Shown here: positions 1 through 60,432 of the stretch, piece by piece | How the letters are laid out: each line of letters begins with the position of its first letter | How positions within the stretch are numbered: position 1 is the first letter of the stretch | Source: Synergistaceae bacterium | Lineage (GTDB): Bacteria; Synergistota; Synergistia; Synergistales; Aminobacteriaceae | Length of the DNA: 60,432 nt | Direction: 5' to 3' | Assembly: GCA_018436785.1 (NCBI GenBank) | Contig: JAHDKR010000003.1 | Coordinates: forward strand, 1 to 60,432 | Program-made: the position numbers and the translations under genes | Notes under the pieces: model-generated | Databases searched by the model: none | The model's input: only the letters and a program-made list of their open reading frames with translations | Told to the model about the DNA's origin: nothing

Positions 1-90
1 ATGGGGCCGGGGGAGGCGTACGCGGATACCGATTTGCAACGGCTTGTGGAAAGCCTGAAGTCGGAGGAGAGGGGCGAGGGAGAGGAATGA
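1..90 (+). CDS. 3' end of an unidentified upstream gene (partial)
   Basis: An open frame from base 1 gives 29 residues, rich in Glu, Gly and Arg, and stops at TGA 88-90. It overlaps the next gene's ATG at 87 in an ATGA junction, so the two are probably translationally coupled. The visible tail has no recognisable domain. Proteins like the downstream DUF4276/TOPRIM-like product often sit behind an AAA-type ATPase, so this could be the C-terminus of one. That is inference; the body of the gene lies outside the window. Confidence 0.4.
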   Translation: MGPGEAYADTDLQRLVESLKSEERGEGEE

Positions 91-815
91 TCGCGTTTCT
101 CTTATGCGGCGAAGGCGCTTCCGATATCGGGGGGACGCCGGGAGTCTCCGTAAAGGATGTCGTCGGTTTCGATAATTTCGCTCCCGGACCTCTCGCCTTG
201 CTGCTGGACTCTCTCGTGAAGGATTTCGGCTGTTCGCTCCTTGAGCGCGATTGTGTGTACTTCGCAAGCAGAAAATCGTTGAAGAAGGATTTGGACGGTG
301 TTTCGCCGAGGATAAAGTTGCCCGGTATTAAGGATGGAACTCGCGAAATGTTGCGCTACGCGCGTATGGCGCTCTTCCTTGCCCGAAAAGCCAGCGAACT
401 TGAAAAAGATGCGGGGGGGAGCGTCGTCGCCGTCTGTTTTCACGATGCGGACCCCGACAGCAGGCAGAAAGACGAACCTCTGTGGGAAAAGGTTGCGAAT
501 GCGATGCTTCTCGGTTTTGACCACGAGGGGTATTCTCTGGGCGTTCCTATGGTTCCCCAGCCGATCAGCGAAGCGTGGTTTCTCTGCGCGCTGAAGAAGA
601 CGCCTTATCAAGACTGCGCAGCTCTTGAACATCTCTCCGGAAGCCGGAGATCGCCCGACAGTCTCAAGAAACGCCTCAAAGAGGCCCAGGGAAGAACGGA
701 GCTGAACGACATTGTTCTCAATGGAAGCGTGGACCATCGAAGAATAGATATGCCGAGCTTCAAGGCTTTCAGAGACCGACTGCGAAATGTTCTTTTGGGG
801 CTGTCCCGCGGATAA
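87..815 (+). CDS. DUF4276/TOPRIM-like protein, possible defence-module subunit
   Basis: A soluble 242-residue protein without signal peptide or membrane segment. Its N-terminus has a hydrophobic strand ending in CGEGASD (Glu near residue 9), and the middle has a strand ending in FHDADPD. This spacing of an early Glu and a later DxD fits a TOPRIM fold. The later segment PQPISEAWFLC resembles the E-x-E-x-W-x-L region of DUF4276 proteins. Such proteins commonly pair with ATPases in candidate phage-defence or nuclease modules, and the ATGA overlap with the preceding gene fits a two-subunit system. Family assignment is by eye, so the function is tentative. Confidence 0.45.
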   Translation: MIAFLLCGEGASDIGGTPGVSVKDVVGFDNFAPGPLALLLDSLVKDFGCSLLERDCVYFASRKSLKKDLDGVSPRIKLPGIKDGTREMLRYARMALFLARKASELEKDAGGSVVAVCFHDADPDSRQKDEPLWEKVANAMLLGFDHEGYSLGVPMVPQPISEAWFLCALKKTPYQDCAALEHLSGSRRSPDSLKKRLKEAQGRTELNDIVLNGSVDHRRIDMPSFKAFRDRLRNVLLGLSRG

Positions 816-964
816 GCACGTGAGGTCGTCTGCATGAACCCGCATGGATGTTCAGCGGTGTCTAGGCCCTTACGGGCGTAATAGTACGGCGCAATTTGTG
901 AGATTGTAGAATTTGCGACGATGTTTTTCTTCGCGATGTCGTAAAATGTTAGGGAGGTAAAAAT

Positions 965-1801
965 ATGTTTAAAGAGTGTATTACTTCCGATCCCCCTCGC
1001 GATCCTCGTTTCCCACCGTCGGCCGCCACGCCGACGATCCGGTCCGGAGGATGCGACATCTTCGGGTTGATCTACACCGCGCAGGGGAAAGGGCCGCTCC
1101 CGATCATGCTCTTTCTGCACGGCTTTCCGGGGAACGAGAAGAATCTCGATCTTGTCCAGATTTTCCGGCGAGCCGGTTTCAACACGATGTTCTTCTCGTA
1201 TCGCGGAGCGTGGGGGAGTCATGGGAGTTTTTCGTTCACGAACGTGCTTGAGGACAGCCTCGCCGCAGTGGATTTCCTCCGGAGCGACGAGGCGCGAACG
1301 CAGTGTTCCGTGGACGGCGAGCGCATCGTTCTCGTCGGGCACAGCATGGGCGGGTTCGCCGCGATCAAAACAGCGGCGGCGCGGCCGTTCATAAAGGATA
1401 CAATCTCGCTCTCCGGCTGGAACATCGGCCTCGACGGCAAGCTCTTTCCGGAAGACGGAGCGGTGGAAGAACGGGTGCGGGGACTTGTCCACGACGCCGC
1501 GCCGCGTCTTGCGGGCACAAGCTCCGACGCGCTGCTTCGCGAGATCGCCGAAAAAAAGGAAGCGTTCGATCTTCGCGATTCCGTCCGTTCCTTCGCCGGA
1601 AGAAACGTTCTGCTTGTCGGCGCTGCACACGATGACGCCGTCCCTCCGGAGACGCACCACGAGTTACTGCTCGATGCGTTCCGGGAGACGGAAGGAGTTC
1701 AGGCGGAGGGCGTCATGCTGGATGACGATCACTCCTACTCGGCGTCGCGGGTGGCGCTGGCGAAGACGATGTTGGAGTATCTGGAGAAGAGAGGGTACTG
1801 A
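965..1801 (+). CDS. alpha/beta hydrolase (dienelactone hydrolase/S9-like)
   Basis: Cytosolic 278-residue serine hydrolase. The oxyanion-hole segment HGFPGNEKN lies near residue 51. The nucleophile elbow GHSMGG is near residue 122. A late acid appears in GAAHDDAVPPE, and the catalytic His is probably in DDDHSYS near residue 258. This order is typical of small alpha/beta hydrolases acting on esters or peptides; the substrate cannot be read. AGGGAGGT ends 6 bases before ATG 965, which supports the start. The gene stands alone between the DUF4276-like gene and a convergent gene. Confidence 0.8.
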   Translation: MFKECITSDPPRDPRFPPSAATPTIRSGGCDIFGLIYTAQGKGPLPIMLFLHGFPGNEKNLDLVQIFRRAGFNTMFFSYRGAWGSHGSFSFTNVLEDSLAAVDFLRSDEARTQCSVDGERIVLVGHSMGGFAAIKTAAARPFIKDTISLSGWNIGLDGKLFPEDGAVEERVRGLVHDAAPRLAGTSSDALLREIAEKKEAFDLRDSVRSFAGRNVLLVGAAHDDAVPPETHHELLLDAFRETEGVQAEGVMLDDDHSYSASRVALAKTMLEYLEKRGY

Positions 1802-1816
1802 CGGCTTTTTAGCCGT
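1801..1816. terminator. small hairpin between convergent genes
   Basis: ACGGCT and AGCCGT form a 6 bp stem around a TTTT loop right at the hydrolase stop codon. It is short and without a clear T-run, so it is at best a weak bidirectional terminator. Confidence 0.3.
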
Positions 1817-1861
1817 TGTAGCGCTCTTTCGGCCGGTCTCCTTGCGCCGGGGCTTCGTCCG

Positions 1862-3424
1862 TCAGTCCCAGTTCGTAAGAAACCTGATTCTCCGGCAGTC
1901 TTCGCCTGCCCATGCGACAAGCTGTCTTCCCGTATCCGTCGCCGGGTGCGCCGCTTCCAGGAGTTCCGGCAGATTTTTGCAGTGAACGTAGATCAGTTCG
2001 CTCCCTTGCGGTGTTCCTGGGATGACGCCGCAGAAGACGTACCCCGCTTTTTCCGCCTCCTCGGCTCCGGAAGCCGTGGCGGCAAGCTCCATCGGCAGAT
2101 GGAGCGTCAGCGAGGCGAGGTCTTTCCCGAGCAGTTTGCTCGTGAGTCCCGAGAGTTGGAAAAGGAAGTCCAGTCCGTAGTCGTGGACGATGAGATCGCA
2201 CCGCTGTTTTTGAAACTCGGCAGCGGCGGAGATGACGCTTCGCTTCCTGAAACCCTCCTGATTATCCAGCGGATGGGAAAGGAGCGGTTGCTTTCCCTCT
2301 TTCAAAAGCAGCCGGAGCAGCGCGTGAAGCCGTTCCGGCGCGTACAGAGGCGCTCTCTGCGCCTCCTCGGCATCGATCCTGCGAAGTACGTCACGGTAGT
2401 CCTCCGGGGCCCCCGGACGGGATTGAATTTGCTCCAGGGCGCAGGGGCGGAAGGATGCCATGCCCGCAACATTGCCTTTAAGAAAGCTGTTTCCCGGAAG
2501 CGCGGGGAGCAGGGCGCACTCGGCGAAACCCTTTGAGGCGAACAGCGACGCCATTGCGGGCGACTTTCCCGGAACGAATCCGAGGAGCCCCTCGATCTCC
2601 CCATCGTCTTCGACGTGTTCGATGAGCGCGTTCAACAGCGTTGCCGCACAGGCTTCTTTCTCCGCATTTTTCGAGAAGAGCGGAGGAAAGGCCACGCCGA
2701 GGGAGCGCCGTTGCGCAGAGGCGGTGAGCGCTTGCAGCGCGAGCAGCTCGCCCCGCTCTCCCCATGCGGCGAAGAGGGAGATGTCGGGATCCGCCAAGGC
2801 TTCGCGGAGCTGGATCGAAGAGAGCGATTCAACGCTTTCACCTCCGGGATGGGCGAAAGAGGCGGTGATGGCGGAGACGCGGGAGGGAGCGACTCGTTCG
2901 GAGGAAAAGGGTTTTTCGCGAACGGCGGGCTCGGTCTTTTCCGGTATCGCAGCCAGAGGAAGCAGCGGGAGCGGTTCGTCGGCTTCCCTCCGCAGCATTT
3001 TAAAGAGGTGCAGCTCTTTCCCTCTCCCTTCCGCCTCGAAGTCGTAGAAGGCCGCCTGATCTACAAGATTGCGCATGAGAAAGAGGCCGAGGCCGGAAAA
3101 ATCCCGCTCATCCGGCTCTTCCCCCGGAGAGTACGCGTCCATGCTCTTTCTGTCGAGCGGAGCGTGAAACTCGCCGAGAATGACCCTGATTCCGAGGGGA
3201 ACTCTCCGGAAGCGCACCGTCAGGGACTTCGGGAGCGGGTCGGATGATTCTCCGGGGATGATTGCCGTGAGCGCCTCTTCCAGGGCTATTTCGAGCCGCA
3301 GCGTATCTTTGTGTGAAAACCCGAAGAGGCCGCTGATTTCGCGGCAGCAGGAGAGAATCGTCGGCAGAAAGTCCTGGAGGAGAGGGAAGCGCATCTCCAT
3401 CGTGGCGCCCATTGGAATGTTCAT
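1862..3424 (-). CDS. RsbW-like ATPase domain fused to acyltransferase-like regions
   Basis: A 520-residue cytosolic protein. Residues ~10-145 look like an anti-sigma-factor-type GHKL ATPase: an acidic N-box-like helix (IALEEAL) and a G2-like GLGLFLMRNLVDQ segment, followed by a strand ending in LHLFKM. Residues ~175-330 read like a GNAT-type fold, ending with a hydrophobic 'SLFASKGF' motif. Residues ~340-520 form a second domain of similar character. RsbW-type kinases normally regulate sigma factors through anti-sigma antagonists, and none is encoded nearby. Fusion to acyltransferase-like domains suggests a one-piece sensor or modifier. Domain calls are by pattern, not by search. Confidence 0.5.
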   Translation of the reverse strand: MNIPMGATMEMRFPLLQDFLPTILSCCREISGLFGFSHKDTLRLEIALEEALTAIIPGESSDPLPKSLTVRFRRVPLGIRVILGEFHAPLDRKSMDAYSPGEEPDERDFSGLGLFLMRNLVDQAAFYDFEAEGRGKELHLFKMLRREADEPLPLLPLAAIPEKTEPAVREKPFSSERVAPSRVSAITASFAHPGGESVESLSSIQLREALADPDISLFAAWGERGELLALQALTASAQRRSLGVAFPPLFSKNAEKEACAATLLNALIEHVEDDGEIEGLLGFVPGKSPAMASLFASKGFAECALLPALPGNSFLKGNVAGMASFRPCALEQIQSRPGAPEDYRDVLRRIDAEEAQRAPLYAPERLHALLRLLLKEGKQPLLSHPLDNQEGFRKRSVISAAAEFQKQRCDLIVHDYGLDFLFQLSGLTSKLLGKDLASLTLHLPMELAATASGAEEAEKAGYVFCGVIPGTPQGSELIYVHCKNLPELLEAAHPATDTGRQLVAWAGEDCRRIRFLTNWD

Positions 3425-3648
3425 CGCGCAGCTCCTTTCAAAAGAGGCGGTATCGAGAGCCTATCTGTACCGTTCGGTTCAAGTGCTCAGTATGTCATAT
3501 CGAAAAGATTCTTTCAACACTTCGTAGTTCGTGAAAACGCGGGCAGGGATTGCGTCTGGACGCCCGCGGAAAAAAGCGGTACTCTTGACGGCGCGTGGTC
3601 CTTGCGAAGAATGAGGAGGGCGCCGCAATCCGGAGGGAGGTCGTTTCG

Positions 3649-5025
3649 GTGAAAAGAATACACTCATTTCTCCATCGCTGCAAAAAAATGTGGTTCGGGG
3701 GCGGAGGCGCGGCGTGCGCGCTCGCGTTCCTGTGTTACGCCTTCTTCCCCGGCTTGACGGGCGCGCATTCCGCATGGGCGCTCGCCGGTCTGGAAGTGCC
3801 GCAATCGCCGATGTACCATGCGGCTTCATTCATGGACGAACCGCTGATCACGGCGGAACGTCATCAAGAGCTGTACCGTCGTCTGAAGGAGCAGTTCTAT
3901 TCGCCGTGGAGCCAGACCGGGCCGCGTCAGGCTACCGAGGTGCTGGAGTGGGTATTCGACAGGTACGGCGTCAACGTCTACGGTGAGAATCTCCAGCCGC
4001 GTTCGGCCGCATGGATAGAGGAACAACGCCGCCAGGCGCGGCTCGATGCCGTCGGAGAGTTGAACCGGCACGCGGTGAGCGTTCGCCCGACGTCGCTTCG
4101 CCTGATGCCTACTGAGACGCCCGCCTTCCGCTCCCCTGAACTGGCGGGGGAGGGGTACCCGTTCGACTATCTGCAGAACAGCGCGGTGCACCCGGGAGAG
4201 CCGCTCTTCGTTTCGCATCTCTCGCTGGACGGTCTGTGGGCGTGGTGCGACACCTCCTATGCGTCGGGGTGGGTGGAACTTCGGGATCTTGCCTTCGTCG
4301 ACGATGCCGCGAAGGTCAGGTGGACGGCGCTGCCTCTCGCTGCGATCGTGCGGGAGAACGCGCTGCTCCGCGACGGGACGGAGTCGCTCTTCCGGGCGAA
4401 GGTCGGCGCGCTGCTGCCGCTGCTGCGGCGAGGCATCGGGGAGCATGCGCTCATTGTCCCGGTGCGAGGACAGAACGGTCTGATGACCGAGCGCGCAATC
4501 CGAATCTCCGCCGAGGAGGCCGTCCCCGCGCCCCTCGTCCCCACGACGTGGACGCTTGCCGCGGTGGCGGAGGAGCTGCGCGGCGAACTCTACGGCTGGG
4601 GCGGTTTTTTAGGAAACCGCGATTGCAGCGCAACAACTCGGGATACACTGCTTCCCTTCGGCGTCTGGCTGCCCCGCAACTCGCGTTTTCAGGCGGAGAG
4701 CGGGAGGTTCCTCTCCCTCGAAGGACTCTCGAACGAGGAAAAGAAAGAACTTCTGAAGCGGGAAGGGGTTCCCTTTCTGACGCTGGTCGGTCTTCCGGGG
4801 CATATCATGCTCTACGTCGGAACGCACAGGGGGGAGCCGCTCGTCTTCCATAACATGTGGGGGATACGGACGGAGCGAAAGGGTGTTGAAGGGCGGTATG
4901 TTCTCGGACGGACGGCGGTGACCACGCTCGATCTCGGGGAGGATCTTCCCGAGCATGCTCCGGGAAAACTTCTTATCGACAGGATCAACCGTCTGGGCTT
5001 TCCCGCGGAGGACGGAATGAAATAA
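3649..5025 (+). CDS. SH3-domain NlpC/P60 cell-wall endopeptidase
   Basis: About 458 residues with a basic N-terminus and a membrane-spanning or signal segment at ~15-40, so it acts in the periplasm on peptidoglycan stem peptides. The order fits the three-part P60 family: an N-terminal stabilising domain (~50-170), two SH3b-like regions (~180-320) and an NlpC/P60 domain. The catalytic Cys is in RDCSATTRD and the His in GLPGHIMLY, followed by FHNMWG. GTG 3649 is preferred because GGAGGGAGG lies 8 bases upstream; an upstream GTG at 3595 lacks a site. It is monocistronic and followed by a strong hairpin. Confidence 0.85.
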   Translation: MKRIHSFLHRCKKMWFGGGGAACALAFLCYAFFPGLTGAHSAWALAGLEVPQSPMYHAASFMDEPLITAERHQELYRRLKEQFYSPWSQTGPRQATEVLEWVFDRYGVNVYGENLQPRSAAWIEEQRRQARLDAVGELNRHAVSVRPTSLRLMPTETPAFRSPELAGEGYPFDYLQNSAVHPGEPLFVSHLSLDGLWAWCDTSYASGWVELRDLAFVDDAAKVRWTALPLAAIVRENALLRDGTESLFRAKVGALLPLLRRGIGEHALIVPVRGQNGLMTERAIRISAEEAVPAPLVPTTWTLAAVAEELRGELYGWGGFLGNRDCSATTRDTLLPFGVWLPRNSRFQAESGRFLSLEGLSNEEKKELLKREGVPFLTLVGLPGHIMLYVGTHRGEPLVFHNMWGIRTERKGVEGRYVLGRTAVTTLDLGEDLPEHAPGKLLIDRINRLGFPAEDGMK

Positions 5026-5030
5026 ACACA

Positions 5031-5068
5031 AGGGAGCCTCGGCGGATGTCGCCATCCGAGGCTCCCTA
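5031..5068. terminator. strong inverted repeat after the NlpC/P60 gene
   Basis: GGGAGCCTCGG pairs with CCGAGGCTCCC around a loop of about 13 bases. It sits between convergent genes and could serve both directions, though a T-run is lacking. Confidence 0.65.
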
Positions 5069-5105
5069 GCGTCAGACCGGCCGTTCCGCAGGGGGCGGAA
5101 GCGAA

Positions 5106-5744
5106 TCAGTTCGTCCGTTCAACGAGCCCTGCGTCGATCAGCAGGTTGATGTGGTGCTGGATATATAGAAATTGAAAGAGGAATGCGAAGACCTCCGAGC
5201 GGGCGACGATTTTGGCTGCCAGGGGGCTCTTGTCCATGCGTGCCGCGTACTCCCTCAGAATCCGCCGCAGGGTGAAGGTGAGAACAGCCGAAAGAATGAA
5301 GTTCGCAAGGAAAATATAGCTGATGGCAGTGTCGATGGCTTGCTGCGGTACTGCCGGTCCGATGAACGAGTCCCCGTTGAGAATAACTGCCAGGGCGGCT
5401 GCGGCGCATGCGAAAAGGCCGGAAATAACAGGATGGATACGCGTCTTCTCCGACATGGAATTAAAGGTTCGAAGCCGGAGAAAGAGCCAGACGACGGGGT
5501 AGAGAAAAAACGTCAGCAGCGTGAAGAAGATCATAATGAGCGGACTGACCTTCTTGAGCCTCGCTTGAGGAAAGGAAGCGCCGGACGTTTTTTCAGGCGT
5601 CGCGCTCCACGTTCCTTCGACGGGCCAGGACGAAGCGGAATCCTCTCTCCCCGCTTCGGCGCGCTGCTTCACAGCGACTCCGCAGTACTCGCAAAACGCG
5701 GCGTCCTCCTGGATCACGGCGCCGCATCCCGGGCAGTTCTTCAT
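5106..5744 (-). CDS. zinc-ribbon integral membrane protein (DUF4234-like)
   Basis: About 212 residues. The N-terminus is a one-Zn ribbon with two CxxC pairs (CPGCGAV and CEYCGVA). A polar linker follows, then four hydrophobic segments at roughly 75-95, 108-125, 135-160 and 190-208. The first, with the FFLYPVVWLF pattern, resembles DUF4234 membrane proteins. Function is unknown. ATG 5744 is chosen over an upstream ATG because AAGGAG precedes it and the zinc ribbon starts there. It is divergent from the TetR gene across a short promoter region. Confidence 0.65.
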   Translation of the reverse strand: MKNCPGCGAVIQEDAAFCEYCGVAVKQRAEAGREDSASSWPVEGTWSATPEKTSGASFPQARLKKVSPLIMIFFTLLTFFLYPVVWLFLRLRTFNSMSEKTRIHPVISGLFACAAAALAVILNGDSFIGPAVPQQAIDTAISYIFLANFILSAVLTFTLRRILREYAARMDKSPLAAKIVARSEVFAFLFQFLYIQHHINLLIDAGLVERTN

Positions 5745-5851
5745 AGTGCATCGCTCCTTGAAAAAGAATCGGACTGTTTCATGCCTTCGTATCATACCAC
5801 AGGCTTCAGAGGCTTGGATGTATGTGAAATTCCAGTTGATCGATTCTCCTC

Positions 5852-5880
5852 TTGACAAAGTAGACCGGATGGTCTAACCT
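5852..5880 (+). promoter_or_regulatory. promoter with a palindromic operator in its spacer
   Basis: TTGACA (5852-5857) and TAACCT (5875-5880) are separated by 17 bases. The perfect palindrome TAGACCGGATGGTCTA (5861-5876) fills the spacer and touches the -10 box. This is the expected place for autorepression by the TetR-family regulator encoded just downstream. Confidence 0.7.
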
Positions 5881-5921
5881 GTCAGTCGCACTTCGCGGTC
5901 GAAGTGTTGAGGAGGTGCGAT

Positions 5922-6563
5922 GTGCGTTCACGTTCCAGAAAACTGGATGAAGAAAAAAGAAGCAGTCTTATGGACGCGGCCATCGAGGAGATAGCTGCGA
6001 ACGGTATCGAGGGGGCGTCGTACAACAGGATCATCGAACGTTCCGGATTAAGCAAGGGAGTGGTGTACTACTACTTCGAGAACAAGGAGAGCCTGTACAA
6101 GACGGTGCTCGAAGAGGTGGAGCGTCAGTTTATCGCCGCTGTAGGAACGTTGAGAATTCCCGACGACAAGGACGCTTTTTGGGATGTGTGCGATATGCAC
6201 TACACGAAGGCGCTGAAGTTTGCCGCTTCCAATCTGCGGATAGTCGACGTCGCCCGTAGTTTTATCGAGCCGGCCTGCAGCCCCTCTATGGACAAGGGGC
6301 CGGTCTTTGAATCTCTTCAGCGGGCGGAACGCTGGATGAAGTATGTGCTCCGAAAGGGGCAGGAGTTGGGAGCGCTGCGTCAGGACGTCGATTTTGAACT
6401 TCTTCGCAACGTGGTGCAGGCTGTGGGGTATACGATGGACTCGTGGCTGTTCGACAAGTTGCGAAGCGAACCGGATGCAGTGGATATAGAGCGTTTTGTG
6501 AGCTTTGCGTTGGATATGTTTAAAAGGATTTTGTCGCCGAAAGGGTTGGGGGAGTCATGCTGA
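5922..6563 (+). CDS. TetR-family repressor of the first RND efflux operon
   Basis: About 213 residues. Residues ~10-60 form the TetR DNA-binding domain, with the recognition-helix pattern SGLSKGVVYYYFENKESL. The C-terminal helical domain (70-210) should bind an effector. GTG 5922 is favoured because GAGGAGG ends 6 bases upstream; GTG 5904 would leave no site. Its end overlaps the adaptor gene by 7 bases. The promoter palindrome at 5861-5876 suggests that it represses its own operon until an inducing drug or metabolite binds. Confidence 0.85.
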   Translation: MRSRSRKLDEEKRSSLMDAAIEEIAANGIEGASYNRIIERSGLSKGVVYYYFENKESLYKTVLEEVERQFIAAVGTLRIPDDKDAFWDVCDMHYTKALKFAASNLRIVDVARSFIEPACSPSMDKGPVFESLQRAERWMKYVLRKGQELGALRQDVDFELLRNVVQAVGYTMDSWLFDKLRSEPDAVDIERFVSFALDMFKRILSPKGLGESC

Positions 6564-7678
6564 AAAAGTTTTTTTCGAGGTTGAGCGTTCTTTTCTGGGT
6601 CGTACTTCTTTGCGCCGGGGGCGTCCTGATGGTGCTCCGCGTTCAGGCGAGGCTTGAAGAGTCCGCGGCCAACGCCGCAGCTATGGAGCAGCAGGAGGAG
6701 ACGGCCGTTCCGGTCGATGTGCAGAAGCTCGTTCGCCGCGACTGGGAGGTCTGGCGGAGCTACTACGGCCAGGCGAAGGCCGGTCGCAGCCAGACTGTTT
6801 CTTCCTATGTCAAGGAAATCGTCCGGGATGTTCATGTGCGTATCGGCGACAAGGTGAAGGCGGGGCAGGTGCTCCTGACGCTCTCCTCGCAGGACCAGCG
6901 CGCCACCGAGGCTGCGCTTCGCTCCAGCTACGAGGACTCGGTCAGGGAGTATAAGCGCTTGTCCGAGCTTCAGAAGTCGGGGGGCGTCTCCACGTCGCAG
7001 GTGGAGCAGGCCCTTTCCCGCATGAAGAGCGAGGAGGCGAAGCTGCAAGCGTCGCGCTCCAGCCTCTCCCGTACGCAGCTCAGGGCGAGTATCGACGGTA
7101 TCGTCGCCTCACGCATGATCGAACCGGGAGAGGTGGCGGGCGAGAACAAACCGCTGCTCACCGTCATCGATCTGAAGGATCTTGAGGCGGAGATCATGGT
7201 CTCCAGAAGGGACATTATGAGTCTCAGCCCGGAGACTCCGGTAGAGGTCGTCTCCGACGGCGCCCGCGCAATGGGCGTTATCCGGAGGATCAGTCCGGAG
7301 GCGGCGCCGGGCTCGGGCCTGTACACGGTCGTCGTCGGCCTCAACGGGCTCGACATACTCCCCGGAACGCACGTCGAAGCTCGATTCCTCGTGGAACGGC
7401 GGGAGAACCTGCTCGTCGTCCCCTCGGATATCGTCCAGCGGCGCGGCGACAAGGCGTACGTCTACGTCGTCGAGGGCGACAGGGCGAAACTTCGCGAGAT
7501 CGTGCCGGGCGAGGGGCAGAACGGATCTCTTGCAGTGGCCGAGGGGCTTGCCGAGGGAGATCTTCTGGTGATCAGAGGACAGAACCTGCTTTCTGACGGC
7601 GCCTTGACTCGGATCTCCGGAACGGGAGCGCCCGAAGCAGCGTCATCCGATATTGCGGAAAAGACGGCTGAAAAGTAA
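6557..7678 (+). CDS. RND efflux periplasmic adaptor (HlyD/MFP family)
   Basis: 373 residues with an N-terminal membrane anchor (~8-28). A lipoyl/barrel-sandwich half (VRIGDKVKAGQVLLTL near residue 95) precedes a helical hairpin (~115-180). The second half-motif is SIDGIVASRMIEPGEVAGENKPL, given here only as its position near residue 185. Beta-barrel and membrane-proximal domains follow to ~350. Adaptors bridge the inner-membrane pump and an outer-membrane TolC channel. The permease gene starts 2 bases after the stop. No TolC is encoded in this operon, so it may borrow the one at 20531-21859. Confidence 0.9.
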   Translation: MLKKFFSRLSVLFWVVLLCAGGVLMVLRVQARLEESAANAAAMEQQEETAVPVDVQKLVRRDWEVWRSYYGQAKAGRSQTVSSYVKEIVRDVHVRIGDKVKAGQVLLTLSSQDQRATEAALRSSYEDSVREYKRLSELQKSGGVSTSQVEQALSRMKSEEAKLQASRSSLSRTQLRASIDGIVASRMIEPGEVAGENKPLLTVIDLKDLEAEIMVSRRDIMSLSPETPVEVVSDGARAMGVIRRISPEAAPGSGLYTVVVGLNGLDILPGTHVEARFLVERRENLLVVPSDIVQRRGDKAYVYVVEGDRAKLREIVPGEGQNGSLAVAEGLAEGDLLVIRGQNLLSDGALTRISGTGAPEAASSDIAEKTAEK

Positions 7679-7680
7679 TC

Positions 7681-10600
7681 ATGGGCGGTCTTGTACGTTT
7701 CTGCATAAAACGCCCGGTGTTTACCTGGGCGATGGTGCTCGTTCTCATGCTGCTGGGGGTGAGCAGCTACAACAAGCTGGCGGTTGCGCTGCTGCCCAAG
7801 GTGGACATCCCCATCGTGGTGGTTCGGACAGTCTACAGAGGAGCCAGTCCCAATGAAATAGAGCAGCTTGTCTCCAAGCCGATCGAGGATGCCATCGCCG
7901 ACCTTGAGGGGCTCGATAAGATCACGAGCTACTCTGCCGAGGGCATGTCCTTCGTCGTCCTTGAGATGGAAGTGCAGGTAGACGTCGACCAGGCCCTGGT
8001 GGACATCTCCAACAAGGTGAAGGCGGCCCGGAACAAGCTGCCCGACGGGGTCGACGAGCCCATCTTCAGCAAGGTCGATATCAACGCGAGCCCCTTCATG
8101 ATCGTCTCCTTCACGAGCACGCTGCCGGAGAAGGAGGCGCGGAAGATCATCGAGGATACGGTCGTCCCTATCCTCTCGCGAGTGGACGGCGTGGGACAGA
8201 CCGACGTCACCGGAGGCCGAAACCGGCAGATACGCATCCTTCTTGATCCCGTCTCCCTGAGCGAGTACGGGGTGAGCATCCAGACGCTTGCGGCGGTCGT
8301 CGCGTCGAACAATGTGACGAACCCCTCGGGCTACATCACGCAGACGAAGGACGAGACATGGCTTCGCCTCGTCGGCGAGTTCAACAAGGTGGACGAGCTG
8401 GAGAACATCATGATTCCCACCCCCGCAGGGAACCCCGTCCGGCTCCGCGACCTCGGCCGTGTCGAGGACAGCGAGGAGGACGTGCGCTCTATCGCCCGTG
8501 TGAACGGACAGTCCGTGGTTCAGCTCCGCATCAGCCCCCGTCCCAACTCCGACGTCGTGAAGGCCGGACAGCTCCTGAAGAAGGAGCTGGACAAACTGAT
8601 GAAGACCATGCCCGACTTCACGGCGGAGATACCGTACGACGACTCGCTCTTCGTCGAGGCGTCGGTGAAGAACGTCCTGCGGGACATGGGCTTCGGTATC
8701 CTGCTGACGTCGGTGGTGCTCTATCTCTTCCTGAAACGCTTCTCGGCGACCTTCATCGTCGCCATCGCGATGCCTGTCGCGCTCTTCGCGACCTTCACCC
8801 CGATGGTGATGCACGGGTATTCGATGAACATCATGAGCTCGCTGGGGCTCGCCATATCCATGGGTGTTCTGGTGAACAACGCCATCCTTATTATCGAGAA
8901 CATCTTCCGCTACCGCGACATGGGGTACTCCCCCGAGGAGGCGGCGGAGAAGGGGGCGGTTGAAATCTCGCTCTCCGTCCTCGCGGGGACGGCGACGAAC
9001 CTCGGCGTCTTCCTTCCGGTCGCCATCATGACGGGGATCGCGGGGCAGTTCCTTGTGCAGTACGCGGTGACGATCGTCTACGCGACGCTCTTCTCCCTGT
9101 GGGTCTCGCTGACGCTCACCCCTTCGATGGCTGCGCGCTTCAAGGCCGACGCGGGAGTCCCTCGCCTGGGGCGTTTCCTCTGCGGATGGTGGGACTGGAT
9201 TTACTCGGGCTTCGAGACGCTCTTTCTCTTCTTGCTCCGAAGGGCGATCCGGCATCCAGTGCTGACGATCCTCGTCTTCGCCGGGCTCACGTTCGGCGTC
9301 TTCAAGGCGGGCGGGTTCATCGGCGCGGAATTTATGCCCCGCACCGACGACGGCGCGATGACTATCGACATCACGTTGCCGAGCAACACTCCGGTCTGGG
9401 TGACGCAGGCGAGGGCGAAGGAAATTGAAGACCGGATCAGGGAAACGCTTCCGGCGTTGAAATATATCGTTTCCACCGTCGGCGCGTCCGGACGAAACCA
9501 GGGAACGCACAAGGCGACGATCGAGGCGTATTTTCACAACAATGTCGAACGTCCCTCCACTATGGATATGGCCGACCAGCTGCGCCCCTTCGTGAACGCG
9601 ATGCCCGGAGTGGATGCGGCAGTCAGCGGATTCCGCAAGGGGATGGGCGGCGGAAAACCCATTCAGATCATCGTCCGGGGAGACGAGCTGGAGACGCTGT
9701 ACCGTATCGCGGAGACGCTTCGCGACAGGATAAAGCACGTTCCGGGCATTGTCGACGCCGGTATCGACGTGGAGATGGGGAAACCCGAGCTTCAGATCCT
9801 TCCGGTGCGCTGGCGCCTCTCCCAGTTCGGCATCAACATGACGACCCTGTCGCAGGTGGTCTACGGCTACCTCGTCGGCATGGACGCGGGCAAGTTCCGG
9901 CAGGACGGCTACGAGTACGACATCAAGGCCCGTATCAATCCGGAGCATGCGAAGGACATCTTCAAGGTGCCGGAGCTGCCGATCATGACGGAGTACGGGC
10001 TCGTGCCGCTGAAAGAGTTCTCGGAAGTGCAGTGGCGCGACGGTCCGACGGAGATTGTCAGGAAGGACCGCCGAAAAGCGGTGACTGTGGAGGCCGATGC
10101 ACGCTATATCACGGTGGGCGAAGCGACGGAAAACGCCCGGCGTGCAATCGAGGGTATCGAACTGCCTCCCGGGTACGAGATCCAGCTCGGCGGCGACGCG
10201 GAGTTTATGGCGGAGAACTTCGCCGAACTCGGGCAGGCCCTGCTGATCGCCATTGTGCTCACCTTCATCATTGTCGCGGCGATACTGGAGTCGTGGTTCT
10301 TCGCCTTCGTGATCACGCTCTCGGTGCCGCTGGCCGCGCTCGGCGTCATCCCGGCGATGCTGATGTCGGGAGTTTCCATTTCGCTCTTCGCGCTCATCGG
10401 CCTGATCATGCTCGTCGGCCTGGTGGTGAACAACGCCATTGTCGTGATCGACTACGCCGAGGTCCGCCGCGTTGAGGAGGGCGAGCCGGGATCGATTGCG
10501 ATCGAAAAAGCGTGCGCAATTCGTCTACGAACCCTCTTCATGGCCATCTCGACGGCGGTGATCTCGATGGTGCCTCTTGCAGCGGGCACGGGAGACGGCG

Positions 10601-10752
10601 GTTCGTTCCGCCAGCCCATCGCCTTCGTCGCCATCGGCGGTTTGATCGCCGGCGGTATCATCGCGCTGCTGGTTATTCCGGCGATTTATTCGCTCTACTG
10701 GGGTTTCAAGGAGCGCAGAGCGGCTCGCCGCGCGGCGGCCGGGCAGCTGTAA
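7681..10752 (+). CDS. RND efflux permease lacking the usual TM4 aspartates
   Basis: 1023 residues with the AcrB-type layout: TM1 near 12-30, a large periplasmic loop, TM2-6, TM7 near 530, a second loop and TM8-12. The length is normal. In AcrB-type pumps the proton relay uses an Asp-Asp pair in TM4 and a Lys in TM10. Here TM4 reads GVLVNNAILIIEN, with Asn at 399 and 400. TM10 reads GLVVNNAIVVIDY, with Asn at 917 and 918. Either another acidic residue carries protons or coupling differs. It follows the adaptor by 2 bases and is the last gene of the TetR operon. Confidence 0.9.
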   Translation: MGGLVRFCIKRPVFTWAMVLVLMLLGVSSYNKLAVALLPKVDIPIVVVRTVYRGASPNEIEQLVSKPIEDAIADLEGLDKITSYSAEGMSFVVLEMEVQVDVDQALVDISNKVKAARNKLPDGVDEPIFSKVDINASPFMIVSFTSTLPEKEARKIIEDTVVPILSRVDGVGQTDVTGGRNRQIRILLDPVSLSEYGVSIQTLAAVVASNNVTNPSGYITQTKDETWLRLVGEFNKVDELENIMIPTPAGNPVRLRDLGRVEDSEEDVRSIARVNGQSVVQLRISPRPNSDVVKAGQLLKKELDKLMKTMPDFTAEIPYDDSLFVEASVKNVLRDMGFGILLTSVVLYLFLKRFSATFIVAIAMPVALFATFTPMVMHGYSMNIMSSLGLAISMGVLVNNAILIIENIFRYRDMGYSPEEAAEKGAVEISLSVLAGTATNLGVFLPVAIMTGIAGQFLVQYAVTIVYATLFSLWVSLTLTPSMAARFKADAGVPRLGRFLCGWWDWIYSGFETLFLFLLRRAIRHPVLTILVFAGLTFGVFKAGGFIGAEFMPRTDDGAMTIDITLPSNTPVWVTQARAKEIEDRIRETLPALKYIVSTVGASGRNQGTHKATIEAYFHNNVERPSTMDMADQLRPFVNAMPGVDAAVSGFRKGMGGGKPIQIIVRGDELETLYRIAETLRDRIKHVPGIVDAGIDVEMGKPELQILPVRWRLSQFGINMTTLSQVVYGYLVGMDAGKFRQDGYEYDIKARINPEHAKDIFKVPELPIMTEYGLVPLKEFSEVQWRDGPTEIVRKDRRKAVTVEADARYITVGEATENARRAIEGIELPPGYEIQLGGDAEFMAENFAELGQALLIAIVLTFIIVAAILESWFFAFVITLSVPLAALGVIPAMLMSGVSISLFALIGLIMLVGLVVNNAIVVIDYAEVRRVEEGEPGSIAIEKACAIRLRTLFMAISTAVISMVPLAAGTGDGGSFRQPIAFVAIGGLIAGGIIALLVIPAIYSLYWGFKERRAARRAAAGQL

Positions 10753-10780
10753 GAAAGCGCGATTCAATCAGTTTTTCTAT

Positions 10781-10816
10781 GAAGCGGGGGCCGGAAGATA
10801 TCGGTCCTCGCTTTTC
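10781..10816 (+). terminator. terminator of the first RND operon
   Basis: GAAGCG-GGGGCCG pairs imperfectly with CGGTCCTCGCTTTTC, and a T-rich stretch (TTTTCTTAATTTTT) follows. Confidence 0.6.
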
Positions 10817-10887
10817 TTAATTTTTAACGGGATCCGGCGGACGTTCAGTGTTCTCTCTCTTCGTCTTTGCGTTCATCGTTTTTTGTA

Positions 10888-10916
10888 TTGCAGAATGAGC
10901 GTCTTCACGAGATAAT
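10888..10916 (+). promoter_or_regulatory. candidate promoter of the first Fe(III)-type ABC operon
   Basis: TTGCAG (10888-10893) and GATAAT (10911-10916) are spaced by 17 bases, about 60 bases before the binding-protein start. No Fur-box-like palindrome is obvious. Confidence 0.45.
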
Positions 10917-10976
10917 AAGCGTGATGTTGCACTTCCGTTACACATCGTTCACATACCTCAAAAGGAGATGATTCTG

Positions 10977-11972
10977 TTGTCGAAAATGAGAATTCTCATC
11001 GCGTCCGTCGTACTGGTCGGCCTTCTGGCATCCGGGGCCTTCGCCTCGGATTTGAATGCGTACACCATCATGCCGGAGAAGTACGCGTCGCAGGTCTTCG
11101 AGGCCTTCACCGCCGAGACCGGCGTCAAGGTGAACTTCATGCGGTTCTCGTCCGGAGAGGCGCTGGCCAGAGTGGTGGCGGAGAAGAACAATCCGCAGGT
11201 CGACATGATCCTCGGAGGCCCCGCCGACACCTACGAAGCCGGTATCAAGGAGGGCGTCTTTGAGCAGTACAAACCCGCCGAGGCCGACATGATCCCGGAG
11301 CGCTTCCGCTCTCCCGAGAACTACTGGACCGGCGTGGGCATCATCCCCCTGGTCTTCCTGACCAACGGAAAGTTCCTCAAGGAGAAGGGGCTTGAAGCAC
11401 CCGCCTCCTGGAACGCTCTTCTTGACCCGGCGTACAAGAACGGCCTCCAGATGGCCGACGCCCGCACCTCCGGCACGGCGACCGAGCGCATCTACGCCCT
11501 CGTGAAGATCATGGGCGAGGACGAGGCGTTCGCCTATCAGAAGAAGCTCCACGGGAATATCCAGATGTACACCAAGAGCGGCGCGGGCGGCGCGATGCCC
11601 ATCGCGACCGGCCAGGCGGCCTCCGGTATTTTCTACATCGTCGATGCGCTCGAGATTCAGCAGCAGGGGCACGACGTGGTGCTGAGCTACCCGGTCGAGG
11701 GAGTTTCCTTCGGCATCGAGGCCACAGGCATTCTGAAGGGCGCGAAAAACCTTGAAAACGCGAAGAAGTTCATGGACTGGGCTTCGTCGAAGACGTTCGC
11801 GCAGCTGCTCGTCGACAGGAAGATCAACTACATCCCGACGCGCACCGACGTGGAGACCACGAACCCCGCGCTCGACGTTTCGAAGGTCAAGCTGGTCGAG
11901 GTCGACGTTGCGTGGAAGGGCGCCAACCGGAAGGCCTTTGTCGACCGCTGGATCAACGAGGTCATCAAGTAG
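10977..11972 (+). CDS. periplasmic binding protein of a Fe(III)/2-aminoethylphosphonate-type ABC importer
   Basis: About 331 residues. A Sec signal peptide ends in SGAFA before SDLNAY. The fold-1 extracellular-binding pattern follows: an N-terminal YTIMPEKYAS strand, PQVDMILGGP, YWTGVGIIPLVFLTN, and a C-terminal 'FVDRWINEV' helix. This family carries ferric iron, or sometimes phosphonates or small organic anions, to the permease encoded next. TTG 10977 has AAAGGAG 9 bases upstream; ATG 10968 is too close to that site, and ATG 10986 is also possible. A hairpin terminator separates it from the permease gene, as expected for an abundant binding protein. Confidence 0.85.
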   Translation: MSKMRILIASVVLVGLLASGAFASDLNAYTIMPEKYASQVFEAFTAETGVKVNFMRFSSGEALARVVAEKNNPQVDMILGGPADTYEAGIKEGVFEQYKPAEADMIPERFRSPENYWTGVGIIPLVFLTNGKFLKEKGLEAPASWNALLDPAYKNGLQMADARTSGTATERIYALVKIMGEDEAFAYQKKLHGNIQMYTKSGAGGAMPIATGQAASGIFYIVDALEIQQQGHDVVLSYPVEGVSFGIEATGILKGAKNLENAKKFMDWASSKTFAQLLVDRKINYIPTRTDVETTNPALDVSKVKLVEVDVAWKGANRKAFVDRWINEVIK

Positions 11973-12003
11973 CGGACTCTTTTCGGTTTTTGGAAAACCT
12001 GCC

Positions 12004-12034
12004 CCCGGCGGACGCTCTTTCCGCCGGGTTTTTT
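12004..12034 (+). terminator. attenuating terminator between binding protein and permease
   Basis: CCCGGCGGA and TCCGCCGGG enclose a short loop and are followed by six T residues. Partial read-through would lower permease and ATPase expression relative to the binding protein. Confidence 0.85.
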
Positions 12035-12066
12035 ACCTTTGATGTTCAGGCAAGGAGATTGACCTT

Positions 12067-13764
12067 ATGACACAACCAACGGCGCCGCACGCAACGAGTA
12101 AAGTATCTCTCCTGAAGCGGGATCCCGCGCTGCTCCCCGCGCTCATCGCCATCTGGATATCGCTCGCGGTCTTCGTTCTCTACCCGCTCTTCCGGCTTTT
12201 TCTGACCACGTTCGTCGTGGAAGGGCAGATCTCGTTCACGAACCTCGCAGTTGTGCTCGAAAGCTGGTATGACAGACAGGCCTTCGTCAACAGCATCTGG
12301 CTGGCCACGGCCGTCTCCGTCGCGGGGACCTTCCTCGGATACGTCTACGCCTTCGCGGTGACGCGGATTCCGATGCCTCTCTGGCTGAAGTGGTTCCTGG
12401 GGGCCGTCACCACGCTCCCCCTGATCTCGCCCCCCTTTACGAGCAGCATCGCGCTTACCCTCTCGCTGGGGCCCAACGGCATACTGCTGAAGCTGCTGGG
12501 CATCGGAAACTTCAACTTCTACGGCTTCTGGGGGACGTGGATGTCGGAGACCCTGACGTACTTCCCCGTTTCTTTTCTCACCCTGGCGGCGGTGCTCACC
12601 GCAATCGACCCGAACCTCGAGGACGCCGGGCTCTCGCTGGGCGCTTCGCCCGGGCGCGTCTTCCGCACTGTGACGCTCCCGCTCTCCGTTCCCGGCATCG
12701 CGAACTCCTTCCTGCTGCTCTTCGCCAGCTCGCTGGCCGACTTTGCCACGCCGCTGGTGCTCGGCGGGCACAGCTTCCCCGTCCTCCCGACGCAGGCATA
12801 CCTTCAGATCACGGGCATGTACGATCTCCGGGGCGGGGCGGCGCTCTCCTTCCTGTTGCTGCTGCCCGCCATGGCGGTCTACTTTCTGCAGCGCTTCTGG
12901 GTGGGGCGGAAGAACTACGTCACCATCTCGGGCAAGACGGGGAGCCGCTCCGGCTTCAAGAGCAAGGGGAAGTTCGCCGAGGGGCTCGTGCTGGCAGTCT
13001 GTTTCTCGGTAACGGCGTTCATTCTCTACCTCTACTCGCTCATTCTCCTGGGGGCGATCGTGAAAGTCTGGGGCGTCGACAACACGCTGACCATGGAGAA
13101 CTTCCGCTATGTCTTCACTCACGGGAAGAAGGCGATCATCGACACGCTGACCATCGCGGCGGTGGCGACTCCGCTCGGCGGCCTCATGGCCGTCGTTATC
13201 GGGTACATCGCGCAGCGCAAACGATTCTTCGGCAACCGCGCAATGGAGTTCTTCTCCATGTTGAACTACGCGCTCCCCGGGACGGTCGTCGGCATCGCAT
13301 ACGTCATCGCGTTCAACGAGCGGCCGATTCTGCTCACCGGGACGATGACGATTCTTGTCGCCGCGTACATGTTCCGCTACCATGCCGCGGGCATTCGCGC
13401 CGTCATCGCATCGCTCCACCAGATCGATCCCTCCATCGAGGAGGCTTCCTCAAGCCTGGGAGCGGGCGCGGTGCGCACCTTCTTCCGCGTGACGGTGCCG
13501 CTGATGATCCCAGCCGTTCTTATGGGAATGCGCTACCTTTTTATCCACTCGATGACGGCGATCAGCGCGACGATCTTCCTTGTCTCCGTCCGCTGGAGCC
13601 TGCTGACCACGCGCATCCTGGAGTGCATGACCGAGCTCCAGTTCGCCCAGGCGTGCGCCTTCTCCGTGGTGCTCATCCTGCTTGTTTTTGCCGCCACCGC
13701 CGTACTGATGGGGCTGACCCGCTTCGCAACGAGGCGAATTTCCGGTGAAGGAGGCCGCAACTGA
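12067..13764 (+). CDS. ABC importer permease, Fe(III) type (fused two-domain)
   Basis: 565 residues with about twelve hydrophobic segments, arranged as two similar six-helix halves in the manner of FbpB/SfuB permeases. Each half carries an EAA loop for ATPase contact: EDAGLSLGASPGRVF near residue 182 and EEASSSLGAGAVRTF near residue 458. GAGATT lies just upstream of ATG 12067. Its stop overlaps the ATPase start (TGATGG at 13762-13767), giving tight coupling. A homologous system is encoded at 38456-42317. Confidence 0.9.
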   Translation: MTQPTAPHATSKVSLLKRDPALLPALIAIWISLAVFVLYPLFRLFLTTFVVEGQISFTNLAVVLESWYDRQAFVNSIWLATAVSVAGTFLGYVYAFAVTRIPMPLWLKWFLGAVTTLPLISPPFTSSIALTLSLGPNGILLKLLGIGNFNFYGFWGTWMSETLTYFPVSFLTLAAVLTAIDPNLEDAGLSLGASPGRVFRTVTLPLSVPGIANSFLLLFASSLADFATPLVLGGHSFPVLPTQAYLQITGMYDLRGGAALSFLLLLPAMAVYFLQRFWVGRKNYVTISGKTGSRSGFKSKGKFAEGLVLAVCFSVTAFILYLYSLILLGAIVKVWGVDNTLTMENFRYVFTHGKKAIIDTLTIAAVATPLGGLMAVVIGYIAQRKRFFGNRAMEFFSMLNYALPGTVVGIAYVIAFNERPILLTGTMTILVAAYMFRYHAAGIRAVIASLHQIDPSIEEASSSLGAGAVRTFFRVTVPLMIPAVLMGMRYLFIHSMTAISATIFLVSVRWSLLTTRILECMTELQFAQACAFSVVLILLVFAATAVLMGLTRFATRRISGEGGRN

Positions 13765-14840
13765 TGGCCGTAACGCTTGAACTTTCCAACGTATCCAAAG
13801 TCTTCCAGAAGGACCGGGAGCAGGTCCGCGCCGTGGACTCGGTCTCCCTTTCGGTCGCGCCGGGCGAGATGGTGACCTTTCTTGGCCCCTCCGGCTGCGG
13901 CAAGACGACGACCCTCCGTATGGTGGCAGGCTTTGAGATCCCCTCGGAGGGGCAGATCACCATCGACGGGCGCGACGTCACCAACGTCCCGGTGAACAGG
14001 CGGGACATCGGCTTCGTCTTCCAGAACTACGCGCTCTTCCCGCACATGAGCGTCTTCGAGAACGTGGCGTACGGTCTGCGTGTAAAGGGCGACCGGGAGA
14101 CGGAGATACGCCGGAAGGTCCGCGAAGGGCTCGACCTCGTAGGGCTGGGCAAGGCGGAGCACCGCTTTCCGAACCAGCTCTCGGGAGGGGAGCAGCAGCG
14201 CGTCGCCCTTGCGCGGGTGCTTGTGCTCCAACCCCGCGTGCTGCTGATGGACGAGCCGCTGTCCAACCTCGACGCGAAGCTGCGCATCCACATGCGCACC
14301 GAGATCCGCCGAATCCAGAAGCACCTGAACGTCACCTGCCTCTACGTCACGCACGACCAGGGGGAGGCGCTCACCATGTCCGACCGGATCATGGTGATGC
14401 ACAGGGGGAAGGTGGAGCAGGTCGGCGCGCCGATGGAGATTTACAGCGACCCCCGCTCCCTCTTCGTGGCGGACTTCATCGGCCAAGCGAACATCCTTCC
14501 CGGCGAGGTGCGTGCTGTGGAGGGCGGAACGCTCTCCGTCGACGTCGCCGGACACGTCTTCCCGGTGCGCGCTGTCAAGGGAGGCTCGTTTACGACGGGC
14601 GACGCGGCCGCGGTGGTCGTCCGCCCGGAGAACCTTCTCCCGTCCGACGGCGGCGGCATCCCAGGAACTGTGGAGACGGCGACCTTCCTCGGCGGGCGGA
14701 TGGAGTACGAAGTCCTCCTCGCAAGCGGCCGGACCGCGCTCTCCTTCGACCCCTTCCTGCCCGGGAAGCGGCTATGGAGCGAGGGGGAGTCCGTGAGCCT
14801 CGTCTTCGACCCGAAGATCGCGGTGGCGCTGCCAATGTAG
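13764..14840 (+). CDS. ABC importer ATPase, Fe(III) type
   Basis: 358 residues. The Walker A motif GPSGCGKTT is near residue 41. Q-loop, signature LSGGEQQRVALARVL (near 138), Walker B LLMDEPLSNLD and the switch His in YVTHDQGEA follow in order. The C-terminal third is a TOBE-type regulatory domain. It energises the permease encoded immediately upstream with a one-base overlap. A strong terminator follows at 14896-14942. Confidence 0.92.
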   Translation: MAVTLELSNVSKVFQKDREQVRAVDSVSLSVAPGEMVTFLGPSGCGKTTTLRMVAGFEIPSEGQITIDGRDVTNVPVNRRDIGFVFQNYALFPHMSVFENVAYGLRVKGDRETEIRRKVREGLDLVGLGKAEHRFPNQLSGGEQQRVALARVLVLQPRVLLMDEPLSNLDAKLRIHMRTEIRRIQKHLNVTCLYVTHDQGEALTMSDRIMVMHRGKVEQVGAPMEIYSDPRSLFVADFIGQANILPGEVRAVEGGTLSVDVAGHVFPVRAVKGGSFTTGDAAAVVVRPENLLPSDGGGIPGTVETATFLGGRMEYEVLLASGRTALSFDPFLPGKRLWSEGESVSLVFDPKIAVALPM

Positions 14841-14895
14841 TGGGAGCGCCGTAAGGACGAACGCCATGCGCTGAACAAGAAGCGGAGACGCACGA

Positions 14896-14942
14896 AACGG
14901 GAGCGGGGGAGATGAGCAGATCTCCCTCGCTCCCGTTTTTTT
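14896..14942 (+). terminator. terminator of the first Fe(III)-type ABC operon
   Basis: ACGGGAGCGGGGGAGA pairs with TCTCCCTCGCTCCCGT, with one mismatch region, around an 8-base loop. Seven T residues follow. Confidence 0.9.
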
Positions 14943-14951
14943 AGGCTTTTT

Positions 14952-14973
14952 AATTTGGTTACTTAACTAAATT
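14952..14973 (+). promoter_or_regulatory. palindromic operator candidate upstream of the second TetR gene
   Basis: Arms AATTTGGTTA (14952-14961) and TAACTAAATT (14964-14973) are inverted repeats with one mismatch around CT. The element is AT-rich in a GC-rich neighbourhood and lies about 80 bases before the regulator start, so it is a likely binding site for that regulator. Confidence 0.55.
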
Positions 14974-15052
14974 TGAACGAAAGGATAAAATTGGCCGCAT
15001 GTATAAAACAGGTCGAGCGACTAAAAATCATACAGAGGACGGAGGAAGCGTT

Positions 15053-15724
15053 TTGGCGACATATTCCAGCAGCGAGCAGACGCGCAACGCGTTAATACGG
15101 GCGGCGAGAGAGCTGGCGGCCGAGGTGGGTTTCGACAACGTCTCCACGCGGGCTATCGCGTCGAGGGCCGGAGAGAATGCGGGGAGCATCCACTATCATT
15201 TCGGGGGCAAGAAGAATCTTTTCAAGGAAGTGCTTATGGAGGCGACGCGGGATATGAGGGAAACAACGATTCCGAATATCTTCGCTCATTATGAACCCGT
15301 TCTGGCCACTCCCGAAGGACAGAGCGCGGTTGTCCGGGCTCTTGTGCATTCCATAATTCGTTCTTTTTTCGGGAACGACGACCCTCTTTGGCACTGCCAG
15401 GCCCTTTTTCAAGTGCTAAGAAAGGAGAGCGATCTACGGGACTTTATTGTCCGGGAGGTGTTGACGCCTCTAAAGATGATAGAGAAATCCCTTTTCAGAG
15501 CCATTCATCCCGACATGACCTCGATGGAAGCGGATTTGCACTTTTTGATCCTGACCGCGCCGGTCTGTTTCCATGCGGACTATATGGATGTCATCCTAGG
15601 TATTCTGGAGGTGGAGAGGTACCCTGAAGAGTATCTTCGCAAGATGGAGGAGATTCTCGTCCGGCAGACCCTTCGCTATTTTGGTCTGCCGGAGGCGACG
15701 AATGAAGGGAGCGAGCGGGAGTGA
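15053..15724 (+). CDS. TetR-family repressor of the second RND operon
   Basis: About 223 residues. Residues ~5-55 are a TetR helix-turn-helix region, with recognition pattern AGENAGSIHYHFGGKKNLF. The C-terminal part resembles the CerR/DUF1956-type effector domain. TTG 15053 has GGAGGA a few bases upstream; ATG 14999 would add 18 residues but has poor spacing to AAGGA. The stop overlaps the adaptor start by 4 bases. The regulator probably controls the whole adaptor-permease-TolC operon through the palindrome at 14952-14973. Confidence 0.82.
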   Translation: MATYSSSEQTRNALIRAARELAAEVGFDNVSTRAIASRAGENAGSIHYHFGGKKNLFKEVLMEATRDMRETTIPNIFAHYEPVLATPEGQSAVVRALVHSIIRSFFGNDDPLWHCQALFQVLRKESDLRDFIVREVLTPLKMIEKSLFRAIHPDMTSMEADLHFLILTAPVCFHADYMDVILGILEVERYPEEYLRKMEEILVRQTLRYFGLPEATNEGSERE

Positions 15725-16866
15725 AACGGAAAACGGTTCTTGTGCTGATTTTTTCCACGGTCGTCATGGCCGCGGTCGGAGGGTTCGCGGTGTTCCGCAC
15801 GATGAGCGCCGCATCGGACGGAGGCGTCGACGCGAAGATGAAAGCGCTCTTCGCCGAGCCGCGTCCGGTGCTGCTGGAAGAGGTGCGCTCCGGAAACGAG
15901 TTGAAAAGCCGAACCTACCCTGCGTCCGTGCAAGCGTCCAAGGAAGCGCCGCTCTCTTTCAGAGTGAGCGGCCCTCTCGTGACGGTGAACGGGCAACCCG
16001 GCGATTTCATCAAAAAGAACGCGGTGCTGATGGCGATAGATCCTCGGGATTTTCAGGATTCCATCCGCGTATTGGAGGCTCAGCTGTCGGGCGCGATGGC
16101 CGCTCTTGAGAAGTCGAGGCTGGATTTCGAGCGGTCGAAGTCGCTCTTGGGAGAGAACGTCATTTCCAGAGCGTCGTACGATGCGGCGAAGGGCGCGTTC
16201 GAAACGTCGACGGCCTCGGTGAAGGATATTCAGGCCCGATTGAAGATCGCACGGCATCAACTGGCGGACAGCAAGCTGCTCGCGCCCTTCGACGGCATCG
16301 TCGCGACCAAACGGGTGGAAAACCACGAGATGGTCAGCGCCGGGCAGGTGGTGTTGACCGTTCTTGACATATCGAGTCTCGAGATCAAGGCAAACATTCC
16401 CGAGAACGAGATTGCCCGGACGTCGCTCATCCCCGGACAGGAGGCGACGGTAGGATTCGCCTCTCTTCCGGAACGCACGTTCAAGGCGTTTTTGAAGGAG
16501 TGGAGCGCCGCTCCGGACCCGTCGACCCGTACGTATTCCGTGACCTTCGCGCTTCCCGCTCCTAAGGAGGCGCAGATCCTTCCCGGCATGACCGGAGAGA
16601 TCTCCTGGGGAAAACAGGCGGATGCCGCGGACACGGTTTCAGTTCCCGTAGGAGCGTTGGTCGCCGACGGCGAGAAGGGATCCGCAGTCTGGATATTCGA
16701 TCCGGACACGTCCTCCCCGGTGAAACGAAGCGTTCGCACCGGAGCATTCAGTAACGGAGGGAACAGGGTGCTCGTGCTCGACGGACTGCGTTCCGGAGAG
16801 CAGATCGTCGTCGCCGGGGCGTCCTTCGTCGTCGAAGGCATGAAGCTCAGACCCATGTCGCGGTAG
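15721..16866 (+). CDS. RND efflux periplasmic adaptor (MFP family)
   Basis: 381 residues with a single N-terminal hydrophobic anchor (~5-25). A lipoyl half-motif (NGQPGDFIKKNAVLMAID near 95) is followed by a helical hairpin (~115-185), the second lipoyl half (LAPFDGIVATKRVENHEMV), a beta-barrel and a membrane-proximal domain. It starts with GTG overlapping the regulator stop. It should couple the following RND pump to the TolC-like channel of the same operon. Confidence 0.9.
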   Translation: MKRKTVLVLIFSTVVMAAVGGFAVFRTMSAASDGGVDAKMKALFAEPRPVLLEEVRSGNELKSRTYPASVQASKEAPLSFRVSGPLVTVNGQPGDFIKKNAVLMAIDPRDFQDSIRVLEAQLSGAMAALEKSRLDFERSKSLLGENVISRASYDAAKGAFETSTASVKDIQARLKIARHQLADSKLLAPFDGIVATKRVENHEMVSAGQVVLTVLDISSLEIKANIPENEIARTSLIPGQEATVGFASLPERTFKAFLKEWSAAPDPSTRTYSVTFALPAPKEAQILPGMTGEISWGKQADAADTVSVPVGALVADGEKGSAVWIFDPDTSSPVKRSVRTGAFSNGGNRVLVLDGLRSGEQIVVAGASFVVEGMKLRPMSR

Positions 16867-16878
16867 AGGTTTCGGCGA

Positions 16879-19800
16879 ATGAATCCAGCGGTTTTCGCTC
16901 TGAAAAAACGTACCATTGTGTATGTGATGCTCATCCTCCTTTTCGTCGGAGGAGCGCTTTCCTACCAGAATATCGGCCGTCTTGAAGATCCTACGTTCAC
17001 GCTGAAGACATCCGTGGTGGTCACCCGGTACCCCGGAGCAAGCCCCGCCGAGGTCGAAATGGAAGTAACGGAGGTCGTCGAGGAGGCCATCCAGGCGTTG
17101 GGGCAGGTGAAGAAGATCTACTCCACCTCGCAGGAAGGGCTTTCCATCGTCTACGTCGATATCAAAGAGTCGTATTCGACGGACGAGCTGCCGCAGATTT
17201 GGGACGAGCTCCGGCGAAAGGTCGGCGACGTGCAGGGAAAACTTCCTCCCGGCGCCGGCCCGTCGTTGGTGAACGACGACTTCGGCGATGTGTTCGGCGT
17301 CTTTTTCGCGCTCGTGGGCGACGGATACTCGTACGCGCAGCTCAGAGACTACGCCCGGGACGTGAAGAAGGAGCTGCTTCTGTGCAAGGATGTCGCCAAG
17401 ATCGAACTTTGGGGCGCCAGGCAGGAAGTTGTCTATGTCGAGTTCAACCGGGCGCGCCTGTCGGAGATGGGACTCTCCCCCTTGCAGATACAGCAGGCGC
17501 TCGCGTCGCGCAATCTCGTGCAGTCGAGCGGCAATGTAAACGTCGGCGAAAGCTTTCTTCGCGTCACCCCTACGGGCGACTTCGTCAGCGAACGGCTGAT
17601 CTCCGACATTTTTATCGGTGGGAGAGACGGTCTTGTCCGCTTGGGAGATGTGGCTACCGTTTCGCGTGGTTTCGCGGAACCACCGGCGAACATAATGCGG
17701 TTCAACGGGCGTTCCGCCATTGGAATAGGAATCTCCACGGCGGAGGGCGGCAACGTCGTTTCGATGGGAGAAGCGATACGTCGGAGGATTGCCGAACTCG
17801 AGTCGGAGAGACCTCTGGGCATGGAGCTGCACTCGGTCTACTACCAAAGCGAAATCGTCACCGAATCCGTGAATACCTTTATTATCAACCTGGTCGAAGC
17901 GGTTGGGATAGTCATAGGACTGCTCATGCTTTTTATGGACAGGCGGAGCGGATTCCTTATAGGATTCGTTCTGGTACTCAATATTCTGGCCACTTTCATC
18001 GGCATGTACCTTCTGAATATCGACCTTCAGAAAGTCTCTCTCGGCGCGCTCATCCTGGCGCTCGGCATGTTGGTGGACAACGCGATCGTGGTTGCCGACG
18101 GTTATCTGATCGGTGTCGCCAGAGGGGTGGAGGGGGAGAAAGCCGCCGCCGACATCGTACGGGATACGCAGTGGCCTCTTCTGGGGGCTACGGGCGTAGC
18201 GGTCCTTGCCTTTGCGGCGATAGGCTATGCCCCCGGGCAGGTGAGCGAATTCGCCCGGTCGCTCTTTCAAGTGATGGCGATCTCTCTTTCCATGAGTTGG
18301 GTGTTGGCCGTTTCGGTGACGCCTTTGCTCTGCGTACGTTTTCTTCATGCCCCCGTTTCGTCGTGTGGCGACGATCCCTTCGACAAACCCATGTATAGGA
18401 CGTACCGCAGGATGGTCCACGGCTGTTTGAAGCATCGCGCCGCGGTGGTTGCGGTCTCTTTGTTTTTGCTTGTTCTTTCGGTCCTTGGGTTCGCCCTGGT
18501 ACCGGAAAACCTTTTTCCGACCTCAACGCAGCGATATTTTTTCGTCAACGTTTGGCAGCCTCAGGGCACGCGAATCGAGAATACATCAAGGCATTTGAAG
18601 GAGATAGAAGCGTTCATCGCCGGGCTCGACGGGGTGAAGAACGTGTCGGCCTTCGTCGGGGAGGGGACGCTTCGGTTTATCCTCCCGTACAACAAGGAAA
18701 ACTCCAATTCGAGTTACGCGCAGCTCCTTGTGGAGGTAGAGGACTACCGCATGATCGATGAACTGATCTTTCGAACCGAGCGGTTTCTACGTCGCGGTAT
18801 CCCCGGCGTGCAGGCGCGCTGCACAAGGTTCATCACCGGTCCATCGAAGGAGTATACGGTAGAGGCTCGATTCCGCGGGCCGGATGCGGATCGGCTCAAG
18901 AAAATCGCTGAAAAGGTGCAGGCGGTACTGCGAGCGAACCCCGATGCCCGCGACGTGCAGAGCGACTGGAAAACGCCCGTTCAGACAGTCCGCCCGCTCT
19001 TTTCCGAAGACCCCGCGCGGCGGATAGGAATCGGCCGCCAGGATCTCGCGCAAGCCCTCGAGTTCAATTTCAACGGGATAGCCATGGGACTCTTCCGCGA
19101 AGGCGATGTCATGCTTCCCATCGTTGCCCGTCCGGTGGAAGAGGAGCGCGCATCGGTGCAGAGCATCGAGGATGTCATGGTCTGGAGCCCTTCGGCGGGA
19201 GCCTACATTCCGATGCTTCAAGTCGCTTCCGGTGTGGAAACGCTCTGGGAAGACCCTTTGATCAAACGTCGGAACAGGCAGAGGGCGGTCACCGTGCAAG
19301 CGAATCCTGTGGTCGGACTGGCCGAAACGCTGCGGCGGGAAGTGAAGGATGAAATAGAAAGCATCATGCTGCCGCCAGGCTATTCGCTGGAGTGGGCCGG
19401 GGAGTATTCGGATTCCGCCGAAGCGGTGGCACCGTTGAAGATTTCCTTTCCCATCTGTGTGATCGCGATGTTCGTTCTCGTGCTCTGTCTCTTCAACTCG
19501 GTACGAAGGGCGATCATCGTCTTCCTCACAGTACCGTTTTCCATCATCGGCGTGACGATCAGTTTCCTCCTGACCGGCCAGGCTTTCGGTTTCATGGCGA
19601 TTCTGGGGTTTCTGGGGCTCTCCGGCATGGTCATCAAGAACGCGATCGTCCTGATCGACCAGATAGAGTTGGATATAGCCGATGGGAAGCACCCCTATAG
19701 GGCGATTCTCGATTCCGCCGTCAGCCGTCTGCTTCCGGTTGCCATGGCTGCCGGAACGACTATTCTCGGTATGCTCCCGCTGATTTTCGACCCATTCTTC

Positions 19801-19956
19801 TCGGCCATGGCGGCCACGATCATGGGAGGGCTTTTCGGAGGCACGTTCCTGACGCTGCTGCTCGTTCCCGTTTTGTACAGTCTCTTCTTCAAGATACCGG
19901 CCGACGACAGGTATCTACGTCTTGATGGAGCCGAACCATGTGTTCCATCCGAATAG
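16879..19956 (+). CDS. RND efflux permease
   Basis: 1025 residues, full length for the AcrB/acriflavin-resistance family, with TM1 at ~11-28 and twelve predicted helices in two halves. TM4 reads LGMLVDNAIVV, retaining one relay Asp at 400. TM10 reads SGMVIKNAIVLID, retaining the relay Lys. This contrasts with the Asn-only pump at 7681-10752. It exports drugs or metabolites with the upstream adaptor and the downstream TolC. Twelve bases separate it from the adaptor gene. Confidence 0.92.
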   Translation: MNPAVFALKKRTIVYVMLILLFVGGALSYQNIGRLEDPTFTLKTSVVVTRYPGASPAEVEMEVTEVVEEAIQALGQVKKIYSTSQEGLSIVYVDIKESYSTDELPQIWDELRRKVGDVQGKLPPGAGPSLVNDDFGDVFGVFFALVGDGYSYAQLRDYARDVKKELLLCKDVAKIELWGARQEVVYVEFNRARLSEMGLSPLQIQQALASRNLVQSSGNVNVGESFLRVTPTGDFVSERLISDIFIGGRDGLVRLGDVATVSRGFAEPPANIMRFNGRSAIGIGISTAEGGNVVSMGEAIRRRIAELESERPLGMELHSVYYQSEIVTESVNTFIINLVEAVGIVIGLLMLFMDRRSGFLIGFVLVLNILATFIGMYLLNIDLQKVSLGALILALGMLVDNAIVVADGYLIGVARGVEGEKAAADIVRDTQWPLLGATGVAVLAFAAIGYAPGQVSEFARSLFQVMAISLSMSWVLAVSVTPLLCVRFLHAPVSSCGDDPFDKPMYRTYRRMVHGCLKHRAAVVAVSLFLLVLSVLGFALVPENLFPTSTQRYFFVNVWQPQGTRIENTSRHLKEIEAFIAGLDGVKNVSAFVGEGTLRFILPYNKENSNSSYAQLLVEVEDYRMIDELIFRTERFLRRGIPGVQARCTRFITGPSKEYTVEARFRGPDADRLKKIAEKVQAVLRANPDARDVQSDWKTPVQTVRPLFSEDPARRIGIGRQDLAQALEFNFNGIAMGLFREGDVMLPIVARPVEEERASVQSIEDVMVWSPSAGAYIPMLQVASGVETLWEDPLIKRRNRQRAVTVQANPVVGLAETLRREVKDEIESIMLPPGYSLEWAGEYSDSAEAVAPLKISFPICVIAMFVLVLCLFNSVRRAIIVFLTVPFSIIGVTISFLLTGQAFGFMAILGFLGLSGMVIKNAIVLIDQIELDIADGKHPYRAILDSAVSRLLPVAMAAGTTILGMLPLIFDPFFSAMAATIMGGLFGGTFLTLLLVPVLYSLFFKIPADDRYLRLDGAEPCVPSE

Positions 19957-19966
19957 GAGGATATGA

Positions 19967-20464
19967 ATGGACCACGTGGTGTCTTTTTATTGGGGACCGC
20001 CCGAAGACGAAAGTTTGAAGGAGCTGTTCCAAGAGTATCAGGAGGACCGCCGGCGTGGAGAGAGGAAGATGTCGGGGGATTGGGAGGCCTTCGAAGGGTA
20101 CGCCGCGCTCTCTCTGTTCAAGCCTTCGGGGTCTGGAACGAGCGTTATGGAATCGATCTTTCAATCCCATTGCCCGCTCCCTCTTTCAATTAAAGGGTAC
20201 TCTTTTCAGATGGAGCTTCGCAGAAAAATCTGGGTCGGCTGCGTCTCCATTTCGAGAAAGGACGTGGCATTCACATCGAATGGTGGAACGGAACTGCTAT
20301 GGCCGCTTTCCGGGGTGGTCAACACGGCGGTATCCCTGGAACTTGCCTCGCGTTTGAAAAGAGAGTGGGTTGGGTGGGTTACGGTCCGTCCGGTGGAGTG
20401 GGACTTCGAGAGGATTCGACTTTTGGATAGAGTTCGTCTTTCGGAGAGAGGGGCGTATCGATGA
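19967..20464 (+). CDS. uncharacterised protein within the second RND operon
   Basis: 165 residues, no signal peptide or membrane helix, and no domain I recognise. It has a charged helical N-terminus (LKELFQEYQEDRRRGERK) and a mixed beta-rich C-terminal half with several Trp residues (ELLWPLSGVV, WVGWVTVRPVEWDF). GGAGG precedes the ATG, and it lies between permease and TolC, so it is co-transcribed with the efflux genes. It could be an accessory or PilZ-like binding protein, but nothing in the sequence proves this. Confidence 0.6.
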   Translation: MDHVVSFYWGPPEDESLKELFQEYQEDRRRGERKMSGDWEAFEGYAALSLFKPSGSGTSVMESIFQSHCPLPLSIKGYSFQMELRRKIWVGCVSISRKDVAFTSNGGTELLWPLSGVVNTAVSLELASRLKREWVGWVTVRPVEWDFERIRLLDRVRLSERGAYR

Positions 20465-20530
20465 TGCATCTACGGTTTTCCGGCGTGCGTAGACGTCGTA
20501 TTTGTCTAACGGAAAGGATTGTTTTTGTGT

Positions 20531-21859
20531 ATGCGTAGAATAATGTGCGTGGCGCTGTTCCTTCTGTGTTCTTTTTTGCTCGCTGTGCAGGGAGAAGCAT
20601 ACGGGGCCGAGGGAGCGCTGACCCTTGAGAGGGCGCTCGCTCTTGCCCGCGAACACAACCCGTCGCTCGCGGTGGCCGGAGAGCAGGTCGTCCAGTCGGA
20701 AGCCGATCTGGAGAAGGCCTCGTCCGCGATGGGGCCGAAATTGCAGGTGCAGGCGAGCTACACCAGATACAACGAGGAGGCTCGGAACCCCGTGTTCGAC
20801 GGAACGGGCCGGCCGACGGGCGGCTATATTCTGGAAGGGTTCGAGAATACCTGGAGGACCGCGGTCGTGCTCACGCAGGTGCTGTACAGCGGAGGCTCGC
20901 TTTCGGCGAACCGGGCCGCCGCGCAGTTACAGACGGAAGCGCAGCGGGCGCGGGAGATCCGCACGCTCCAAGGGGTGGAGAACGGGGTGAAGCGGGCGTA
21001 TTACGACCTCCAGCGGGCGCGAGCGTTTCTTGTGATTGCGGAGGAGTCGGCGAGACTGGCGAAAGAACATCTCGCAGTCGTGGAGGCGCTTTTCAAGCAC
21101 GGGGCCGTGGCGAAGAACGAGGTGCTCCGGGTACAGGTGGACGTCTCCAACGCGGAACTGCTTCAAATTCAGTCGGAGAATGCGGTGAACGTCGCCTGGA
21201 AGGGGCTTTCGAGGGCCGTCGGGATTGCTCTTCCCGAAAACGCGGCGCTTCCCGAGCCGGAGAGGCCGTTGGAGGGTGTGGAATTTCCGTCCGACCCAGA
21301 ACGGCTGGCGTTGGAAGGCCGTCAGGAGATGCGCGCCCTCGATTTTATGCGCCAAGCCGCGCTGAAAAGCGTGACGGCGGCGGAGGGGCAAAGCAAACCT
21401 CAAATCTTCTTCGAGGGAAAGTACCAGGACGTCGGGGATAGCTTCTATCCGGACAAGAAAGATCAGTGGACGCTTTCTCTTGTCGCGCAGTGGACGTTGT
21501 ACGATCACGGCGAGGTGCGTTCGCAGGCGAAGAAAGGGCGTTCCGTAGTCCGGGAGTTTCTCGGCCGGATGGACGACCTGGAGAAACAGGTGATTCACGA
21601 AGTGGCCACCGCGCGGTTGAACCTGGAATCCGCGCTGAAGAGAACGGATGTCGCGCGTACCCAGGTGATCCTGGCCGAGGAGGACTACCGTATGGCGTTG
21701 CAGCGCTACCGAGTGCAGGCGGGAACCAACCTCGACGTTCTGGATGCGCGGGTCGCCCTCGTCAACGCGCAGAACAAGCTTGCGGCGTCAGTTTACGACG
21801 CGTACACGGCGCGCGCGGACTTCGCGCACGCTCTCGGCGGAGGGTACGAGGAGAGGTAA
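20531..21859 (+). CDS. TolC-family outer-membrane efflux channel
   Basis: About 442 residues. A signal peptide ends in QGEAYGA before EGALTLERALALA, the typical start of mature TolC-family proteins. Two long coiled repeats follow (~30-230 and ~235-430), with the recurrent pattern 'A...A..nL......Y' and the C-terminal 'YRVQAGTNLDVLDARVALVNAQNKL'-type segment near residue 395. It forms the trimeric outer-membrane tunnel for the pump encoded upstream. ATG 20531 gives the cleanest signal peptide; TTG 20519 or 20525 are alternatives. Confidence 0.88.
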   Translation: MRRIMCVALFLLCSFLLAVQGEAYGAEGALTLERALALAREHNPSLAVAGEQVVQSEADLEKASSAMGPKLQVQASYTRYNEEARNPVFDGTGRPTGGYILEGFENTWRTAVVLTQVLYSGGSLSANRAAAQLQTEAQRAREIRTLQGVENGVKRAYYDLQRARAFLVIAEESARLAKEHLAVVEALFKHGAVAKNEVLRVQVDVSNAELLQIQSENAVNVAWKGLSRAVGIALPENAALPEPERPLEGVEFPSDPERLALEGRQEMRALDFMRQAALKSVTAAEGQSKPQIFFEGKYQDVGDSFYPDKKDQWTLSLVAQWTLYDHGEVRSQAKKGRSVVREFLGRMDDLEKQVIHEVATARLNLESALKRTDVARTQVILAEEDYRMALQRYRVQAGTNLDVLDARVALVNAQNKLAASVYDAYTARADFAHALGGGYEER

Positions 21860-21910
21860 TTTCTTCTGTAGATTATCCGAAGAACGAGCGGATTCAAGAG
21901 TTTTTCGCGC

Positions 21911-21939
21911 TTGTCCCGCGCGATACGGTGCGCTATCAT
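21911..21939 (+). promoter_or_regulatory. promoter upstream of the unknown gene at 22051
   Basis: TTGTCC (21911-21916) and TATCAT (21934-21939) are spaced by exactly 17 bases and lie ~110 bases before ATG 22051. The gap 21860-22050 shows nothing else convincing. Confidence 0.5.
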
Positions 21940-22050
21940 TATGCGGGAACATCCGAGGCCGTTTCGAGGGGAGAATTCCCCTTTTCGGTGTTCCCGCATG
22001 GCGATCCGGCGACCTCTCAAGTTCGCCGACTTGGAAAGCGAGGGAAGTCC

Positions 22051-22656
22051 ATGGAAAATAACCACGCGCCTGCGTTCTCATCCCCCTGGGAAATTCAACG
22101 CTTTCTCAGCGCCATCCCGTATAACTCCAAGGAGGAGTGCAAATCGCCGAAGCGCGTGCTCGCCGAGCGAAACGCGCACTGCTTCGAAGGTGCGCTCTTC
22201 GCCGCCTCACGACTTCGGGAGCTGGGATATCCTCCGCTCCTGATGGACCTGCGGGCGTGGAACGACGACGACCACGTCATCGCCCTCTTCAAGGAGCGCG
22301 GGCGCTGGGGAGCGGTCGCCAAATCCAACTTCACCACGCTGCGCTTCCGGGAGCCCGTCTACCGTACTCTCAGGGAACTTGCCATGTCGTACTTCGACTT
22401 CTACTTCAACACGCTGGGGCAGAAGACGCTTCGGGCATACTCCAGACCGCTGAAGCTGTCGCGGTTCGATGAAAAGAACTGGACCGAGACCGAGGACGAC
22501 CTGGAATACATCGGCGACGCCTTTTCAAAACTCCCTTACTATGAACTGCTGGACGCGGAACAGGTCGCGCGCCTCGTCGAGGTCGACGGGGATCTGCTGA
22601 AGGCCGGGCTGATAGGCTCGAATCCCGCAGGGCTGTACGTCCCGGAGGCGGAGTGA
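22051..22656 (+). CDS. conserved-looking protein of unknown function
   Basis: 201 residues, soluble. The motif NAHCFEGALFAA near residue 47 and a later DDDHVIALFKE give a Cys...His arrangement like that of transglutaminase-type proteins, but a clear third residue is missing. ATG 22051 follows GAGGGAAG and sits behind its own promoter-like element. The same frame stays open far upstream across the TolC gene, but that part is out-of-frame shadow. Function is not assignable. Confidence 0.6.
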   Translation: MENNHAPAFSSPWEIQRFLSAIPYNSKEECKSPKRVLAERNAHCFEGALFAASRLRELGYPPLLMDLRAWNDDDHVIALFKERGRWGAVAKSNFTTLRFREPVYRTLRELAMSYFDFYFNTLGQKTLRAYSRPLKLSRFDEKNWTETEDDLEYIGDAFSKLPYYELLDAEQVARLVEVDGDLLKAGLIGSNPAGLYVPEAE

Positions 22657-22787
22657 AATTCCGCGCCTTCGGGCGGCCGGGTTTCAGGAACTGAACACAG
22701 AATGCCGGGCGGATGGCGCCCGGCGTATATTCGAGGTTCGCCGCTTCCTTGAGGCGCGGCGAGTCGAAACGGAAGGAATGAGGTTCT

Positions 22788-23966
22788 ATGCGCTGTACAG
22801 GTGTTTCCGCAAGAGGTATCCGACTTCCAGTCCTCTCGAAGGGGGCGGATCTGGTCACAATCGTCGCCGACGAACTTGTCAAGGCGTCTGCGGCGTGCCG
22901 AGATTCGTTCGAATTCCGGGACGGCGATATCGTGGGCGTGACGGAGTCGGTGCTCGCCCGTTCGCAGGGGAACTACGTCACGTTGGACGACATCGCCGAG
23001 GATGTCCGCAGACGGGTTCCCGAAGGGGACGTCGCGCTGATCTTCCCCATTCTGAGCCGCAACCGTTTCGGACGCCTGCTCGAAGGCATCGCGCGAGGAG
23101 TTCGCGGCACGCTGCACGTCGTCCTCTCCTACCCTGCGGACGAGGTGGGCAATCTGCTCATCGACCCGCGCGCTTTCTACCTGAAGAGCGGGCAGCTCCC
23201 CGGCGACCTTTTCGGCGAGAAGGAGTACGACGAGATCTTCGGCCGCTACCCCCACCCCTTCACCGGCGTGGACTACGTGAGCTACTATAAGGACATGGAC
23301 CCGAAGAAGATACGCATTCACTTCGCCAACAATCCGCTCTCCGCGCTGCGCTTTTCGAAGACGGTCATCGTGGCGAGTATCCACGCCCGCTTCCTGCACC
23401 GGGAGATTCTGGAGAAGGCGGGAGCTTCGGTTTTTTCACTCGACCAATTTTGCTCCGCGCCTCTCGCCGAGGGCAAGGGATTCAACGAGCAGTACGGCCT
23501 CCTGGGGTCCAACTACAGCAGCGAGACCTCGGTGAAGCTTTTCCCGAGGGAGAGCAAGCGTTTTGCGCGCACGCTTTCGGAAGAACTCTTGGCGAGAACG
23601 GGGAAGCGCGTCGAAGTGCTCGTCTACGGAGACGGCGCATTCAAAGACCCCGCCGGAGGCATCTGGGAACTTGCCGACCCGGTGGTGTCCCCCGGCTATA
23701 CGGACGGTCTGGAGGGGCTCCCGAAGGAGGTCAAGTTCAAATATATTGCCGATAACGCGGGGGACAAGTCTCCTGACGAAGCCGTCCGGGAGGCGATCCG
23801 GAACAAGGGCGCAATGGACCGCTTCGCCCACTCGACGCTGGGCACGACCCCGCGCCGCCTGACCGATCTGCTGGGATCGCTCTGCGACCTTGTTTCAGGC
23901 TCCGGCGACAAGGGAACGCCTGTCGTGTACATCTCGGGGTACTTCGATTCCTATCTTGACGAGTGA
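22788..23966 (+). CDS. CofE-like (coenzyme F420-0 gamma-glutamyl ligase family) protein
   Basis: 392 residues, longer than archaeal CofE (~250). The N-terminus, with RGIRLPVLSKGADL and an FRDGDIVGVTESVLARSQGN strand-helix, matches the CofE family, which ligates glutamate to F420 using GTP. Metal-binding style acidic motifs (GDGAFKDPAGG, IADNAGDKSPDE) occur in the C-terminal half. No F420 biosynthesis or F420-dependent gene is visible, so the real substrate in this organism is open. A hairpin (22704-22724) lies in the upstream gap. Confidence 0.7.
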   Translation: MRCTGVSARGIRLPVLSKGADLVTIVADELVKASAACRDSFEFRDGDIVGVTESVLARSQGNYVTLDDIAEDVRRRVPEGDVALIFPILSRNRFGRLLEGIARGVRGTLHVVLSYPADEVGNLLIDPRAFYLKSGQLPGDLFGEKEYDEIFGRYPHPFTGVDYVSYYKDMDPKKIRIHFANNPLSALRFSKTVIVASIHARFLHREILEKAGASVFSLDQFCSAPLAEGKGFNEQYGLLGSNYSSETSVKLFPRESKRFARTLSEELLARTGKRVEVLVYGDGAFKDPAGGIWELADPVVSPGYTDGLEGLPKEVKFKYIADNAGDKSPDEAVREAIRNKGAMDRFAHSTLGTTPRRLTDLLGSLCDLVSGSGDKGTPVVYISGYFDSYLDE

Positions 23967-24030
23967 CGGCGAGCAGCCTGTAAAGAGCCGAAAGGCTGGT
24001 GCGAAAAACGCACAGATGTAGTATTATGTA

Positions 24031-24046
24031 CTTTGTGAGTACAAAG
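24031..24046 (+). promoter_or_regulatory. inverted repeat upstream of the binding-protein gene
   Basis: CTTTGT (24031-24036) and ACAAAG (24041-24046) are perfect inverted arms around GAGT. TATTAT at 24022-24027 just upstream could be a -10 box. A possible operator, not proven. Confidence 0.3.
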
Positions 24047-24169
24047 AATTTCGGACCAATGTCGTCTTTCTCTGCGGGGATCCGGCGGCCGGAAAAATCC
24101 GACCGTCTTTTCTCAAATGCGGTACTGTTTCGTGCATCACGATCACATACTGTATGGGAGGTAGAAAGA

Positions 24170-25327
24170 ATGAGGAGTATGAGTACGGTTCGGAAGATGA
24201 TGGCGCTGGTGTTTGTTCTGTGCATGATGGCGGCCCCCGCCTTTGCGGCGGACCCGATCAGGATCGGCGAGATCGCCACGGTGACGGGCGACTTCGCGGC
24301 CTACGGCGTTGCTGAAGTTGAGTCGGTGAAGATCGCCGTCGCGGAGATCAACGCCGCCGGCGGAATCCTCGGCAGACCGGTCGAGGTTGTTATGTACGAC
24401 TGCCGCACACGGCAGGAGGATATGGTGAACGCGGCCCGGCGTCTTGTGGAGCAGGACAAGGTCAGCGTCGTCATCGGCCCCAGCGGCAGCGGCCTGTGCA
24501 TCGCGGCGGCCCCCGTCTTCAACCGCGGACAGGTTCCCCATGTTGGAACCCTCCCCACGAACCCGCTTGTCACTGTTGATGAAAAAGGCGCCGTTCGTCC
24601 CTACAACTTCCGCATCTGCTTCCTTGATCCCTACCAGGGAAAGATGATCGCGGCGTTCGCGGCGAAGGATCTCGGCAAGAAGAAAGCGGCCATCCTTTAT
24701 GACGTCTCCAGCGACTATTCCCACGGGCTTCGCGAGTTCTTCACCTCCTCCTTCAAAGAGTATGGCGGAGAGATCGTCGCGGACGAAGGGCACCGCGGCG
24801 AGGACGTCGATTTCCGTGCGCAGCTCACCGTCATCAAGGAGGCTAATCCCGACGTCCTGGTCGTCCCGACGATGGGCAAGGCGCTTCCCCTTGCGGTGAA
24901 GCAGGCCCGCGACCTCGGCATCGAAGCCCCGATCGTCGGCGGCGACGGCTACGGCGACTTCATGTGGGAAATTGCAGGCGACACGATGCGCGAGACCTAC
25001 TGGGTGAGCCACGTCGACAAGGCCGACCCGACGCTTGCCGGCTTCTTCAAGAAGTACGAGGAGCAGACCGGCACCGAATGCATGGAGTTCATGAACGCTG
25101 TTATGGCCTACGACAGCGTCTACTGGGTGAAGGACGCCATGGAGCGCGCGGGCAGCGACGATCCTGTGAAGGTCCGCGACGCGCTTGAGGCGACGAAGGA
25201 TCTGAAGCTTATGCACGCGACGCTCACCATGGACGAGTTCCACAACCCCAAGGATAAGGACGGCATCATCCTGAAGTCAGATATTGAAAAGAAGCAGGCA
25301 GTGTTCTTCGTGAAGGTGAAGCCGTAA
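24170..25327 (+). CDS. branched-chain amino-acid type ABC substrate-binding protein
   Basis: 385 residues. The signal peptide ends in AAPAFA before ADPIRIGEI. The LivJ/Peripla_BP_6 pattern follows: GEIATVTGDFAAYG, INAAGGILGRPVE, VSVVIGPSGSGLCIAAAP near 105, and a C-terminal helix region with YDSVYWVKDAMERAG. It binds an amino acid or similar ligand in the periplasm. ATG 24170 follows GGGAGGTAG. Permease and ATPase genes are not adjacent, so it is an orphan receptor or serves a transporter elsewhere. A strong terminator follows. Confidence 0.88.
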   Translation: MRSMSTVRKMMALVFVLCMMAAPAFAADPIRIGEIATVTGDFAAYGVAEVESVKIAVAEINAAGGILGRPVEVVMYDCRTRQEDMVNAARRLVEQDKVSVVIGPSGSGLCIAAAPVFNRGQVPHVGTLPTNPLVTVDEKGAVRPYNFRICFLDPYQGKMIAAFAAKDLGKKKAAILYDVSSDYSHGLREFFTSSFKEYGGEIVADEGHRGEDVDFRAQLTVIKEANPDVLVVPTMGKALPLAVKQARDLGIEAPIVGGDGYGDFMWEIAGDTMRETYWVSHVDKADPTLAGFFKKYEEQTGTECMEFMNAVMAYDSVYWVKDAMERAGSDDPVKVRDALEATKDLKLMHATLTMDEFHNPKDKDGIILKSDIEKKQAVFFVKVKP

Positions 25328-25388
25328 GACAGTAAATTTCCAGAACCATAGTACGCGCAACAAATAACGCAAACAGTTGTTAAGATAA

Positions 25389-25440
25389 GAGCCGAAGAGA
25401 GGGGAAGCCGGTGCAGGTTTCCCTCTCTTCGGCTCTTTTT
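25389..25440 (+). terminator. terminator of the binding-protein gene
   Basis: GAGCCGAAGAGAGGG and CCCTCTCTTCGGCTC form a 15 bp perfect stem, followed by a run of T. Confidence 0.92.
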
Positions 25441-25785
25441 TGCAGAGTGAAATACACAAAAAATACAATGAACAAAATGAATAAAAATAAAATCAATGCA
25501 CAAAAACCTTGTTTTTCTTAGGTGTTTCCCTCACAATCTTTATCAAGAAAATAATGCACAGAGTGTTCGAACAGGTTTGTTTGCCTTCTTTATTTTTTCG
25601 CTCGAATTTGCAATCCGTTTTTTTCGCTAATAGTGCTTCGGTACACAAAAGAAGAGGATTCTCTTCTACTCGAATCCTGTGATGCTGCATGTTGTCTGTT
25701 AATTTTAATCTGAAGAAGGAGGGGTTGGACAGTCTACGACAAAGAAGTTTCATCATGTTCGAACAACTGATAGGGGGATGAATCT
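25441..25785 (+). promoter_or_regulatory. AT-rich leader region of the rightward envelope operon, with two identical palindromes
   Basis: This gap is clearly AT-rich, with many A and T tracts, in a GC-rich window. The perfect palindrome TGTTCGAACA occurs twice, at 25564-25573 and 25756-25765; the second is 20 bases before the operon's first ATG. I find no convincing gene or clear sigma-70 promoter, though the region should hold one. A regulator-binding region is the simplest reading. Confidence 0.5.
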
Positions 25786-26616
25786 ATGAAGCGTCTGCTT
25801 GCATGCGTACTTATGATGAGTATATTTCTTCCCGGCAGCATATCTTTTGCGACAGAAGTGGAAATTGAGCTGCACCCCATAACCACGGAAAAAGAAAAAG
25901 GGCTTATCGACTGGACGCAGAACCATATCGAAGCCACGGGAATGGCGGTCGCACCGAAAAACATGAAGGGCGCACAGGCGAAGGCACTGGCCCGACGCGG
26001 CGCGATCGTCGACCTTCAGCGGAATCTGCTCGAGTTCATGGGCGGAGTGCAGGTCGACGCGAGGACGACCATGGACGATTTCATGGCCGAGGACAGAGTT
26101 CGTTCCGAAGTGCACGGCATGATCAAGAATGTGGAGCTTCTCAAGGGCGAGTGGGACGGGGAGGCCTATACCGTTACCGGGCGGATCAAACTCGCCGAAG
26201 TGCGTTCCATCGTATGCCCCAGGGTTCCCGTCGATACAATCATTATCGAGACCGAACGAAAGGCGCCCGCGCCCAAGGCTTCCGGCAAGTACACCGGCCT
26301 CGTTATCGACGTCCGACACCTTCCGCTGATTCCTTCGGTAACCTTCCGCGTCTTCGACGAAAGCGGCAGAGCCGTCTACGGCGTCGAGTTCGCGAACCAA
26401 GCCTCGATGCTCCAGTCGGGAATCTGCTCCTACTACAACAACATCAACTACGCCCAGGGCGAGCTCCGCGTCGCTCCAAATCCCGTCAAGACCAAAGCGA
26501 TTCGCCTTTCGACCGGGAACGTCGATATCGTCATCCCGAACTCGGCGGCGGCGAAGATCCGCGGCAGCTCGTTCGACTTCCGCAAAGAGTGTAAAGTGCT
26601 CCTTGTCGTGAAATAG
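25786..26616 (+). CDS. LPP20-domain exported protein (rightward arm)
   Basis: 276 residues. A Sec signal peptide (~1-22) has no lipobox Cys, so it is probably soluble periplasmic or surface. Residues ~55-140 carry the LPP20 pattern: AQAKALARRGAIVDLQRNLL, then VRSEVHGMIKNVELL and GEAYTVTGRI. The C-terminal domain (~165-276) starts YTGLVIDVRHLPLIPSVTFRV, a module common in uncharacterised LPP20/FlgP-type proteins. AGGGGG lies 8 bases before ATG 25786. It is the first gene of the operon. Paralogues lie at 37298-38230 (same architecture) and 31040-31516 (LPP20 half only). Confidence 0.8.
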   Translation: MKRLLACVLMMSIFLPGSISFATEVEIELHPITTEKEKGLIDWTQNHIEATGMAVAPKNMKGAQAKALARRGAIVDLQRNLLEFMGGVQVDARTTMDDFMAEDRVRSEVHGMIKNVELLKGEWDGEAYTVTGRIKLAEVRSIVCPRVPVDTIIIETERKAPAPKASGKYTGLVIDVRHLPLIPSVTFRVFDESGRAVYGVEFANQASMLQSGICSYYNNINYAQGELRVAPNPVKTKAIRLSTGNVDIVIPNSAAAKIRGSSFDFRKECKVLLVVK

Positions 26617-26619
26617 GAC

Positions 26620-27789
26620 ATGCGTATACGGAATTTCTTTTTTGTTTTTCTGATGATCCTCTTGTCGGCCGCTCCTGCGTTCTCCGCAGGAGTTCAGGCC
26701 GCGGGGGAGCTCATCAAAGTCGAAGCCGAGGGGTTCGCTCCGATAAAGGGCGGCGACAAGAACGGCGCGAGGGAAGCCGCCAAGCGTTCCGCCTACAGGG
26801 ACGCGCTTGAAAAGGCTCTTGGAGCGTACGTCACCGGAATCACCGAGATGCAGAACTTCGAGGTGGTCAAGGACAAGGTCTTTTCTCAGACGACGGGAAT
26901 CGTCAAGAAGTTCGATATCGTCAGGGAGAAGATCGGGGACGACGGGATACTCTACATCACGGCGATCTGCCATGTTGCGCAAGCGGCTCTTGACGGGGTT
27001 CTCGGGCCCGCCGTGCTCGACGCTCTCGGCAACCCGAGAGTGATGGTGCTGCTCGACGAGCGAATCGGCGACAAAAGATCTTTTCTCTCCACCGCCGAAA
27101 GCGAAACGATGCGCGTCTTCGAGAAGGCCGGCTATTTGCTCGTCGATTCGACGCAGGCGAGCATCCTGAAGAACATCGACCTCGACGCCGTTCGTGAAAG
27201 CGCTGATCCGGAGGTCTTTCGACAACTGGCCCGCGACTTCCAGGCGGATGTCCTGATCTACGGGAAGGCCTATGCCAGTTCCTTCGCAAACCAGGTCGTC
27301 AGCGGGGTCAGAATCTACGGTGTGCGAAGCACGGTCCAGCTGAAGGCGGTGCTGGCGAACACAGCATATCAACTGGGATCGGACGCAGTCGAGGAGAAGA
27401 CGAAGGGCGTCTCCGTCGAGGACGGGGCGATCAAGGGATTGCAGCCCGCCGCCATGAAAGCGAGCGGCTCCATCGTGCACAAGATAGCCTACACGCTCAT
27501 TTCCGGCTCCGCAGGCGGCATACCGGGAAGGACGATCAAGGTAAAGATCTCCAACATGACGTTCAAGGACGTAAAAGAGCTCAAGGAGAGCCTCCAGGAT
27601 GTCCAGGGGGTGACTGCCGTCTATCAGAGGCTGTTCAGAAGCAAGCGACTCGAATTGGACGTCGTGTCCGACATGACTGCGGAGGAGATCGCCTCCTTGC
27701 TCTCCGACCTTGGATACGATATTGAAGACCTGTCGTCCGTTACAGTGGAGGGCGTCCTGAATGAAAAAACAGGTGAGAAGACTCCGTAG
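26620..27789 (+). CDS. FlgT-like exported protein (rightward arm)
   Basis: 389 residues with a signal peptide cleaved after AFSA. Residues ~28-115 match FlgT_N style: LIKVEAEGFAPIKGGDKNGAREAA, then GAYVTGITEMQNFEVVKDKVF. The middle (~125-300) resembles a TolB/FlgO-type alpha-beta domain, starting at NPRVMVLLDERIG. The C-terminal domain (~305-385) starts at IKVKISNMTF. In Vibrio, FlgT helps build the H ring around the flagellar basal body. No flagellar gene is present here. It starts 3 bases after the LPP20 gene. Its paralogue is at 36154-37293. Confidence 0.75.
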   Translation: MRIRNFFFVFLMILLSAAPAFSAGVQAAGELIKVEAEGFAPIKGGDKNGAREAAKRSAYRDALEKALGAYVTGITEMQNFEVVKDKVFSQTTGIVKKFDIVREKIGDDGILYITAICHVAQAALDGVLGPAVLDALGNPRVMVLLDERIGDKRSFLSTAESETMRVFEKAGYLLVDSTQASILKNIDLDAVRESADPEVFRQLARDFQADVLIYGKAYASSFANQVVSGVRIYGVRSTVQLKAVLANTAYQLGSDAVEEKTKGVSVEDGAIKGLQPAAMKASGSIVHKIAYTLISGSAGGIPGRTIKVKISNMTFKDVKELKESLQDVQGVTAVYQRLFRSKRLELDVVSDMTAEEIASLLSDLGYDIEDLSSVTVEGVLNEKTGEKTP

Positions 27790-28270
27790 AGAAAAAGCGC
27801 CGCGTCCTTTCAGGTTTTTCCTCGTCCTGTGCGTCTGCATAGCGACTGCCGGAGCGTTGACGGCGGTGGTCCCGGCGCTCTTTTCGGAAAACGGGGAACC
27901 GGGCGCGGAGACGCAGTTGGTCGGGGAAGAAAATCCGGAGATGCCGCGGGACCCGAGGATACCGGAAACGGTGAACTCCGGGCTTCTCCTCCGTGAGCAG
28001 GGGATTGCTACAGCGGAGGGCGTCGGCCGCATCCCGGAAGATACGGCTCAGGGAAGGCTGCTCGGCCGAAGGGCCGCGCTGACCGACGCGAGGCGAAATC
28101 TGCTGGTGCTACGGCAAAAACTGCTCGATGGAAAGTTCGATGTACGGTCGGTGTCAGGGAAGATCGCCGAAGTACGAATTTATTCGGAGAAAACGGACGG
28201 AGCCCTCTACTACCTGAAGGTCGACGTTCCGTTGTACAGACTGATGAAGGGGGATGTTCCGGTTGAATAA
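27761..28270 (+). CDS. small LPP20-like anchored protein (rightward arm)
   Basis: 169 residues. The basic N-terminus KKQVRRLRREK is followed by a hydrophobic segment (~18-40) that may remain as a membrane anchor. The C-terminal part carries AQGRLLGRRAALTDARRNLLVL, the core LPP20 helix pattern, and a YYLKVDVPLYRL strand. It overlaps the FlgT-like gene by 29 bases and the next gene by 17 bases, so the three are translationally coupled. The equivalent in the other arm is 35680-36150. Confidence 0.65.
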   Translation: MKKQVRRLRREKAPRPFRFFLVLCVCIATAGALTAVVPALFSENGEPGAETQLVGEENPEMPRDPRIPETVNSGLLLREQGIATAEGVGRIPEDTAQGRLLGRRAALTDARRNLLVLRQKLLDGKFDVRSVSGKIAEVRIYSEKTDGALYYLKVDVPLYRLMKGDVPVE

Positions 28271-28781
28271 ATGGACAAAGTTTTTTACGCTTGCGGTAAT
28301 GGCCGGTTTGCTGTGCCTTTTCGGCACGAGCGCATTTGCGGAGCTTCCGAAAGGATCGATCGCAGTGCTGACGAAGGGGCCGTCGGTTCAGCATTCGGCC
28401 GCCGTCGCCTCCATACTGACCAGGGAGCTTCTCGCGAAGGGGCACAAGGTAGTCGATCCGAAACGCCTTGATGCAATCCGCCGCAGCAAGGCCGCCGCTC
28501 TGGCTCTCGAAGGGAATGCGGACGCTATCATCAAGTTGAGCAAACAGTACGGTTTCAGCACGATGATCACTGCCCAGCTTCAGGCGGGAAAGCCCGTTCT
28601 GAACGAGTTCCAGCTCTACACCGGAACCTCGTCCCTCGCGATCATGGTGATGAGTTCGGGCGGCCAGATGATCTACGCCGACACAGTGATGGGAAAGCAG
28701 GTCGGATACACGCCGGACGAAGCCGCGCAGAAATCAATAGAGGCCGCCGCGAAGCTCGCGGTGCAAAAGATGCTCCAATAG
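28254..28781 (+). CDS. 'ELPKG' exported protein of unknown function (rightward arm)
   Basis: 175 residues. A signal peptide ends near SAFA, and the mature part begins ELPKGSIAVLTKGPSVQHS. It then follows an alpha/beta pattern with LTRELLAKGHKVVDPKRLDAIRRSKAAALALEGN, quoted only to show the periodicity near residues 55-85, and ends GYTPDEAAQKSIEAAAKLA. The fold recalls the TolB/CsgG N-terminal half. TTG 28263 has better spacing to the GGGGG element than ATG 28254. Its paralogue at 34889-35674 carries an extra C-terminal domain. Confidence 0.65.
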   Translation: MFRLNKWTKFFTLAVMAGLLCLFGTSAFAELPKGSIAVLTKGPSVQHSAAVASILTRELLAKGHKVVDPKRLDAIRRSKAAALALEGNADAIIKLSKQYGFSTMITAQLQAGKPVLNEFQLYTGTSSLAIMVMSSGGQMIYADTVMGKQVGYTPDEAAQKSIEAAAKLAVQKMLQ

Positions 28782-28812
28782 TGCGGAACGCGCCGGAGCG
28801 AAGGAGAATCTC

Positions 28813-29436
28813 ATGAAAAAGAAACTTTTCGCGTGCGTTCTTGCGATCGTCTGCCTCTCGATCTTCGCGGGGGCTGCGCTCGCTGCGCCCCTCTCCCAGA
28901 GGCCGAGGCTTTCCGTGCGCCAGTTCGACAACAAGGCGGGGTGCGGTATTCCGGCGGCGGCGATCACCGAGATGATGACGACCGAGCTGTACAAGTCTGG
29001 ATTATTCAACTTGCTGGAACGCGAGAAGCTGAACTATGTGGCGGAAGAGATCAAACTGGGCCAGTCGGGACTGGTGGACGAATCGACGGCGCCCGAACTC
29101 GGTAAGATAAAGGGCGCGCAGTACACGATGACAGGCGCGGTGACCCTCTTTTACTACAACTCGACCGGAGGCGTCGTCTACCTGCCGGGGATCGTAGGCG
29201 GTCTGCTTTCGCGCACGGCGTATGTGACGCTCGACATTCGCATTATCAACACCGCGACGAGCGAGGTTGTCTATGCCGCAGCGGAGCAGGGCGCGGCGAA
29301 TCAGACCGCAGGGGGAGTGGTGTTGCCGATAGTGGGCTTTGGATCAGGCAAGACCGGCGGTTTGCTCGCCACCGCGACGCGCAACTCGGTGATCAAGCAC
29401 GTCGAAACGATGAAGACGGTGAACTGGGAACTGTAG
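28813..29436 (+). CDS. CsgG/FlgO-like exported protein (rightward arm)
   Basis: 207 residues. A signal peptide (~1-25) lacks a lipobox Cys. The CsgG core follows: RLSVRQFDNKAGCG, MMTTELYKSGLFNLLERE, EIKLGQSGLVDE and GKIKGAQYTMTGAVT, then strands up to residue ~195. True curli CsgG is a lipoprotein with two transmembrane beta hairpins. Lack of lipidation and the shorter length point to a soluble FlgO/TolB-N-like relative. GAAGGAG precedes the ATG. No curli genes are nearby. Confidence 0.8.
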   Translation: MKKKLFACVLAIVCLSIFAGAALAAPLSQRPRLSVRQFDNKAGCGIPAAAITEMMTTELYKSGLFNLLEREKLNYVAEEIKLGQSGLVDESTAPELGKIKGAQYTMTGAVTLFYYNSTGGVVYLPGIVGGLLSRTAYVTLDIRIINTATSEVVYAAAEQGAANQTAGGVVLPIVGFGSGKTGGLLATATRNSVIKHVETMKTVNWEL

Positions 29437-29466
29437 ATGTTTTTTATTTTTCGGGGGGGTTCAAAT

Positions 29467-30945
29467 ATGAAGAAATGCTTTGTATTGCTGGCTTTTTGCG
29501 TTCTATTCGTTTACTCCGGGGCTTTCGCCGAAGCTGCGGAACAGAAAATCCGCATCGGCGTCATCGGCTTTGACAGCAAGGCCGAGGGGGTTTCGCAGGA
29601 GCAGGCCGACATAGTAACGGATCTGTTTACCCGTACTCTTGCGAGTTCAAAAACTATCGCGGTCTATGAGAGGGAACGCCTTGCAAAAGTCGGGGAGGAG
29701 ATCAAGCTGAGCATGTCGGGACTCGTCGACATGAGCACTGCGATCGAAGTTGGAAAAATTGCGGGAGTCCAGTACATCTTAATGGGTTCCGTGACTGAAC
29801 TGAGTGAGAAGATGTCGGGCGGAGCAGTTCCGCTTTTCTTTATCCCCGTTGCCGTAGGCGGAGGGGGCCATGAGGCGAAGGCGACCATCGACGTCCGCCT
29901 TATCGACACGACGACGAGCGAGACCCGCCTTGCTCTTTCCGAAAGCGGCACATCCACGAACTCGGCTTCCGCTGTCTCCGTGATGGGGCTTTCGTTCGCC
30001 GAAGCGGAGTTCGGCGGTCTTCAGGCGCGCGCGATAGCGGACGCGGTCAATCGTCTGGCTCACGGAATCCGGTCGGAACTCGGAGGCGAGAGTTCCCACG
30101 TGCTCAACGTGTCCGGGAACGAGGTTGTCATCGATGTCGGTTCGACGATGGGCACAAAGGAAGGGCAGCTGTATCTGGTTTATGCCGAAGGAAAAACGAT
30201 TCTCGGGATGAGCGGAGAGTCTTTGGGGAGAGATAAAATGCCGCTTGCCGTTGTGAAAGTACGGGATGTCGCGAGCGGACACAGCACCTGCGCCGTCGCT
30301 TCCAACTGCAGTCTGAGCCTGGTGCGGCGCGGCGACAAGATCGAGCCGGTCACTGCGGCGAAGGCGAAGACGATGAAGTTCGTCTCCAGCAGGCCTGCGG
30401 CCTCGAGCGAGACCTTTAATCAGATTTTCGGCCCTCAAGGCCAAAGCGGAGCGGTTGCGTCCGTTCCTCAGGATGCCCCGGCGCCGGCGGCGGAGACACC
30501 AGCAAAGCCTGCGGTGCATGAAGACAAAAAAGAAGAGCCCGCGCCGGCGGCAGTATCCTCCGTTGCGTCCGCTCCCCGGAGTTCCGCACCTGTCGCTCCG
30601 GCGGGCGAGGCGAAGAAGATTCCCGGTTTCGATCCCAACACGTCGACCGACGTGAAAGTCATTCAGACATACAACCTGGATATGGGTACATCCAACATGC
30701 TCCGCATCGCCCATGTCAACGCGATGAACTCTCTGAACAGCAGAAAGGTGAAAGTTGCTTACGAGAAGTTCGTCGAGGCGGCGGGCAAGTACGACGGGCA
30801 TTATCTTGCGGCGTACTGGGCGGGAGTGGCGGCGCACCGGCTGAAGAAGGCCGACGACTCCCTCCAGTGGATGAACAGGGCGCTCGCTATCAATCCTCAG
30901 TACCAACCGGCCGCCGACTACAAGAGCAAAAAACTGAAACAGTAG
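29467..30945 (+). CDS. CsgG/FlgO-like protein with C-terminal TPR (rightward arm)
   Basis: 492 residues. Signal peptide cleaved after GAFA. A CsgG-type domain (~25-210) contains VYERERLAKVGEEIKLSM, SGLVDMST and GVQYILMGSVTE. A beta-rich region (~215-330) with EVVIDVGSTMGTKEGQLYLV resembles FlgT_C/SH3-like folds. An Ala/Pro-rich linker (~335-395) precedes one or two TPR units at the C-terminus (AAYWAGVAAHRLKKADDSLQ). A protein scaffold role is likely. ATG 29467 follows a run of seven G. The counterpart at 32914-34080 has more TPRs and no linker. Confidence 0.75.
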   Translation: MKKCFVLLAFCVLFVYSGAFAEAAEQKIRIGVIGFDSKAEGVSQEQADIVTDLFTRTLASSKTIAVYERERLAKVGEEIKLSMSGLVDMSTAIEVGKIAGVQYILMGSVTELSEKMSGGAVPLFFIPVAVGGGGHEAKATIDVRLIDTTTSETRLALSESGTSTNSASAVSVMGLSFAEAEFGGLQARAIADAVNRLAHGIRSELGGESSHVLNVSGNEVVIDVGSTMGTKEGQLYLVYAEGKTILGMSGESLGRDKMPLAVVKVRDVASGHSTCAVASNCSLSLVRRGDKIEPVTAAKAKTMKFVSSRPAASSETFNQIFGPQGQSGAVASVPQDAPAPAAETPAKPAVHEDKKEEPAPAAVSSVASAPRSSAPVAPAGEAKKIPGFDPNTSTDVKVIQTYNLDMGTSNMLRIAHVNAMNSLNSRKVKVAYEKFVEAAGKYDGHYLAAYWAGVAAHRLKKADDSLQWMNRALAINPQYQPAADYKSKKLKQ

Positions 30946-30953
30946 CAAACTAT

Positions 30954-31011
30954 CCGCCCCCGTCGGTTCGGCCCTGCGGGGGCGGCGCTGTATCCCGCGC
31001 TTGAACGCGGG
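30954..31011 (+). terminator. two hairpins between the CsgG-TPR and short LPP20 genes
   Basis: CCGCCCCCG/CGGGGGCGG and CCCGCG/CGCGGG form consecutive stems without T-runs. They could stabilise upstream mRNA or partly attenuate the last gene. Confidence 0.45.
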
Positions 31012-31039
31012 AAGATCGACATCTTAGGAGGTCATGACA

Positions 31040-31516
31040 ATGAATACCCGTCTCTTTCATCGCTCCAATGCTCTTTCGATATCCGTACGCGTTCTGCTTG
31101 TGCTTCTGTTCGTCCTTGCCGTTCAAACCGCCGGAATAGCGGCGGAAACCGAAACGGAGGTCGAGAAGGAAAAAGCGCTCATCGACTGGGGCCAGAACTA
31201 CATCGAGGGCTCCGGCATGGCCGTCGCTCCGGAAGGCACAACGGGCGCCCAGGCAAAGGCCCTTGCCCGCAGAGGCGCGATGGTCGATCTGCAGCGCAAC
31301 ATGCTGGAATTCGTCTGCGGCGTGCAGATAGACGCCCGTACCGTCATGGACGACTTCATGGCGGAAGACCGTGTGCGCTCCGAGGTCCACGGCCTGATCC
31401 GCAACATCGAGATCCTCAAGGGCGAGTGGGACGGCGAAAGCTACACCGTCACCGGCCGCATCAAGACGGAACAGCTCCGCCTGATCGTGAACTATGTGCT
31501 GACGCTGGTGCGGTAA
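31040..31516 (+). CDS. short LPP20-domain exported protein (rightward arm, third copy)
   Basis: 158 residues. Signal peptide ends near AGIAAE. The LPP20 part closely follows the first gene of this operon (about three quarters identical by eye over ~105 residues, e.g. AQAKALARRGAMVDLQRNML). It ends after LRLIVNYVLTLVR, so the C-terminal YTGL-type domain is absent. ATG 31040 is preferred over 31034 because AGGAGG then lies 8 bases upstream. Probably a recent partial duplicate with a shared terminator behind it. Confidence 0.75.
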   Translation: MNTRLFHRSNALSISVRVLLVLLFVLAVQTAGIAAETETEVEKEKALIDWGQNYIEGSGMAVAPEGTTGAQAKALARRGAMVDLQRNMLEFVCGVQIDARTVMDDFMAEDRVRSEVHGLIRNIEILKGEWDGESYTVTGRIKTEQLRLIVNYVLTLVR

Positions 31517-31517
31517 C

Positions 31518-31562
31518 GAAGAAGGGCGGAGAATGCGATTGCAGCTTTCCCCGCCCTTCTTC
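31518..31562. terminator. bidirectional terminator where the two envelope operons meet
   Basis: GAAGAAGGGCGG and CCGCCCTTCTTC form a 12 bp perfect stem between convergent genes. Confidence 0.8.
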
Positions 31563-31601
31563 TCAAATGCATGTCGTTTTCCGGATATGATCAATCGCTC
31601 C

Positions 31602-32099
31602 TCACACGTCCGGGCCGCCCAGTTCCATCGCGATGTCCTCGGCGAGGAAGCCGGATGCTTCGATAAGCCCCTCCTCGCCCTGGTGAGTGACTGCCTGGAA
31701 TCCCGAGTGCACGACGCCAGTCTCCACGTCGACCAGTCTTGCGGTGAGCGTGAAGACAGAGCCCGTCGCGTTCAGCGATCCGACGATGAGATACTGCGCT
31801 CCCAAAACCTTCCCGACTTTTATCGCCTTCTTCTCGTCGACCAGTCCCGACATTGAGAGCCTGTGCTCCGAGGCGATCTTGTTCATTTGGGAAGCCTCGA
31901 GGACGGTCCACGGCCCCCTGTTGACGAGCGCTCCCCTGACGCGCTCCCCGACAGCGCCGCCGAGGTACGGCATGCACCCTACGGTCTGGAAGTCGGGGAT
32001 TGCGATGAGCATTTCGGCCGAAGAGAGAAGAGGAGCGGCGAGGATGCACAGTCCCATGAGCAACAGCGAAAGCAGCAGGCGCGTTTTTTTACCGTTCAT
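31602..32099 (-). CDS. CsgG/FlgO-like exported protein (leftward arm)
   Basis: 165 residues. Signal peptide ends in LLSSAE. The CsgG-type core follows: MLIAIPDFQTVGC, VLEASQMNKIASEHRLSM, SGLVDEKKA and GAQYLIVGSLNATG, then a strand with ARLVDVETGVVHSGF. It is shorter than E. coli CsgG and has no lipobox, so a soluble role is likely. ATG 32099 follows GGAGGG; an upstream ATG at 32138 overlaps the preceding gene. It is the last gene of the leftward operon. Confidence 0.78.
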   Translation of the reverse strand: MNGKKTRLLLSLLLMGLCILAAPLLSSAEMLIAIPDFQTVGCMPYLGGAVGERVRGALVNRGPWTVLEASQMNKIASEHRLSMSGLVDEKKAIKVGKVLGAQYLIVGSLNATGSVFTLTARLVDVETGVVHSGFQAVTHQGEEGLIEASGFLAEDIAMELGGPDV

Positions 32100-32134
32100 C
32101 CTCGAACCCTCCTTTGCAAAAAACAGCTCCGCGA

Positions 32135-32887
32135 TCATGCCGCCCTGAAGAACGAGCGTATCAGGCGAGCCAATCCATCAACTTGAATCTTCAACTTGGC
32201 GATGGCGTCTTTCAGCCCGGTAACCTCGCCGTCGACGAAGACCTTCCCGGAGGCGAATTCAAGCTCTTTGAGCGTCTGCTTTGCTTCGTTCGGCATCTGT
32301 GCCGTGGTGTACGCGCGCGCCTTGTGGAAGCGGAGAACGTCGCCGAGGCGGGTCCGCCCCTCGAGGATGCCTTTCGCGTCGCGGACCAGCAGCCTGTCGG
32401 TCAGTATGTCCTTTCCGAGTTTGTCCTCCATCGTGATAATTGTTCCGTAGTCGCCCTGTCCTCCGGCGTGAAGGGAAACCTCCCCGGCGACCAGTGTTCT
32501 CAGGCGTTCGCTGTCTTTCCAGAATTGGACCGACGCGCCGTAGCATCTGTCCAAAACGGGGAGCGCGAGATCGCGTCCCTGTTCGTACTCGCCGTTCCGC
32601 ATCAGGCTCGCTCCGCCGACATAGGATGCGATACACCCTCCTTCGCCGCTTACGGTTGTTGCAAGTCGAATCATCCGGTCAAGATTGCGTCCGCTGAGCG
32701 TTCCCTCGTTCAAAAAAATCTGTACCAGTTTGTCGATTTCCTTCTGATCGGCCGCCGAGGGAGTGCTGTCGCTGCCACCGGAACCTCCGGTGCCGCCGCC
32801 TCCTCAGCCGAACCCCGCGACGGGCGCCAGAAGCAGCGCGCCGCCAAGTACAAAAACGCTCAGAAGAAGTACAAATTTCTTTCTCAT
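32135..32887 (-). pseudogene. putative lipoprotein with helical repeats, interrupted by in-frame TGA at the lipobox
   Basis: From ATG 32887 the frame encodes a signal peptide ending LLAPVAGFG, then TGA (32804-32806), then continues open with GGGGTGGSGGSDS and a ~220-residue helical, TPR-like body down to 32135. A glycine run directly after the signal peptide is typical of lipoproteins (compare LLGGCGGG at 60145), and TGA is one base from a Cys codon. The simplest reading is a nonsense mutation or base error that removed the lipobox Cys. Starts inside (e.g. TTG 32713) could yield only an unexported fragment. It sits in-operon between two CsgG-like genes. Confidence 0.65.
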
Positions 32888-32913
32888 TACCGCCACATCC
32901 TTTCTGTTCTCGA

Positions 32914-34080
32914 TCACTGTTTGGGAAGCAAATCCTCCAGTTTCTTCGCAAGCGCCGCATCTATTGTCTTCAGGGCGGAAAGCTGTTCTTTCGCTCCCTG
33001 AAGGTTTCCCCGCATGATCTGGGCAGCGCCCAGAAGGAAGCGGAGATTGCCGTTGTTCGGCTGTAGCCGGAGCCCCGAAAGCAGTATTCCCGCAGCTTCG
33101 TCCGCCGCGCCGTTCTCAAGCAGAAGCTGTCCGAGGGCCAGATAGGCCGGAATATAGGTCTGGTCGATCTGAATGGCCTCCAGGAAGTAGTCGGCCGCCT
33201 CCTCGACCCGTTTTCTGTTCTTGAACGCCGACCCCTTCAGAAAGAGCGCTTCGACGAGTTGTGGATCGAGTTCGAGCGCTTTGTCCAAGGGCGGCGTGGC
33301 TTTGTGGTTGTCCCCAAGGAGAAAGTACGCTTTGCCGACGAGCAGGTGTGCCTCCGCGAACGACGGTTCCCACGTGACAGCCTGCTGGGCCGCGAGCAGA
33401 GCGTCCGAGTAGCGCTTTGTCTGGAAGTGGAGCCCCGCGACGATGAAGCGGAGCAGTCCGTTTCTCGGGCTGAGCTGCGTCATCTTTTCCCAGAACGGAA
33501 GCGACTTGCGGTACTCTCCCAGGTTATAGTACCCCAACGCCTCGTAGAGGTAGTACTTGTAGTCGCTCGTCGGATCTCCGGGCGCGGGGGCGTCGCCGCT
33601 GATGAAGGCCAGAATGTCGGAGGCCAGGTTTCGCGATACGAGCGTCGTTTCGTCCTCTCCCTGTTTCGAGGTTCGTTCGAAGCTCGCGAGCACACGACCG
33701 CTCTCCACGTCGACAAGCCGCGCCGTGGCCACGAGCAGGGCCCCGAATCTGCTGACCGCGCCGAGGATGAAGTAGCGCGCGCCGACGAGTTTTCCCGCCT
33801 TCGCCGCCGTGGCGGTTTCCACGACGCCGGACATGGCGAGCCGCTGCTGACGGGCGACCTCGGCCAGTCGGGATCGTTCAACGAGCGTGATGTCACGGTT
33901 CCCTGCGAGCGAGGTGGAGACGATATCGCCGACCGTCGCGCCGAGGTGAAAGCTCGTTCCCTGGGCGAGGAAAGGCTGCACGGCGACGATCATTGAAGCC
34001 GCGAAAGCCCTCCCCGGCAGTGCGAGAAGTGTCAGCATCATCAGCACCGAGAAAGCCGATATGTTTCGCCTGCCGTTCAT
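32914..34080 (-). CDS. CsgG/FlgO-like protein with TPR array (leftward arm)
   Basis: 388 residues. Signal peptide ends in GRAFAA. A CsgG-type domain (~28-180) has MIVAVQPFLAQGTSF, LVERSRLAEVARQQRLAM, SGVVETATA and GARYFILGAVSRFG. About five TPR units follow (~200-365), e.g. EALGYYNLGEYRKSLPFWEK and AHLLVGKAYFLLGDNHKA. TPRs suggest partner binding in the periplasm. ATG 34080 follows GGAGAGGAGG. The counterpart in the other arm is 29467-30945. Confidence 0.8.
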   Translation of the reverse strand: MNGRRNISAFSVLMMLTLLALPGRAFAASMIVAVQPFLAQGTSFHLGATVGDIVSTSLAGNRDITLVERSRLAEVARQQRLAMSGVVETATAAKAGKLVGARYFILGAVSRFGALLVATARLVDVESGRVLASFERTSKQGEDETTLVSRNLASDILAFISGDAPAPGDPTSDYKYYLYEALGYYNLGEYRKSLPFWEKMTQLSPRNGLLRFIVAGLHFQTKRYSDALLAAQQAVTWEPSFAEAHLLVGKAYFLLGDNHKATPPLDKALELDPQLVEALFLKGSAFKNRKRVEEAADYFLEAIQIDQTYIPAYLALGQLLLENGAADEAAGILLSGLRLQPNNGNLRFLLGAAQIMRGNLQGAKEQLSALKTIDAALAKKLEDLLPKQ

Positions 34081-34118
34081 TGTCGGAGCGCCTCCTCTCC
34101 GCCGTCTCGCGCCGCTTC

Positions 34119-34838
34119 TCATCTGTTCTTGCTGCTCCATCTGTGGCTGACCGCGTCGTAGGTGTACACCGTGTCCGCGGTGAAGATGGACGCCTTGTAC
34201 CCGTCGATAATGCATGCCTGAGGCGAAATCCCCTCCTTGACCACCCAATCATGGATCGTCATGTCGTAGAGCACGAGGTCGTTGTCCGACCAAGCTGCCG
34301 CAAGCACGTCGCCCGCCTGCGCCTTTTTCAGCGCGCCGTAGGGGAAGAACTGGGACGAAAGCCATTTTTTCAGCACCGGATCATACACCACAAGGCCTTC
34401 TTCGCCGGTCAGTATCGTCATTCCGCGCGAAAGCGACGCGCCGGTGAGTTTCCATGGAATGTAGTCGCTCCGAATCCATTCCTGCTTCTTCGCGTCGAAG
34501 ATCGAGGCCTCGTTTTCGTTCCAGACGAGCGCGTACTCGTCGGAGAGGGACCCCAGAAGCGTCCGGAAGTCGCTCTCCGAGAGCCACTGCTGGGTGCGCA
34601 CGTCGTAGACCCAGGCCGCATCCTCGCTCCAGACGAGGGCAAGATGGTTGTGGACGCGGTATCCGCTGGTCCTGAAATCGTTGAGGATGGACTGGCGTTT
34701 CAGCACCGGGTCGTACACCCGCACGGTGTGTGCGTCGATGAAGACCTGTACTTCAGCGAAAACCGGAAGCGCCGTCGCGATAAGGAGTATGCAGAGGACT
34801 GCGGAAAGTCCGAGAGATATCCGTTTCAGTGTATTCAT
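34119..34838 (-). CDS. beta-propeller-like exported repeat protein
   Basis: 239 residues. A signal peptide ends near PVFA. The mature protein is built of about five ~42-residue repeats, each with a 'vYDp..kkWl' core: VRVYDPVLKRQSI, AWVYDVRTQQWLS, ASIFDAKKQEWIR, LVVYDPVLKKWLS, LVLYDMTIHDWVV and VYTYDAVSHRWSS. This looks like blades of a small beta-propeller. No counterpart exists in the rightward arm. It lies between the ELPKG-type and CsgG-TPR genes, so it is probably a partner or ligand-binding lid of the assembly. Confidence 0.65.
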   Translation of the reverse strand: MNTLKRISLGLSAVLCILLIATALPVFAEVQVFIDAHTVRVYDPVLKRQSILNDFRTSGYRVHNHLALVWSEDAAWVYDVRTQQWLSESDFRTLLGSLSDEYALVWNENEASIFDAKKQEWIRSDYIPWKLTGASLSRGMTILTGEEGLVVYDPVLKKWLSSQFFPYGALKKAQAGDVLAAAWSDNDLVLYDMTIHDWVVKEGISPQACIIDGYKASIFTADTVYTYDAVSHRWSSKNR

Positions 34839-34888
34839 AGGATACCAGCTCCCTTCATGTGTGTTTCTGAACTTCTTCATTTATTCCC

Positions 34889-35674
34889 CTATTCCCCGAC
34901 AAGACGGAGCGTGTTTCCCTCGACGGTCTCCTCCTTCAGGTCCGGGCGTTTGGCGAGGAGGGCTGCGAGGAGTTGCCTGGCCGAACCGGAATAGGAAACG
35001 TCGATCTCCGCCCTGCCTCCGGCGAAACGGGAGACCGAGGCGTTCGAAGCGCCCGCGTCGCGGCAGCTTGCGGCAAGGGCGTGCGCCTCGGCGAACGAAC
35101 GCGCCGGAGCGATCACCAAAAACGTTGCTCCGGCCGAATCCGGCGGTTGAGGAGGCGTCTTGCCGAGGAGCGACGCCGCCGCGGAGCGTGTTGCAACCTC
35201 CACGGCTTTTCGCGCCGCCTCTTCCGCCGTGTACCCTATCTCCTTTGCGGAGGCGCTTCCGGCGGCGACCTGACGCGCGTTGGAAGCCGTGCACGCCGTC
35301 GCCGACACCGTCGCGGTCGCGGTGAAGAGACCGAATTCGTTCCGCACCGGAGACGGCACGGCGACGGAGCCCGAAAGGAGGACGGAGAAGCCGAATGTCC
35401 TGCCCAGCGCCATAATCGCCTCGACGTTCCCTTCGAGCGCCAGGATGGCCGCCTTGTTCTGGCGGATCCGTTCGAGCTGTTTTTCGTCGACGGCCTTGTA
35501 CCCTTCATCCAGAAGCGCCCGGATCAGTATCGATCTCGCGAGGGGGGCATGCGACGTCCCCTTCACAAGGACGGCGATAGTCTTGCCCTTCGGCAGTTCG
35601 GCCCGCGCCTCGCCGGACGGAAGAAGCGCAAAGAAAAAGATGACGGCCATGCAGACTGCGAGCATTTTTTTCAT
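34889..35674 (-). CDS. 'ELPKG' exported protein with extra FlgT-type C-terminal domain
   Basis: 261 residues. Signal peptide cleaved near GEARA. The mature start ELPKGKTIAVLVKGTSHAP and the later LERIRQNKAAILALEGNVEA match the 175-residue protein at 28254-28781. After GYTAEEAARKAVEVATRSA it has an extra ~80-residue domain (FLVIAPARSFAEAHALAASC) that resembles the C-terminal domain of the FlgT-like proteins (FKVTVSDLSFAEARSLRDSL). Shared domains suggest the two products work in one complex. Function unknown. Confidence 0.65.
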   Translation of the reverse strand: MKKMLAVCMAVIFFFALLPSGEARAELPKGKTIAVLVKGTSHAPLARSILIRALLDEGYKAVDEKQLERIRQNKAAILALEGNVEAIMALGRTFGFSVLLSGSVAVPSPVRNEFGLFTATATVSATACTASNARQVAAGSASAKEIGYTAEEAARKAVEVATRSAAASLLGKTPPQPPDSAGATFLVIAPARSFAEAHALAASCRDAGASNASVSRFAGGRAEIDVSYSGSARQLLAALLAKRPDLKEETVEGNTLRLVGE

Positions 35675-35679
35675 GGCAT

Positions 35680-36150
35680 TTACCTCACATCGGCGCGGAC
35701 GATTCTGCTCTCGGTGAAGAATCGCTTCAGCGGAACCGTCACCTCGACTGTGTACACCCCGTCCTTCACGCCCTGAAAATCGACCTGTCCGTCGACGACA
35801 TCGCCCTCTATCTCAATGGAGGTGATCTTCTCCGGAAGTCCGTGACGAATCTCATAAAGGAGACAGAGAAGATTGCGGCGCGCATCCGTCAGCGCCCCCC
35901 GTTTTGCCAGCATCTGGTCCTGCGGGGAGGTTGAAGGAAGAGGGGCCTTCCCCTGCGACGTCACGGACTCGCCCTTCCAGTCGACGACGCCGAAGCGAAA
36001 GACCTGAATATCTTCCGCAACGCTCTTCGACTCGACGATGGACTGAAAGAGAGCCGCCAAATCCTCCGTTCCCTCCGCAGGAAGCGACGCGAAGGCTGCG
36101 GAGGAGAAGAAAACGACCAGAAGGCACACAAGTACTCTGCAGACTCTCAA
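35680..36150 (-). CDS. small LPP20-like exported protein (leftward arm)
   Basis: 156 residues starting at TTG 36150. A signal peptide (~1-22) ends in SSAAFA. The centre has the LPP20 pattern QMLAKRGALTDARRNLLCL, and the C-terminus has a GVYTVEVTVPLKRF strand, matching LYYLKVDVPLYRL in the rightward-arm protein at 27761-28270. The neighbouring genes on both sides are 3-5 bases away, so the operon is tightly packed. Confidence 0.68.
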   Translation of the reverse strand: MRVCRVLVCLLVVFFSSAAFASLPAEGTEDLAALFQSIVESKSVAEDIQVFRFGVVDWKGESVTSQGKAPLPSTSPQDQMLAKRGALTDARRNLLCLLYEIRHGLPEKITSIEIEGDVVDGQVDFQGVKDGVYTVEVTVPLKRFFTESRIVRADVR

Positions 36151-36153
36151 CGT

Positions 36154-37293
36154 CTATCGCCCCTTTCGTCCGTTCACCGTCCCTGCGGTAATACCGGTGA
36201 TTTCTACGCCGAGCGCCTCCAGCGCGATGGCGATCTCCTCCGAAGAGGTTTCCGCCGACACATCCAGTTCCAGCGTCCGGTTCGCGTAGGCGCGCTGGTA
36301 GACTCCGTTGACGCCGCGTACCTCTCCCAGACTGTCTCGAAGCGACCTGGCCTCGGCGAATGAAAGATCGCTCACGGTGACCTTGAACGATCTTCCGGGG
36401 ATGCTGCCGGAAGCGCCGCTGACGAGCGCGTAGGCGACTGTGTGCAGCAGCGAGCCGGCCATGCGCGGGGACAGCTTTTGAAACGCCTTCATTGCGCCGT
36501 CGTTCGGCGACGTTCCCTGCACTCTCAGTTCGGAGCCCTCGGCGCCGATGATATGGGCCGTCTGGGTGATGATTGCTTTGAGCTGAAGCTGCGAGTTGAC
36601 TGCATAGAGCACGACGCCGGAAACTTTCTGTTTCGTCGCTGTGCTCGCCTGCGCCTTTCCGTGGATCAGCACGTCGGACTGAAAACTCCTTGCAAGCTCC
36701 TGAAGCACGGCAGTGTCGCCCGATATTTTCGCGGCTTCGATCTCTCCCTTGCGGATCGCCCCTGCCTGTCCCGGGTCGACGAGCATGTACCCAGCCTTCT
36801 GAAACGCTTTCAGTATTTCTCCCTCCGCTGTGGAGAGGAACTGCCGCTCGCCGTCGATAACTTCGTCGATGAGCACCATGATCCTCGGATTGCCTAGAGC
36901 GTCGATCACAGCGGGGCCGAGAACGCCGTCGAGCGTCGACGCCGAGACGGTGCACTGCGCGGTCAGGCGAAGAATGCCGTCGTTAGTTTGTTCTTCCTTC
37001 ACATTCTCCGTGGCTGTCACCAGCCCCTCCGAACGGGAGAAGACCGTGTCGCGGACCACCTCGAAGTCTTTCATCTCGGTGATGCCCTGAACCCGTGCGC
37101 CGATTCCCTTTTCGAGCGCGTTTCTGTAGAGTTGACGCCGCGCTTCTTCCCGCGCCCGTGCGACGTCTCCGTTCACGATCGCGGCCATTCCCTCCGCTTC
37201 GACGACGATCTTCTCCGTTCCGGAGGCGAGCGCCGGGAGAAGGAGCAGAAGAAGCGCGCAGGTACACAGTACGGAGAGGAGTGTCCGTCTCAT
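36154..37293 (-). CDS. FlgT-like exported protein (leftward arm)
   Basis: 379 residues with a signal peptide ending in ALASG. The FlgT_N-like region (~25-110) has IVVEAEGMAAIVNGDVARAR, then GARVQGITEMKDFEVVRDTVF. The middle domain starts NPRIMVLIDEVIDGERQF, and the C-terminal domain starts FKVTVSDLSFAEARSL. It aligns over its whole length with 26620-27789 and shares phrases such as LDGVLGPAVIDALGNPR. It follows the LPP20 gene by 4 bases. Confidence 0.75.
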   Translation of the reverse strand: MRRTLLSVLCTCALLLLLLPALASGTEKIVVEAEGMAAIVNGDVARAREEARRQLYRNALEKGIGARVQGITEMKDFEVVRDTVFSRSEGLVTATENVKEEQTNDGILRLTAQCTVSASTLDGVLGPAVIDALGNPRIMVLIDEVIDGERQFLSTAEGEILKAFQKAGYMLVDPGQAGAIRKGEIEAAKISGDTAVLQELARSFQSDVLIHGKAQASTATKQKVSGVVLYAVNSQLQLKAIITQTAHIIGAEGSELRVQGTSPNDGAMKAFQKLSPRMAGSLLHTVAYALVSGASGSIPGRSFKVTVSDLSFAEARSLRDSLGEVRGVNGVYQRAYANRTLELDVSAETSSEEIAIALEALGVEITGITAGTVNGRKGR

Positions 37294-37297
37294 AATG

Positions 37298-38230
37298 TCA
37301 CCGTTTAACCACTGTCACGCGGCAGGGAACGCGAAAGTCGTACGAGCTGCCGCGCACCTTCGCAGCGTCCGCGTTGCTGATGACGATATCGACGTTCTGC
37401 GGCGCGACGGTCCGCACCGCTTTTGCGACGAGAGGTGTGGAGGCGATTCGCGGAGCGCCCTTCGCATAGGCGAGGTTTGTGTGGTAGTCGCACAGACCGG
37501 AGGCGAGGAAGCGCTCCGCGTCGGCAAAGTCGATACCGTACACTTCCTTGCCGTTTTCGTCGACGACGCGGAAGATCATCGCCGGGATGAGAGGGAGATG
37601 CGTCGCGTCGATCAGCAGCCCCGATGCGCTGATCTTGCCTGCGGGAGGTGTCGGGGGAACGGGTTTCTGTCCCGGAGCCTTGGGAAGTCCCGGCAGCACG
37701 GCGGTGCGCACTTTTTCGAGTTTCACGCGCCCTGTGACGGTGTAGATCTCGCCGTCCCAGGACGCGTCGGAAATCTCGATTCCCTTGATGAGCCCCTGAA
37801 CCTCCGTCCGTACGGTATCGTTCGCCATGAAGTCGGTCATCGTCGTCTTCGCGTCCACGCGCACGCCCTGGATTGCCTCAAGAAGATTGCGCTGGAGGTC
37901 GACGATGGCCCCCCTGCGCGCAAGCAGTTTTCCCTGCGCGGTCTTTTCCTTGCCGGTCGGGGCGACGGCCTGTCCCGAGGCCTCGACGTAATCGTCGGTC
38001 CAGTTGACGCGGGCGAATTCAGTGCCGACGATCAGCGCGGACGGGGATGGAGCGGGGAGCGTTCCAGTATCGAATGCAGTGGAAACGTCGACCGCGGGCG
38101 CGGCCGGCACGGAATCTCCTGCCTCAGGCAGGTCTTCGATCGGCGGAAGGAACACCTCCTCCGTGGCAAACGCCGGAACTCCTAAGAGCAACAGGAACAG
38201 AAGACAAGAAACGAAGCGTTTTTGAGACAT
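37298..38230 (-). CDS. LPP20-domain exported protein (leftward arm)
   Basis: 310 residues. Signal peptide ends in VPAFA. An acidic, Ala/Pro-rich stretch (~20-70) is followed by an LPP20 domain (~80-180: GKLLARRGAIVDLQRNLLEA, VRTEVQGLIKGIEI, GEIYTVTGRVKL). The C-terminal domain contains SGLLIDATHLPLIPAMIFRV and ends with an RGSSYDFRVPCRVTVV strand, nearly the same ending as 25786-26616. GAGGAGGAG precedes ATG 38230. It is the first gene of the leftward operon. Confidence 0.8.
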   Translation of the reverse strand: MSQKRFVSCLLFLLLLGVPAFATEEVFLPPIEDLPEAGDSVPAAPAVDVSTAFDTGTLPAPSPSALIVGTEFARVNWTDDYVEASGQAVAPTGKEKTAQGKLLARRGAIVDLQRNLLEAIQGVRVDAKTTMTDFMANDTVRTEVQGLIKGIEISDASWDGEIYTVTGRVKLEKVRTAVLPGLPKAPGQKPVPPTPPAGKISASGLLIDATHLPLIPAMIFRVVDENGKEVYGIDFADAERFLASGLCDYHTNLAYAKGAPRIASTPLVAKAVRTVAPQNVDIVISNADAAKVRGSSYDFRVPCRVTVVKR

Positions 38231-38383
38231 CGCATACTCCTCCTCTCTAGTTTTTCGAGGAAGATGGGCCGAGGTTTATGTGCGGAGAGAAAAGAAAATG
38301 TATACCATTCTCGCGTCTTCCTCGTACACTATGATACTCTATTTACTTCGAATTTTCAACCGAAGCGCGATGTTGCTTTAATA
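38231..38383 (-). promoter_or_regulatory. upstream region of the leftward envelope operon
   Basis: This moderately AT-rich stretch must hold the operon promoter. On the minus strand a GGTATACAT box (around 38301-38309) could be a -10. Arms CGAGGAAGA (38256-38264) and TCTTCCTCG (38316-38324) could pair in the transcript leader. The TGTTCGAACA box of the other arm is absent. Confidence 0.35.
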
Positions 38384-38425
38384 GGAAAAAAGGCTGAAGC
38401 GCCTTCCTTAAGAAGCGCTTCAGCC
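38384..38425 (-). terminator. terminator of the second Fe(III)-type ABC operon
   Basis: On the minus strand GGCTGAAGCG pairs with CGCTTCAGCC (10 bp perfect) and is followed by six T residues. Confidence 0.92.
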
Positions 38426-38455
38426 AGTAATTTCTCGCAGGAGGTTTTTCTGGCG

Positions 38456-39535
38456 CTACGCTTCCGCAGGAAGAAAGTGCAGCCCCTCGGGGAGAAAACG
38501 CAGCTCCGCCTCCGCTCCGGGGGGGAGCGGGTCGCGCTCGAACGGGTTCGGAATGTGCACCGTAACCGGTTCGGTCCCGGGCAGCTCCACCTCGTACTCC
38601 ATCACGCTTCCCAGATAGGTGGCGCGGAGCACGGTCCCGGCTATCGCGTTCCTGCCGGAGTCTTCAAGAGGGGAGAGGCGCACGGCCTCGGGGCGGATCA
38701 TCGCCTCGTAGGCGCCCGCCGTCAGTTCTTCTCCGGCTTCTGGGCGCCAGGGCTTCCCCAGAAGCGTCCACGCGCCCGCAGCGTCCTTTTCGGCGGGAAG
38801 AAAGGCCGCCTTGCCGATGAAGGAGGCGACGAAGCGGTTCACGGGGCGGGCGTACAGCTCCCGCGGACTCCCCATCTGTTCGATGCGCCCCCGATTCATC
38901 ACGACGACGCGGTCGGAGATGCTCATGGCCTCGATCTGGTCGTGCGTCACGTAGATGCTCGTGATGCCGAGGCGCTGCTGCAACTTCCTGATGTCGATGC
39001 GCATCTGCTCGCGGAGCTTCGCGTCGAGGTTCGAGAGCGGTTCGTCGAAGAGAAGGACGGATGGCTCCATCACCACGGCGCGCGCCAGCGCCACCCGCTG
39101 CTGCTGTCCTCCGGAGAGCTGGCTCGGTTGGCGTTCCTCCAGCCCCTCCAGCCCGACCAGTTCCACGACGCGTTCGGTCCGCTCGCGGATCTCCTTCTTG
39201 CTCAGCTCCTTGAGCTTCAGGCCGAAGGCGATGTTGTCGCGCACGTCGAGGTGCGGGAAGATTGCGTACGACTGGAAGACCATCGTCGCGTTCCGCTTGT
39301 TCGGCGCGACGTCGTTCATCCGCCGCTCGCCGAAGAAGATGTTCCCCGAGGTGGGGTCCTCGAAGCCCGCGAGCATCCGGAGGAGCGTCGTCTTGCCGCA
39401 CCCCGAGGGGCCGAGGAGGGTGACCAGATCGCCGTCGCGGACCTCCAGCGAGACGGCGTCCACCGCCCGGAAGATGCTGCCCGGATCGTCGAAGCTGCCG
39501 AAATCCTTGGTTATAGAGTCGATGACTATTTTCAC
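38456..39535 (-). CDS. ABC importer ATPase, Fe(III) type (second system)
   Basis: 359 residues. Walker A GPSGCGKTT (near 41), signature LSGGQQQRVALARAV, Walker B LLFDEPLSNLD, switch YVTHDQIEAMS, then a TOBE-like C-terminal domain. It energises the permease encoded 4 bases upstream. Closely related to the ATPase at 13764-14840. Operon order is binding protein, permease, ATPase, as in the first system. Confidence 0.92.
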   Translation of the reverse strand: MKIVIDSITKDFGSFDDPGSIFRAVDAVSLEVRDGDLVTLLGPSGCGKTTLLRMLAGFEDPTSGNIFFGERRMNDVAPNKRNATMVFQSYAIFPHLDVRDNIAFGLKLKELSKKEIRERTERVVELVGLEGLEERQPSQLSGGQQQRVALARAVVMEPSVLLFDEPLSNLDAKLREQMRIDIRKLQQRLGITSIYVTHDQIEAMSISDRVVVMNRGRIEQMGSPRELYARPVNRFVASFIGKAAFLPAEKDAAGAWTLLGKPWRPEAGEELTAGAYEAMIRPEAVRLSPLEDSGRNAIAGTVLRATYLGSVMEYEVELPGTEPVTVHIPNPFERDPLPPGAEAELRFLPEGLHFLPAEA

Positions 39536-39539
39536 GAGC

Positions 39540-41231
39540 CTATTCCTCCTGAATCTGGATTGCCGCCATGCCGCCCGCGCGGCCGGGGACGAGGCGTGCG
39601 ATGATTGCCATCGCCGCCGTCACGATCACCACGAGAATCACGCTGAATGCCGCAGCCACGCCGAGACGCCCCGATCCCACCTGGTTCAGTATCTGCACCG
39701 TGAGCAGGTTCCAGTTGGCCGAGACGAGGAAGATGGCGGCGCTGATGGCGGTCATCGCGCGGACGAAGGCGAAGACGAGCCCCGAGAAGAAGGCCGGGGC
39801 GATGATCGGCAGCGTGACCTTCCGGAAGGTGGTCAGCTTGTCCGCGCCGAGGTTCTGCGCGGCCTCCTCAATGGACGGGTCGATCTGGCGGAGCACCGCG
39901 ATTCCCGACTGGATGCCGACGGGGATGTAGCGGAAGACGAAGTTCAGCACCAGGATCGCGAGCGTGCCGATCAGCATGAGGGGCGGCGTATTGAAGGCGA
40001 GGATGTACCCGATGCCGATCACGGAGCCGGGGACGGCGAAGTTGAGGATGGAGGTGAACTCCATGACCCCCTTGCCGGGGAACGAGGTGCGCACCACGAG
40101 GAAGGCGATGAGCATTCCCAGCACGCCGGAGAGCGGCGTGGCGCAGATCGCGACGATGAGCGTGTCGCGGATGGTCCCCATGCCGACGCTGAAGGCGTAG
40201 GCGAAGTGGTTCAGCGTAGGAGTGAAGTCGAAACCCCAGACGCGGGTGAACGCGCCGACGAAGATCGTCCCGTAGAAGAGGAGGACGAGGCCGCAGAAGG
40301 CGGCGGAGAAGGCGATGAGGCCGCGCCGCGCGTTTCTGCTCACAAGCTTGGATGAGGATGCGACAGGTTTCCCCGTTACGGTGGTGTACTGGCGCTTCTG
40401 CAGGTAGTAGCGCTGGATGGCGAAGGAGGTGATCGACGGGATCAGCAGCACCACCGCGAGAGCGGCCCCGAGCGGCAGGTTGAACGAGCCGGTGATCTCG
40501 AGGTAGGCCTGGGTGGAGAGCATGGGGAAGCGGCTTCCGGCGAGCACCAGCGGGTTGCCGAAGTCGGCGAGCGACTCTATGAGCACCACAAGGAAGGCGC
40601 TCGCGATTCCCGGCAGACTCAGCGGCAGCGTCACGCGCAGAAAGGTCTGGAGCCTCCCCGCGCCCACATTCATCGCCGCATCCTCCAGCGTCGGATTCAG
40701 CGACTCCATGACGCCCTTCAGCGTGAGGTAGGCCACCGGCGCGAAGGTGAAGATCTGCGACAGCAGCACGCCCTTGAAGCCGTAGATGTTGTAGTTTCGG
40801 ATTCCCAGCAGCCCCCGCGTGATCAGGCCGTTCGCGCCGAAGAGCATCAGGATGGAGAGCGCGCTCGTGAAGGGGGGCGAGATGATGGGGAGGATGAAGA
40901 GCAGGTGGAGCGCCTTCTTCCATGGGACCGACGTGCGCGTGATCGTGAACGCCGCCGCGAAGCCGACGAGCACGCTGCACGCGGCAGTGCAGAAGCCGAC
41001 GGTGAGACTGTTCCAGAGAGACGAGCGAAGGTAGTTGAACGTGAGGAAACGCGTATAGTTCTCGAGCGAAAACGCGCCCTGCTCCGACTGAAAGCTCTTG
41101 ACGAGCACGGAGAGCAGCGGGAAGACGACGAAGACGCCCAGCGACACGAAGAGCAGCACTACCAGAAGCGCGAGAAGGGGGTCGCGGGTCAGAAGCTGAA
41201 TCTCCCTTCTCCCGCGTGCGAATGCGGTCAT
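39540..41231 (-). CDS. ABC importer permease, Fe(III) type (second system)
   Basis: About 563 residues with twelve hydrophobic segments in two halves. EAA-type loops read EDAAMNVGAGRLQTF and EEAAQNLGADKLTTF. The start is uncertain: AGGAGG directly abuts a GTG at 41246, while ATG 41231 is 14 bases away. A rare start between them is possible. It forms the inner-membrane channel for ferric iron or a related ligand delivered by the protein at 41307-42317. Confidence 0.88.
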   Translation of the reverse strand: MTAFARGRREIQLLTRDPLLALLVVLLFVSLGVFVVFPLLSVLVKSFQSEQGAFSLENYTRFLTFNYLRSSLWNSLTVGFCTAACSVLVGFAAAFTITRTSVPWKKALHLLFILPIISPPFTSALSILMLFGANGLITRGLLGIRNYNIYGFKGVLLSQIFTFAPVAYLTLKGVMESLNPTLEDAAMNVGAGRLQTFLRVTLPLSLPGIASAFLVVLIESLADFGNPLVLAGSRFPMLSTQAYLEITGSFNLPLGAALAVVLLIPSITSFAIQRYYLQKRQYTTVTGKPVASSSKLVSRNARRGLIAFSAAFCGLVLLFYGTIFVGAFTRVWGFDFTPTLNHFAYAFSVGMGTIRDTLIVAICATPLSGVLGMLIAFLVVRTSFPGKGVMEFTSILNFAVPGSVIGIGYILAFNTPPLMLIGTLAILVLNFVFRYIPVGIQSGIAVLRQIDPSIEEAAQNLGADKLTTFRKVTLPIIAPAFFSGLVFAFVRAMTAISAAIFLVSANWNLLTVQILNQVGSGRLGVAAAFSVILVVIVTAAMAIIARLVPGRAGGMAAIQIQEE

Positions 41232-41306
41232 TCTGTTGATTGACACCTCCTAAGCAAAAGGGGGAAGAGGCAAGCCCCTTCCCCCGGTTCGTCGAAAGCG
41301 CGGCGG

Positions 41307-42317
41307 CTACTGACCGAGGACTTCCGTCACCCAGCGGTCGACGAGGCGCTTCTTCTCTCTCGCGGCCTCAAGACGGTCGTAGTCGATCAGCTTGATCTCG
41401 GAGAGCGGGGGAAGCCCTTCGCCTGCCGAGACGTCGGTGCGCACGGGGAAGAAGTAGGTCTTCTTCGCGCTGAGCACCTGCTGCCCTTCCTTGGAGACGA
41501 TCCAGTCGACAAGCGCCTTTGCGCTGTCGAGATTCTTCGCCCCCTTGATGATGGAGAGCGCCGCCGCCTCGTACCCCACGCCCTCGGCGGGGAAGACGAC
41601 CTGCGCCGGGTACCCCTCGTCCACCAGCTTCAGGAACGCCGGGGTGAACTGGATGGCGATGGACGTCTCGCGGATGGCGAGGTTCTTGCTGGGGCCGGTG
41701 CCGCTCTGCGTGTACGTCTGAATGTTCGGATTGAGTTCCTTCATGTACGCGTACGCCTCGTCCTCGCCGAACGTCTCGATCAGGGTCATGATCATGGCGT
41801 AGGCCGTGCCGGACGACTGCGGCGAGGGCATCTGAATCATCCCCTTGTACGCCGGGTCAAGCAGATCCTTCCACGACGCCGGAACGGACTTGCCGTCGGC
41901 CTTCAGCTCCTCGGGAAGCACGCCGAAGCCGAGCGGATTCATGTAGAACGCGTGCCAGTACCCCTCGGGATCCTTGAAGCCGGAAGCAAGGTCGCCCGCC
42001 GCCGCGGAGACGTACGGCTGCGTCAGGCCGCGGTCCTTTGCGATGATGTGATTCTCGTTGGGAGCGCCGAACCAGACGTCCGCCTGCGGATTGGCCTGCT
42101 CGGCCTCGATGCGGCTCATCGCCGGACCGGAGGAGAGAAAGACCATGTTCACCGTGATGCCGGTTGCCTTCGAGAACTCGTCGAGGAGGTTCTTCGCATT
42201 CTCCTCGTCCACGCTGGAATACACAACCAGCTCCTTCGCGAACGCCGCGCCGCCGAGGAACGCGAACGCCAAAAGCGCCGCGGTCGCGATGCACACCAGT
42301 TTTCCGTACCGTTTCAT
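41307..42317 (-). CDS. periplasmic binding protein, Fe(III) type (second system)
   Basis: 336 residues. Signal peptide ends in GAAFA before KELVVYSSVDEEN, the typical FbpA-like start (VVYSSVDEE). Later PQADVWFGAPNENH, GYWHAFYMNPLGFGV and QTYTQSGTGPSKNLA line the ligand cleft. The C-terminus is DRWVTEVLG. GGGAGGG precedes the ATG. TACAAT on the minus strand (42380-42385) may be its -10 box. Distinct in sequence from the protein at 10977-11972, which suggests different ligands. Confidence 0.88.
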   Translation of the reverse strand: MKRYGKLVCIATAALLAFAFLGGAAFAKELVVYSSVDEENAKNLLDEFSKATGITVNMVFLSSGPAMSRIEAEQANPQADVWFGAPNENHIIAKDRGLTQPYVSAAAGDLASGFKDPEGYWHAFYMNPLGFGVLPEELKADGKSVPASWKDLLDPAYKGMIQMPSPQSSGTAYAMIMTLIETFGEDEAYAYMKELNPNIQTYTQSGTGPSKNLAIRETSIAIQFTPAFLKLVDEGYPAQVVFPAEGVGYEAAALSIIKGAKNLDSAKALVDWIVSKEGQQVLSAKKTYFFPVRTDVSAGEGLPPLSEIKLIDYDRLEAAREKKRLVDRWVTEVLGQ

Positions 42318-42529
42318 TCTTCAAATCCCTCCCGAATCAGAGTGTAGGACTGCTCAAAGTGTTGCTGAAATCTTGCAGTATTGTAACACAAGGAAAGGGG
42401 CGAGAAGCGAGGGGGAAAGAACGACGTATGGTGTCTCTTGGGTATGATAACGTGGGGAAAAGGCTTAGGTACGCTCTGCTTGCGAAGCGAGTACAAGGAA
42501 GATCCTCGTGAGAAACCTGTGTGTTTCCG

Positions 42530-42558
42530 TTGTCATCCTCAGATGTCTTGTTTATAAT
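42530..42558 (+). promoter_or_regulatory. promoter of the Sel1-repeat gene
   Basis: TTGTCA (42530-42535) and TATAAT (42553-42558) are spaced by 17 bases, about 105 bases before ATG 42664. The rest of the 346-base gap 42318-42663 shows no gene. Confidence 0.7.
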
Positions 42559-42663
42559 GAGTCTCAAGAAGTCATTGCCATCGTGAAAAAGCATCATGAA
42601 TGTATATCAGGCCCGCTCGCCTCCAAGGCGGCCACACCACTTTTGAACGGAGGAAAAACGCTC

Positions 42664-44826
42664 ATGTCAAAAAAAATGACAGCGCTCTTCTGCACCCTGA
42701 TCTTTCTGTTCGCACTCGTCCACGCGCCCGTCCGCGCAGAAGCGCAGGAAGACTACGACCCCCAGTTCACCATGCTCACGCTCAACATGGCGATCGTCTC
42801 GGTGTACAACATCGTCAGCACGCAGGACCGCATCGTGCTGGACCAGGAGTACGAGAACATCATCAACAACCTGAAGCTGGGGAACATCGAGGACGACTAC
42901 GAGATCAAAGCCCTCTACGACGAGCTGATGCTCATCATCTCCAACACCAGGCTCAGAGAAGAAGAGAAGGTCAGATTCCTGGAGAAGTTCGACCGGCGCG
43001 AGAAAGAAGCCATCGTTGGAGCGATCTCCGGAATACGCGCCTATGGAGGAGATCCCTGGAGTTTTTTAGGGAGCCTGCTCACATCGAGTGTGTCGGCGTA
43101 TTTCAGCTACAGGGATTCGATCAACCAGATGCAGTACGAACTCGGGGACGAAATGTGGCAGCTTCGAAAAGAGCAGGTAGAGGACTTCGACGATCTTCAG
43201 CGACGGCTGCTGAGCTCCTCGTGGTCGCTGCTACGAAAGTACCGCCTCCCAGACGAGTACCGCATCACCCAGCGCGATCTGGACGATTTTAGCAAGGCAG
43301 TTCAGGAGCAGGACAAGAGTCGCGCCGTCCGTATGTTCAAAGCGCTGGAGGCGAACTTCAAGGCCTACCCCACCTTCTGGTACTTCTACGGCAGGGCGGC
43401 GATGATGAACAGCGACGAAAAGCTTGCGGAGAAGTGCTTCGAGGAGTTCGAGCGAGTCTGGCGTCCGGTGTTGCGCCAGGACCCGTACAAGCTGGAAGTC
43501 GCCAAGCACAGGGTTGAGTCGCTGGTGAAACGCCACGCTCCCAAAGAGGAGATAATGGAACAGCTCGCCATCGTCGGTGAACACGCTCCTCGGGCCAACT
43601 GGAACGCCAAGCTCTTCCTCGGTGTAATGCACTTCGCCCTGGGCGAGAAGAAGGCTGGCATCGAATTCGTCGAGGAGAACATCTTCTTTGACATTGAAAA
43701 AGACCTGAGCGCGCCGATCCTCCGCTCAATGGAGCAGGACCGGCTGGATATGTCCCAGTTGGGAAGCGAGCTTCAGTCGGCCTTGCAGGAACGTGAAAAA
43801 ATCGCGGAGTATACTGCTGACGCCGAGAAAGGTGATGCTGTTGCTCAGTATAATTTGGGGGTTATTTATGTAGATGGAATTGCAGTTTCGAAAGATTATC
43901 TTCAGGCAGAAAAGTGGTTCCGAAAGTCTGCTGAACAGGGGCATTCTGTAGCTCAGTTTTTATTGGGCGTTATGTATGCACAAGGCGAAGGCGTGCCCCA
44001 AGATGAAAGGCAAGCGGTGGATTGGTGGAGAAGGAGCGCTGAACAAGGATCTGATGTCTCCCAGGAGAGGCTTGGTATGGCGTACTTAAAAGGAAAAGGG
44101 GTACCTCAAGATTTCTACCAAGCTGCAAAGTGGTTTCGTGCGTCTGCTCAACAAGGAAATGCACAAGCACAAATAAACCTTTCCGCGCTTTATTTTTCTG
44201 GTCAAGGGGTTCCCCAGGATGATAAACAGGGAATGGCTTGGTGTCGTAAAGCTGCTGAACAAGGATTTGCTGAAGCTCAATATAGACTGGGTCTTTTTTA
44301 TAAGGATGGATACAAAATGCCTCAGGATGATAGACAAGCGGTGGAGTGGTATCTGAAGGCAGCTGTACAGGGACATGCTGGTGCACAAACACAGTTGGGA
44401 GTAATGTATGCGACTGGAAAGGGAGTTTCTGAGGATGATGTTAAAGCAGTGGAGTGGCACCGAAAAGCTGCTGAGCAGGGTCATGTTTTAGCCCAGCTCA
44501 GATTGTCCGCTATGTATGCCTTGGGGGAAGGAGTCGCAAAGGATTATCGCCAAGCAGTAAATTGGGGCAGGAAAGCTGCTGAACAAGGGGATGTAACAGC
44601 ACAGTATCTGATGGGAGTGTTCCTTCCAGATGCAGAAGGAGAAAATGTGAACCACTCCGAAGTATACTTTTGGTATTATCTTGCCTTTCTTAATGGTCAT
44701 CCAGATGCAAAAGAAATGGTTGATTCAATAGAAGAGAATGCGAACCAACTCAATTTATCGAAGGATGATATTGAAAAAGCTCGGCGAAGAGCGACGAAGA
44801 TATCTGAACAACAGAAGAAAAAATAG
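42664..44826 (+). CDS. exported Sel1-repeat protein with composite base content
   Basis: 720 residues. A signal peptide ends in APVRA before EAQEDYDPQF. Residues ~30-375 are a helical, charged region I do not recognise, ending in a TPR-like stretch. From ~380 there are about eight Sel1 units of 36 residues with the pattern 'A..QLG.MY..G.GV..D...A..W..KAAEQG'. The first part of the gene is GC-rich like its neighbours; from about 43800 the codons become strongly AT-rich. The repeat part may have come from another source. Sel1 repeats bind proteins, often in envelope or host-interaction settings. GGAGG supports ATG 42664. Confidence 0.82.
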   Translation: MSKKMTALFCTLIFLFALVHAPVRAEAQEDYDPQFTMLTLNMAIVSVYNIVSTQDRIVLDQEYENIINNLKLGNIEDDYEIKALYDELMLIISNTRLREEEKVRFLEKFDRREKEAIVGAISGIRAYGGDPWSFLGSLLTSSVSAYFSYRDSINQMQYELGDEMWQLRKEQVEDFDDLQRRLLSSSWSLLRKYRLPDEYRITQRDLDDFSKAVQEQDKSRAVRMFKALEANFKAYPTFWYFYGRAAMMNSDEKLAEKCFEEFERVWRPVLRQDPYKLEVAKHRVESLVKRHAPKEEIMEQLAIVGEHAPRANWNAKLFLGVMHFALGEKKAGIEFVEENIFFDIEKDLSAPILRSMEQDRLDMSQLGSELQSALQEREKIAEYTADAEKGDAVAQYNLGVIYVDGIAVSKDYLQAEKWFRKSAEQGHSVAQFLLGVMYAQGEGVPQDERQAVDWWRRSAEQGSDVSQERLGMAYLKGKGVPQDFYQAAKWFRASAQQGNAQAQINLSALYFSGQGVPQDDKQGMAWCRKAAEQGFAEAQYRLGLFYKDGYKMPQDDRQAVEWYLKAAVQGHAGAQTQLGVMYATGKGVSEDDVKAVEWHRKAAEQGHVLAQLRLSAMYALGEGVAKDYRQAVNWGRKAAEQGDVTAQYLMGVFLPDAEGENVNHSEVYFWYYLAFLNGHPDAKEMVDSIEENANQLNLSKDDIEKARRRATKISEQQKKK

Positions 44827-44889
44827 AAATAGAGTTAGCAAATGGTGTTTGAAAATAGCCGATTGTTCTATTTTATTGTTGGAGGGTTG

Positions 44890-45735
44890 ATGGTGTATAA
44901 GTTCCGTTCGATCATTTTGAGTTATTTTCTTATAGTTTTATGCTTTTCTGTTTTACTTCTCTTTCCGTTGCCGGAGGGGGAAGCCTCAGGTCAGGCAGCC
45001 TTGTTTTTCAACGATCTCTTCGGAACCGTTGACAGCTCCTCCTCAAGGCGATTGCAGCCTCTGTGGGATGCAGTGGAATCAATGATCGACTCCTACGACC
45101 CTCGTGAATTGCAACGAAGAAACCCTGATTTGCAGTGGTTCAAAACAGACAGGAGCTTTGACCGATGGCTTCTGTTCCACTGGGGGTTCACTCTGAAGGC
45201 GAATACCGCGACCATTGGCAACGGTTCGGTAGGAAAAGCATTGCAGGATAAGATACGCAAAGATATGAACGACTGGCTTCGCGAAATGGAAAGACAGAAG
45301 AAGCCGGAAAAAGAGAAAGGAGATTTCCGGAACAAAGCCGAACGCACTCTCTTTGATGCAATAGAGAAAATGGGTCTTGAACGGGAAAGAAAGATGAAAG
45401 AGACGGTGTATCGGACAATGAACCCTGGAAGCTACAAAAAAGCGGGAGAATTTGCCGTAATTCTTTACAACGCGTATCTGTTGAATAAGTTTCTTTCTTC
45501 CAGCGAACAGCTTCGGGATAGGAACATAATAGACTCCATCATCAAGGAAATAAAGCGAGAGGGACTTGAGCCTGCAGTACGTGGTTCCGACCTGGAACGA
45601 CAGATGCAACAGGAAATCCTCTCGCGTTGCGAAGAGGCGATTCGACAAGGCAGCGGCGTGACGCAGAGGCACAAGATAGAATCCTTCCTGGAAGCCCTGC
45701 AGTACGCGATGCCCCGGATTGTTCGGCAAAAATGA
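44890..45735 (+). CDS. exported protein of unknown function
   Basis: About 281 residues. A basic start and a hydrophobic segment (~7-28) end near PLPEGEASG, a likely signal peptide. The mature protein is polar and helical, with a DRWLLFHWGFT motif near residue 98 and a Lys/Glu-rich stretch (~135-170). No domain is recognised. ATG 44890 or GTG 44893 follow GGAGGG. It lies 63 bases behind the Sel1 gene and shares its moderate AT bias, so the two may form an acquired pair. Confidence 0.55.
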   Translation: MVYKFRSIILSYFLIVLCFSVLLLFPLPEGEASGQAALFFNDLFGTVDSSSSRRLQPLWDAVESMIDSYDPRELQRRNPDLQWFKTDRSFDRWLLFHWGFTLKANTATIGNGSVGKALQDKIRKDMNDWLREMERQKKPEKEKGDFRNKAERTLFDAIEKMGLERERKMKETVYRTMNPGSYKKAGEFAVILYNAYLLNKFLSSSEQLRDRNIIDSIIKEIKREGLEPAVRGSDLERQMQQEILSRCEEAIRQGSGVTQRHKIESFLEALQYAMPRIVRQK

Positions 45736-45871
45736 ATATGTTCGATAATTTGCAGAGCTTGAAGGTGTGTCCGGGAGTCCATGCATGAGATGGACGGAGA
45801 AACGCACTGAGTAGTTGCATTGGATAATGCCACCCGGAGATGAGGAGGTCGTTGTACCCTCGATCGCTTCC

Positions 45872-45914
45872 TTGCAAAACCTCTTTGCTTATGTATAATT
45901 GAATAGGTTTTGCA
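45872..45914 (+). promoter_or_regulatory. AbiE promoter flanked by a 10 bp inverted repeat
   Basis: TTGCAA (45872-45877) and TATAAT (45894-45899) are 16 bases apart. TGCAAAACCT (45873-45882) and AGGTTTTGCA (45905-45914) are perfect inverted arms that enclose the -10. AbiEi antitoxins are known to repress their promoter through inverted repeats, so this is a strong operator candidate. Confidence 0.75.
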
Positions 45915-45929
45915 CAGGAGGTATTTCGT

Positions 45930-46526
45930 ATGGAAAACCGAACGAAGGTGCTTGCGCTCGCAAGGAGAAAGGGGATACTTCGCGCCGAAGACTTTGAGTC
46001 CGCCGGTATTTCGAGGAATTACCTGTACTCCTTTCATAAAATGGGGCTGCTTTGCAGGAACGCCAGAGGACTCTACAGCCTGCCGGAGGCTCCGACGACG
46101 GAGCGCGCGCTCTTTGCCGAGATCGCAAAGCGGGTTCCGCGCGCCGTGGTGTGTCTCCTTTCAGCGCTTCTCTTTCACGAGATCACCACGCAGCTCCCTC
46201 GCGAAATTTGGCTGGCAGTTCCAAGGGGTTCCTGGAGGCCGAATAGCCTCTATCCTCCGCTGATTCTAACCTATCTCTCCGGCGAGGCGTACTCTTTCGG
46301 CATCGAGAAGTACGACGTCGGAGGTGTCGAGGTAAAAGTGTATTCTCCGGCGAAGACCGTCGCGGACTGTTTCAAATTTAGAAACAAGGTGGGGCTCGAC
46401 GTTGCCATAGAGGCTCTCCGGGAGGTATGGCGCTCACGGAAAGCGACCGCCGACGAACTTTTTCGCGCCGCTGAGATAAACAGGGTTGCTCGAACGATGC
46501 GTCCCTATATGGAGGCCATCGTATGA
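45930..46526 (+). CDS. abiEi: type IV antitoxin, AbiEi family transcriptional regulator
   Basis: 198 residues. The N-terminal winged-helix (~1-55, LARRKGILRAEDFESAGISR) precedes a domain with YSLPEAPTTERALFAEIAKR and a C-terminal AbiEi region containing YSPAKTVADCFKFRNKVGLD. AbiEi represses the operon and counters AbiEii without binding it. CAGGAGG precedes ATG 45930. Its stop overlaps the toxin start by 4 bases. The inverted repeat at 45873-45914 is its probable operator. Confidence 0.9.
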   Translation: MENRTKVLALARRKGILRAEDFESAGISRNYLYSFHKMGLLCRNARGLYSLPEAPTTERALFAEIAKRVPRAVVCLLSALLFHEITTQLPREIWLAVPRGSWRPNSLYPPLILTYLSGEAYSFGIEKYDVGGVEVKVYSPAKTVADCFKFRNKVGLDVAIEALREVWRSRKATADELFRAAEINRVARTMRPYMEAIV

Positions 46527-47455
46527 GTCGGGCGGAGAAACGCGATCTTCCTCGCTCGATATTTCACAGACTGTTGAACAAGGCGAAGGAGAACGGAGAT
46601 GATTTCAATCTCCTGCTCTCCAGATACGGGATGGAGAGATTGCTTTTTCGGCTGAGTGTCTCGCCGTATGCCGAGCGCTTCATTTTGAAGGGAGCTAGCC
46701 TTTTTCTGGTTTGGAAAGGGCGGGGGTATCGCGTTACCAGAGATGTGGATCTTCTTGGTTCGGGCAATCCCGAACCATCGGTTCTTTTCGAGATTTTTCG
46801 AGCTGTGTGCGAAACCGAATGTCCGGAGGACGGAATGGAGTATCCTACGGATTGTGTACGGGCTGTGGAAATTCGAGAGGGGCGTGAATATACGGGAGTA
46901 CGGATAACGATGACAGGGTTGTTGCATCATGCGCGCATCCCCCTGCAACTGGATGTCGGTTTCGGAGATGTCATAACACCTGCTGCGGAGGCGGTAGAGT
47001 ATCCTGTGATTTTGGACGGTCCAGCTCCACGGCTGCGAGCCTACCCGAAGTATACGCTTTTGGCAGAAAAACTGGAGGCGATGGTGGGGCTGGGTTTTGC
47101 AAACAGCAGGATGAAGGATTTTTTCGATATGTGGGTGCTGTCGACGTTGTTCGGTTTTGATGGAGAAGTTCTGAGCCGAGCGGTTTCGAACACCTTCCAT
47201 CGTCGGCGAACGTCTTTACCGGAAGCGCTTCCGTTTGCCTTCACCGCATCGTTTTACGACGATCAGCAGAAGAAGGCGCAGTGGAAAGCCTTTGTTCGAA
47301 AAACAAAGCCCGATGTGGTCGTGGAATCCCTGAGTTCAGTCGTCTCGGATTTGCTCCCGTTCATCATGCCGGTTTTGGAAAGCCTAAGAAGCGAGATCCC
47401 TTTCCAAAAGAACTGGCTTCCTGGAAAGGGATGGATAGACTCGAAGGAGGATTGA
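46523..47455 (+). CDS. abiEii: type IV toxin, AbiEii-family nucleotidyltransferase
   Basis: 310 residues. The nucleotidyltransferase motif is GYRVTRDVDLLGSGNPEP near residue 75, with the metal-binding DVD. The region around residue 185 (KYTLLAEKLEAMVGLG) is the second conserved AbiEii block, including a Lys and Glu that bind nucleotide. A C-terminal helical part follows (~220-310). AbiEii/MenT-type toxins transfer nucleotides to RNA such as tRNA acceptor ends. The gene appears intact and is translationally coupled to its antitoxin. Confidence 0.9.
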   Translation: MSRAEKRDLPRSIFHRLLNKAKENGDDFNLLLSRYGMERLLFRLSVSPYAERFILKGASLFLVWKGRGYRVTRDVDLLGSGNPEPSVLFEIFRAVCETECPEDGMEYPTDCVRAVEIREGREYTGVRITMTGLLHHARIPLQLDVGFGDVITPAAEAVEYPVILDGPAPRLRAYPKYTLLAEKLEAMVGLGFANSRMKDFFDMWVLSTLFGFDGEVLSRAVSNTFHRRRTSLPEALPFAFTASFYDDQQKKAQWKAFVRKTKPDVVVESLSSVVSDLLPFIMPVLESLRSEIPFQKNWLPGKGWIDSKED

Positions 47456-47471
47456 GGTACAAGAGCTGAAG

Positions 47472-47786
47472 CTACTTTTCCACAAGCGGGCGGATGCGTT
47501 CAACCTCTTTGCCGACCTCCTGCCGCGCTTCCCAGAGATCCACTTCCTGCTGGGCGTCCAGCCAGAATTCGGGAGAGTTGCCGAAGAGCCGGGCGAGGCG
47601 TAAAGCCATTACCGGGGTCAGAGAGCGCCGCTCTCGAAGCAACTCGTTCACCGTCTGCCGGGAAACCGCGATAGCGTTTGCGAGTCCGGATGCAGACAGC
47701 CCGAACTCTGGCAGAAAATCCTCCCTGAGCATCGTGCCAGGATGCGTAGGTGGTATCTCTCTTTGCTGCGTGTTGGGTATACTCAT
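47472..47786 (-). CDS. higA: HigA-type antitoxin (XRE family)
   Basis: 104 residues. Residues ~15-75 hold the XRE helix-turn-helix: HPGTMLREDFLPEFGLSASG, then ANAIAVSRQTVNELLRERRS. The region FGNSPEFWLDAQQEVDLWEA is typical of HigA. HigA normally neutralises a HigB ribosome-dependent RNase and represses the operon. Only remains of higB are found upstream, so this is a solitary antitoxin. It is convergent with abiEii, 16 bases away. Confidence 0.88.
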   Translation of the reverse strand: MSIPNTQQREIPPTHPGTMLREDFLPEFGLSASGLANAIAVSRQTVNELLRERRSLTPVMALRLARLFGNSPEFWLDAQQEVDLWEARQEVGKEVERIRPLVEK

Positions 47787-47945
47787 GCTGAAGCCTCATC
47801 TCAGAGAAGTCGACTATTCCGACCTCATAGGCATCACCGCCGGGAGTGAAAGAAAAGCAAATACGCCACTGATGAATTGTAAGAAAAGAGAGCATTCTCT
47901 CTCTTCTGGGCACTCCCGAGGAGCCCGGTACCCTCCCGTGGTTGT
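47780..47945 (-). pseudogene. decayed higB toxin remnant
   Basis: Immediately upstream of higA one frame gives IHQWRICFSFTPGGDAYEVG followed by IVDF, the conserved C-terminal end of HigB. Just before it another frame gives KRENALFSYN, so a one-base shift separates the two near 47875. The HigB N-terminal half is missing, and the next toxin gene ends at 47949. The frame also runs through into higA without the usual stop. The toxin is therefore inactive by truncation and frameshift. Confidence 0.6.
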
Positions 47946-47948
47946 ACG

Positions 47949-48218
47949 CTATTCGTAATGGCTCCACATACGGAGCACTTTCACCGTTCGCTCCGTTTCG
48001 ATCACTTGGTAGACCAGACGATGGCGGATGTTGATTCGGCGGGAACATGCGCCTGAAAGATCGCCGACGAGCTTTTCAAAAGGCGGAGGGGATCGGTAGG
48101 GGTCTTCACGCAGGAGCGCGAGAAGCTGTTCCGCCTTGGGTTTCAGCCCCGCCGAAAGCAGCTTTTCTGCATCTTTCAGAGCCTCCTTGGTGAAAACAAC
48201 TTTCCACGATCCTACCAT
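47949..48218 (-). CDS. RelE-superfamily toxin, Txe/YoeB type
   Basis: 89 residues. The start MVGSWKVVFTKEALKDAEKL, the central PFEKLVGDLSGACSRRINIRHRLVYQV block and the end LRMWSHYE are the usual YoeB/Txe landmarks; each is positioned at about residues 1, 48 and 82. The final His-Tyr pair is a catalytic feature of the family. It cleaves mRNA on the ribosome. The start overlaps the antitoxin's stop by 7 bases, typical of antitoxin-toxin operons. Confidence 0.9.
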   Translation of the reverse strand: MVGSWKVVFTKEALKDAEKLLSAGLKPKAEQLLALLREDPYRSPPPFEKLVGDLSGACSRRINIRHRLVYQVIETERTVKVLRMWSHYE

Positions 48219-48454
48219 CCGATATCCTCGGCGCACTCTTCCACCGTCGTTGCCATCCCTTCGATGATGGAGTCGCGCATTCCGGGGATGCTGCACAGAA
48301 AGAGCGTCTCTTCCATGGCCCTCCAGTCGGACTCACTGACCAGCACGGCCGCGTTGCGTTTTCCCGCGATGCGCACCGGAACGTGGGTATCCGCCACCTC
48401 GTCAAGAAGCTGAAAGAGCCGTTTTCGGGCTTCCGTTGCTGTGATGTCGCTCAT
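48212..48454 (-). CDS. Phd/YefM-family antitoxin
   Basis: 80 residues starting MSDITATEARKRLFQLLDEV, the Phd/YefM DNA-binding N-terminal fold. NAAVLVSESDWRAMEETLFL marks the end of that fold. The acidic tail EECAEDIGW should wrap the toxin. AGGAGGTG precedes ATG 48454. It neutralises the YoeB-type toxin encoded next and should autorepress the operon. Confidence 0.9.
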   Translation of the reverse strand: MSDITATEARKRLFQLLDEVADTHVPVRIAGKRNAAVLVSESDWRAMEETLFLCSIPGMRDSIIEGMATTVEECAEDIGW

Positions 48455-48624
48455 ATCTTCACCTCCTGTGGTACGTTCTATGCTACATGATGTCTGCGGC
48501 GAGGTCAAACGCCGGAGTGCAGCGTCACCACCGTTCGCTCTTCCCAAGAAGCCGTATTTGTCACGATGCCTTCCTCTTTCTTCGATGCTATCATGCTCGA
48601 AAACATGCGAAGGAGCGTGTGCTC

Positions 48625-49209
48625 ATGCGAAACGGAATATGGGGCGCTGCATTGTGCGCGATCCTGTCGGCGGCGATTTTTCTCGCGGGAGTGTCTGCTG
48701 TAAAACTCTATGCTCAAGAAATCCCGGGGACGTCGGTCGGAAGAAAAGCCGCCATCGGCATCATGTCGCGCGAGATCAGCGCGGCGATGACCCCGTGGAA
48801 GATCAAGGGGCCAGTACGGAAGGCGACGGAGTACTCGCGGCATATTTGGGACGCCTGCGAACTCTACAAGGTCGACCCCTTTCTGGTCGCCGCGCTGGTC
48901 TGCGTGGAGTCGGAGGGGCGGGCGGACGCCGTTTCGCATTCACGGGTCGGCCTGATGCAGGTGAACGTGCAGGAGAATATGGCCTGGATCACGAAGCACT
49001 TCCCGAAGATCAAGACCGTGGACGACCTGCTCAAGGCGCGGAACAACGTGATGGCGGGGGCGTTCGCCCTCTCCGCCGCGATGCGGAGTTCGGAGGACGT
49101 CCGGACGGCGCTGTTCAAATACCTCGGTACGGAGGATGAACGGCAGGTTGGGAAGATACTCGACGTCGTCGGTCGAATGAACACGGCGGCGCAAGCCGGA
49201 AGAAAATAA
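48625..49209 (+). CDS. lytic transglycosylase-like (SLT) exported protein
   Basis: 194 residues. An N-terminal hydrophobic segment (~5-25) acts as signal peptide or anchor. The SLT fold follows: YKVDPFLVAALVCVESEGRA, then SRVGLMQVNV, with the catalytic Glu in VESEG near residue 96 and the GLMQV motif near 112. NNVMAGAFALSAAM is the third conserved block. It cuts peptidoglycan glycan strands in the periplasm. ATG 48625 lies 9 bases after AGGAG. Single gene, divergent from the antitoxin. Confidence 0.85.
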   Translation: MRNGIWGAALCAILSAAIFLAGVSAVKLYAQEIPGTSVGRKAAIGIMSREISAAMTPWKIKGPVRKATEYSRHIWDACELYKVDPFLVAALVCVESEGRADAVSHSRVGLMQVNVQENMAWITKHFPKIKTVDDLLKARNNVMAGAFALSAAMRSSEDVRTALFKYLGTEDERQVGKILDVVGRMNTAAQAGRK

Positions 49210-49329
49210 GAGAAAGAATACGGAAATCGCGGTGTGTTGAAGTACGGGGGGACCCCGTCCGCGTGTTCCTTTCCTTGCGCGCTTCTCCCTGCTACAATGT
49301 GAAGAAACACACCAGAAGGAGGTTCCGCC

Positions 49330-50229
49330 ATGCTTTCAGTTTCCGACGTGGTCTTTTCCTTTTCGCCCGAACATCCGCCCGTAGCGCGGGTGAGTCCCGG
49401 GGATATGGTGCGCTTCATGACGAAGGACTGTTTCTGCGATCAGGTGACGGGAGCGTCCGACCTCGTGACGGCGATTGATTTCGACAGGGTGAACCCCGCC
49501 ACAGGCCCGGTCTTCGTGGAGGGCGCCGAGCCGGGGGATACGCTGTGTGCGGAGATTCTTTCCATCGACGTCGCGGAAAAGGGAATCGCCTGCACGCTGC
49601 CGGATTCCGGGCCGCTGATCGGGTGGTGCGAGCTGCGCACCAAGGTGATCGAGGTACGCGAGGGGAAAGCGATCTTCAACGACCTCGTCTTCCCGGTGCG
49701 TCCGATGGTCGGCGTCATCGGAACGGCTCCCGCCGAGGGCGCGGTGGTCTGCGGCCAGCCCGGAGCGCACGGAGGCAACCTCGACTGCAAGTTCATGACC
49801 GCGGGCGCCAAGGCGTATTTCCCCGTTCGGACACGGGGCGCGCTCTTTCAGCTCGGCGATCTGCACGCTTCGATGGGCGACGGCGAGATCGGCGGTACGG
49901 GGATCGAAATCGGGGGAACGGTGCTTGTCCGGCTGCACTTGATCAAAAATCTGCCGCTCGACTGGCCTATGTTGGAGACAGGCGACATGATCCATACGCT
50001 CGCCAGCGGTCCGGAGTTCGTCGCTGTACAGCGGGAGGCCGCACGCCAGATGCAGCGGCTGATCGCGGCGGCCTGGGGGTGGGACGAAACGGACGCGGCG
50101 CTTTACCTTTCCGTGAGGGGCGATTCCGCGATCTGCCAGACCTGCCAGCCCAGCACGTTCGATATGGTGCTGCGCATGGGAATACCGAAAGAACCGGGGA
50201 AGGCGCGCCTTCTCCCCCTGCCGGGATAA
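49330..50229 (+). CDS. acetamidase/formamidase family protein
   Basis: 299 residues, cytosolic. Family landmarks include NPATGPVFVEGAEPGDTL near residue 55, GQPGAHGGNLDCKFMTAGAK near 142 and LGDLHASMGDGEIGGTGIE near 175, the last with metal- and substrate-contacting acidic and His residues. It hydrolyses formamide or short amides to ammonia and a carboxylate. GGAGG precedes ATG 49330. TACAAT at 49293-49298 may be its -10 box. Single gene facing a convergent operon. Confidence 0.9.
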   Translation: MLSVSDVVFSFSPEHPPVARVSPGDMVRFMTKDCFCDQVTGASDLVTAIDFDRVNPATGPVFVEGAEPGDTLCAEILSIDVAEKGIACTLPDSGPLIGWCELRTKVIEVREGKAIFNDLVFPVRPMVGVIGTAPAEGAVVCGQPGAHGGNLDCKFMTAGAKAYFPVRTRGALFQLGDLHASMGDGEIGGTGIEIGGTVLVRLHLIKNLPLDWPMLETGDMIHTLASGPEFVAVQREAARQMQRLIAAAWGWDETDAALYLSVRGDSAICQTCQPSTFDMVLRMGIPKEPGKARLLPLPG

Positions 50230-50239
50230 AGCAGAAGAG

Positions 50240-50261
50240 AGGCTTCCCGTCCGGGAGGCCT
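50240..50261. terminator. hairpin between convergent genes
   Basis: AGGCTTCCCG and CGGGAGGCCT pair at 9 of 10 positions across a 2-base loop, with further G/C pairing outside. No long T-run. Confidence 0.45.
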
Positions 50262-50297
50262 CCCTCGAATTTCCGTATGCCTGCATGCGCCGTTCCG

Positions 50298-50555
50298 TCA
50301 GGGCGTCCGCTCTCCGAGCAGCCCGCGCAGCACTGCGGCGCCGACGGCGTGGACGTTGCGGACTGCCGCCTCAACCGAGCTGTACTCGTCGCCCCCCTCG
50401 CTCATCAGGCTCTCGTAGGCCGAAGCCCCCTTCCACTGCATGGCGAAGTTGGAAACCGACCTGAGGATGATCACCCGCTCCGGATCGGCCTTTGCCAGTT
50501 GAGAGAGGCTGGCGCCTTCGTCTTCCCGCGTGCTCAGGTCGACGATAGCCTCTGC
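50298..50555 (-). pseudogene. remnant of a purine nucleoside permease-like gene
   Basis: Right after the AOR stop, the minus strand is open for ~85 residues to TGA 50298. It reads STREDEGASLSQLAKADPER, then VIILRSVSNFAMQ and AYESL, with a C-terminal VHAVGAAVLRGLL. This resembles the C-terminal fifth of the NUP purine nucleoside permease family (its LR-x-ASN motif). No ATG, GTG or TTG start lies at the head of the frame and the N-terminal four fifths are missing, so it is a 5'-truncated remnant. Other nucleosidase families are possible. Confidence 0.55.
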
Positions 50556-50557
50556 GC

Positions 50558-52291
50558 TTACCTCCTTATTTCTTCAAGATAGAGATGAATACGTTGCTGC
50601 AGGCTTTCTCTGTCGATCATTCCGGTGCTTGTCTGTACCGTGTACATCTTCTCGGGCACGACGAGCGCGGCGGGATCGAATCCGCACAGCCGTTTCCACT
50701 CGTGCTTCCGCAGCAGCGCTTTCGCCGCCAGCTCCCTGAGCTTCCCGGCGTCCCACTTCGCGCCGAGGGCGTCAAGCCCTTGAAGGATAATCTCCTCATC
50801 ATAGACGCCGCGCGCGAAGAGGCAGATCACCAGTGAATTGAGCACCATGCGCCAGCGCGCCTCCTTCACTTGCGCGCGGACCTGCTCCTCCAATGGCTTG
50901 GGCGCGTTCAGCAGATTCTGGTCGATGGAGTAGCCGTTGTCGTCGAGATGGGAGTGGCGTACGCCGAGGAGGCAGGTGACCGCGAAGTTCTCGCCCGTCA
51001 TGTAGCCGCCGGGCTCCACGCCGCCGTACTGGATGGCCCATTCAAGCCCGCCGCGCTTCTTCGCGCAGAACGCGCACCCCATTTCAAGGTCGCGGTAGAA
51101 CTCGCTCTCTCCTTTCGCCATCCGTTCGAGGACTTCGAGATACGCTCCGCAGTCGCCGAAGGAGAGCGAAACGCCGCCTGTATCGTCGAGCGAGAGCACT
51201 CCGTGGAGGAAGGACTCCGTAGCCCAGGCGAGGGTGCAGCCGAGCGATATTGCGTCCCACCCCTGCTTCTCTGTGAAGAGCAGCAGCTTGAGGATATCCT
51301 CGGGGGAGGAGAGGCTGAGCATGCTCCCCATCGCGTAGATAAGCTCGTAGTCGTAGGACACGCGGTTCGTGCTGTAGTGGTAGGGGGCGAACTCCTCGCG
51401 CAGCTCGGCCATGTGGATGCAGCCGCACTGACAGTGGGCGCAGGCGGTGTGCTGGACGAGGAAGTCCTTCGCGAAGCGCTCCCCGGAGATGGCCTCGGCC
51501 CCCTCGAAGTTCCCCTGTGAGAAGTTGCGCGTCGGAAGCCCCCTGATGAGCGAGAGCGGACGGACGTTGGCGGGGGTGCCGAGATCGTGGTACTTCTTCA
51601 TCTCCTTCGACTTGACCACCCGGTCGTAGAGGATGTCGTAGACGGCCTTGAACTCCTTCGGGCAGGCGAGCGGCAAGGTTCTGGTTCCGCTGATGACGAT
51701 CGCCTTGAGGTTCTTGCTGCCGAGAACCGCGCCAAGTCCCAGCCTGCCGAAGTGCCGCGAACCGTCCACCGTGGCGCACGCCATGGGTGAGAGCCGTTCG
51801 CCGGCGGGGCCGATGCGGAGGATGGAGACCTTGCGTCCGCTCTTCCCCTCAGCCTCTCTCAGAATACGCTCGGTAGCGGCGGCGGACTGCCCCCTGAAGG
51901 TGGAGGCGGACTTGAGTTCGGCGGAGTCGTTCTCAATGACGAGGTAGGAGAGTTTTTCCGCCCTGCCGGTGATCACGAGCGCCTCGATTCCCGCTTCGTG
52001 CAGCGACATCGCCATGCGGCCGCCTGCGTGCGACTCCCCGAGTTCGCCGGAGAGGGGGGATTTGAACATCGCGACGGTCTTCGTCGCCACAGGAAAGAGC
52101 GAGCTGAACGGACCGATCGCGAAGATAACCGGGCTCTCGGGAGCGAGCGGGTCGCCCTTCGGATCTCCGTGGCGGAAGAGCAGTTCCGTGGCGACGGCGG
52201 TTCCTCCCAGAAATTCGCCGAAGAGTTCGGGATCGTCGATCATGCGGTGCGTTCCCGTCGTCATGTCGACGTGGAGAATAGCGCCGTTCAT
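50558..52291 (-). CDS. aldehyde:ferredoxin oxidoreductase family protein (tungsten-type)
   Basis: 577 residues. The N-terminal AOR domain starts MNGAILHVDMTTGTHRMIDD, with GGRMAMSLHEAGIEALVITG near 92 and IGPAGERLSPMA and GLGAVLGSKNLKAIVI near 165-190. The [4Fe-4S] ligands are in CAHCQCGC, near residue 285, and a late Cys in VICLFARGV near 490. AORs use a tungstopterin to interconvert aldehydes and acids with ferredoxin. The adjacent polyferredoxin is the likely electron partner; genes overlap by 4 bases. Confidence 0.88.
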   Translation of the reverse strand: MNGAILHVDMTTGTHRMIDDPELFGEFLGGTAVATELLFRHGDPKGDPLAPESPVIFAIGPFSSLFPVATKTVAMFKSPLSGELGESHAGGRMAMSLHEAGIEALVITGRAEKLSYLVIENDSAELKSASTFRGQSAAATERILREAEGKSGRKVSILRIGPAGERLSPMACATVDGSRHFGRLGLGAVLGSKNLKAIVISGTRTLPLACPKEFKAVYDILYDRVVKSKEMKKYHDLGTPANVRPLSLIRGLPTRNFSQGNFEGAEAISGERFAKDFLVQHTACAHCQCGCIHMAELREEFAPYHYSTNRVSYDYELIYAMGSMLSLSSPEDILKLLLFTEKQGWDAISLGCTLAWATESFLHGVLSLDDTGGVSLSFGDCGAYLEVLERMAKGESEFYRDLEMGCAFCAKKRGGLEWAIQYGGVEPGGYMTGENFAVTCLLGVRHSHLDDNGYSIDQNLLNAPKPLEEQVRAQVKEARWRMVLNSLVICLFARGVYDEEIILQGLDALGAKWDAGKLRELAAKALLRKHEWKRLCGFDPAALVVPEKMYTVQTSTGMIDRESLQQRIHLYLEEIRR

Positions 52292-52716
52292 CGCGGTTCA
52301 CACTCCTCTTCTTTCTCGCAGAGCGCGAGGACGTTGTTGGGGCAGTACTTGACGCACTGTCCGCAGTGGATGCACGGGAGGGGGCGCTTCTCCTCCTCGT
52401 CCCACTGGAGCGCGCCGATCGCGCACGCCTTGACGCACGCCATGCAGGAGATGCAGAGCTCTTTTTTCAGGCGCACTCCGCCGCCCGGGGCTTTTGTCAG
52501 CGCTCCCGTCGGACATGCCGCGGCGCAGTCGGGCTCCTCGCACCGTGCGCAGACGCGGATTGAGAATGCGCCCTCCACGCCTGTGTAGGCTTTGACCCGC
52601 AGCGCCGCCTTGCCGCTGCCTGCGGCGTTATGCACCATGCGGCTGCACGCGTACATGCAGCTGAAGCAGCCGATGCACTGGTCACGGTTGACAACTCGTA
52701 AATATTTGACAGTCAT
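52288..52716 (-). CDS. four-cluster ferredoxin subunit (HycB/DmsB-like) partner of AOR
   Basis: About 142 residues with repeated Cys motifs: CIGCFSCMYAC near 14, CARCEEPDCAAACP near 57, CISCMACVKAC near 88 and CIHCGQCVKYCP near 115. These can hold up to four [4Fe-4S] clusters. It should pass electrons from the oxidoreductase encoded next. ATG 52716 follows AGGTGG; GTG 52725 is an alternative. Start of a two-gene operon. Confidence 0.88.
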   Translation of the reverse strand: MTVKYLRVVNRDQCIGCFSCMYACSRMVHNAAGSGKAALRVKAYTGVEGAFSIRVCARCEEPDCAAACPTGALTKAPGGGVRLKKELCISCMACVKACAIGALQWDEEEKRPLPCIHCGQCVKYCPNNVLALCEKEEECEPR

Positions 52717-52840
52717 GCGTTCCACCTCTCACTTTTTTTCTCTCTCCGCAATAATCCCCTGTCTTTTTCTCCCTGTCAACTGCTACAATGAACAAAGAGA
52801 AAAGAATTCGAGCCCTTTATAATAAACGGAGGTGGGAGCG

Positions 52841-53170
52841 ATGAGGAAAATTATGTTGATCGCCGTCCTTTGGGGCGCGATGTTTGGAAGCGCGTTTGCG
52901 GAGCCGGCTCCCGCGGCGTGGAAGGGAGATCTGCGGCATGTTGTGGAGCGCGGCGGGGTCTCCTATTCCATATATGCGGACAGAACCCGTCTGGTGGAGG
53001 ACTGTGTTCCAGGCGCGGAGCAGGTGCTCGAAACGTTTGTGCATCTGGTGATCGAATCGCAGAACCTGGTCGAGATCCAGCAGTGGAACATACGGCAGGA
53101 TGGAAGCGGGTACCGCGTTCAGGATATGTACGACTATACGCTGGATACGTTCGGCATGGTGGATCAGTGA
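52841..53170 (+). CDS. small exported protein, ends at a probably premature TGA
   Basis: 109 residues. Signal peptide ends in GSAFA before EPAPAAWKG. The mature part is rich in beta strands and acidic residues (GGVSYSIYADRTRLV, LEIQQWNIRQDGSGYRVQ-like region near 80). It stops at TGA 53168-53170, but the same frame goes on for 34 further codons with plausible protein sequence. GGAGGTG precedes ATG 52841. Function unknown. Confidence 0.6.
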   Translation: MRKIMLIAVLWGAMFGSAFAEPAPAAWKGDLRHVVERGGVSYSIYADRTRLVEDCVPGAEQVLETFVHLVIESQNLVEIQQWNIRQDGSGYRVQDMYDYTLDTFGMVDQ

Positions 53171-53275
53171 ATCGTCCTGCCCGAGTGGGCCTCGTGGAGG
53201 CCCGTGGAGGAGGACTCGTATCAGCGGGATGTTATCCGGGCTGCACAGATGATTGTAGCGGAGCGAGGCGATTGA
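53171..53275 (+). pseudogene. in-frame continuation of the gene at 52841 beyond its TGA
   Basis: In the same frame after TGA 53168-53170 the sequence reads IVLPEWASWRPVEEDSYQRD and ends MIVAERGD at a second TGA (53273-53275). The composition, the amphipathic end and the lack of any frame break suggest it belonged to the same protein. One CGA-to-TGA or similar change would explain the split. Readthrough cannot be ruled out. Confidence 0.5.
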
Positions 53276-53330
53276 CTCTGCGCCGGAATCCGTTCATGCG
53301 TTCCGATACTCTTTGAAGGGAGCTGTTTTT

Positions 53331-53900
53331 GTGGAGAAAGAGAAGCTGTTTCATCGTATGCTCGACGTCATCGAGGGGGATATCGTTCCGCTGACGGCGC
53401 GGGGGGTGAGCATCGGGAGCAAGGTGTTCGGCGCGGCGGTGCTGCGGAGGGACGATCTCTCGCTGGTGGTTGCGGGAACGAATCACGAAGCCTTCTCCCC
53501 GCTGTGGCACGGCGAGGTGTACACCATCAAGCTCTTCTACGAGCTGCAGGGGCGCCCGGACCCTTCGGAGTGCCTCTTCCTCTCGACGCACGAGCCGTGC
53601 TCGATGTGCATTTCGGCGCTGTCGTGGGCAGGATTCAAAGACATCTACTACTTCTTCGGCTACGAGCAGACGCAGGACGACTTCAACATCCCGCACGACC
53701 TGCGGATGCTGCGCGAGGTCTTCGGCTGCGCAACGCCGACGAAGGAGAATATCTACTATACCAGCCGTTCGCTCATGGATATCGCGGAGGGGCTGGAGGA
53801 TCTGGTGACGGCCAGGGCGAGAATCGCCAGGATAAAGGAGACGTATGCCGGGCTGTCCGCCGTCTACCAGGCGGGCGAGAAGAAGATGGTGCTTAAGTAG
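53331..53900 (+). CDS. cytidine/deoxycytidylate deaminase-fold protein
   Basis: 189 residues. The zinc-binding deaminase motifs are HGEVYTIKLFYE (near residue 62) and EPCSMCISAL (near 90), with the catalytic Glu next to the His. Preceding strands (VFGAAVLRRDDLSLVVAGTN) fit the CDA fold. The C-terminal ~80 residues are an extra helical region. Substrate could be a nucleobase, nucleotide or a related amine. GTG 53331 has AGGGAG 8 bases upstream. Confidence 0.85.
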   Translation: MEKEKLFHRMLDVIEGDIVPLTARGVSIGSKVFGAAVLRRDDLSLVVAGTNHEAFSPLWHGEVYTIKLFYELQGRPDPSECLFLSTHEPCSMCISALSWAGFKDIYYFFGYEQTQDDFNIPHDLRMLREVFGCATPTKENIYYTSRSLMDIAEGLEDLVTARARIARIKETYAGLSAVYQAGEKKMVLK

Positions 53901-53947
53901 CGCGGGATGTGCAAGATGCGCGTCGGCGGTACAATCCGATGAACGAA

Positions 53948-53984
53948 AAATCCCCCCTGCGCCGCGAGGATGCAGGGGGGATTT
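53948..53984. terminator. strong bidirectional terminator
   Basis: AAATCCCCCCTGC and GCAGGGGGGATTT form a 13 bp perfect stem with A and T tails, between convergent genes. Confidence 0.88.
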
Positions 53985-54010
53985 GCGTTCGAGTCGCGGA
54001 ACTTCCTCCG

Positions 54011-55954
54011 CTATTCTTTCGCTTTCAAAAAGCGGTCGAACCACTCCGTCATCTTGCGCAGTCGGGTAAGTCTGGGGCGCGGGCGTCCGCTCCGGCTGAG
54101 TTCGTGATTCTCGCCCTTGAAGACGCAGATGTTCGTCTCCACGCCGTGGAGCTTCAGCGCCGTGAACATCTGGAGCCCCTGGGTGAGTTCGCAGCGGTGG
54201 TCCTCCTCGGAGTGGATGAAGAGCGTCGGAGTCTTCGCCCTGTCCGCGTACTTCAGCGGTGAGTGGAACCAGAGCTTCTCGTGGTCGCTCCAGATGTCGG
54301 CGGCCTGCTGGTCGGGGACGAAGTAGTAGCCGATGTCCGAAATCCCCATCTTTGAGATCCAGTTGCTGATGCTCCGCTGCGAGGCGGCGGCCTTGAAACG
54401 GTCGGTGTGCCCGATGATCCAGTTCGTCATGTACCCCCCGTAGGAACCGCCGGTGACGCCGAGCCGGTCTTTGTCGACGAAGGGAAGGTGCTCCACGGCC
54501 CAGTCGGTGAAGGCCATCAAGTCGTCGTAGTCCACCGTGCCGTACTTCCCCCGGATGTCGTCGAAGGGGTTCCCTCTGCCGTCGCTGCCGCGCGGGTTGC
54601 AGAAGAAGACGGCGTACCCGTTCGCAGCCCAGTACTGCATCTCATGGAAGAATACGTCGCCGTAGGTGAACTTGGGCCCGCCGTGGATGTTCAGGATGGC
54701 GGGGTACTTCTTTCCTTCTTCGAAGCCGACCGGCTTCATGTACCACCCGTCGAGCTGTTCGCCCGTTCCGTTGTCGAACGTCACGTGTTCCGGCGCCGAC
54801 AGTTCGCACTCCTCCAGCAGCCAGTCGTTGAAGTGGGTGAGCTGAATCTCGCGTTCCCTGTCCACGAGGTAGAGCTCCTGAAGCTGGAGCCCCTTCATCC
54901 CCACGACGGCCGCTTTGCCGCCGGAAACCCTCCAGTCGTCCACGCTGAAGAGCTCCTTCGTGATCTGCTCCATCGCCCCGGAGGCTGTGACTGCGTGCAG
55001 ATGCGAGCGGTAGTTGTCCGTGGAGACGAACCAGGCCGCCGGACCGTCCGTGAAGAAGGCGAGGTTCAGGTCGGTCGAGCCGTAGCGGCAGTCGCTTCCC
55101 ACAGAGTTCCGGAGCCCCTTGTCAAGTTCGGGGGTGATGCAGGCCGTTTCTCCGTTCTCAACGAAGAAAAACTTCACGTTCTCGTTCACTCCGTACTTCT
55201 TGAAGTCGGTTCCGGTGACGACCGCCTTTCCATCGAGCCACCCAGCCCACTTGCACGCGAAGTCGGTTCCGGGAAGGAGCGTGGTTGTTGCGCCGCTCTT
55301 CCGGTCGATCTGAAGCAGTGCGCTGAACTGGCCCTTGACGTCTTTGAAGACCGGCCCCCAAGCAAGCAGCTTCTCCCCGTCCGGAGAGACGACGTAATTT
55401 TCCACGTCCATATCCTCGGGGGTGAGGCGTTTCTCCTCGCCCTCCGGAGTGTAGAGGCAGAGCGACTTTTTCTTCTGCCCCGTGAACCCCTTTCCGTTGG
55501 AGCAGAAAGGTACCTGGTCGAAGAAGAGCATCTCCGCGTCGTAGGGGTTGTCGAACGCGGGCTCGAAGACGCCGAGCGCAAGGAAAGTACCGTCTGCAAG
55601 GACGGTGAATGAGGAGAGCGCGCGCTTCACGGTGCGAAGCGGTACCGCCTCGCCCCCGCAGATGTCGAGCGTGTAGAACGACGTCTCCGTCTTGGGGGCG
55701 TCGTTGCGTCCGCTGGCGAAGACGAGCGTCCTGTTGTCGTGCTTCCACGCGAAAAACTTCTCCTTGCCGGAGGCTGTGAGCTGCCGAAGGCTTCCCGTAA
55801 GCAGGTCGTGCATCCAGATGTTCGAGCTGTAGGCGTTGTTTTCGTAGTCGGCCTTGTGGAGGAGAAATGCTATTTTCGTGCCGTCGGGAGAGAACGTCGG
55901 TGCGGAGAGAAAGTGGTATCGAAGCAGATCGGTGAGTTCTACGGTTCTTTTCAA
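54011..55954 (-). CDS. S9-family prolyl oligopeptidase/acylaminoacyl peptidase
   Basis: 647 residues, no signal peptide. The N-terminal ~370 residues form WD-like propeller blades (e.g. FSPDGTKIAFLLHK, VVSPDGEKLLAWG). The catalytic alpha/beta domain follows: Ser ~504 in GGSYGGYMTNW, Asp ~586 in HSEEDHRCE and His ~617 in GENHELSRSG. It degrades short or N-acylated peptides, fitting a peptide-fermenting life style. TTG 55954 follows AAAGGGGA; the upstream open frame overlaps the MoaD gene and is rejected. Confidence 0.88.
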   Translation of the reverse strand: MKRTVELTDLLRYHFLSAPTFSPDGTKIAFLLHKADYENNAYSSNIWMHDLLTGSLRQLTASGKEKFFAWKHDNRTLVFASGRNDAPKTETSFYTLDICGGEAVPLRTVKRALSSFTVLADGTFLALGVFEPAFDNPYDAEMLFFDQVPFCSNGKGFTGQKKKSLCLYTPEGEEKRLTPEDMDVENYVVSPDGEKLLAWGPVFKDVKGQFSALLQIDRKSGATTTLLPGTDFACKWAGWLDGKAVVTGTDFKKYGVNENVKFFFVENGETACITPELDKGLRNSVGSDCRYGSTDLNLAFFTDGPAAWFVSTDNYRSHLHAVTASGAMEQITKELFSVDDWRVSGGKAAVVGMKGLQLQELYLVDREREIQLTHFNDWLLEECELSAPEHVTFDNGTGEQLDGWYMKPVGFEEGKKYPAILNIHGGPKFTYGDVFFHEMQYWAANGYAVFFCNPRGSDGRGNPFDDIRGKYGTVDYDDLMAFTDWAVEHLPFVDKDRLGVTGGSYGGYMTNWIIGHTDRFKAAASQRSISNWISKMGISDIGYYFVPDQQAADIWSDHEKLWFHSPLKYADRAKTPTLFIHSEEDHRCELTQGLQMFTALKLHGVETNICVFKGENHELSRSGRPRPRLTRLRKMTEWFDRFLKAKE

Positions 55955-55986
55955 TTTTCTGGTCCCCTTTGCCTGGAAGTGTGCGG

Positions 55987-56259
55987 CTATCCTCCGCCGA
56001 TGATAGGGAAGACGGCGATCGTGTCGCCGTCCTTGACCGGGGTGAGCGGTCCTCCGGTGTGGGCGATGTGTTTGCCGTTCACCAGTACGATCACCCGGTC
56101 GGAAATTTTTCCCCCATCGAAAACCTCGGCTTCGAACTCGGGACCGTAGCGCGCGCAAAGGAGACGGAGGAGCCCCTCTACTGAAGAGGCTCCCTCCGCC
56201 GTTGTCTCCTTCTCGTTCGTGTAGTCCCGGATAGTCGCGAAGAACAGTACTTTTATCAT
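55987..56259 (-). CDS. MoaD/ThiS-family sulfur carrier
   Basis: 90 residues with a ubiquitin-like beta-grasp: KVLFFATIRDYT at the start, VIVLVNGKHIAHTGG in the middle, LTPVKDGDTIAVFPIIGGG at the end. The terminal Gly-Gly is the residue pair adenylated by MoeB/ThiF-type enzymes and charged with sulfur for the pterin dithiolene. It lies 4 bases behind the AOR gene and divergent from a ThiF-like gene, so it probably serves tungsten cofactor synthesis. Confidence 0.92.
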   Translation of the reverse strand: MIKVLFFATIRDYTNEKETTAEGASSVEGLLRLLCARYGPEFEAEVFDGGKISDRVIVLVNGKHIAHTGGPLTPVKDGDTIAVFPIIGGG

Positions 56260-56263
56260 GCGC

Positions 56264-58060
56264 TTATTGTAACCCGAGTTCCTCCAGTTTTCCAGTGGTG
56301 GGGATGCCTTTGGAGTCCCAGCCGCGAAGCTTGTAGTATTCCGGAAGCATTTCCGGCAGGTGGCTCACCATGCCCTTGGCCGGGCCTTCAGGGATCGGTT
56401 CGTTCAGAAGGCGCGCGGGGAGCGTGTCCTCTGCTGTATCCATACCCTCGCGAAGGTTGAACAGACGCTCGATATTCCAGATGCGCTCGCCTGCCTTCAG
56501 GGCTTCGGCGCCGTCGTATTCGAAGCCGGTGGCGGCCTTCAGGAACGCGGCGTAGTCGTCGGCGCCCAGGGCGAAGGAGGTGAAGAGGCACATGCCGGAG
56601 GAGTCGATCGCCGCAGTGAGATCCTGGAAGATCTTGACCCACGTCGGCTTTGACTGATACTCCGCCGGGTCGAGCTTCTGAGGCAGGCCGAGCACTTCGG
56701 GCGAGGTCGTGTAGCCGCGGACGTGGCAGCCGCCGCGGTTGGAGGTGGCGTAGTTCAGGCCGATCCCCTGGACGGCGCGTCCGTCGTACGCGGGCATCTC
56801 AAGCTTCTTGGCCGTCATGGAGAACTCGGGGTGCCCGTACATCTCGCAGAGGGCGTAGGAACCCATGGCGAGCTTCTTGCCGAATCCCTCGACGAGTCCC
56901 ATCTTTTTCGTCCAGTAGGTAACGGCTTCGGCGTTGCCGAACTTCAGTTCGGGGCCGCCCTCCAGCTCTTCCTTCTTGATGTACCCCTTCTCGTACAGCT
57001 CCATGGCCGCCGCGATGGTCACGCCCGCGCTGATCGTGTCGAGGCCGTACTCGTTGCAGAGATAGTTCGCTTCGATGATCGGCTCCAGAGGCTCCACGCC
57101 GCAGCAGACGCCGAAGGAGAAGATGCTCTCGTACTCGGGGCCCTCGCCCTCACGGTCGCCGACCTTGGTCACGCGTCCGCAGCCGATGGGGCATGCGTAG
57201 CAGGAGTATCTCTTGGTGAGGAAATCCCTGGCGAGCGTCTCGCCGGACTGTGAGTCGGCTTCGGGCATGTGGGCGCCCTGCCAGTTCTTGTAGGGGTAGC
57301 CGCCGATCTGGTTGATGATGTTCACGAGCACCGCGGTGCCGTAGGTGGGAAGCCCCTGGCTTGTGACGGGGTTGGTCTTCAGCTTCTCCATCGCAGTCGC
57401 GAGGACGGACTTCATCTCGTCCTGGTTCTCGACGTGGGGGCGGCTGCTTCCCTTGACGACGATCGCCTTCAGGTTCTTCGAGCCCATGACGGCGCCGACG
57501 CCGCTTCGTCCCGCAGCCCTGTTCTTGTCGTTCATCACGGAGGCGAGTTTGGAAAGGCGCTCTCCGGCGGGGCCTATGCAGGCAACCTTCGCCTTGTCGT
57601 CGCCGACGGCCGCGAGGAGCTTGTCGGTTGTTTCATGGCTGTCGAGCCCCCAGAATGCGGAGGCGTCGCGGATTTCCACTTTGTCGTCGTTGATCCAGAT
57701 ATAGGAAGGCTTCTGCGCCTTGCCTTCGAGGATGATCATGAACCATCCTGCGCGAGCCAGCTCGGCGCCCCAGAATCCGCCGGAGTTGCTGCTTGCGATA
57801 TAGTTATTGAGAGGGCTCTTCGTCACGACCATGTACCTTCCGGACGCGGGAGCGCCCTTCCCTGTAAGCGGACCGTTGGCGAAGATCAGCTTGTTCTCCG
57901 GGGAAAGCGGGTCGGTACCTTTGGGGAGCTCGTCGTAGAGCACCTTTGTCGCGTACCCTCGTCCTCCGATAAACTCCTTCATCGTTTTCTCGCACAGACT
58001 TTCCTTTTTGATGCTGCCGGTGGTGAGGTTGATACGCACAATCGATCCGAACTTATCCAT
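56264..58060 (-). CDS. aldehyde:ferredoxin oxidoreductase (tungsten enzyme)
   Basis: 598 residues, normal for AOR. Landmarks: MDKFGSIVRINLTTGSIKKE, FIGGRGYATKVLYDE near 38, GPAGERLSKLASVMNDKNRA near 165 and GAVMGSKNLKAIVVKG near 190. The cluster ligands are in CYACPIGC near residue 290; LCNEYGLDTISAG near 345 and the late Cys in SGMCLFTSF near 495 complete the set. GAAGGAGGG-type site AAGGAGGGA precedes ATG 58060. It forms an operon with the MoaD-like gene. The long structured leader (58104-58300) suggests cofactor-linked control. Confidence 0.93.
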   Translation of the reverse strand: MDKFGSIVRINLTTGSIKKESLCEKTMKEFIGGRGYATKVLYDELPKGTDPLSPENKLIFANGPLTGKGAPASGRYMVVTKSPLNNYIASSNSGGFWGAELARAGWFMIILEGKAQKPSYIWINDDKVEIRDASAFWGLDSHETTDKLLAAVGDDKAKVACIGPAGERLSKLASVMNDKNRAAGRSGVGAVMGSKNLKAIVVKGSSRPHVENQDEMKSVLATAMEKLKTNPVTSQGLPTYGTAVLVNIINQIGGYPYKNWQGAHMPEADSQSGETLARDFLTKRYSCYACPIGCGRVTKVGDREGEGPEYESIFSFGVCCGVEPLEPIIEANYLCNEYGLDTISAGVTIAAAMELYEKGYIKKEELEGGPELKFGNAEAVTYWTKKMGLVEGFGKKLAMGSYALCEMYGHPEFSMTAKKLEMPAYDGRAVQGIGLNYATSNRGGCHVRGYTTSPEVLGLPQKLDPAEYQSKPTWVKIFQDLTAAIDSSGMCLFTSFALGADDYAAFLKAATGFEYDGAEALKAGERIWNIERLFNLREGMDTAEDTLPARLLNEPIPEGPAKGMVSHLPEMLPEYYKLRGWDSKGIPTTGKLEELGLQ

Positions 58061-58115
58061 AAGCAGTTCCCTCCTTGTGTATTCGTTCATCTTGCAATAC
58101 CCTTGTTGCCGATAC

Positions 58116-58159
58116 AAAAAAAAGAAGAATGACAGCCTGTAGAGCTGTTCATCCTTCTT
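58116..58159 (-). terminator. intrinsic terminator inside the AOR leader
   Basis: On the minus strand AAGAAGGATGAACAG pairs with CTGTCATTCTTCTT (one bulge, one mismatch) and is followed by eight T. It lies ~55 bases upstream of the AOR start codon, so it must be bypassed for expression. Confidence 0.8.
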
Positions 58160-58282
58160 TGCAAACACGGCCGGCGGGAAGATCACTCTTCCAACCCGAT
58201 GCCCGGCACATCTCGGGGAGACGCGGCGGGTCGAAGGCATATTCGGTTGGCTTCCTTGGAACATTTATTAGTTCACTTTATT
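58160..58282 (-). promoter_or_regulatory. structured 5' leader of the AOR operon, candidate Moco/Wco riboswitch
   Basis: In the minus-strand transcript CCAACCG and ATGCC (58236-58250) pair with GGGCAT and CGGGTTGG (58191-58205), closing a ~30-base GC-rich loop. A linker leads into the terminator at 58116-58159. The order of promoter, folded domain, terminator and AOR gene is that of a transcriptional riboswitch. Moco/tungsten-cofactor RNAs control such genes, but I could not confirm their consensus. Confidence 0.45.
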
Positions 58283-58309
58283 TTTATACCATAAATGGCG
58301 ACCTGTCAA
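58283..58309 (-). promoter_or_regulatory. promoter of the AOR-MoaD operon
   Basis: Reading the minus strand, TTGACA (58304-58309) and TATAAA (58283-58288) are 15 bases apart. The perfect palindrome CCATAAATGG (58289-58298) lies in the spacer and could be an operator that compensates for the short spacing. Confidence 0.5.
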
Positions 58310-58332
58310 TTCTCTGCGGGGTATTTTCCTTG

Positions 58333-58338
58333 TATAAT
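58333..58338 (+). promoter_or_regulatory. -10 box of the divergent ThiF-like gene
   Basis: TATAAT at 58333-58338 lies ~27 bases before the start codon; the matching -35 region (near 58310) is weak. Confidence 0.4.
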
Positions 58339-58364
58339 CATTCTGCGCATCGGGAGGTGAGTGT

Positions 58365-59195
58365 GTGTTGAGTTGGTTTGATTTTCTTCCTTTAAGAGCA
58401 GACCGGCAGGGGCCGTGGCAGGTTGTTTCGTTCCTGGAGGTGCGCGAAGCCGCGGAGGATGAAGGCCTGTCGCCGGTCGAAGCCGAAATTCGCTGTCTGC
58501 AGCGCGGGTACGTTCCTTCCAGATACATCAGGAGTATGGGCACTATCGGCATCGACGGCCAGATCAGGCTGCTGTCCTCCGCCGTGGCGGTGATAGGCTG
58601 CGGGGGACTTGGCGGCCTTGTCGCCGATCTTCTTGCGCGGGCCGGAGTGGGACGTCTGGTGCTGGTCGACGGCGACGTCTTCGACGAGACGAATCTGAAC
58701 CGTCAAATACTCTCCTTCGAGGGGAACCTTGGACTCTCCAAATCAAAGGTTGCGGCGCAGCGCGTTACGGAGATCAACGGAGCCGTCCGCGCCGAGGGTC
58801 GGCAGTGCATGTTCGACGAATTCACCGCGGACGGCATACTCGAAGGGTGCGATCTGGCCGTGGACTGCCTGGATAACCTGAGCACGCGGCGCATTCTCTT
58901 CTCCGAGTGCCGGACCAGGGGAATCCCGGTAGTCTCGGGGGCCATCGGCGGCTTCTGGGGGCAAATCGGCGTCGCCATGCCTGACGAACAGAACCTTGCG
59001 GAATTCCTGTCGGGCGATACGGACAAGGGGGTCGAGACCGAAACCGGCAACCCTCCCTTTACTCCTGCTGTGATCGCCGCGCTTGAATGCGCTCAGGCCG
59101 TGAAGATCCTCACTGGCAAGGGAAAACTCCTCACGGACCAGCTGTTGTGGATGGATCTCGCCGAGGACGAGTTCACGCGGCTTCGCCTGAGCTGA
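58365..59195 (+). CDS. ThiF/MoeB/HesA-family adenylyltransferase
   Basis: 276 residues. After a ~60-residue N-terminal region comes the E1-like fold: RLLSSAVAVIGCGGLGGLVADLL (nucleotide-binding GxGGLG near residue 76), LVLVDGDVFDETNLNRQILS with the DxNLNRQ motif, and the K/R-rich helix LSKSKVAAQRV. The CxxC pairs of classic MoeB zinc sites are not evident. It should activate the Gly-Gly end of the MoaD-like protein at 55987-56259. GGAGGTGA precedes GTG 58365 / TTG 58368. Confidence 0.88.
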   Translation: MLSWFDFLPLRADRQGPWQVVSFLEVREAAEDEGLSPVEAEIRCLQRGYVPSRYIRSMGTIGIDGQIRLLSSAVAVIGCGGLGGLVADLLARAGVGRLVLVDGDVFDETNLNRQILSFEGNLGLSKSKVAAQRVTEINGAVRAEGRQCMFDEFTADGILEGCDLAVDCLDNLSTRRILFSECRTRGIPVVSGAIGGFWGQIGVAMPDEQNLAEFLSGDTDKGVETETGNPPFTPAVIAALECAQAVKILTGKGKLLTDQLLWMDLAEDEFTRLRLS

Positions 59196-59216
59196 AAAAC
59201 GAAAGGGGGAAACGGT

Positions 59217-60011
59217 ATGAAACTTTTTCAAGTCGATGCGTTCACCGATCGTCTCTTCGCAGGAAATCCGGCGGGCGTCTGTCTGCTCGAAGCTGAGGTT
59301 CCTGATGCCTGGATGCAGAGCATGGCCGCGGAGATGAACCTCTCCGAGACGGCGTTCCTTCTGGGAACCCCATCCGGGTGGTCCCTCCGCTGGTTTACGC
59401 CGCGCGTCGAGGTGGCTTTGTGCGGCCACGCGACGCTCTCCACGGCGCATATTATGCTCCAGGAGGGAATGCTTCAGCAGGGGCATGAGGCTGTCTTTCA
59501 CACGAAGAGCGGCCCTTTGAGCGCACGAGCCGAGGATGAATGGATCGTGCTCGACTTTCCGGCGAAGAAGGTCGTTCCCGTCGCCCCTCCTCCCGGACTC
59601 ATCGAGGCGCTCGGGCTGGAGCGCGACGAATACCTCTTCTGCGGGAAGAACAAGGACGACTACCTCCTTGAGCTCCCCGACGAGGAGCTTGTACGCTCGC
59701 TCGATCCCGACTTCGTCGCGCTCTCCGATGTGGAGGCCAGGGGAACCATGGTGACGGCGCCGTCGTCGCGTTGCGAGTTTGACTTTGCATCCCGCTTCTT
59801 CGCGCCTGCTGTTGGCGTGAACGAAGACCCCGTGACGGGCTCGGCGCACTGCGCGCTGGCTCCTTACTGGGGGAAAAAGCTGGGAAAGACGCTGATGAAC
59901 GCGGAGCAGGTTTCCGCGCGCGGAGGCGCGATGCTTGTCGAGGTGCAAGGAGAGCGGGTGCTGCTGCGAGGAAAGGCCGTAACGGTCTTCCGCGGAGAGA
60001 TGACTTCCTGA
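59217..60011 (+). CDS. PhzF-family isomerase/epimerase-like protein
   Basis: 264 residues, cytosolic. PhzF landmarks: FQVDAFTDRLFAGNPAGVCL at the start, MNLSETAFLL (catalytic Glu in SETAF near residue 46), RWFTPRVEVALCGHATLSTA near 62, and the second half motif VNEDPVTGSAHCALAPYW near 200. The family catalyses isomerisation of small acids, best known from phenazine synthesis, but most members have unknown substrates. AGGGGG precedes ATG 59217, 21 bases behind the ThiF-like gene, so it may be co-transcribed. Confidence 0.9.
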   Translation: MKLFQVDAFTDRLFAGNPAGVCLLEAEVPDAWMQSMAAEMNLSETAFLLGTPSGWSLRWFTPRVEVALCGHATLSTAHIMLQEGMLQQGHEAVFHTKSGPLSARAEDEWIVLDFPAKKVVPVAPPPGLIEALGLERDEYLFCGKNKDDYLLELPDEELVRSLDPDFVALSDVEARGTMVTAPSSRCEFDFASRFFAPAVGVNEDPVTGSAHCALAPYWGKKLGKTLMNAEQVSARGGAMLVEVQGERVLLRGKAVTVFRGEMTS

Positions 60012-60144
60012 GCCGACTTGTTTTCAGAGAACATACCGAAGGGGTGCTTTGAGCGGAGTATATGTTTAAAAAAAGACACAGATTGATGTCTGATTGATGT
60101 CTGAAAACGGGCCGGTAAGGTTTTTTTAAAAAAGGGGGCGCCTG

Positions 60145-60432
60145 ATGAAAAAGACCGTCTTTGTTCCTGTATATGTGCTTTGTTTTATTCTTTGTTCGAT
60201 CTTTCTGCTTGGCGGTTGCGGCGGCGGGGAGGGCGACGGACCTTCCGCAGCGGTCAGTATACGGAAGATGCAGGATACTTACTACGACGTTGTTATGGAC
60301 TATACGGGGCGCACGAGCAAAGAGATGGGGAAGGCGCTTGCGGAGGAAATCCTTCGAGTCGTGCCCGATTATGAATCCATCGCGGATTCGTTGCTCAAGG
60401 ACCAGTTCGATATGTTGGAGAAGCATAATCTA
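60145..60432 (+). CDS. lipoprotein of unknown function (5' part, runs off the window)
   Basis: 96 codons visible. The type II signal peptide is clear: basic MKKT, a long hydrophobic core, and lipobox LLGGC followed by GGGEGDG. The mature start (KMQDTYYDVVMDYTGRTSKE, then MGKALAEEILRVVPDYESIA) looks like the beginning of a catalytic or binding domain, but I do not recognise it. GGGGGC precedes ATG 60145. Confidence 0.7.
   Translation, partial: MKKTVFVPVYVLCFILCSIFLLGGCGGGEGDGPSAAVSIRKMQDTYYDVVMDYTGRTSKEMGKALAEEILRVVPDYESIADSLLKDQFDMLEKHNL

Follow-up and report, generated by a model that had tools for sequence, protein, structure and literature searches.

Among the described systems closest to the locus studied here are the FlgO/FlgP/FlgT rings of Vibrio (PDB 3w1e and 8z5n), the FlgP basal disk of Campylobacter (PDB 9hmf; PMC12222027), the curli pore CsgG, the spirochaete proteins Tp0624 and LipL46, and type VIIb secretion with EssC, YukD/EsaB and WXG100 proteins. 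In the available part of PMC12222027, an insert after the helix of the FlgP-type domain is described as a feature tied to ring formation. The window, i.e., the whole analysed stretch of 60,432 nucleotides from a Synergistaceae bacterium (contig JAHDKR010000003.1), carries two operons that share with the Vibrio rings a FlgT-like fold (R2), a FlgP-type domain (R1 and L1) and CsgG/FlgO-type partners within one operon. However, R1 and L1 continue into a further domain at the C terminus, a lipobox cysteine was not seen in either, the module includes CsgG-type pore proteins, and it was not seen beside flagellar genes and occurs in a genome (G183) without flagellar matches. The Campylobacter disk protein and the module have in common an SHS2/LPP20 domain that bears this post-helix insert, whereas in the latter the domain is fused to a second one and no disk genes lie near. 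R5 and R6 share with CsgG the domain and an insertion of the size of the first hairpin; in contrast to CsgG, no lipobox cysteine was seen, and R6 ends in a TPR tail. A literature search, covering its sources in part, found nothing on this operon or its link to EssC.

Two paralogous operons converge in the window

The sequence-only reading of this DNA had proposed paired convergent operons, and these are real. The right arm comprises R1 to R7 (25786-31516, forward strand) and the left arm L1 to L8 (38230-31602, reverse strand), with all open reading frames checked in the sequence. Four pairs of paralogues follow each other in identical order, namely L1/R1 (46% identity, 4.6e-84), L2/R2 (49%, 7.3e-113), L3/R3 (32%, 3.2e-10) and L4/R4 (43%, 9.1e-32).

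On the right, R1 (25786-26616) encodes an exported protein with an LPP20/FlgP-type domain and a C-terminal 'YTGL' domain and is followed by the FlgT-like R2 (26620-27789) and the small LPP20-like R3 (27761-28270), which also resembles L1 (7.2e-6). R4 (28254-28781) belongs to an exported, conserved and unnamed family (F4, 'ELPKG') with no significant solved relative in the PDB, and resembles part of L2 (1.1e-4). The CsgG-type R5 (28813-29436) and R6 (29470-30945), the latter with a C-terminal TPR-like part, precede R7 (31034-31516), a second copy of the ring domain of R1 alone (76% identity over 105 columns).

The left arm begins with L1 (37298-38230), which combines an LPP20/FlgP-type domain with an 'SGLL' domain, the FlgT-like L2 (36154-37293), the small LPP20-like L3 (35680-36150; similar to L1, 1.7e-7) and L4 (34889-35674), an F4 protein by its alignment to R4 with an additional C-terminal domain. 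The previously listed genes of this arm stand, and the list has to be extended by L5 (34119-34880), a kelch/propeller-like exported protein with a Kelch_1 score of 17.2 bits, below the cut-off of 20.1; a homologue in locus L024 scores 31.7 bits. L6 (32914-34080), with an LpoB/CsgG-type domain and TPR (TPR_2, 8.6e-19), probably starts at ATG 34080 rather than at TTG 34248. It is followed by the exported L7 (32135-32887) and by L8 (31602-32138), an LpoB/CsgG-family protein.

Where the arms meet, a perfect 12-base inverted repeat (31518-31529 and 31551-31562; element 31518-31562) was found by eye. This repeat was absent from the output of a terminator scan that covered loops of 3-8 only; therefore, the earlier proposal of one terminator shared by both arms is likely rather than established. 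A sigma-70-like site upstream of L1 (38331-38359, reverse strand; 10 of 12 matches) is weak, as this single site compares with 2.9 obtained from shuffles.

The public contig LVBB01000095.1 (L036) carries genes 88-99% identical to those of the window with the same convergent junction of L8 and R7, which speaks against an assembly chimera. Two operon types were found across the phylum. In a tree of family F2 with 70 rows (sequences of more than 250 residues and more than 150 bits from loci L047-L126, plus two rows from the window), the FlgT of each arm pairs with a different genus-mate. As the arms are also only 46-49% identical, a recent tandem duplication was set aside.

The proteins resemble ring and pore components

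Profile and fold searches supported the earlier assignment, by which the arms encode two versions of a set of exported FlgT-like, LPP20/FlgP-like and CsgG-like proteins. For R2 and L2, FlgT_N scored 28.8 and 30.9 bits in one search, over the cut-off of 28.8, and just under it (27.7 and 27.2) in others. The two best Foldseek matches of the R2 model were a chain of the LPHT ring (3.2e-11) and FlgT (4.6e-11), with low TM-scores, and as modelled R2 displays the three-domain FlgT fold. R2 and L2 also matched the LipL46 model (1.9e-18 and 2.4e-20), at 66 and 73 bits far below its cut-off of 400. For the FlgP-type domain, Pfam LPP20 gave 13.9 bits for L1 against a cut-off of 25.9 (E 0.076) and no match for R1; a genome search with LPP20 returned none, with the controls silent as well. 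The R1-family profile matched the motor scaffold lipoprotein of C. jejuni (9hmf_C, 1e-12) and chains named FlgP (8.6e-4 for 9yds, and 0.011), and the R1 model, of low confidence (pLDDT 62.7), resembles Treponema Tp0624 (4.6e-8). By eye, the conserved insert after the helix is present in R1, R7 and L1 and shorter in R3.

CsgG-like proteins with and without TPR, as had been read for both arms, were recovered: R5 (87 bits), R6 (82.7), L6 (37.7) and L8 (32) all exceed the Pfam CsgG cut-off of 20.8 bits. Family profiles matched CsgG for R5 (4.6e-5) and R6 (2e-4) and LpoB for L8 (6.2e-8; LpoB 28.4 bits for L8 itself); searching the PDB with R5 or R6 as a lone sequence returned nothing useful. The spacing at what we take to be the position of the first CsgG membrane hairpin showed an insertion of 28-33 residues in 37 of 45 R5 sequences, the ones measurable by the pattern, compared to 10 residues in the L8 type and, by eye, in L6 and L8 of the window. 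The spacing was unmeasurable in 8/45 R5, 15/56 R6, 3/15 L6 and 1/15 L8 sequences. L6 spacings spread from 10 to 50 because the L6 set mixes types, and four sequences labelled as L8 with a spacing of 27 stem from EssC-linked loci. Judged by sequence, R5 and R6 carry a putative insertion of the type of the first CsgG membrane hairpin and L6 and L8 do not. An outer-membrane ring or secretion assembly, as originally suggested, is plausible.

Relatives link the module to predicted type VII secretion genes

In relatives, a version of the module sits in a compact cluster with genes for EssC, YukD and WXG100 proteins, all on the same strand, and module-family genes head this predicted type VII secretion cluster, which additionally contains PP2C, kinase and CHAP proteins. 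The sequence-only reading had noted neither this link nor the UGA codon of L7. As 175 of 185 genomes match TIGR03928, EssC was counted in the 22 with a best match of at least 237 bits (16 over the model cut-off); the next genome reaches 136 bits, and the remaining 153 are at FtsK level. All 22 EssC genomes carry a FlgT-like gene, compared to 58 of the other 163; within genus g10 the numbers are 14 of 14 and 12 of 29. EssC and the FlgT-like gene lie on one contig at most 10 kb apart in 16 of the 22, and in 13 of those 16 a module gene ends at most 41 bases from EssC on the same strand. Many EssC-linked loci lack families F1 and F3, so that the common set consists of F2, F4 and CsgG-type genes. 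EssC, YukD and WXG100 are shared with type VIIb systems, whereas the relatives' clusters contain F2, F4 and CsgG-type genes, and neither YukC/EssB nor EsaA was found in any of the 22 EssC genomes, with the B. subtilis control matched. The type VII survey PMC11217815, in its available part, covers Bacillota and Actinomycetota only.

In contrast to these clusters, the EssC system is absent from the sequenced part of the window's own genome (82.6% complete), where EssC gave only an FtsK-level match (115 bits) and WXG100 none; therefore, an export role of the window's operons is drawn by analogy only. Of the 15 EssC-linked rows of the tree, 14 fall into a single clade, and R2 of the window lies outside it. 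A tentative extension, to which we give less than even credence, is that diderm Synergistota met the need of type VII secretion for a passage through the outer membrane with a FlgT/F4/CsgG ring-and-pore portal, recruited to replace EssB and EsaA. The window would then hold two versions of the module standing by itself, of which one would be a pore and the other a ring without a pore whose secreted part bears selenocysteine directly behind the signal peptide. As Bacillota names are also attached to EssC relatives at 54-61% identity, a diderm-only variant stays unsupported.

L7 is a candidate selenoprotein

L7 starts at ATG 32887, provided that translation continues past an in-frame TGA (32806-32804). 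This UGA, located after the signal peptide, is likely read as selenocysteine, which on sequence grounds would make L7 a candidate new selenoprotein. A SECIS-like candidate stem-loop with a stem of 7 and a GGU loop lies 3' of the TGA (approximately 32777-32793, reverse strand). Structure after the UGA had a combined z of -3.27 against synonymous shuffles, with 3 of 11 sequences in the opposite direction. Stems with GG in the loop were found in 11 of 11 L7 sequences when the best stem was chosen each time, a count without a null; in two MAFFT alignments of the hairpin, one of them built on coordinates that were off for some rows, the stems did not line up. A sequencing error or pseudogene was rejected because the TGA is conserved.

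It is improbable that the TGA of L7 is a true stop, with a protein lacking the signal peptide starting downstream or the gene decaying. TGA ends 5 of the 15 genes at the locus, L7 included, Rfam gave no SECIS match in the L7 region but one chance-level snoRNA match, and no tRNA-Sec was found in the roughly 1.2 Mb scanned of genome G106 (2.57 Mb) nor in the other partial DNA scanned, all in keeping with a stop. However, among 13 distinct homologues, 11 retain the TGA in the same frame and position, and the other two have cysteine at or near this place. Moreover, a pattern for the arrangement, built from the L7 genes themselves, matched only L7 genes in 3.1 Mb (overlaps and duplicates included), missing those of L036 and L031/L078. 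Selenocysteine is used by 13 of 14 Synergistetes according to the available part of PMC5029168.

Flagellar and housekeeping roles compared

The premise of a genome without flagella fails, as FlhA, FlgI, six matches to Flg_bbr_C (rod genes) and two flagellin-type genes are present, and the proposed independence from flagella was not supported either. Flagellar genes occur in 78 of the 80 Synergistota genomes with a FlgT-like gene compared to 58 of 105 without, and by genus in 27 of 28 compared to 14 of 34 (Fisher tests, both uncorrected for phylogeny); all 22 EssC genomes have them too. These counts include 128 FlhA matches, of which 113 exceed the cut-off and some are fragments, genome G056 as flagellated through rod genes, which were searched in 9 genomes only, and as FlgT-like positives the weak G099 (2.9e-5) and G102 (3.8e-7) and the fragment in G028. 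Together with the FlgT-like fold of R2 and the FlgP matches, this co-occurrence would suit operons that make a flagellar outer-membrane disk or H-ring of the FlgO/FlgP/FlgT type in two versions, with the EssC-linked copies as a side branch. We keep this as a rival with less than even chances, since the 58 flagellated genomes without a FlgT-like gene argue against it, as does G183 (89% complete), where the entire left operon is present while searches for FlhA, FlgI and Flg_bbr_C gave nothing. Among the scanned neighbours, a part of all, no flagellar gene was found, only one chemoreceptor (L103), and the gene order was not embedded in a flagellar locus of relatives. Using what we take to be the sigma-28 consensus, no such site was found upstream of R1 or L1, whereas 19 kb around the flagellin gene contain four distinct sites with 11 of 12 matches.

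A housekeeping envelope scaffold of the LpoB/TolB-like kind, which would couple the growth of peptidoglycan with the outer membrane and take no part in transport, appears even more improbable, given that the CsgG-type insertion is kept in both R5 and R6, that the module is linked to EssC and that the FlgT-like gene is absent from 105 of 185 genomes.

Proposed role and implications

Our best reading is an outer-envelope ring or portal module that would be reused by different machines. We give about even chances to the following, more specific proposal. The two paralogous operons encode two versions of a FlgT/FlgP-type module whose proteins are predicted to assemble into rings beneath the outer membrane. 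In the right version, R5 and R6 would likely add a pore of the CsgG type, and this version would likely serve inner-membrane machines as a portal for export. In the left version, LpoB-type proteins would replace the hairpin-bearing CsgG type, joined by a kelch-like protein and a secreted likely selenoprotein, and it would likely be a poreless ring scaffolding or gating something in the envelope. The ring reading is supported by the matches of the R2 model to the LPHT ring and FlgT and of the R1 family, which has the insert tied to ring formation, to a flagellar scaffold lipoprotein, and the pore reading by the CsgG domain with its hairpin-sized insertion in R5 and R6. Assembly of ring and pore, direction of transport, cargo and any export by the window's copies are what we infer from this.

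The word lipoprotein does not occur in the main text of the review PMC13188914, nor do periplasm, signal peptide or secreted (word search); L7 points to an exported selenoprotein family. Flagellar-type outer-membrane rings are suggested to be a reusable module. For the exit of type VII substrates from cells with two membranes, the compact operon of EssC, FlgT-like and CsgG-type genes names candidates.

Paralogous convergent operons of predicted ring-type proteins

The window, contig C6, belongs to a genome of 3.33 Mb (82.6% complete) that is most closely related to Synergistota. The right arm (genes R1–R7, plus strand, 25786–31516) and the left arm (L1–L8, minus strand, 38230–31602) converge between 31516 and 31602, where an inverted repeat is located. 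The genes are closely spaced. In the right arm, gaps range from −29 to 33 bases up to R6, with 88 before R7. Most gaps of the left arm are −4 to 8 bases; the exceptions are L7, preceded by 26 bases, and L6, preceded by about 38 provided that it starts at ATG 34080. Genes 1–4 of the two arms are paralogous and in the same order. The operon pair proposed by the sequence-only reading is real and unusual. Elsewhere in the window, the G+C content falls to 0.46 (44001–46000) near an AbiEii-type gene (46523–47455), and 44001–47500 is possibly a small mobile island; a 772-residue protein at 42508–44826 contains Sel1 repeats.

The suggestion that these proteins form a ring gained support. FlgT_N was detected in R2 and L2 with scores about at the Pfam cut-off, and the two top Foldseek matches of an AlphaFold2 model of R2 (pLDDT 78.5) were an LPHT-ring chain and FlgT, at low overall TM-scores; TolB, PelC and CsgG fitted its middle domain about equally well. 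The R1/L1 profile matched a lipoprotein of the Campylobacter motor scaffold (1e-12), FlgP-named chains scoring weaker. PMC12222027 links ring formation in this family to an insert that follows the helix and precedes the second strand, and the corresponding segment is among the best-conserved parts of R1/L1. R3 and L3 are small LPP20-like relatives, and R7 is an additional copy of the R1 ring domain. The alignment of R5 and R6 to CsgG spans the first hairpin region, and the L8 family matches LpoB.

Distribution and relation to flagella

The FlgT-like family occurs in 80 of 185 Synergistota genomes, some in families beyond the window's order, and the R1 family in 66. Two operon types were distinguished, the eight-gene L type and the R type. 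Among five genomes of the window's genus, only its own (G000) carries two FlgT-like copies; G038–G040 have the R type and G041 the L type. In a 70-row tree, L2 groups with G041 and R2 with G040. The arms are therefore ancient paralogous operon types that lie next to each other. Outside Synergistota, a WOR-3 contig (JAPLUO010000131.1, 9002–11128) holds an R1-R2-like pair adjoining caspase-like and DUF4384 genes, with no flagellar gene among ten scanned. A Phycisphaerales-bin contig (LVBB01000095.1) carries the window's Synergistota operon at 88–99% identity, probably a binning error.

The earlier premise of a setting without flagellar genes is wrong for the genome, as G000 has both FlhA and FlgI matches (128 and 123 of 185 genomes, respectively). 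In raw counts without phylogeny correction, which also draw on rod genes in nine genomes, flagellar genes occur in 78/80 FlgT-like-positive genomes versus 58/105 others, and in 27/28 versus 14/34 genera. The exceptions are G028, whose FlgT-like match is a fragment, and G183, with a complete L operon. A Pfam scan of part of the module's neighbours yielded one chemoreceptor and no flagellar genes. The DNA in front of R1 and of L1 contains no sigma-28-like site; the 19 kb surrounding the flagellin gene contain four distinct ones (11-of-12).

A conserved in-frame UGA in L7

The L7 frame opens at ATG 32887 with a signal peptide, is interrupted by a TGA at 32806 and then continues as far as 32135. 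By-eye alignment placed a TGA equivalently in 11 of 13 distinct homologues, and Cys at or near this place in the other two. A pattern search for this arrangement matched only L7 genes in the DNA searched. Compared with synonymous shuffles, the 48-base stretch that begins with the TGA is more structured (combined z −3.27; opposite direction in 3/11 sequences), with seven control windows at −1.15 to 1.86. All 11 sequences have, 14–36 bases beyond the TGA, a stem of six or more pairs whose loop contains GG, taking the best stem in each and with no null for comparison. No tRNA-Sec was seen in the partial genome DNA searched. Synergistetes are described as rich in selenoproteins in parts of PMC5029168, and L7 is likely, though not proven, to be a selenoprotein.

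Linkage to EssC

In locus L022, an EssC-like gene (FtsK/SpoIIIE 1.4e-56, FHA 1.1e-15) directly continues an R-type operon and is followed by YukD and WXG100 genes. All 22 EssC-positive genomes of the 185 have a FlgT-like gene, within 10 kb in 16 and on different contigs in six. In 13 of the 16 a module gene ends at most 41 bases from EssC on the same strand; in three, other genes intervene. In the G075 cluster, F2-F4 (F2 being the FlgT-like and F4 the 'ELPKG' family) come first and a CsgG-type gene follows a kinase gene. Neither EssB nor EsaA was found in the 22 genomes. In the tree, 14 of 15 EssC-linked rows fall inside one well-supported 31-row clade, and R2 lies outside it.

Beside EssC, a protein with CHAP domains (L047, 384–2074) and one with a WXG100-like start (L058, 14754–15626) are candidate type VII cargo, and a 1232-residue repeat-rich Ig-like protein lies between module genes and EssC in G052 (L063, 7990–11685). 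After the WXG100 genes in L053, L056, L062 and L058, genes for a PP2C phosphatase, a Ser/Thr kinase or both are conserved; together with an FHA-bearing EssC, they point to control by phosphorylation.

NCBI already names such Synergistaceae proteins EssC, some close relatives standing under Bacillota names; their link to the FlgT-like module was not found in the literature searched, including portions of PMC11217815. The type VII link of the module in relatives is, beside the conserved UGA in L7, a new lead.
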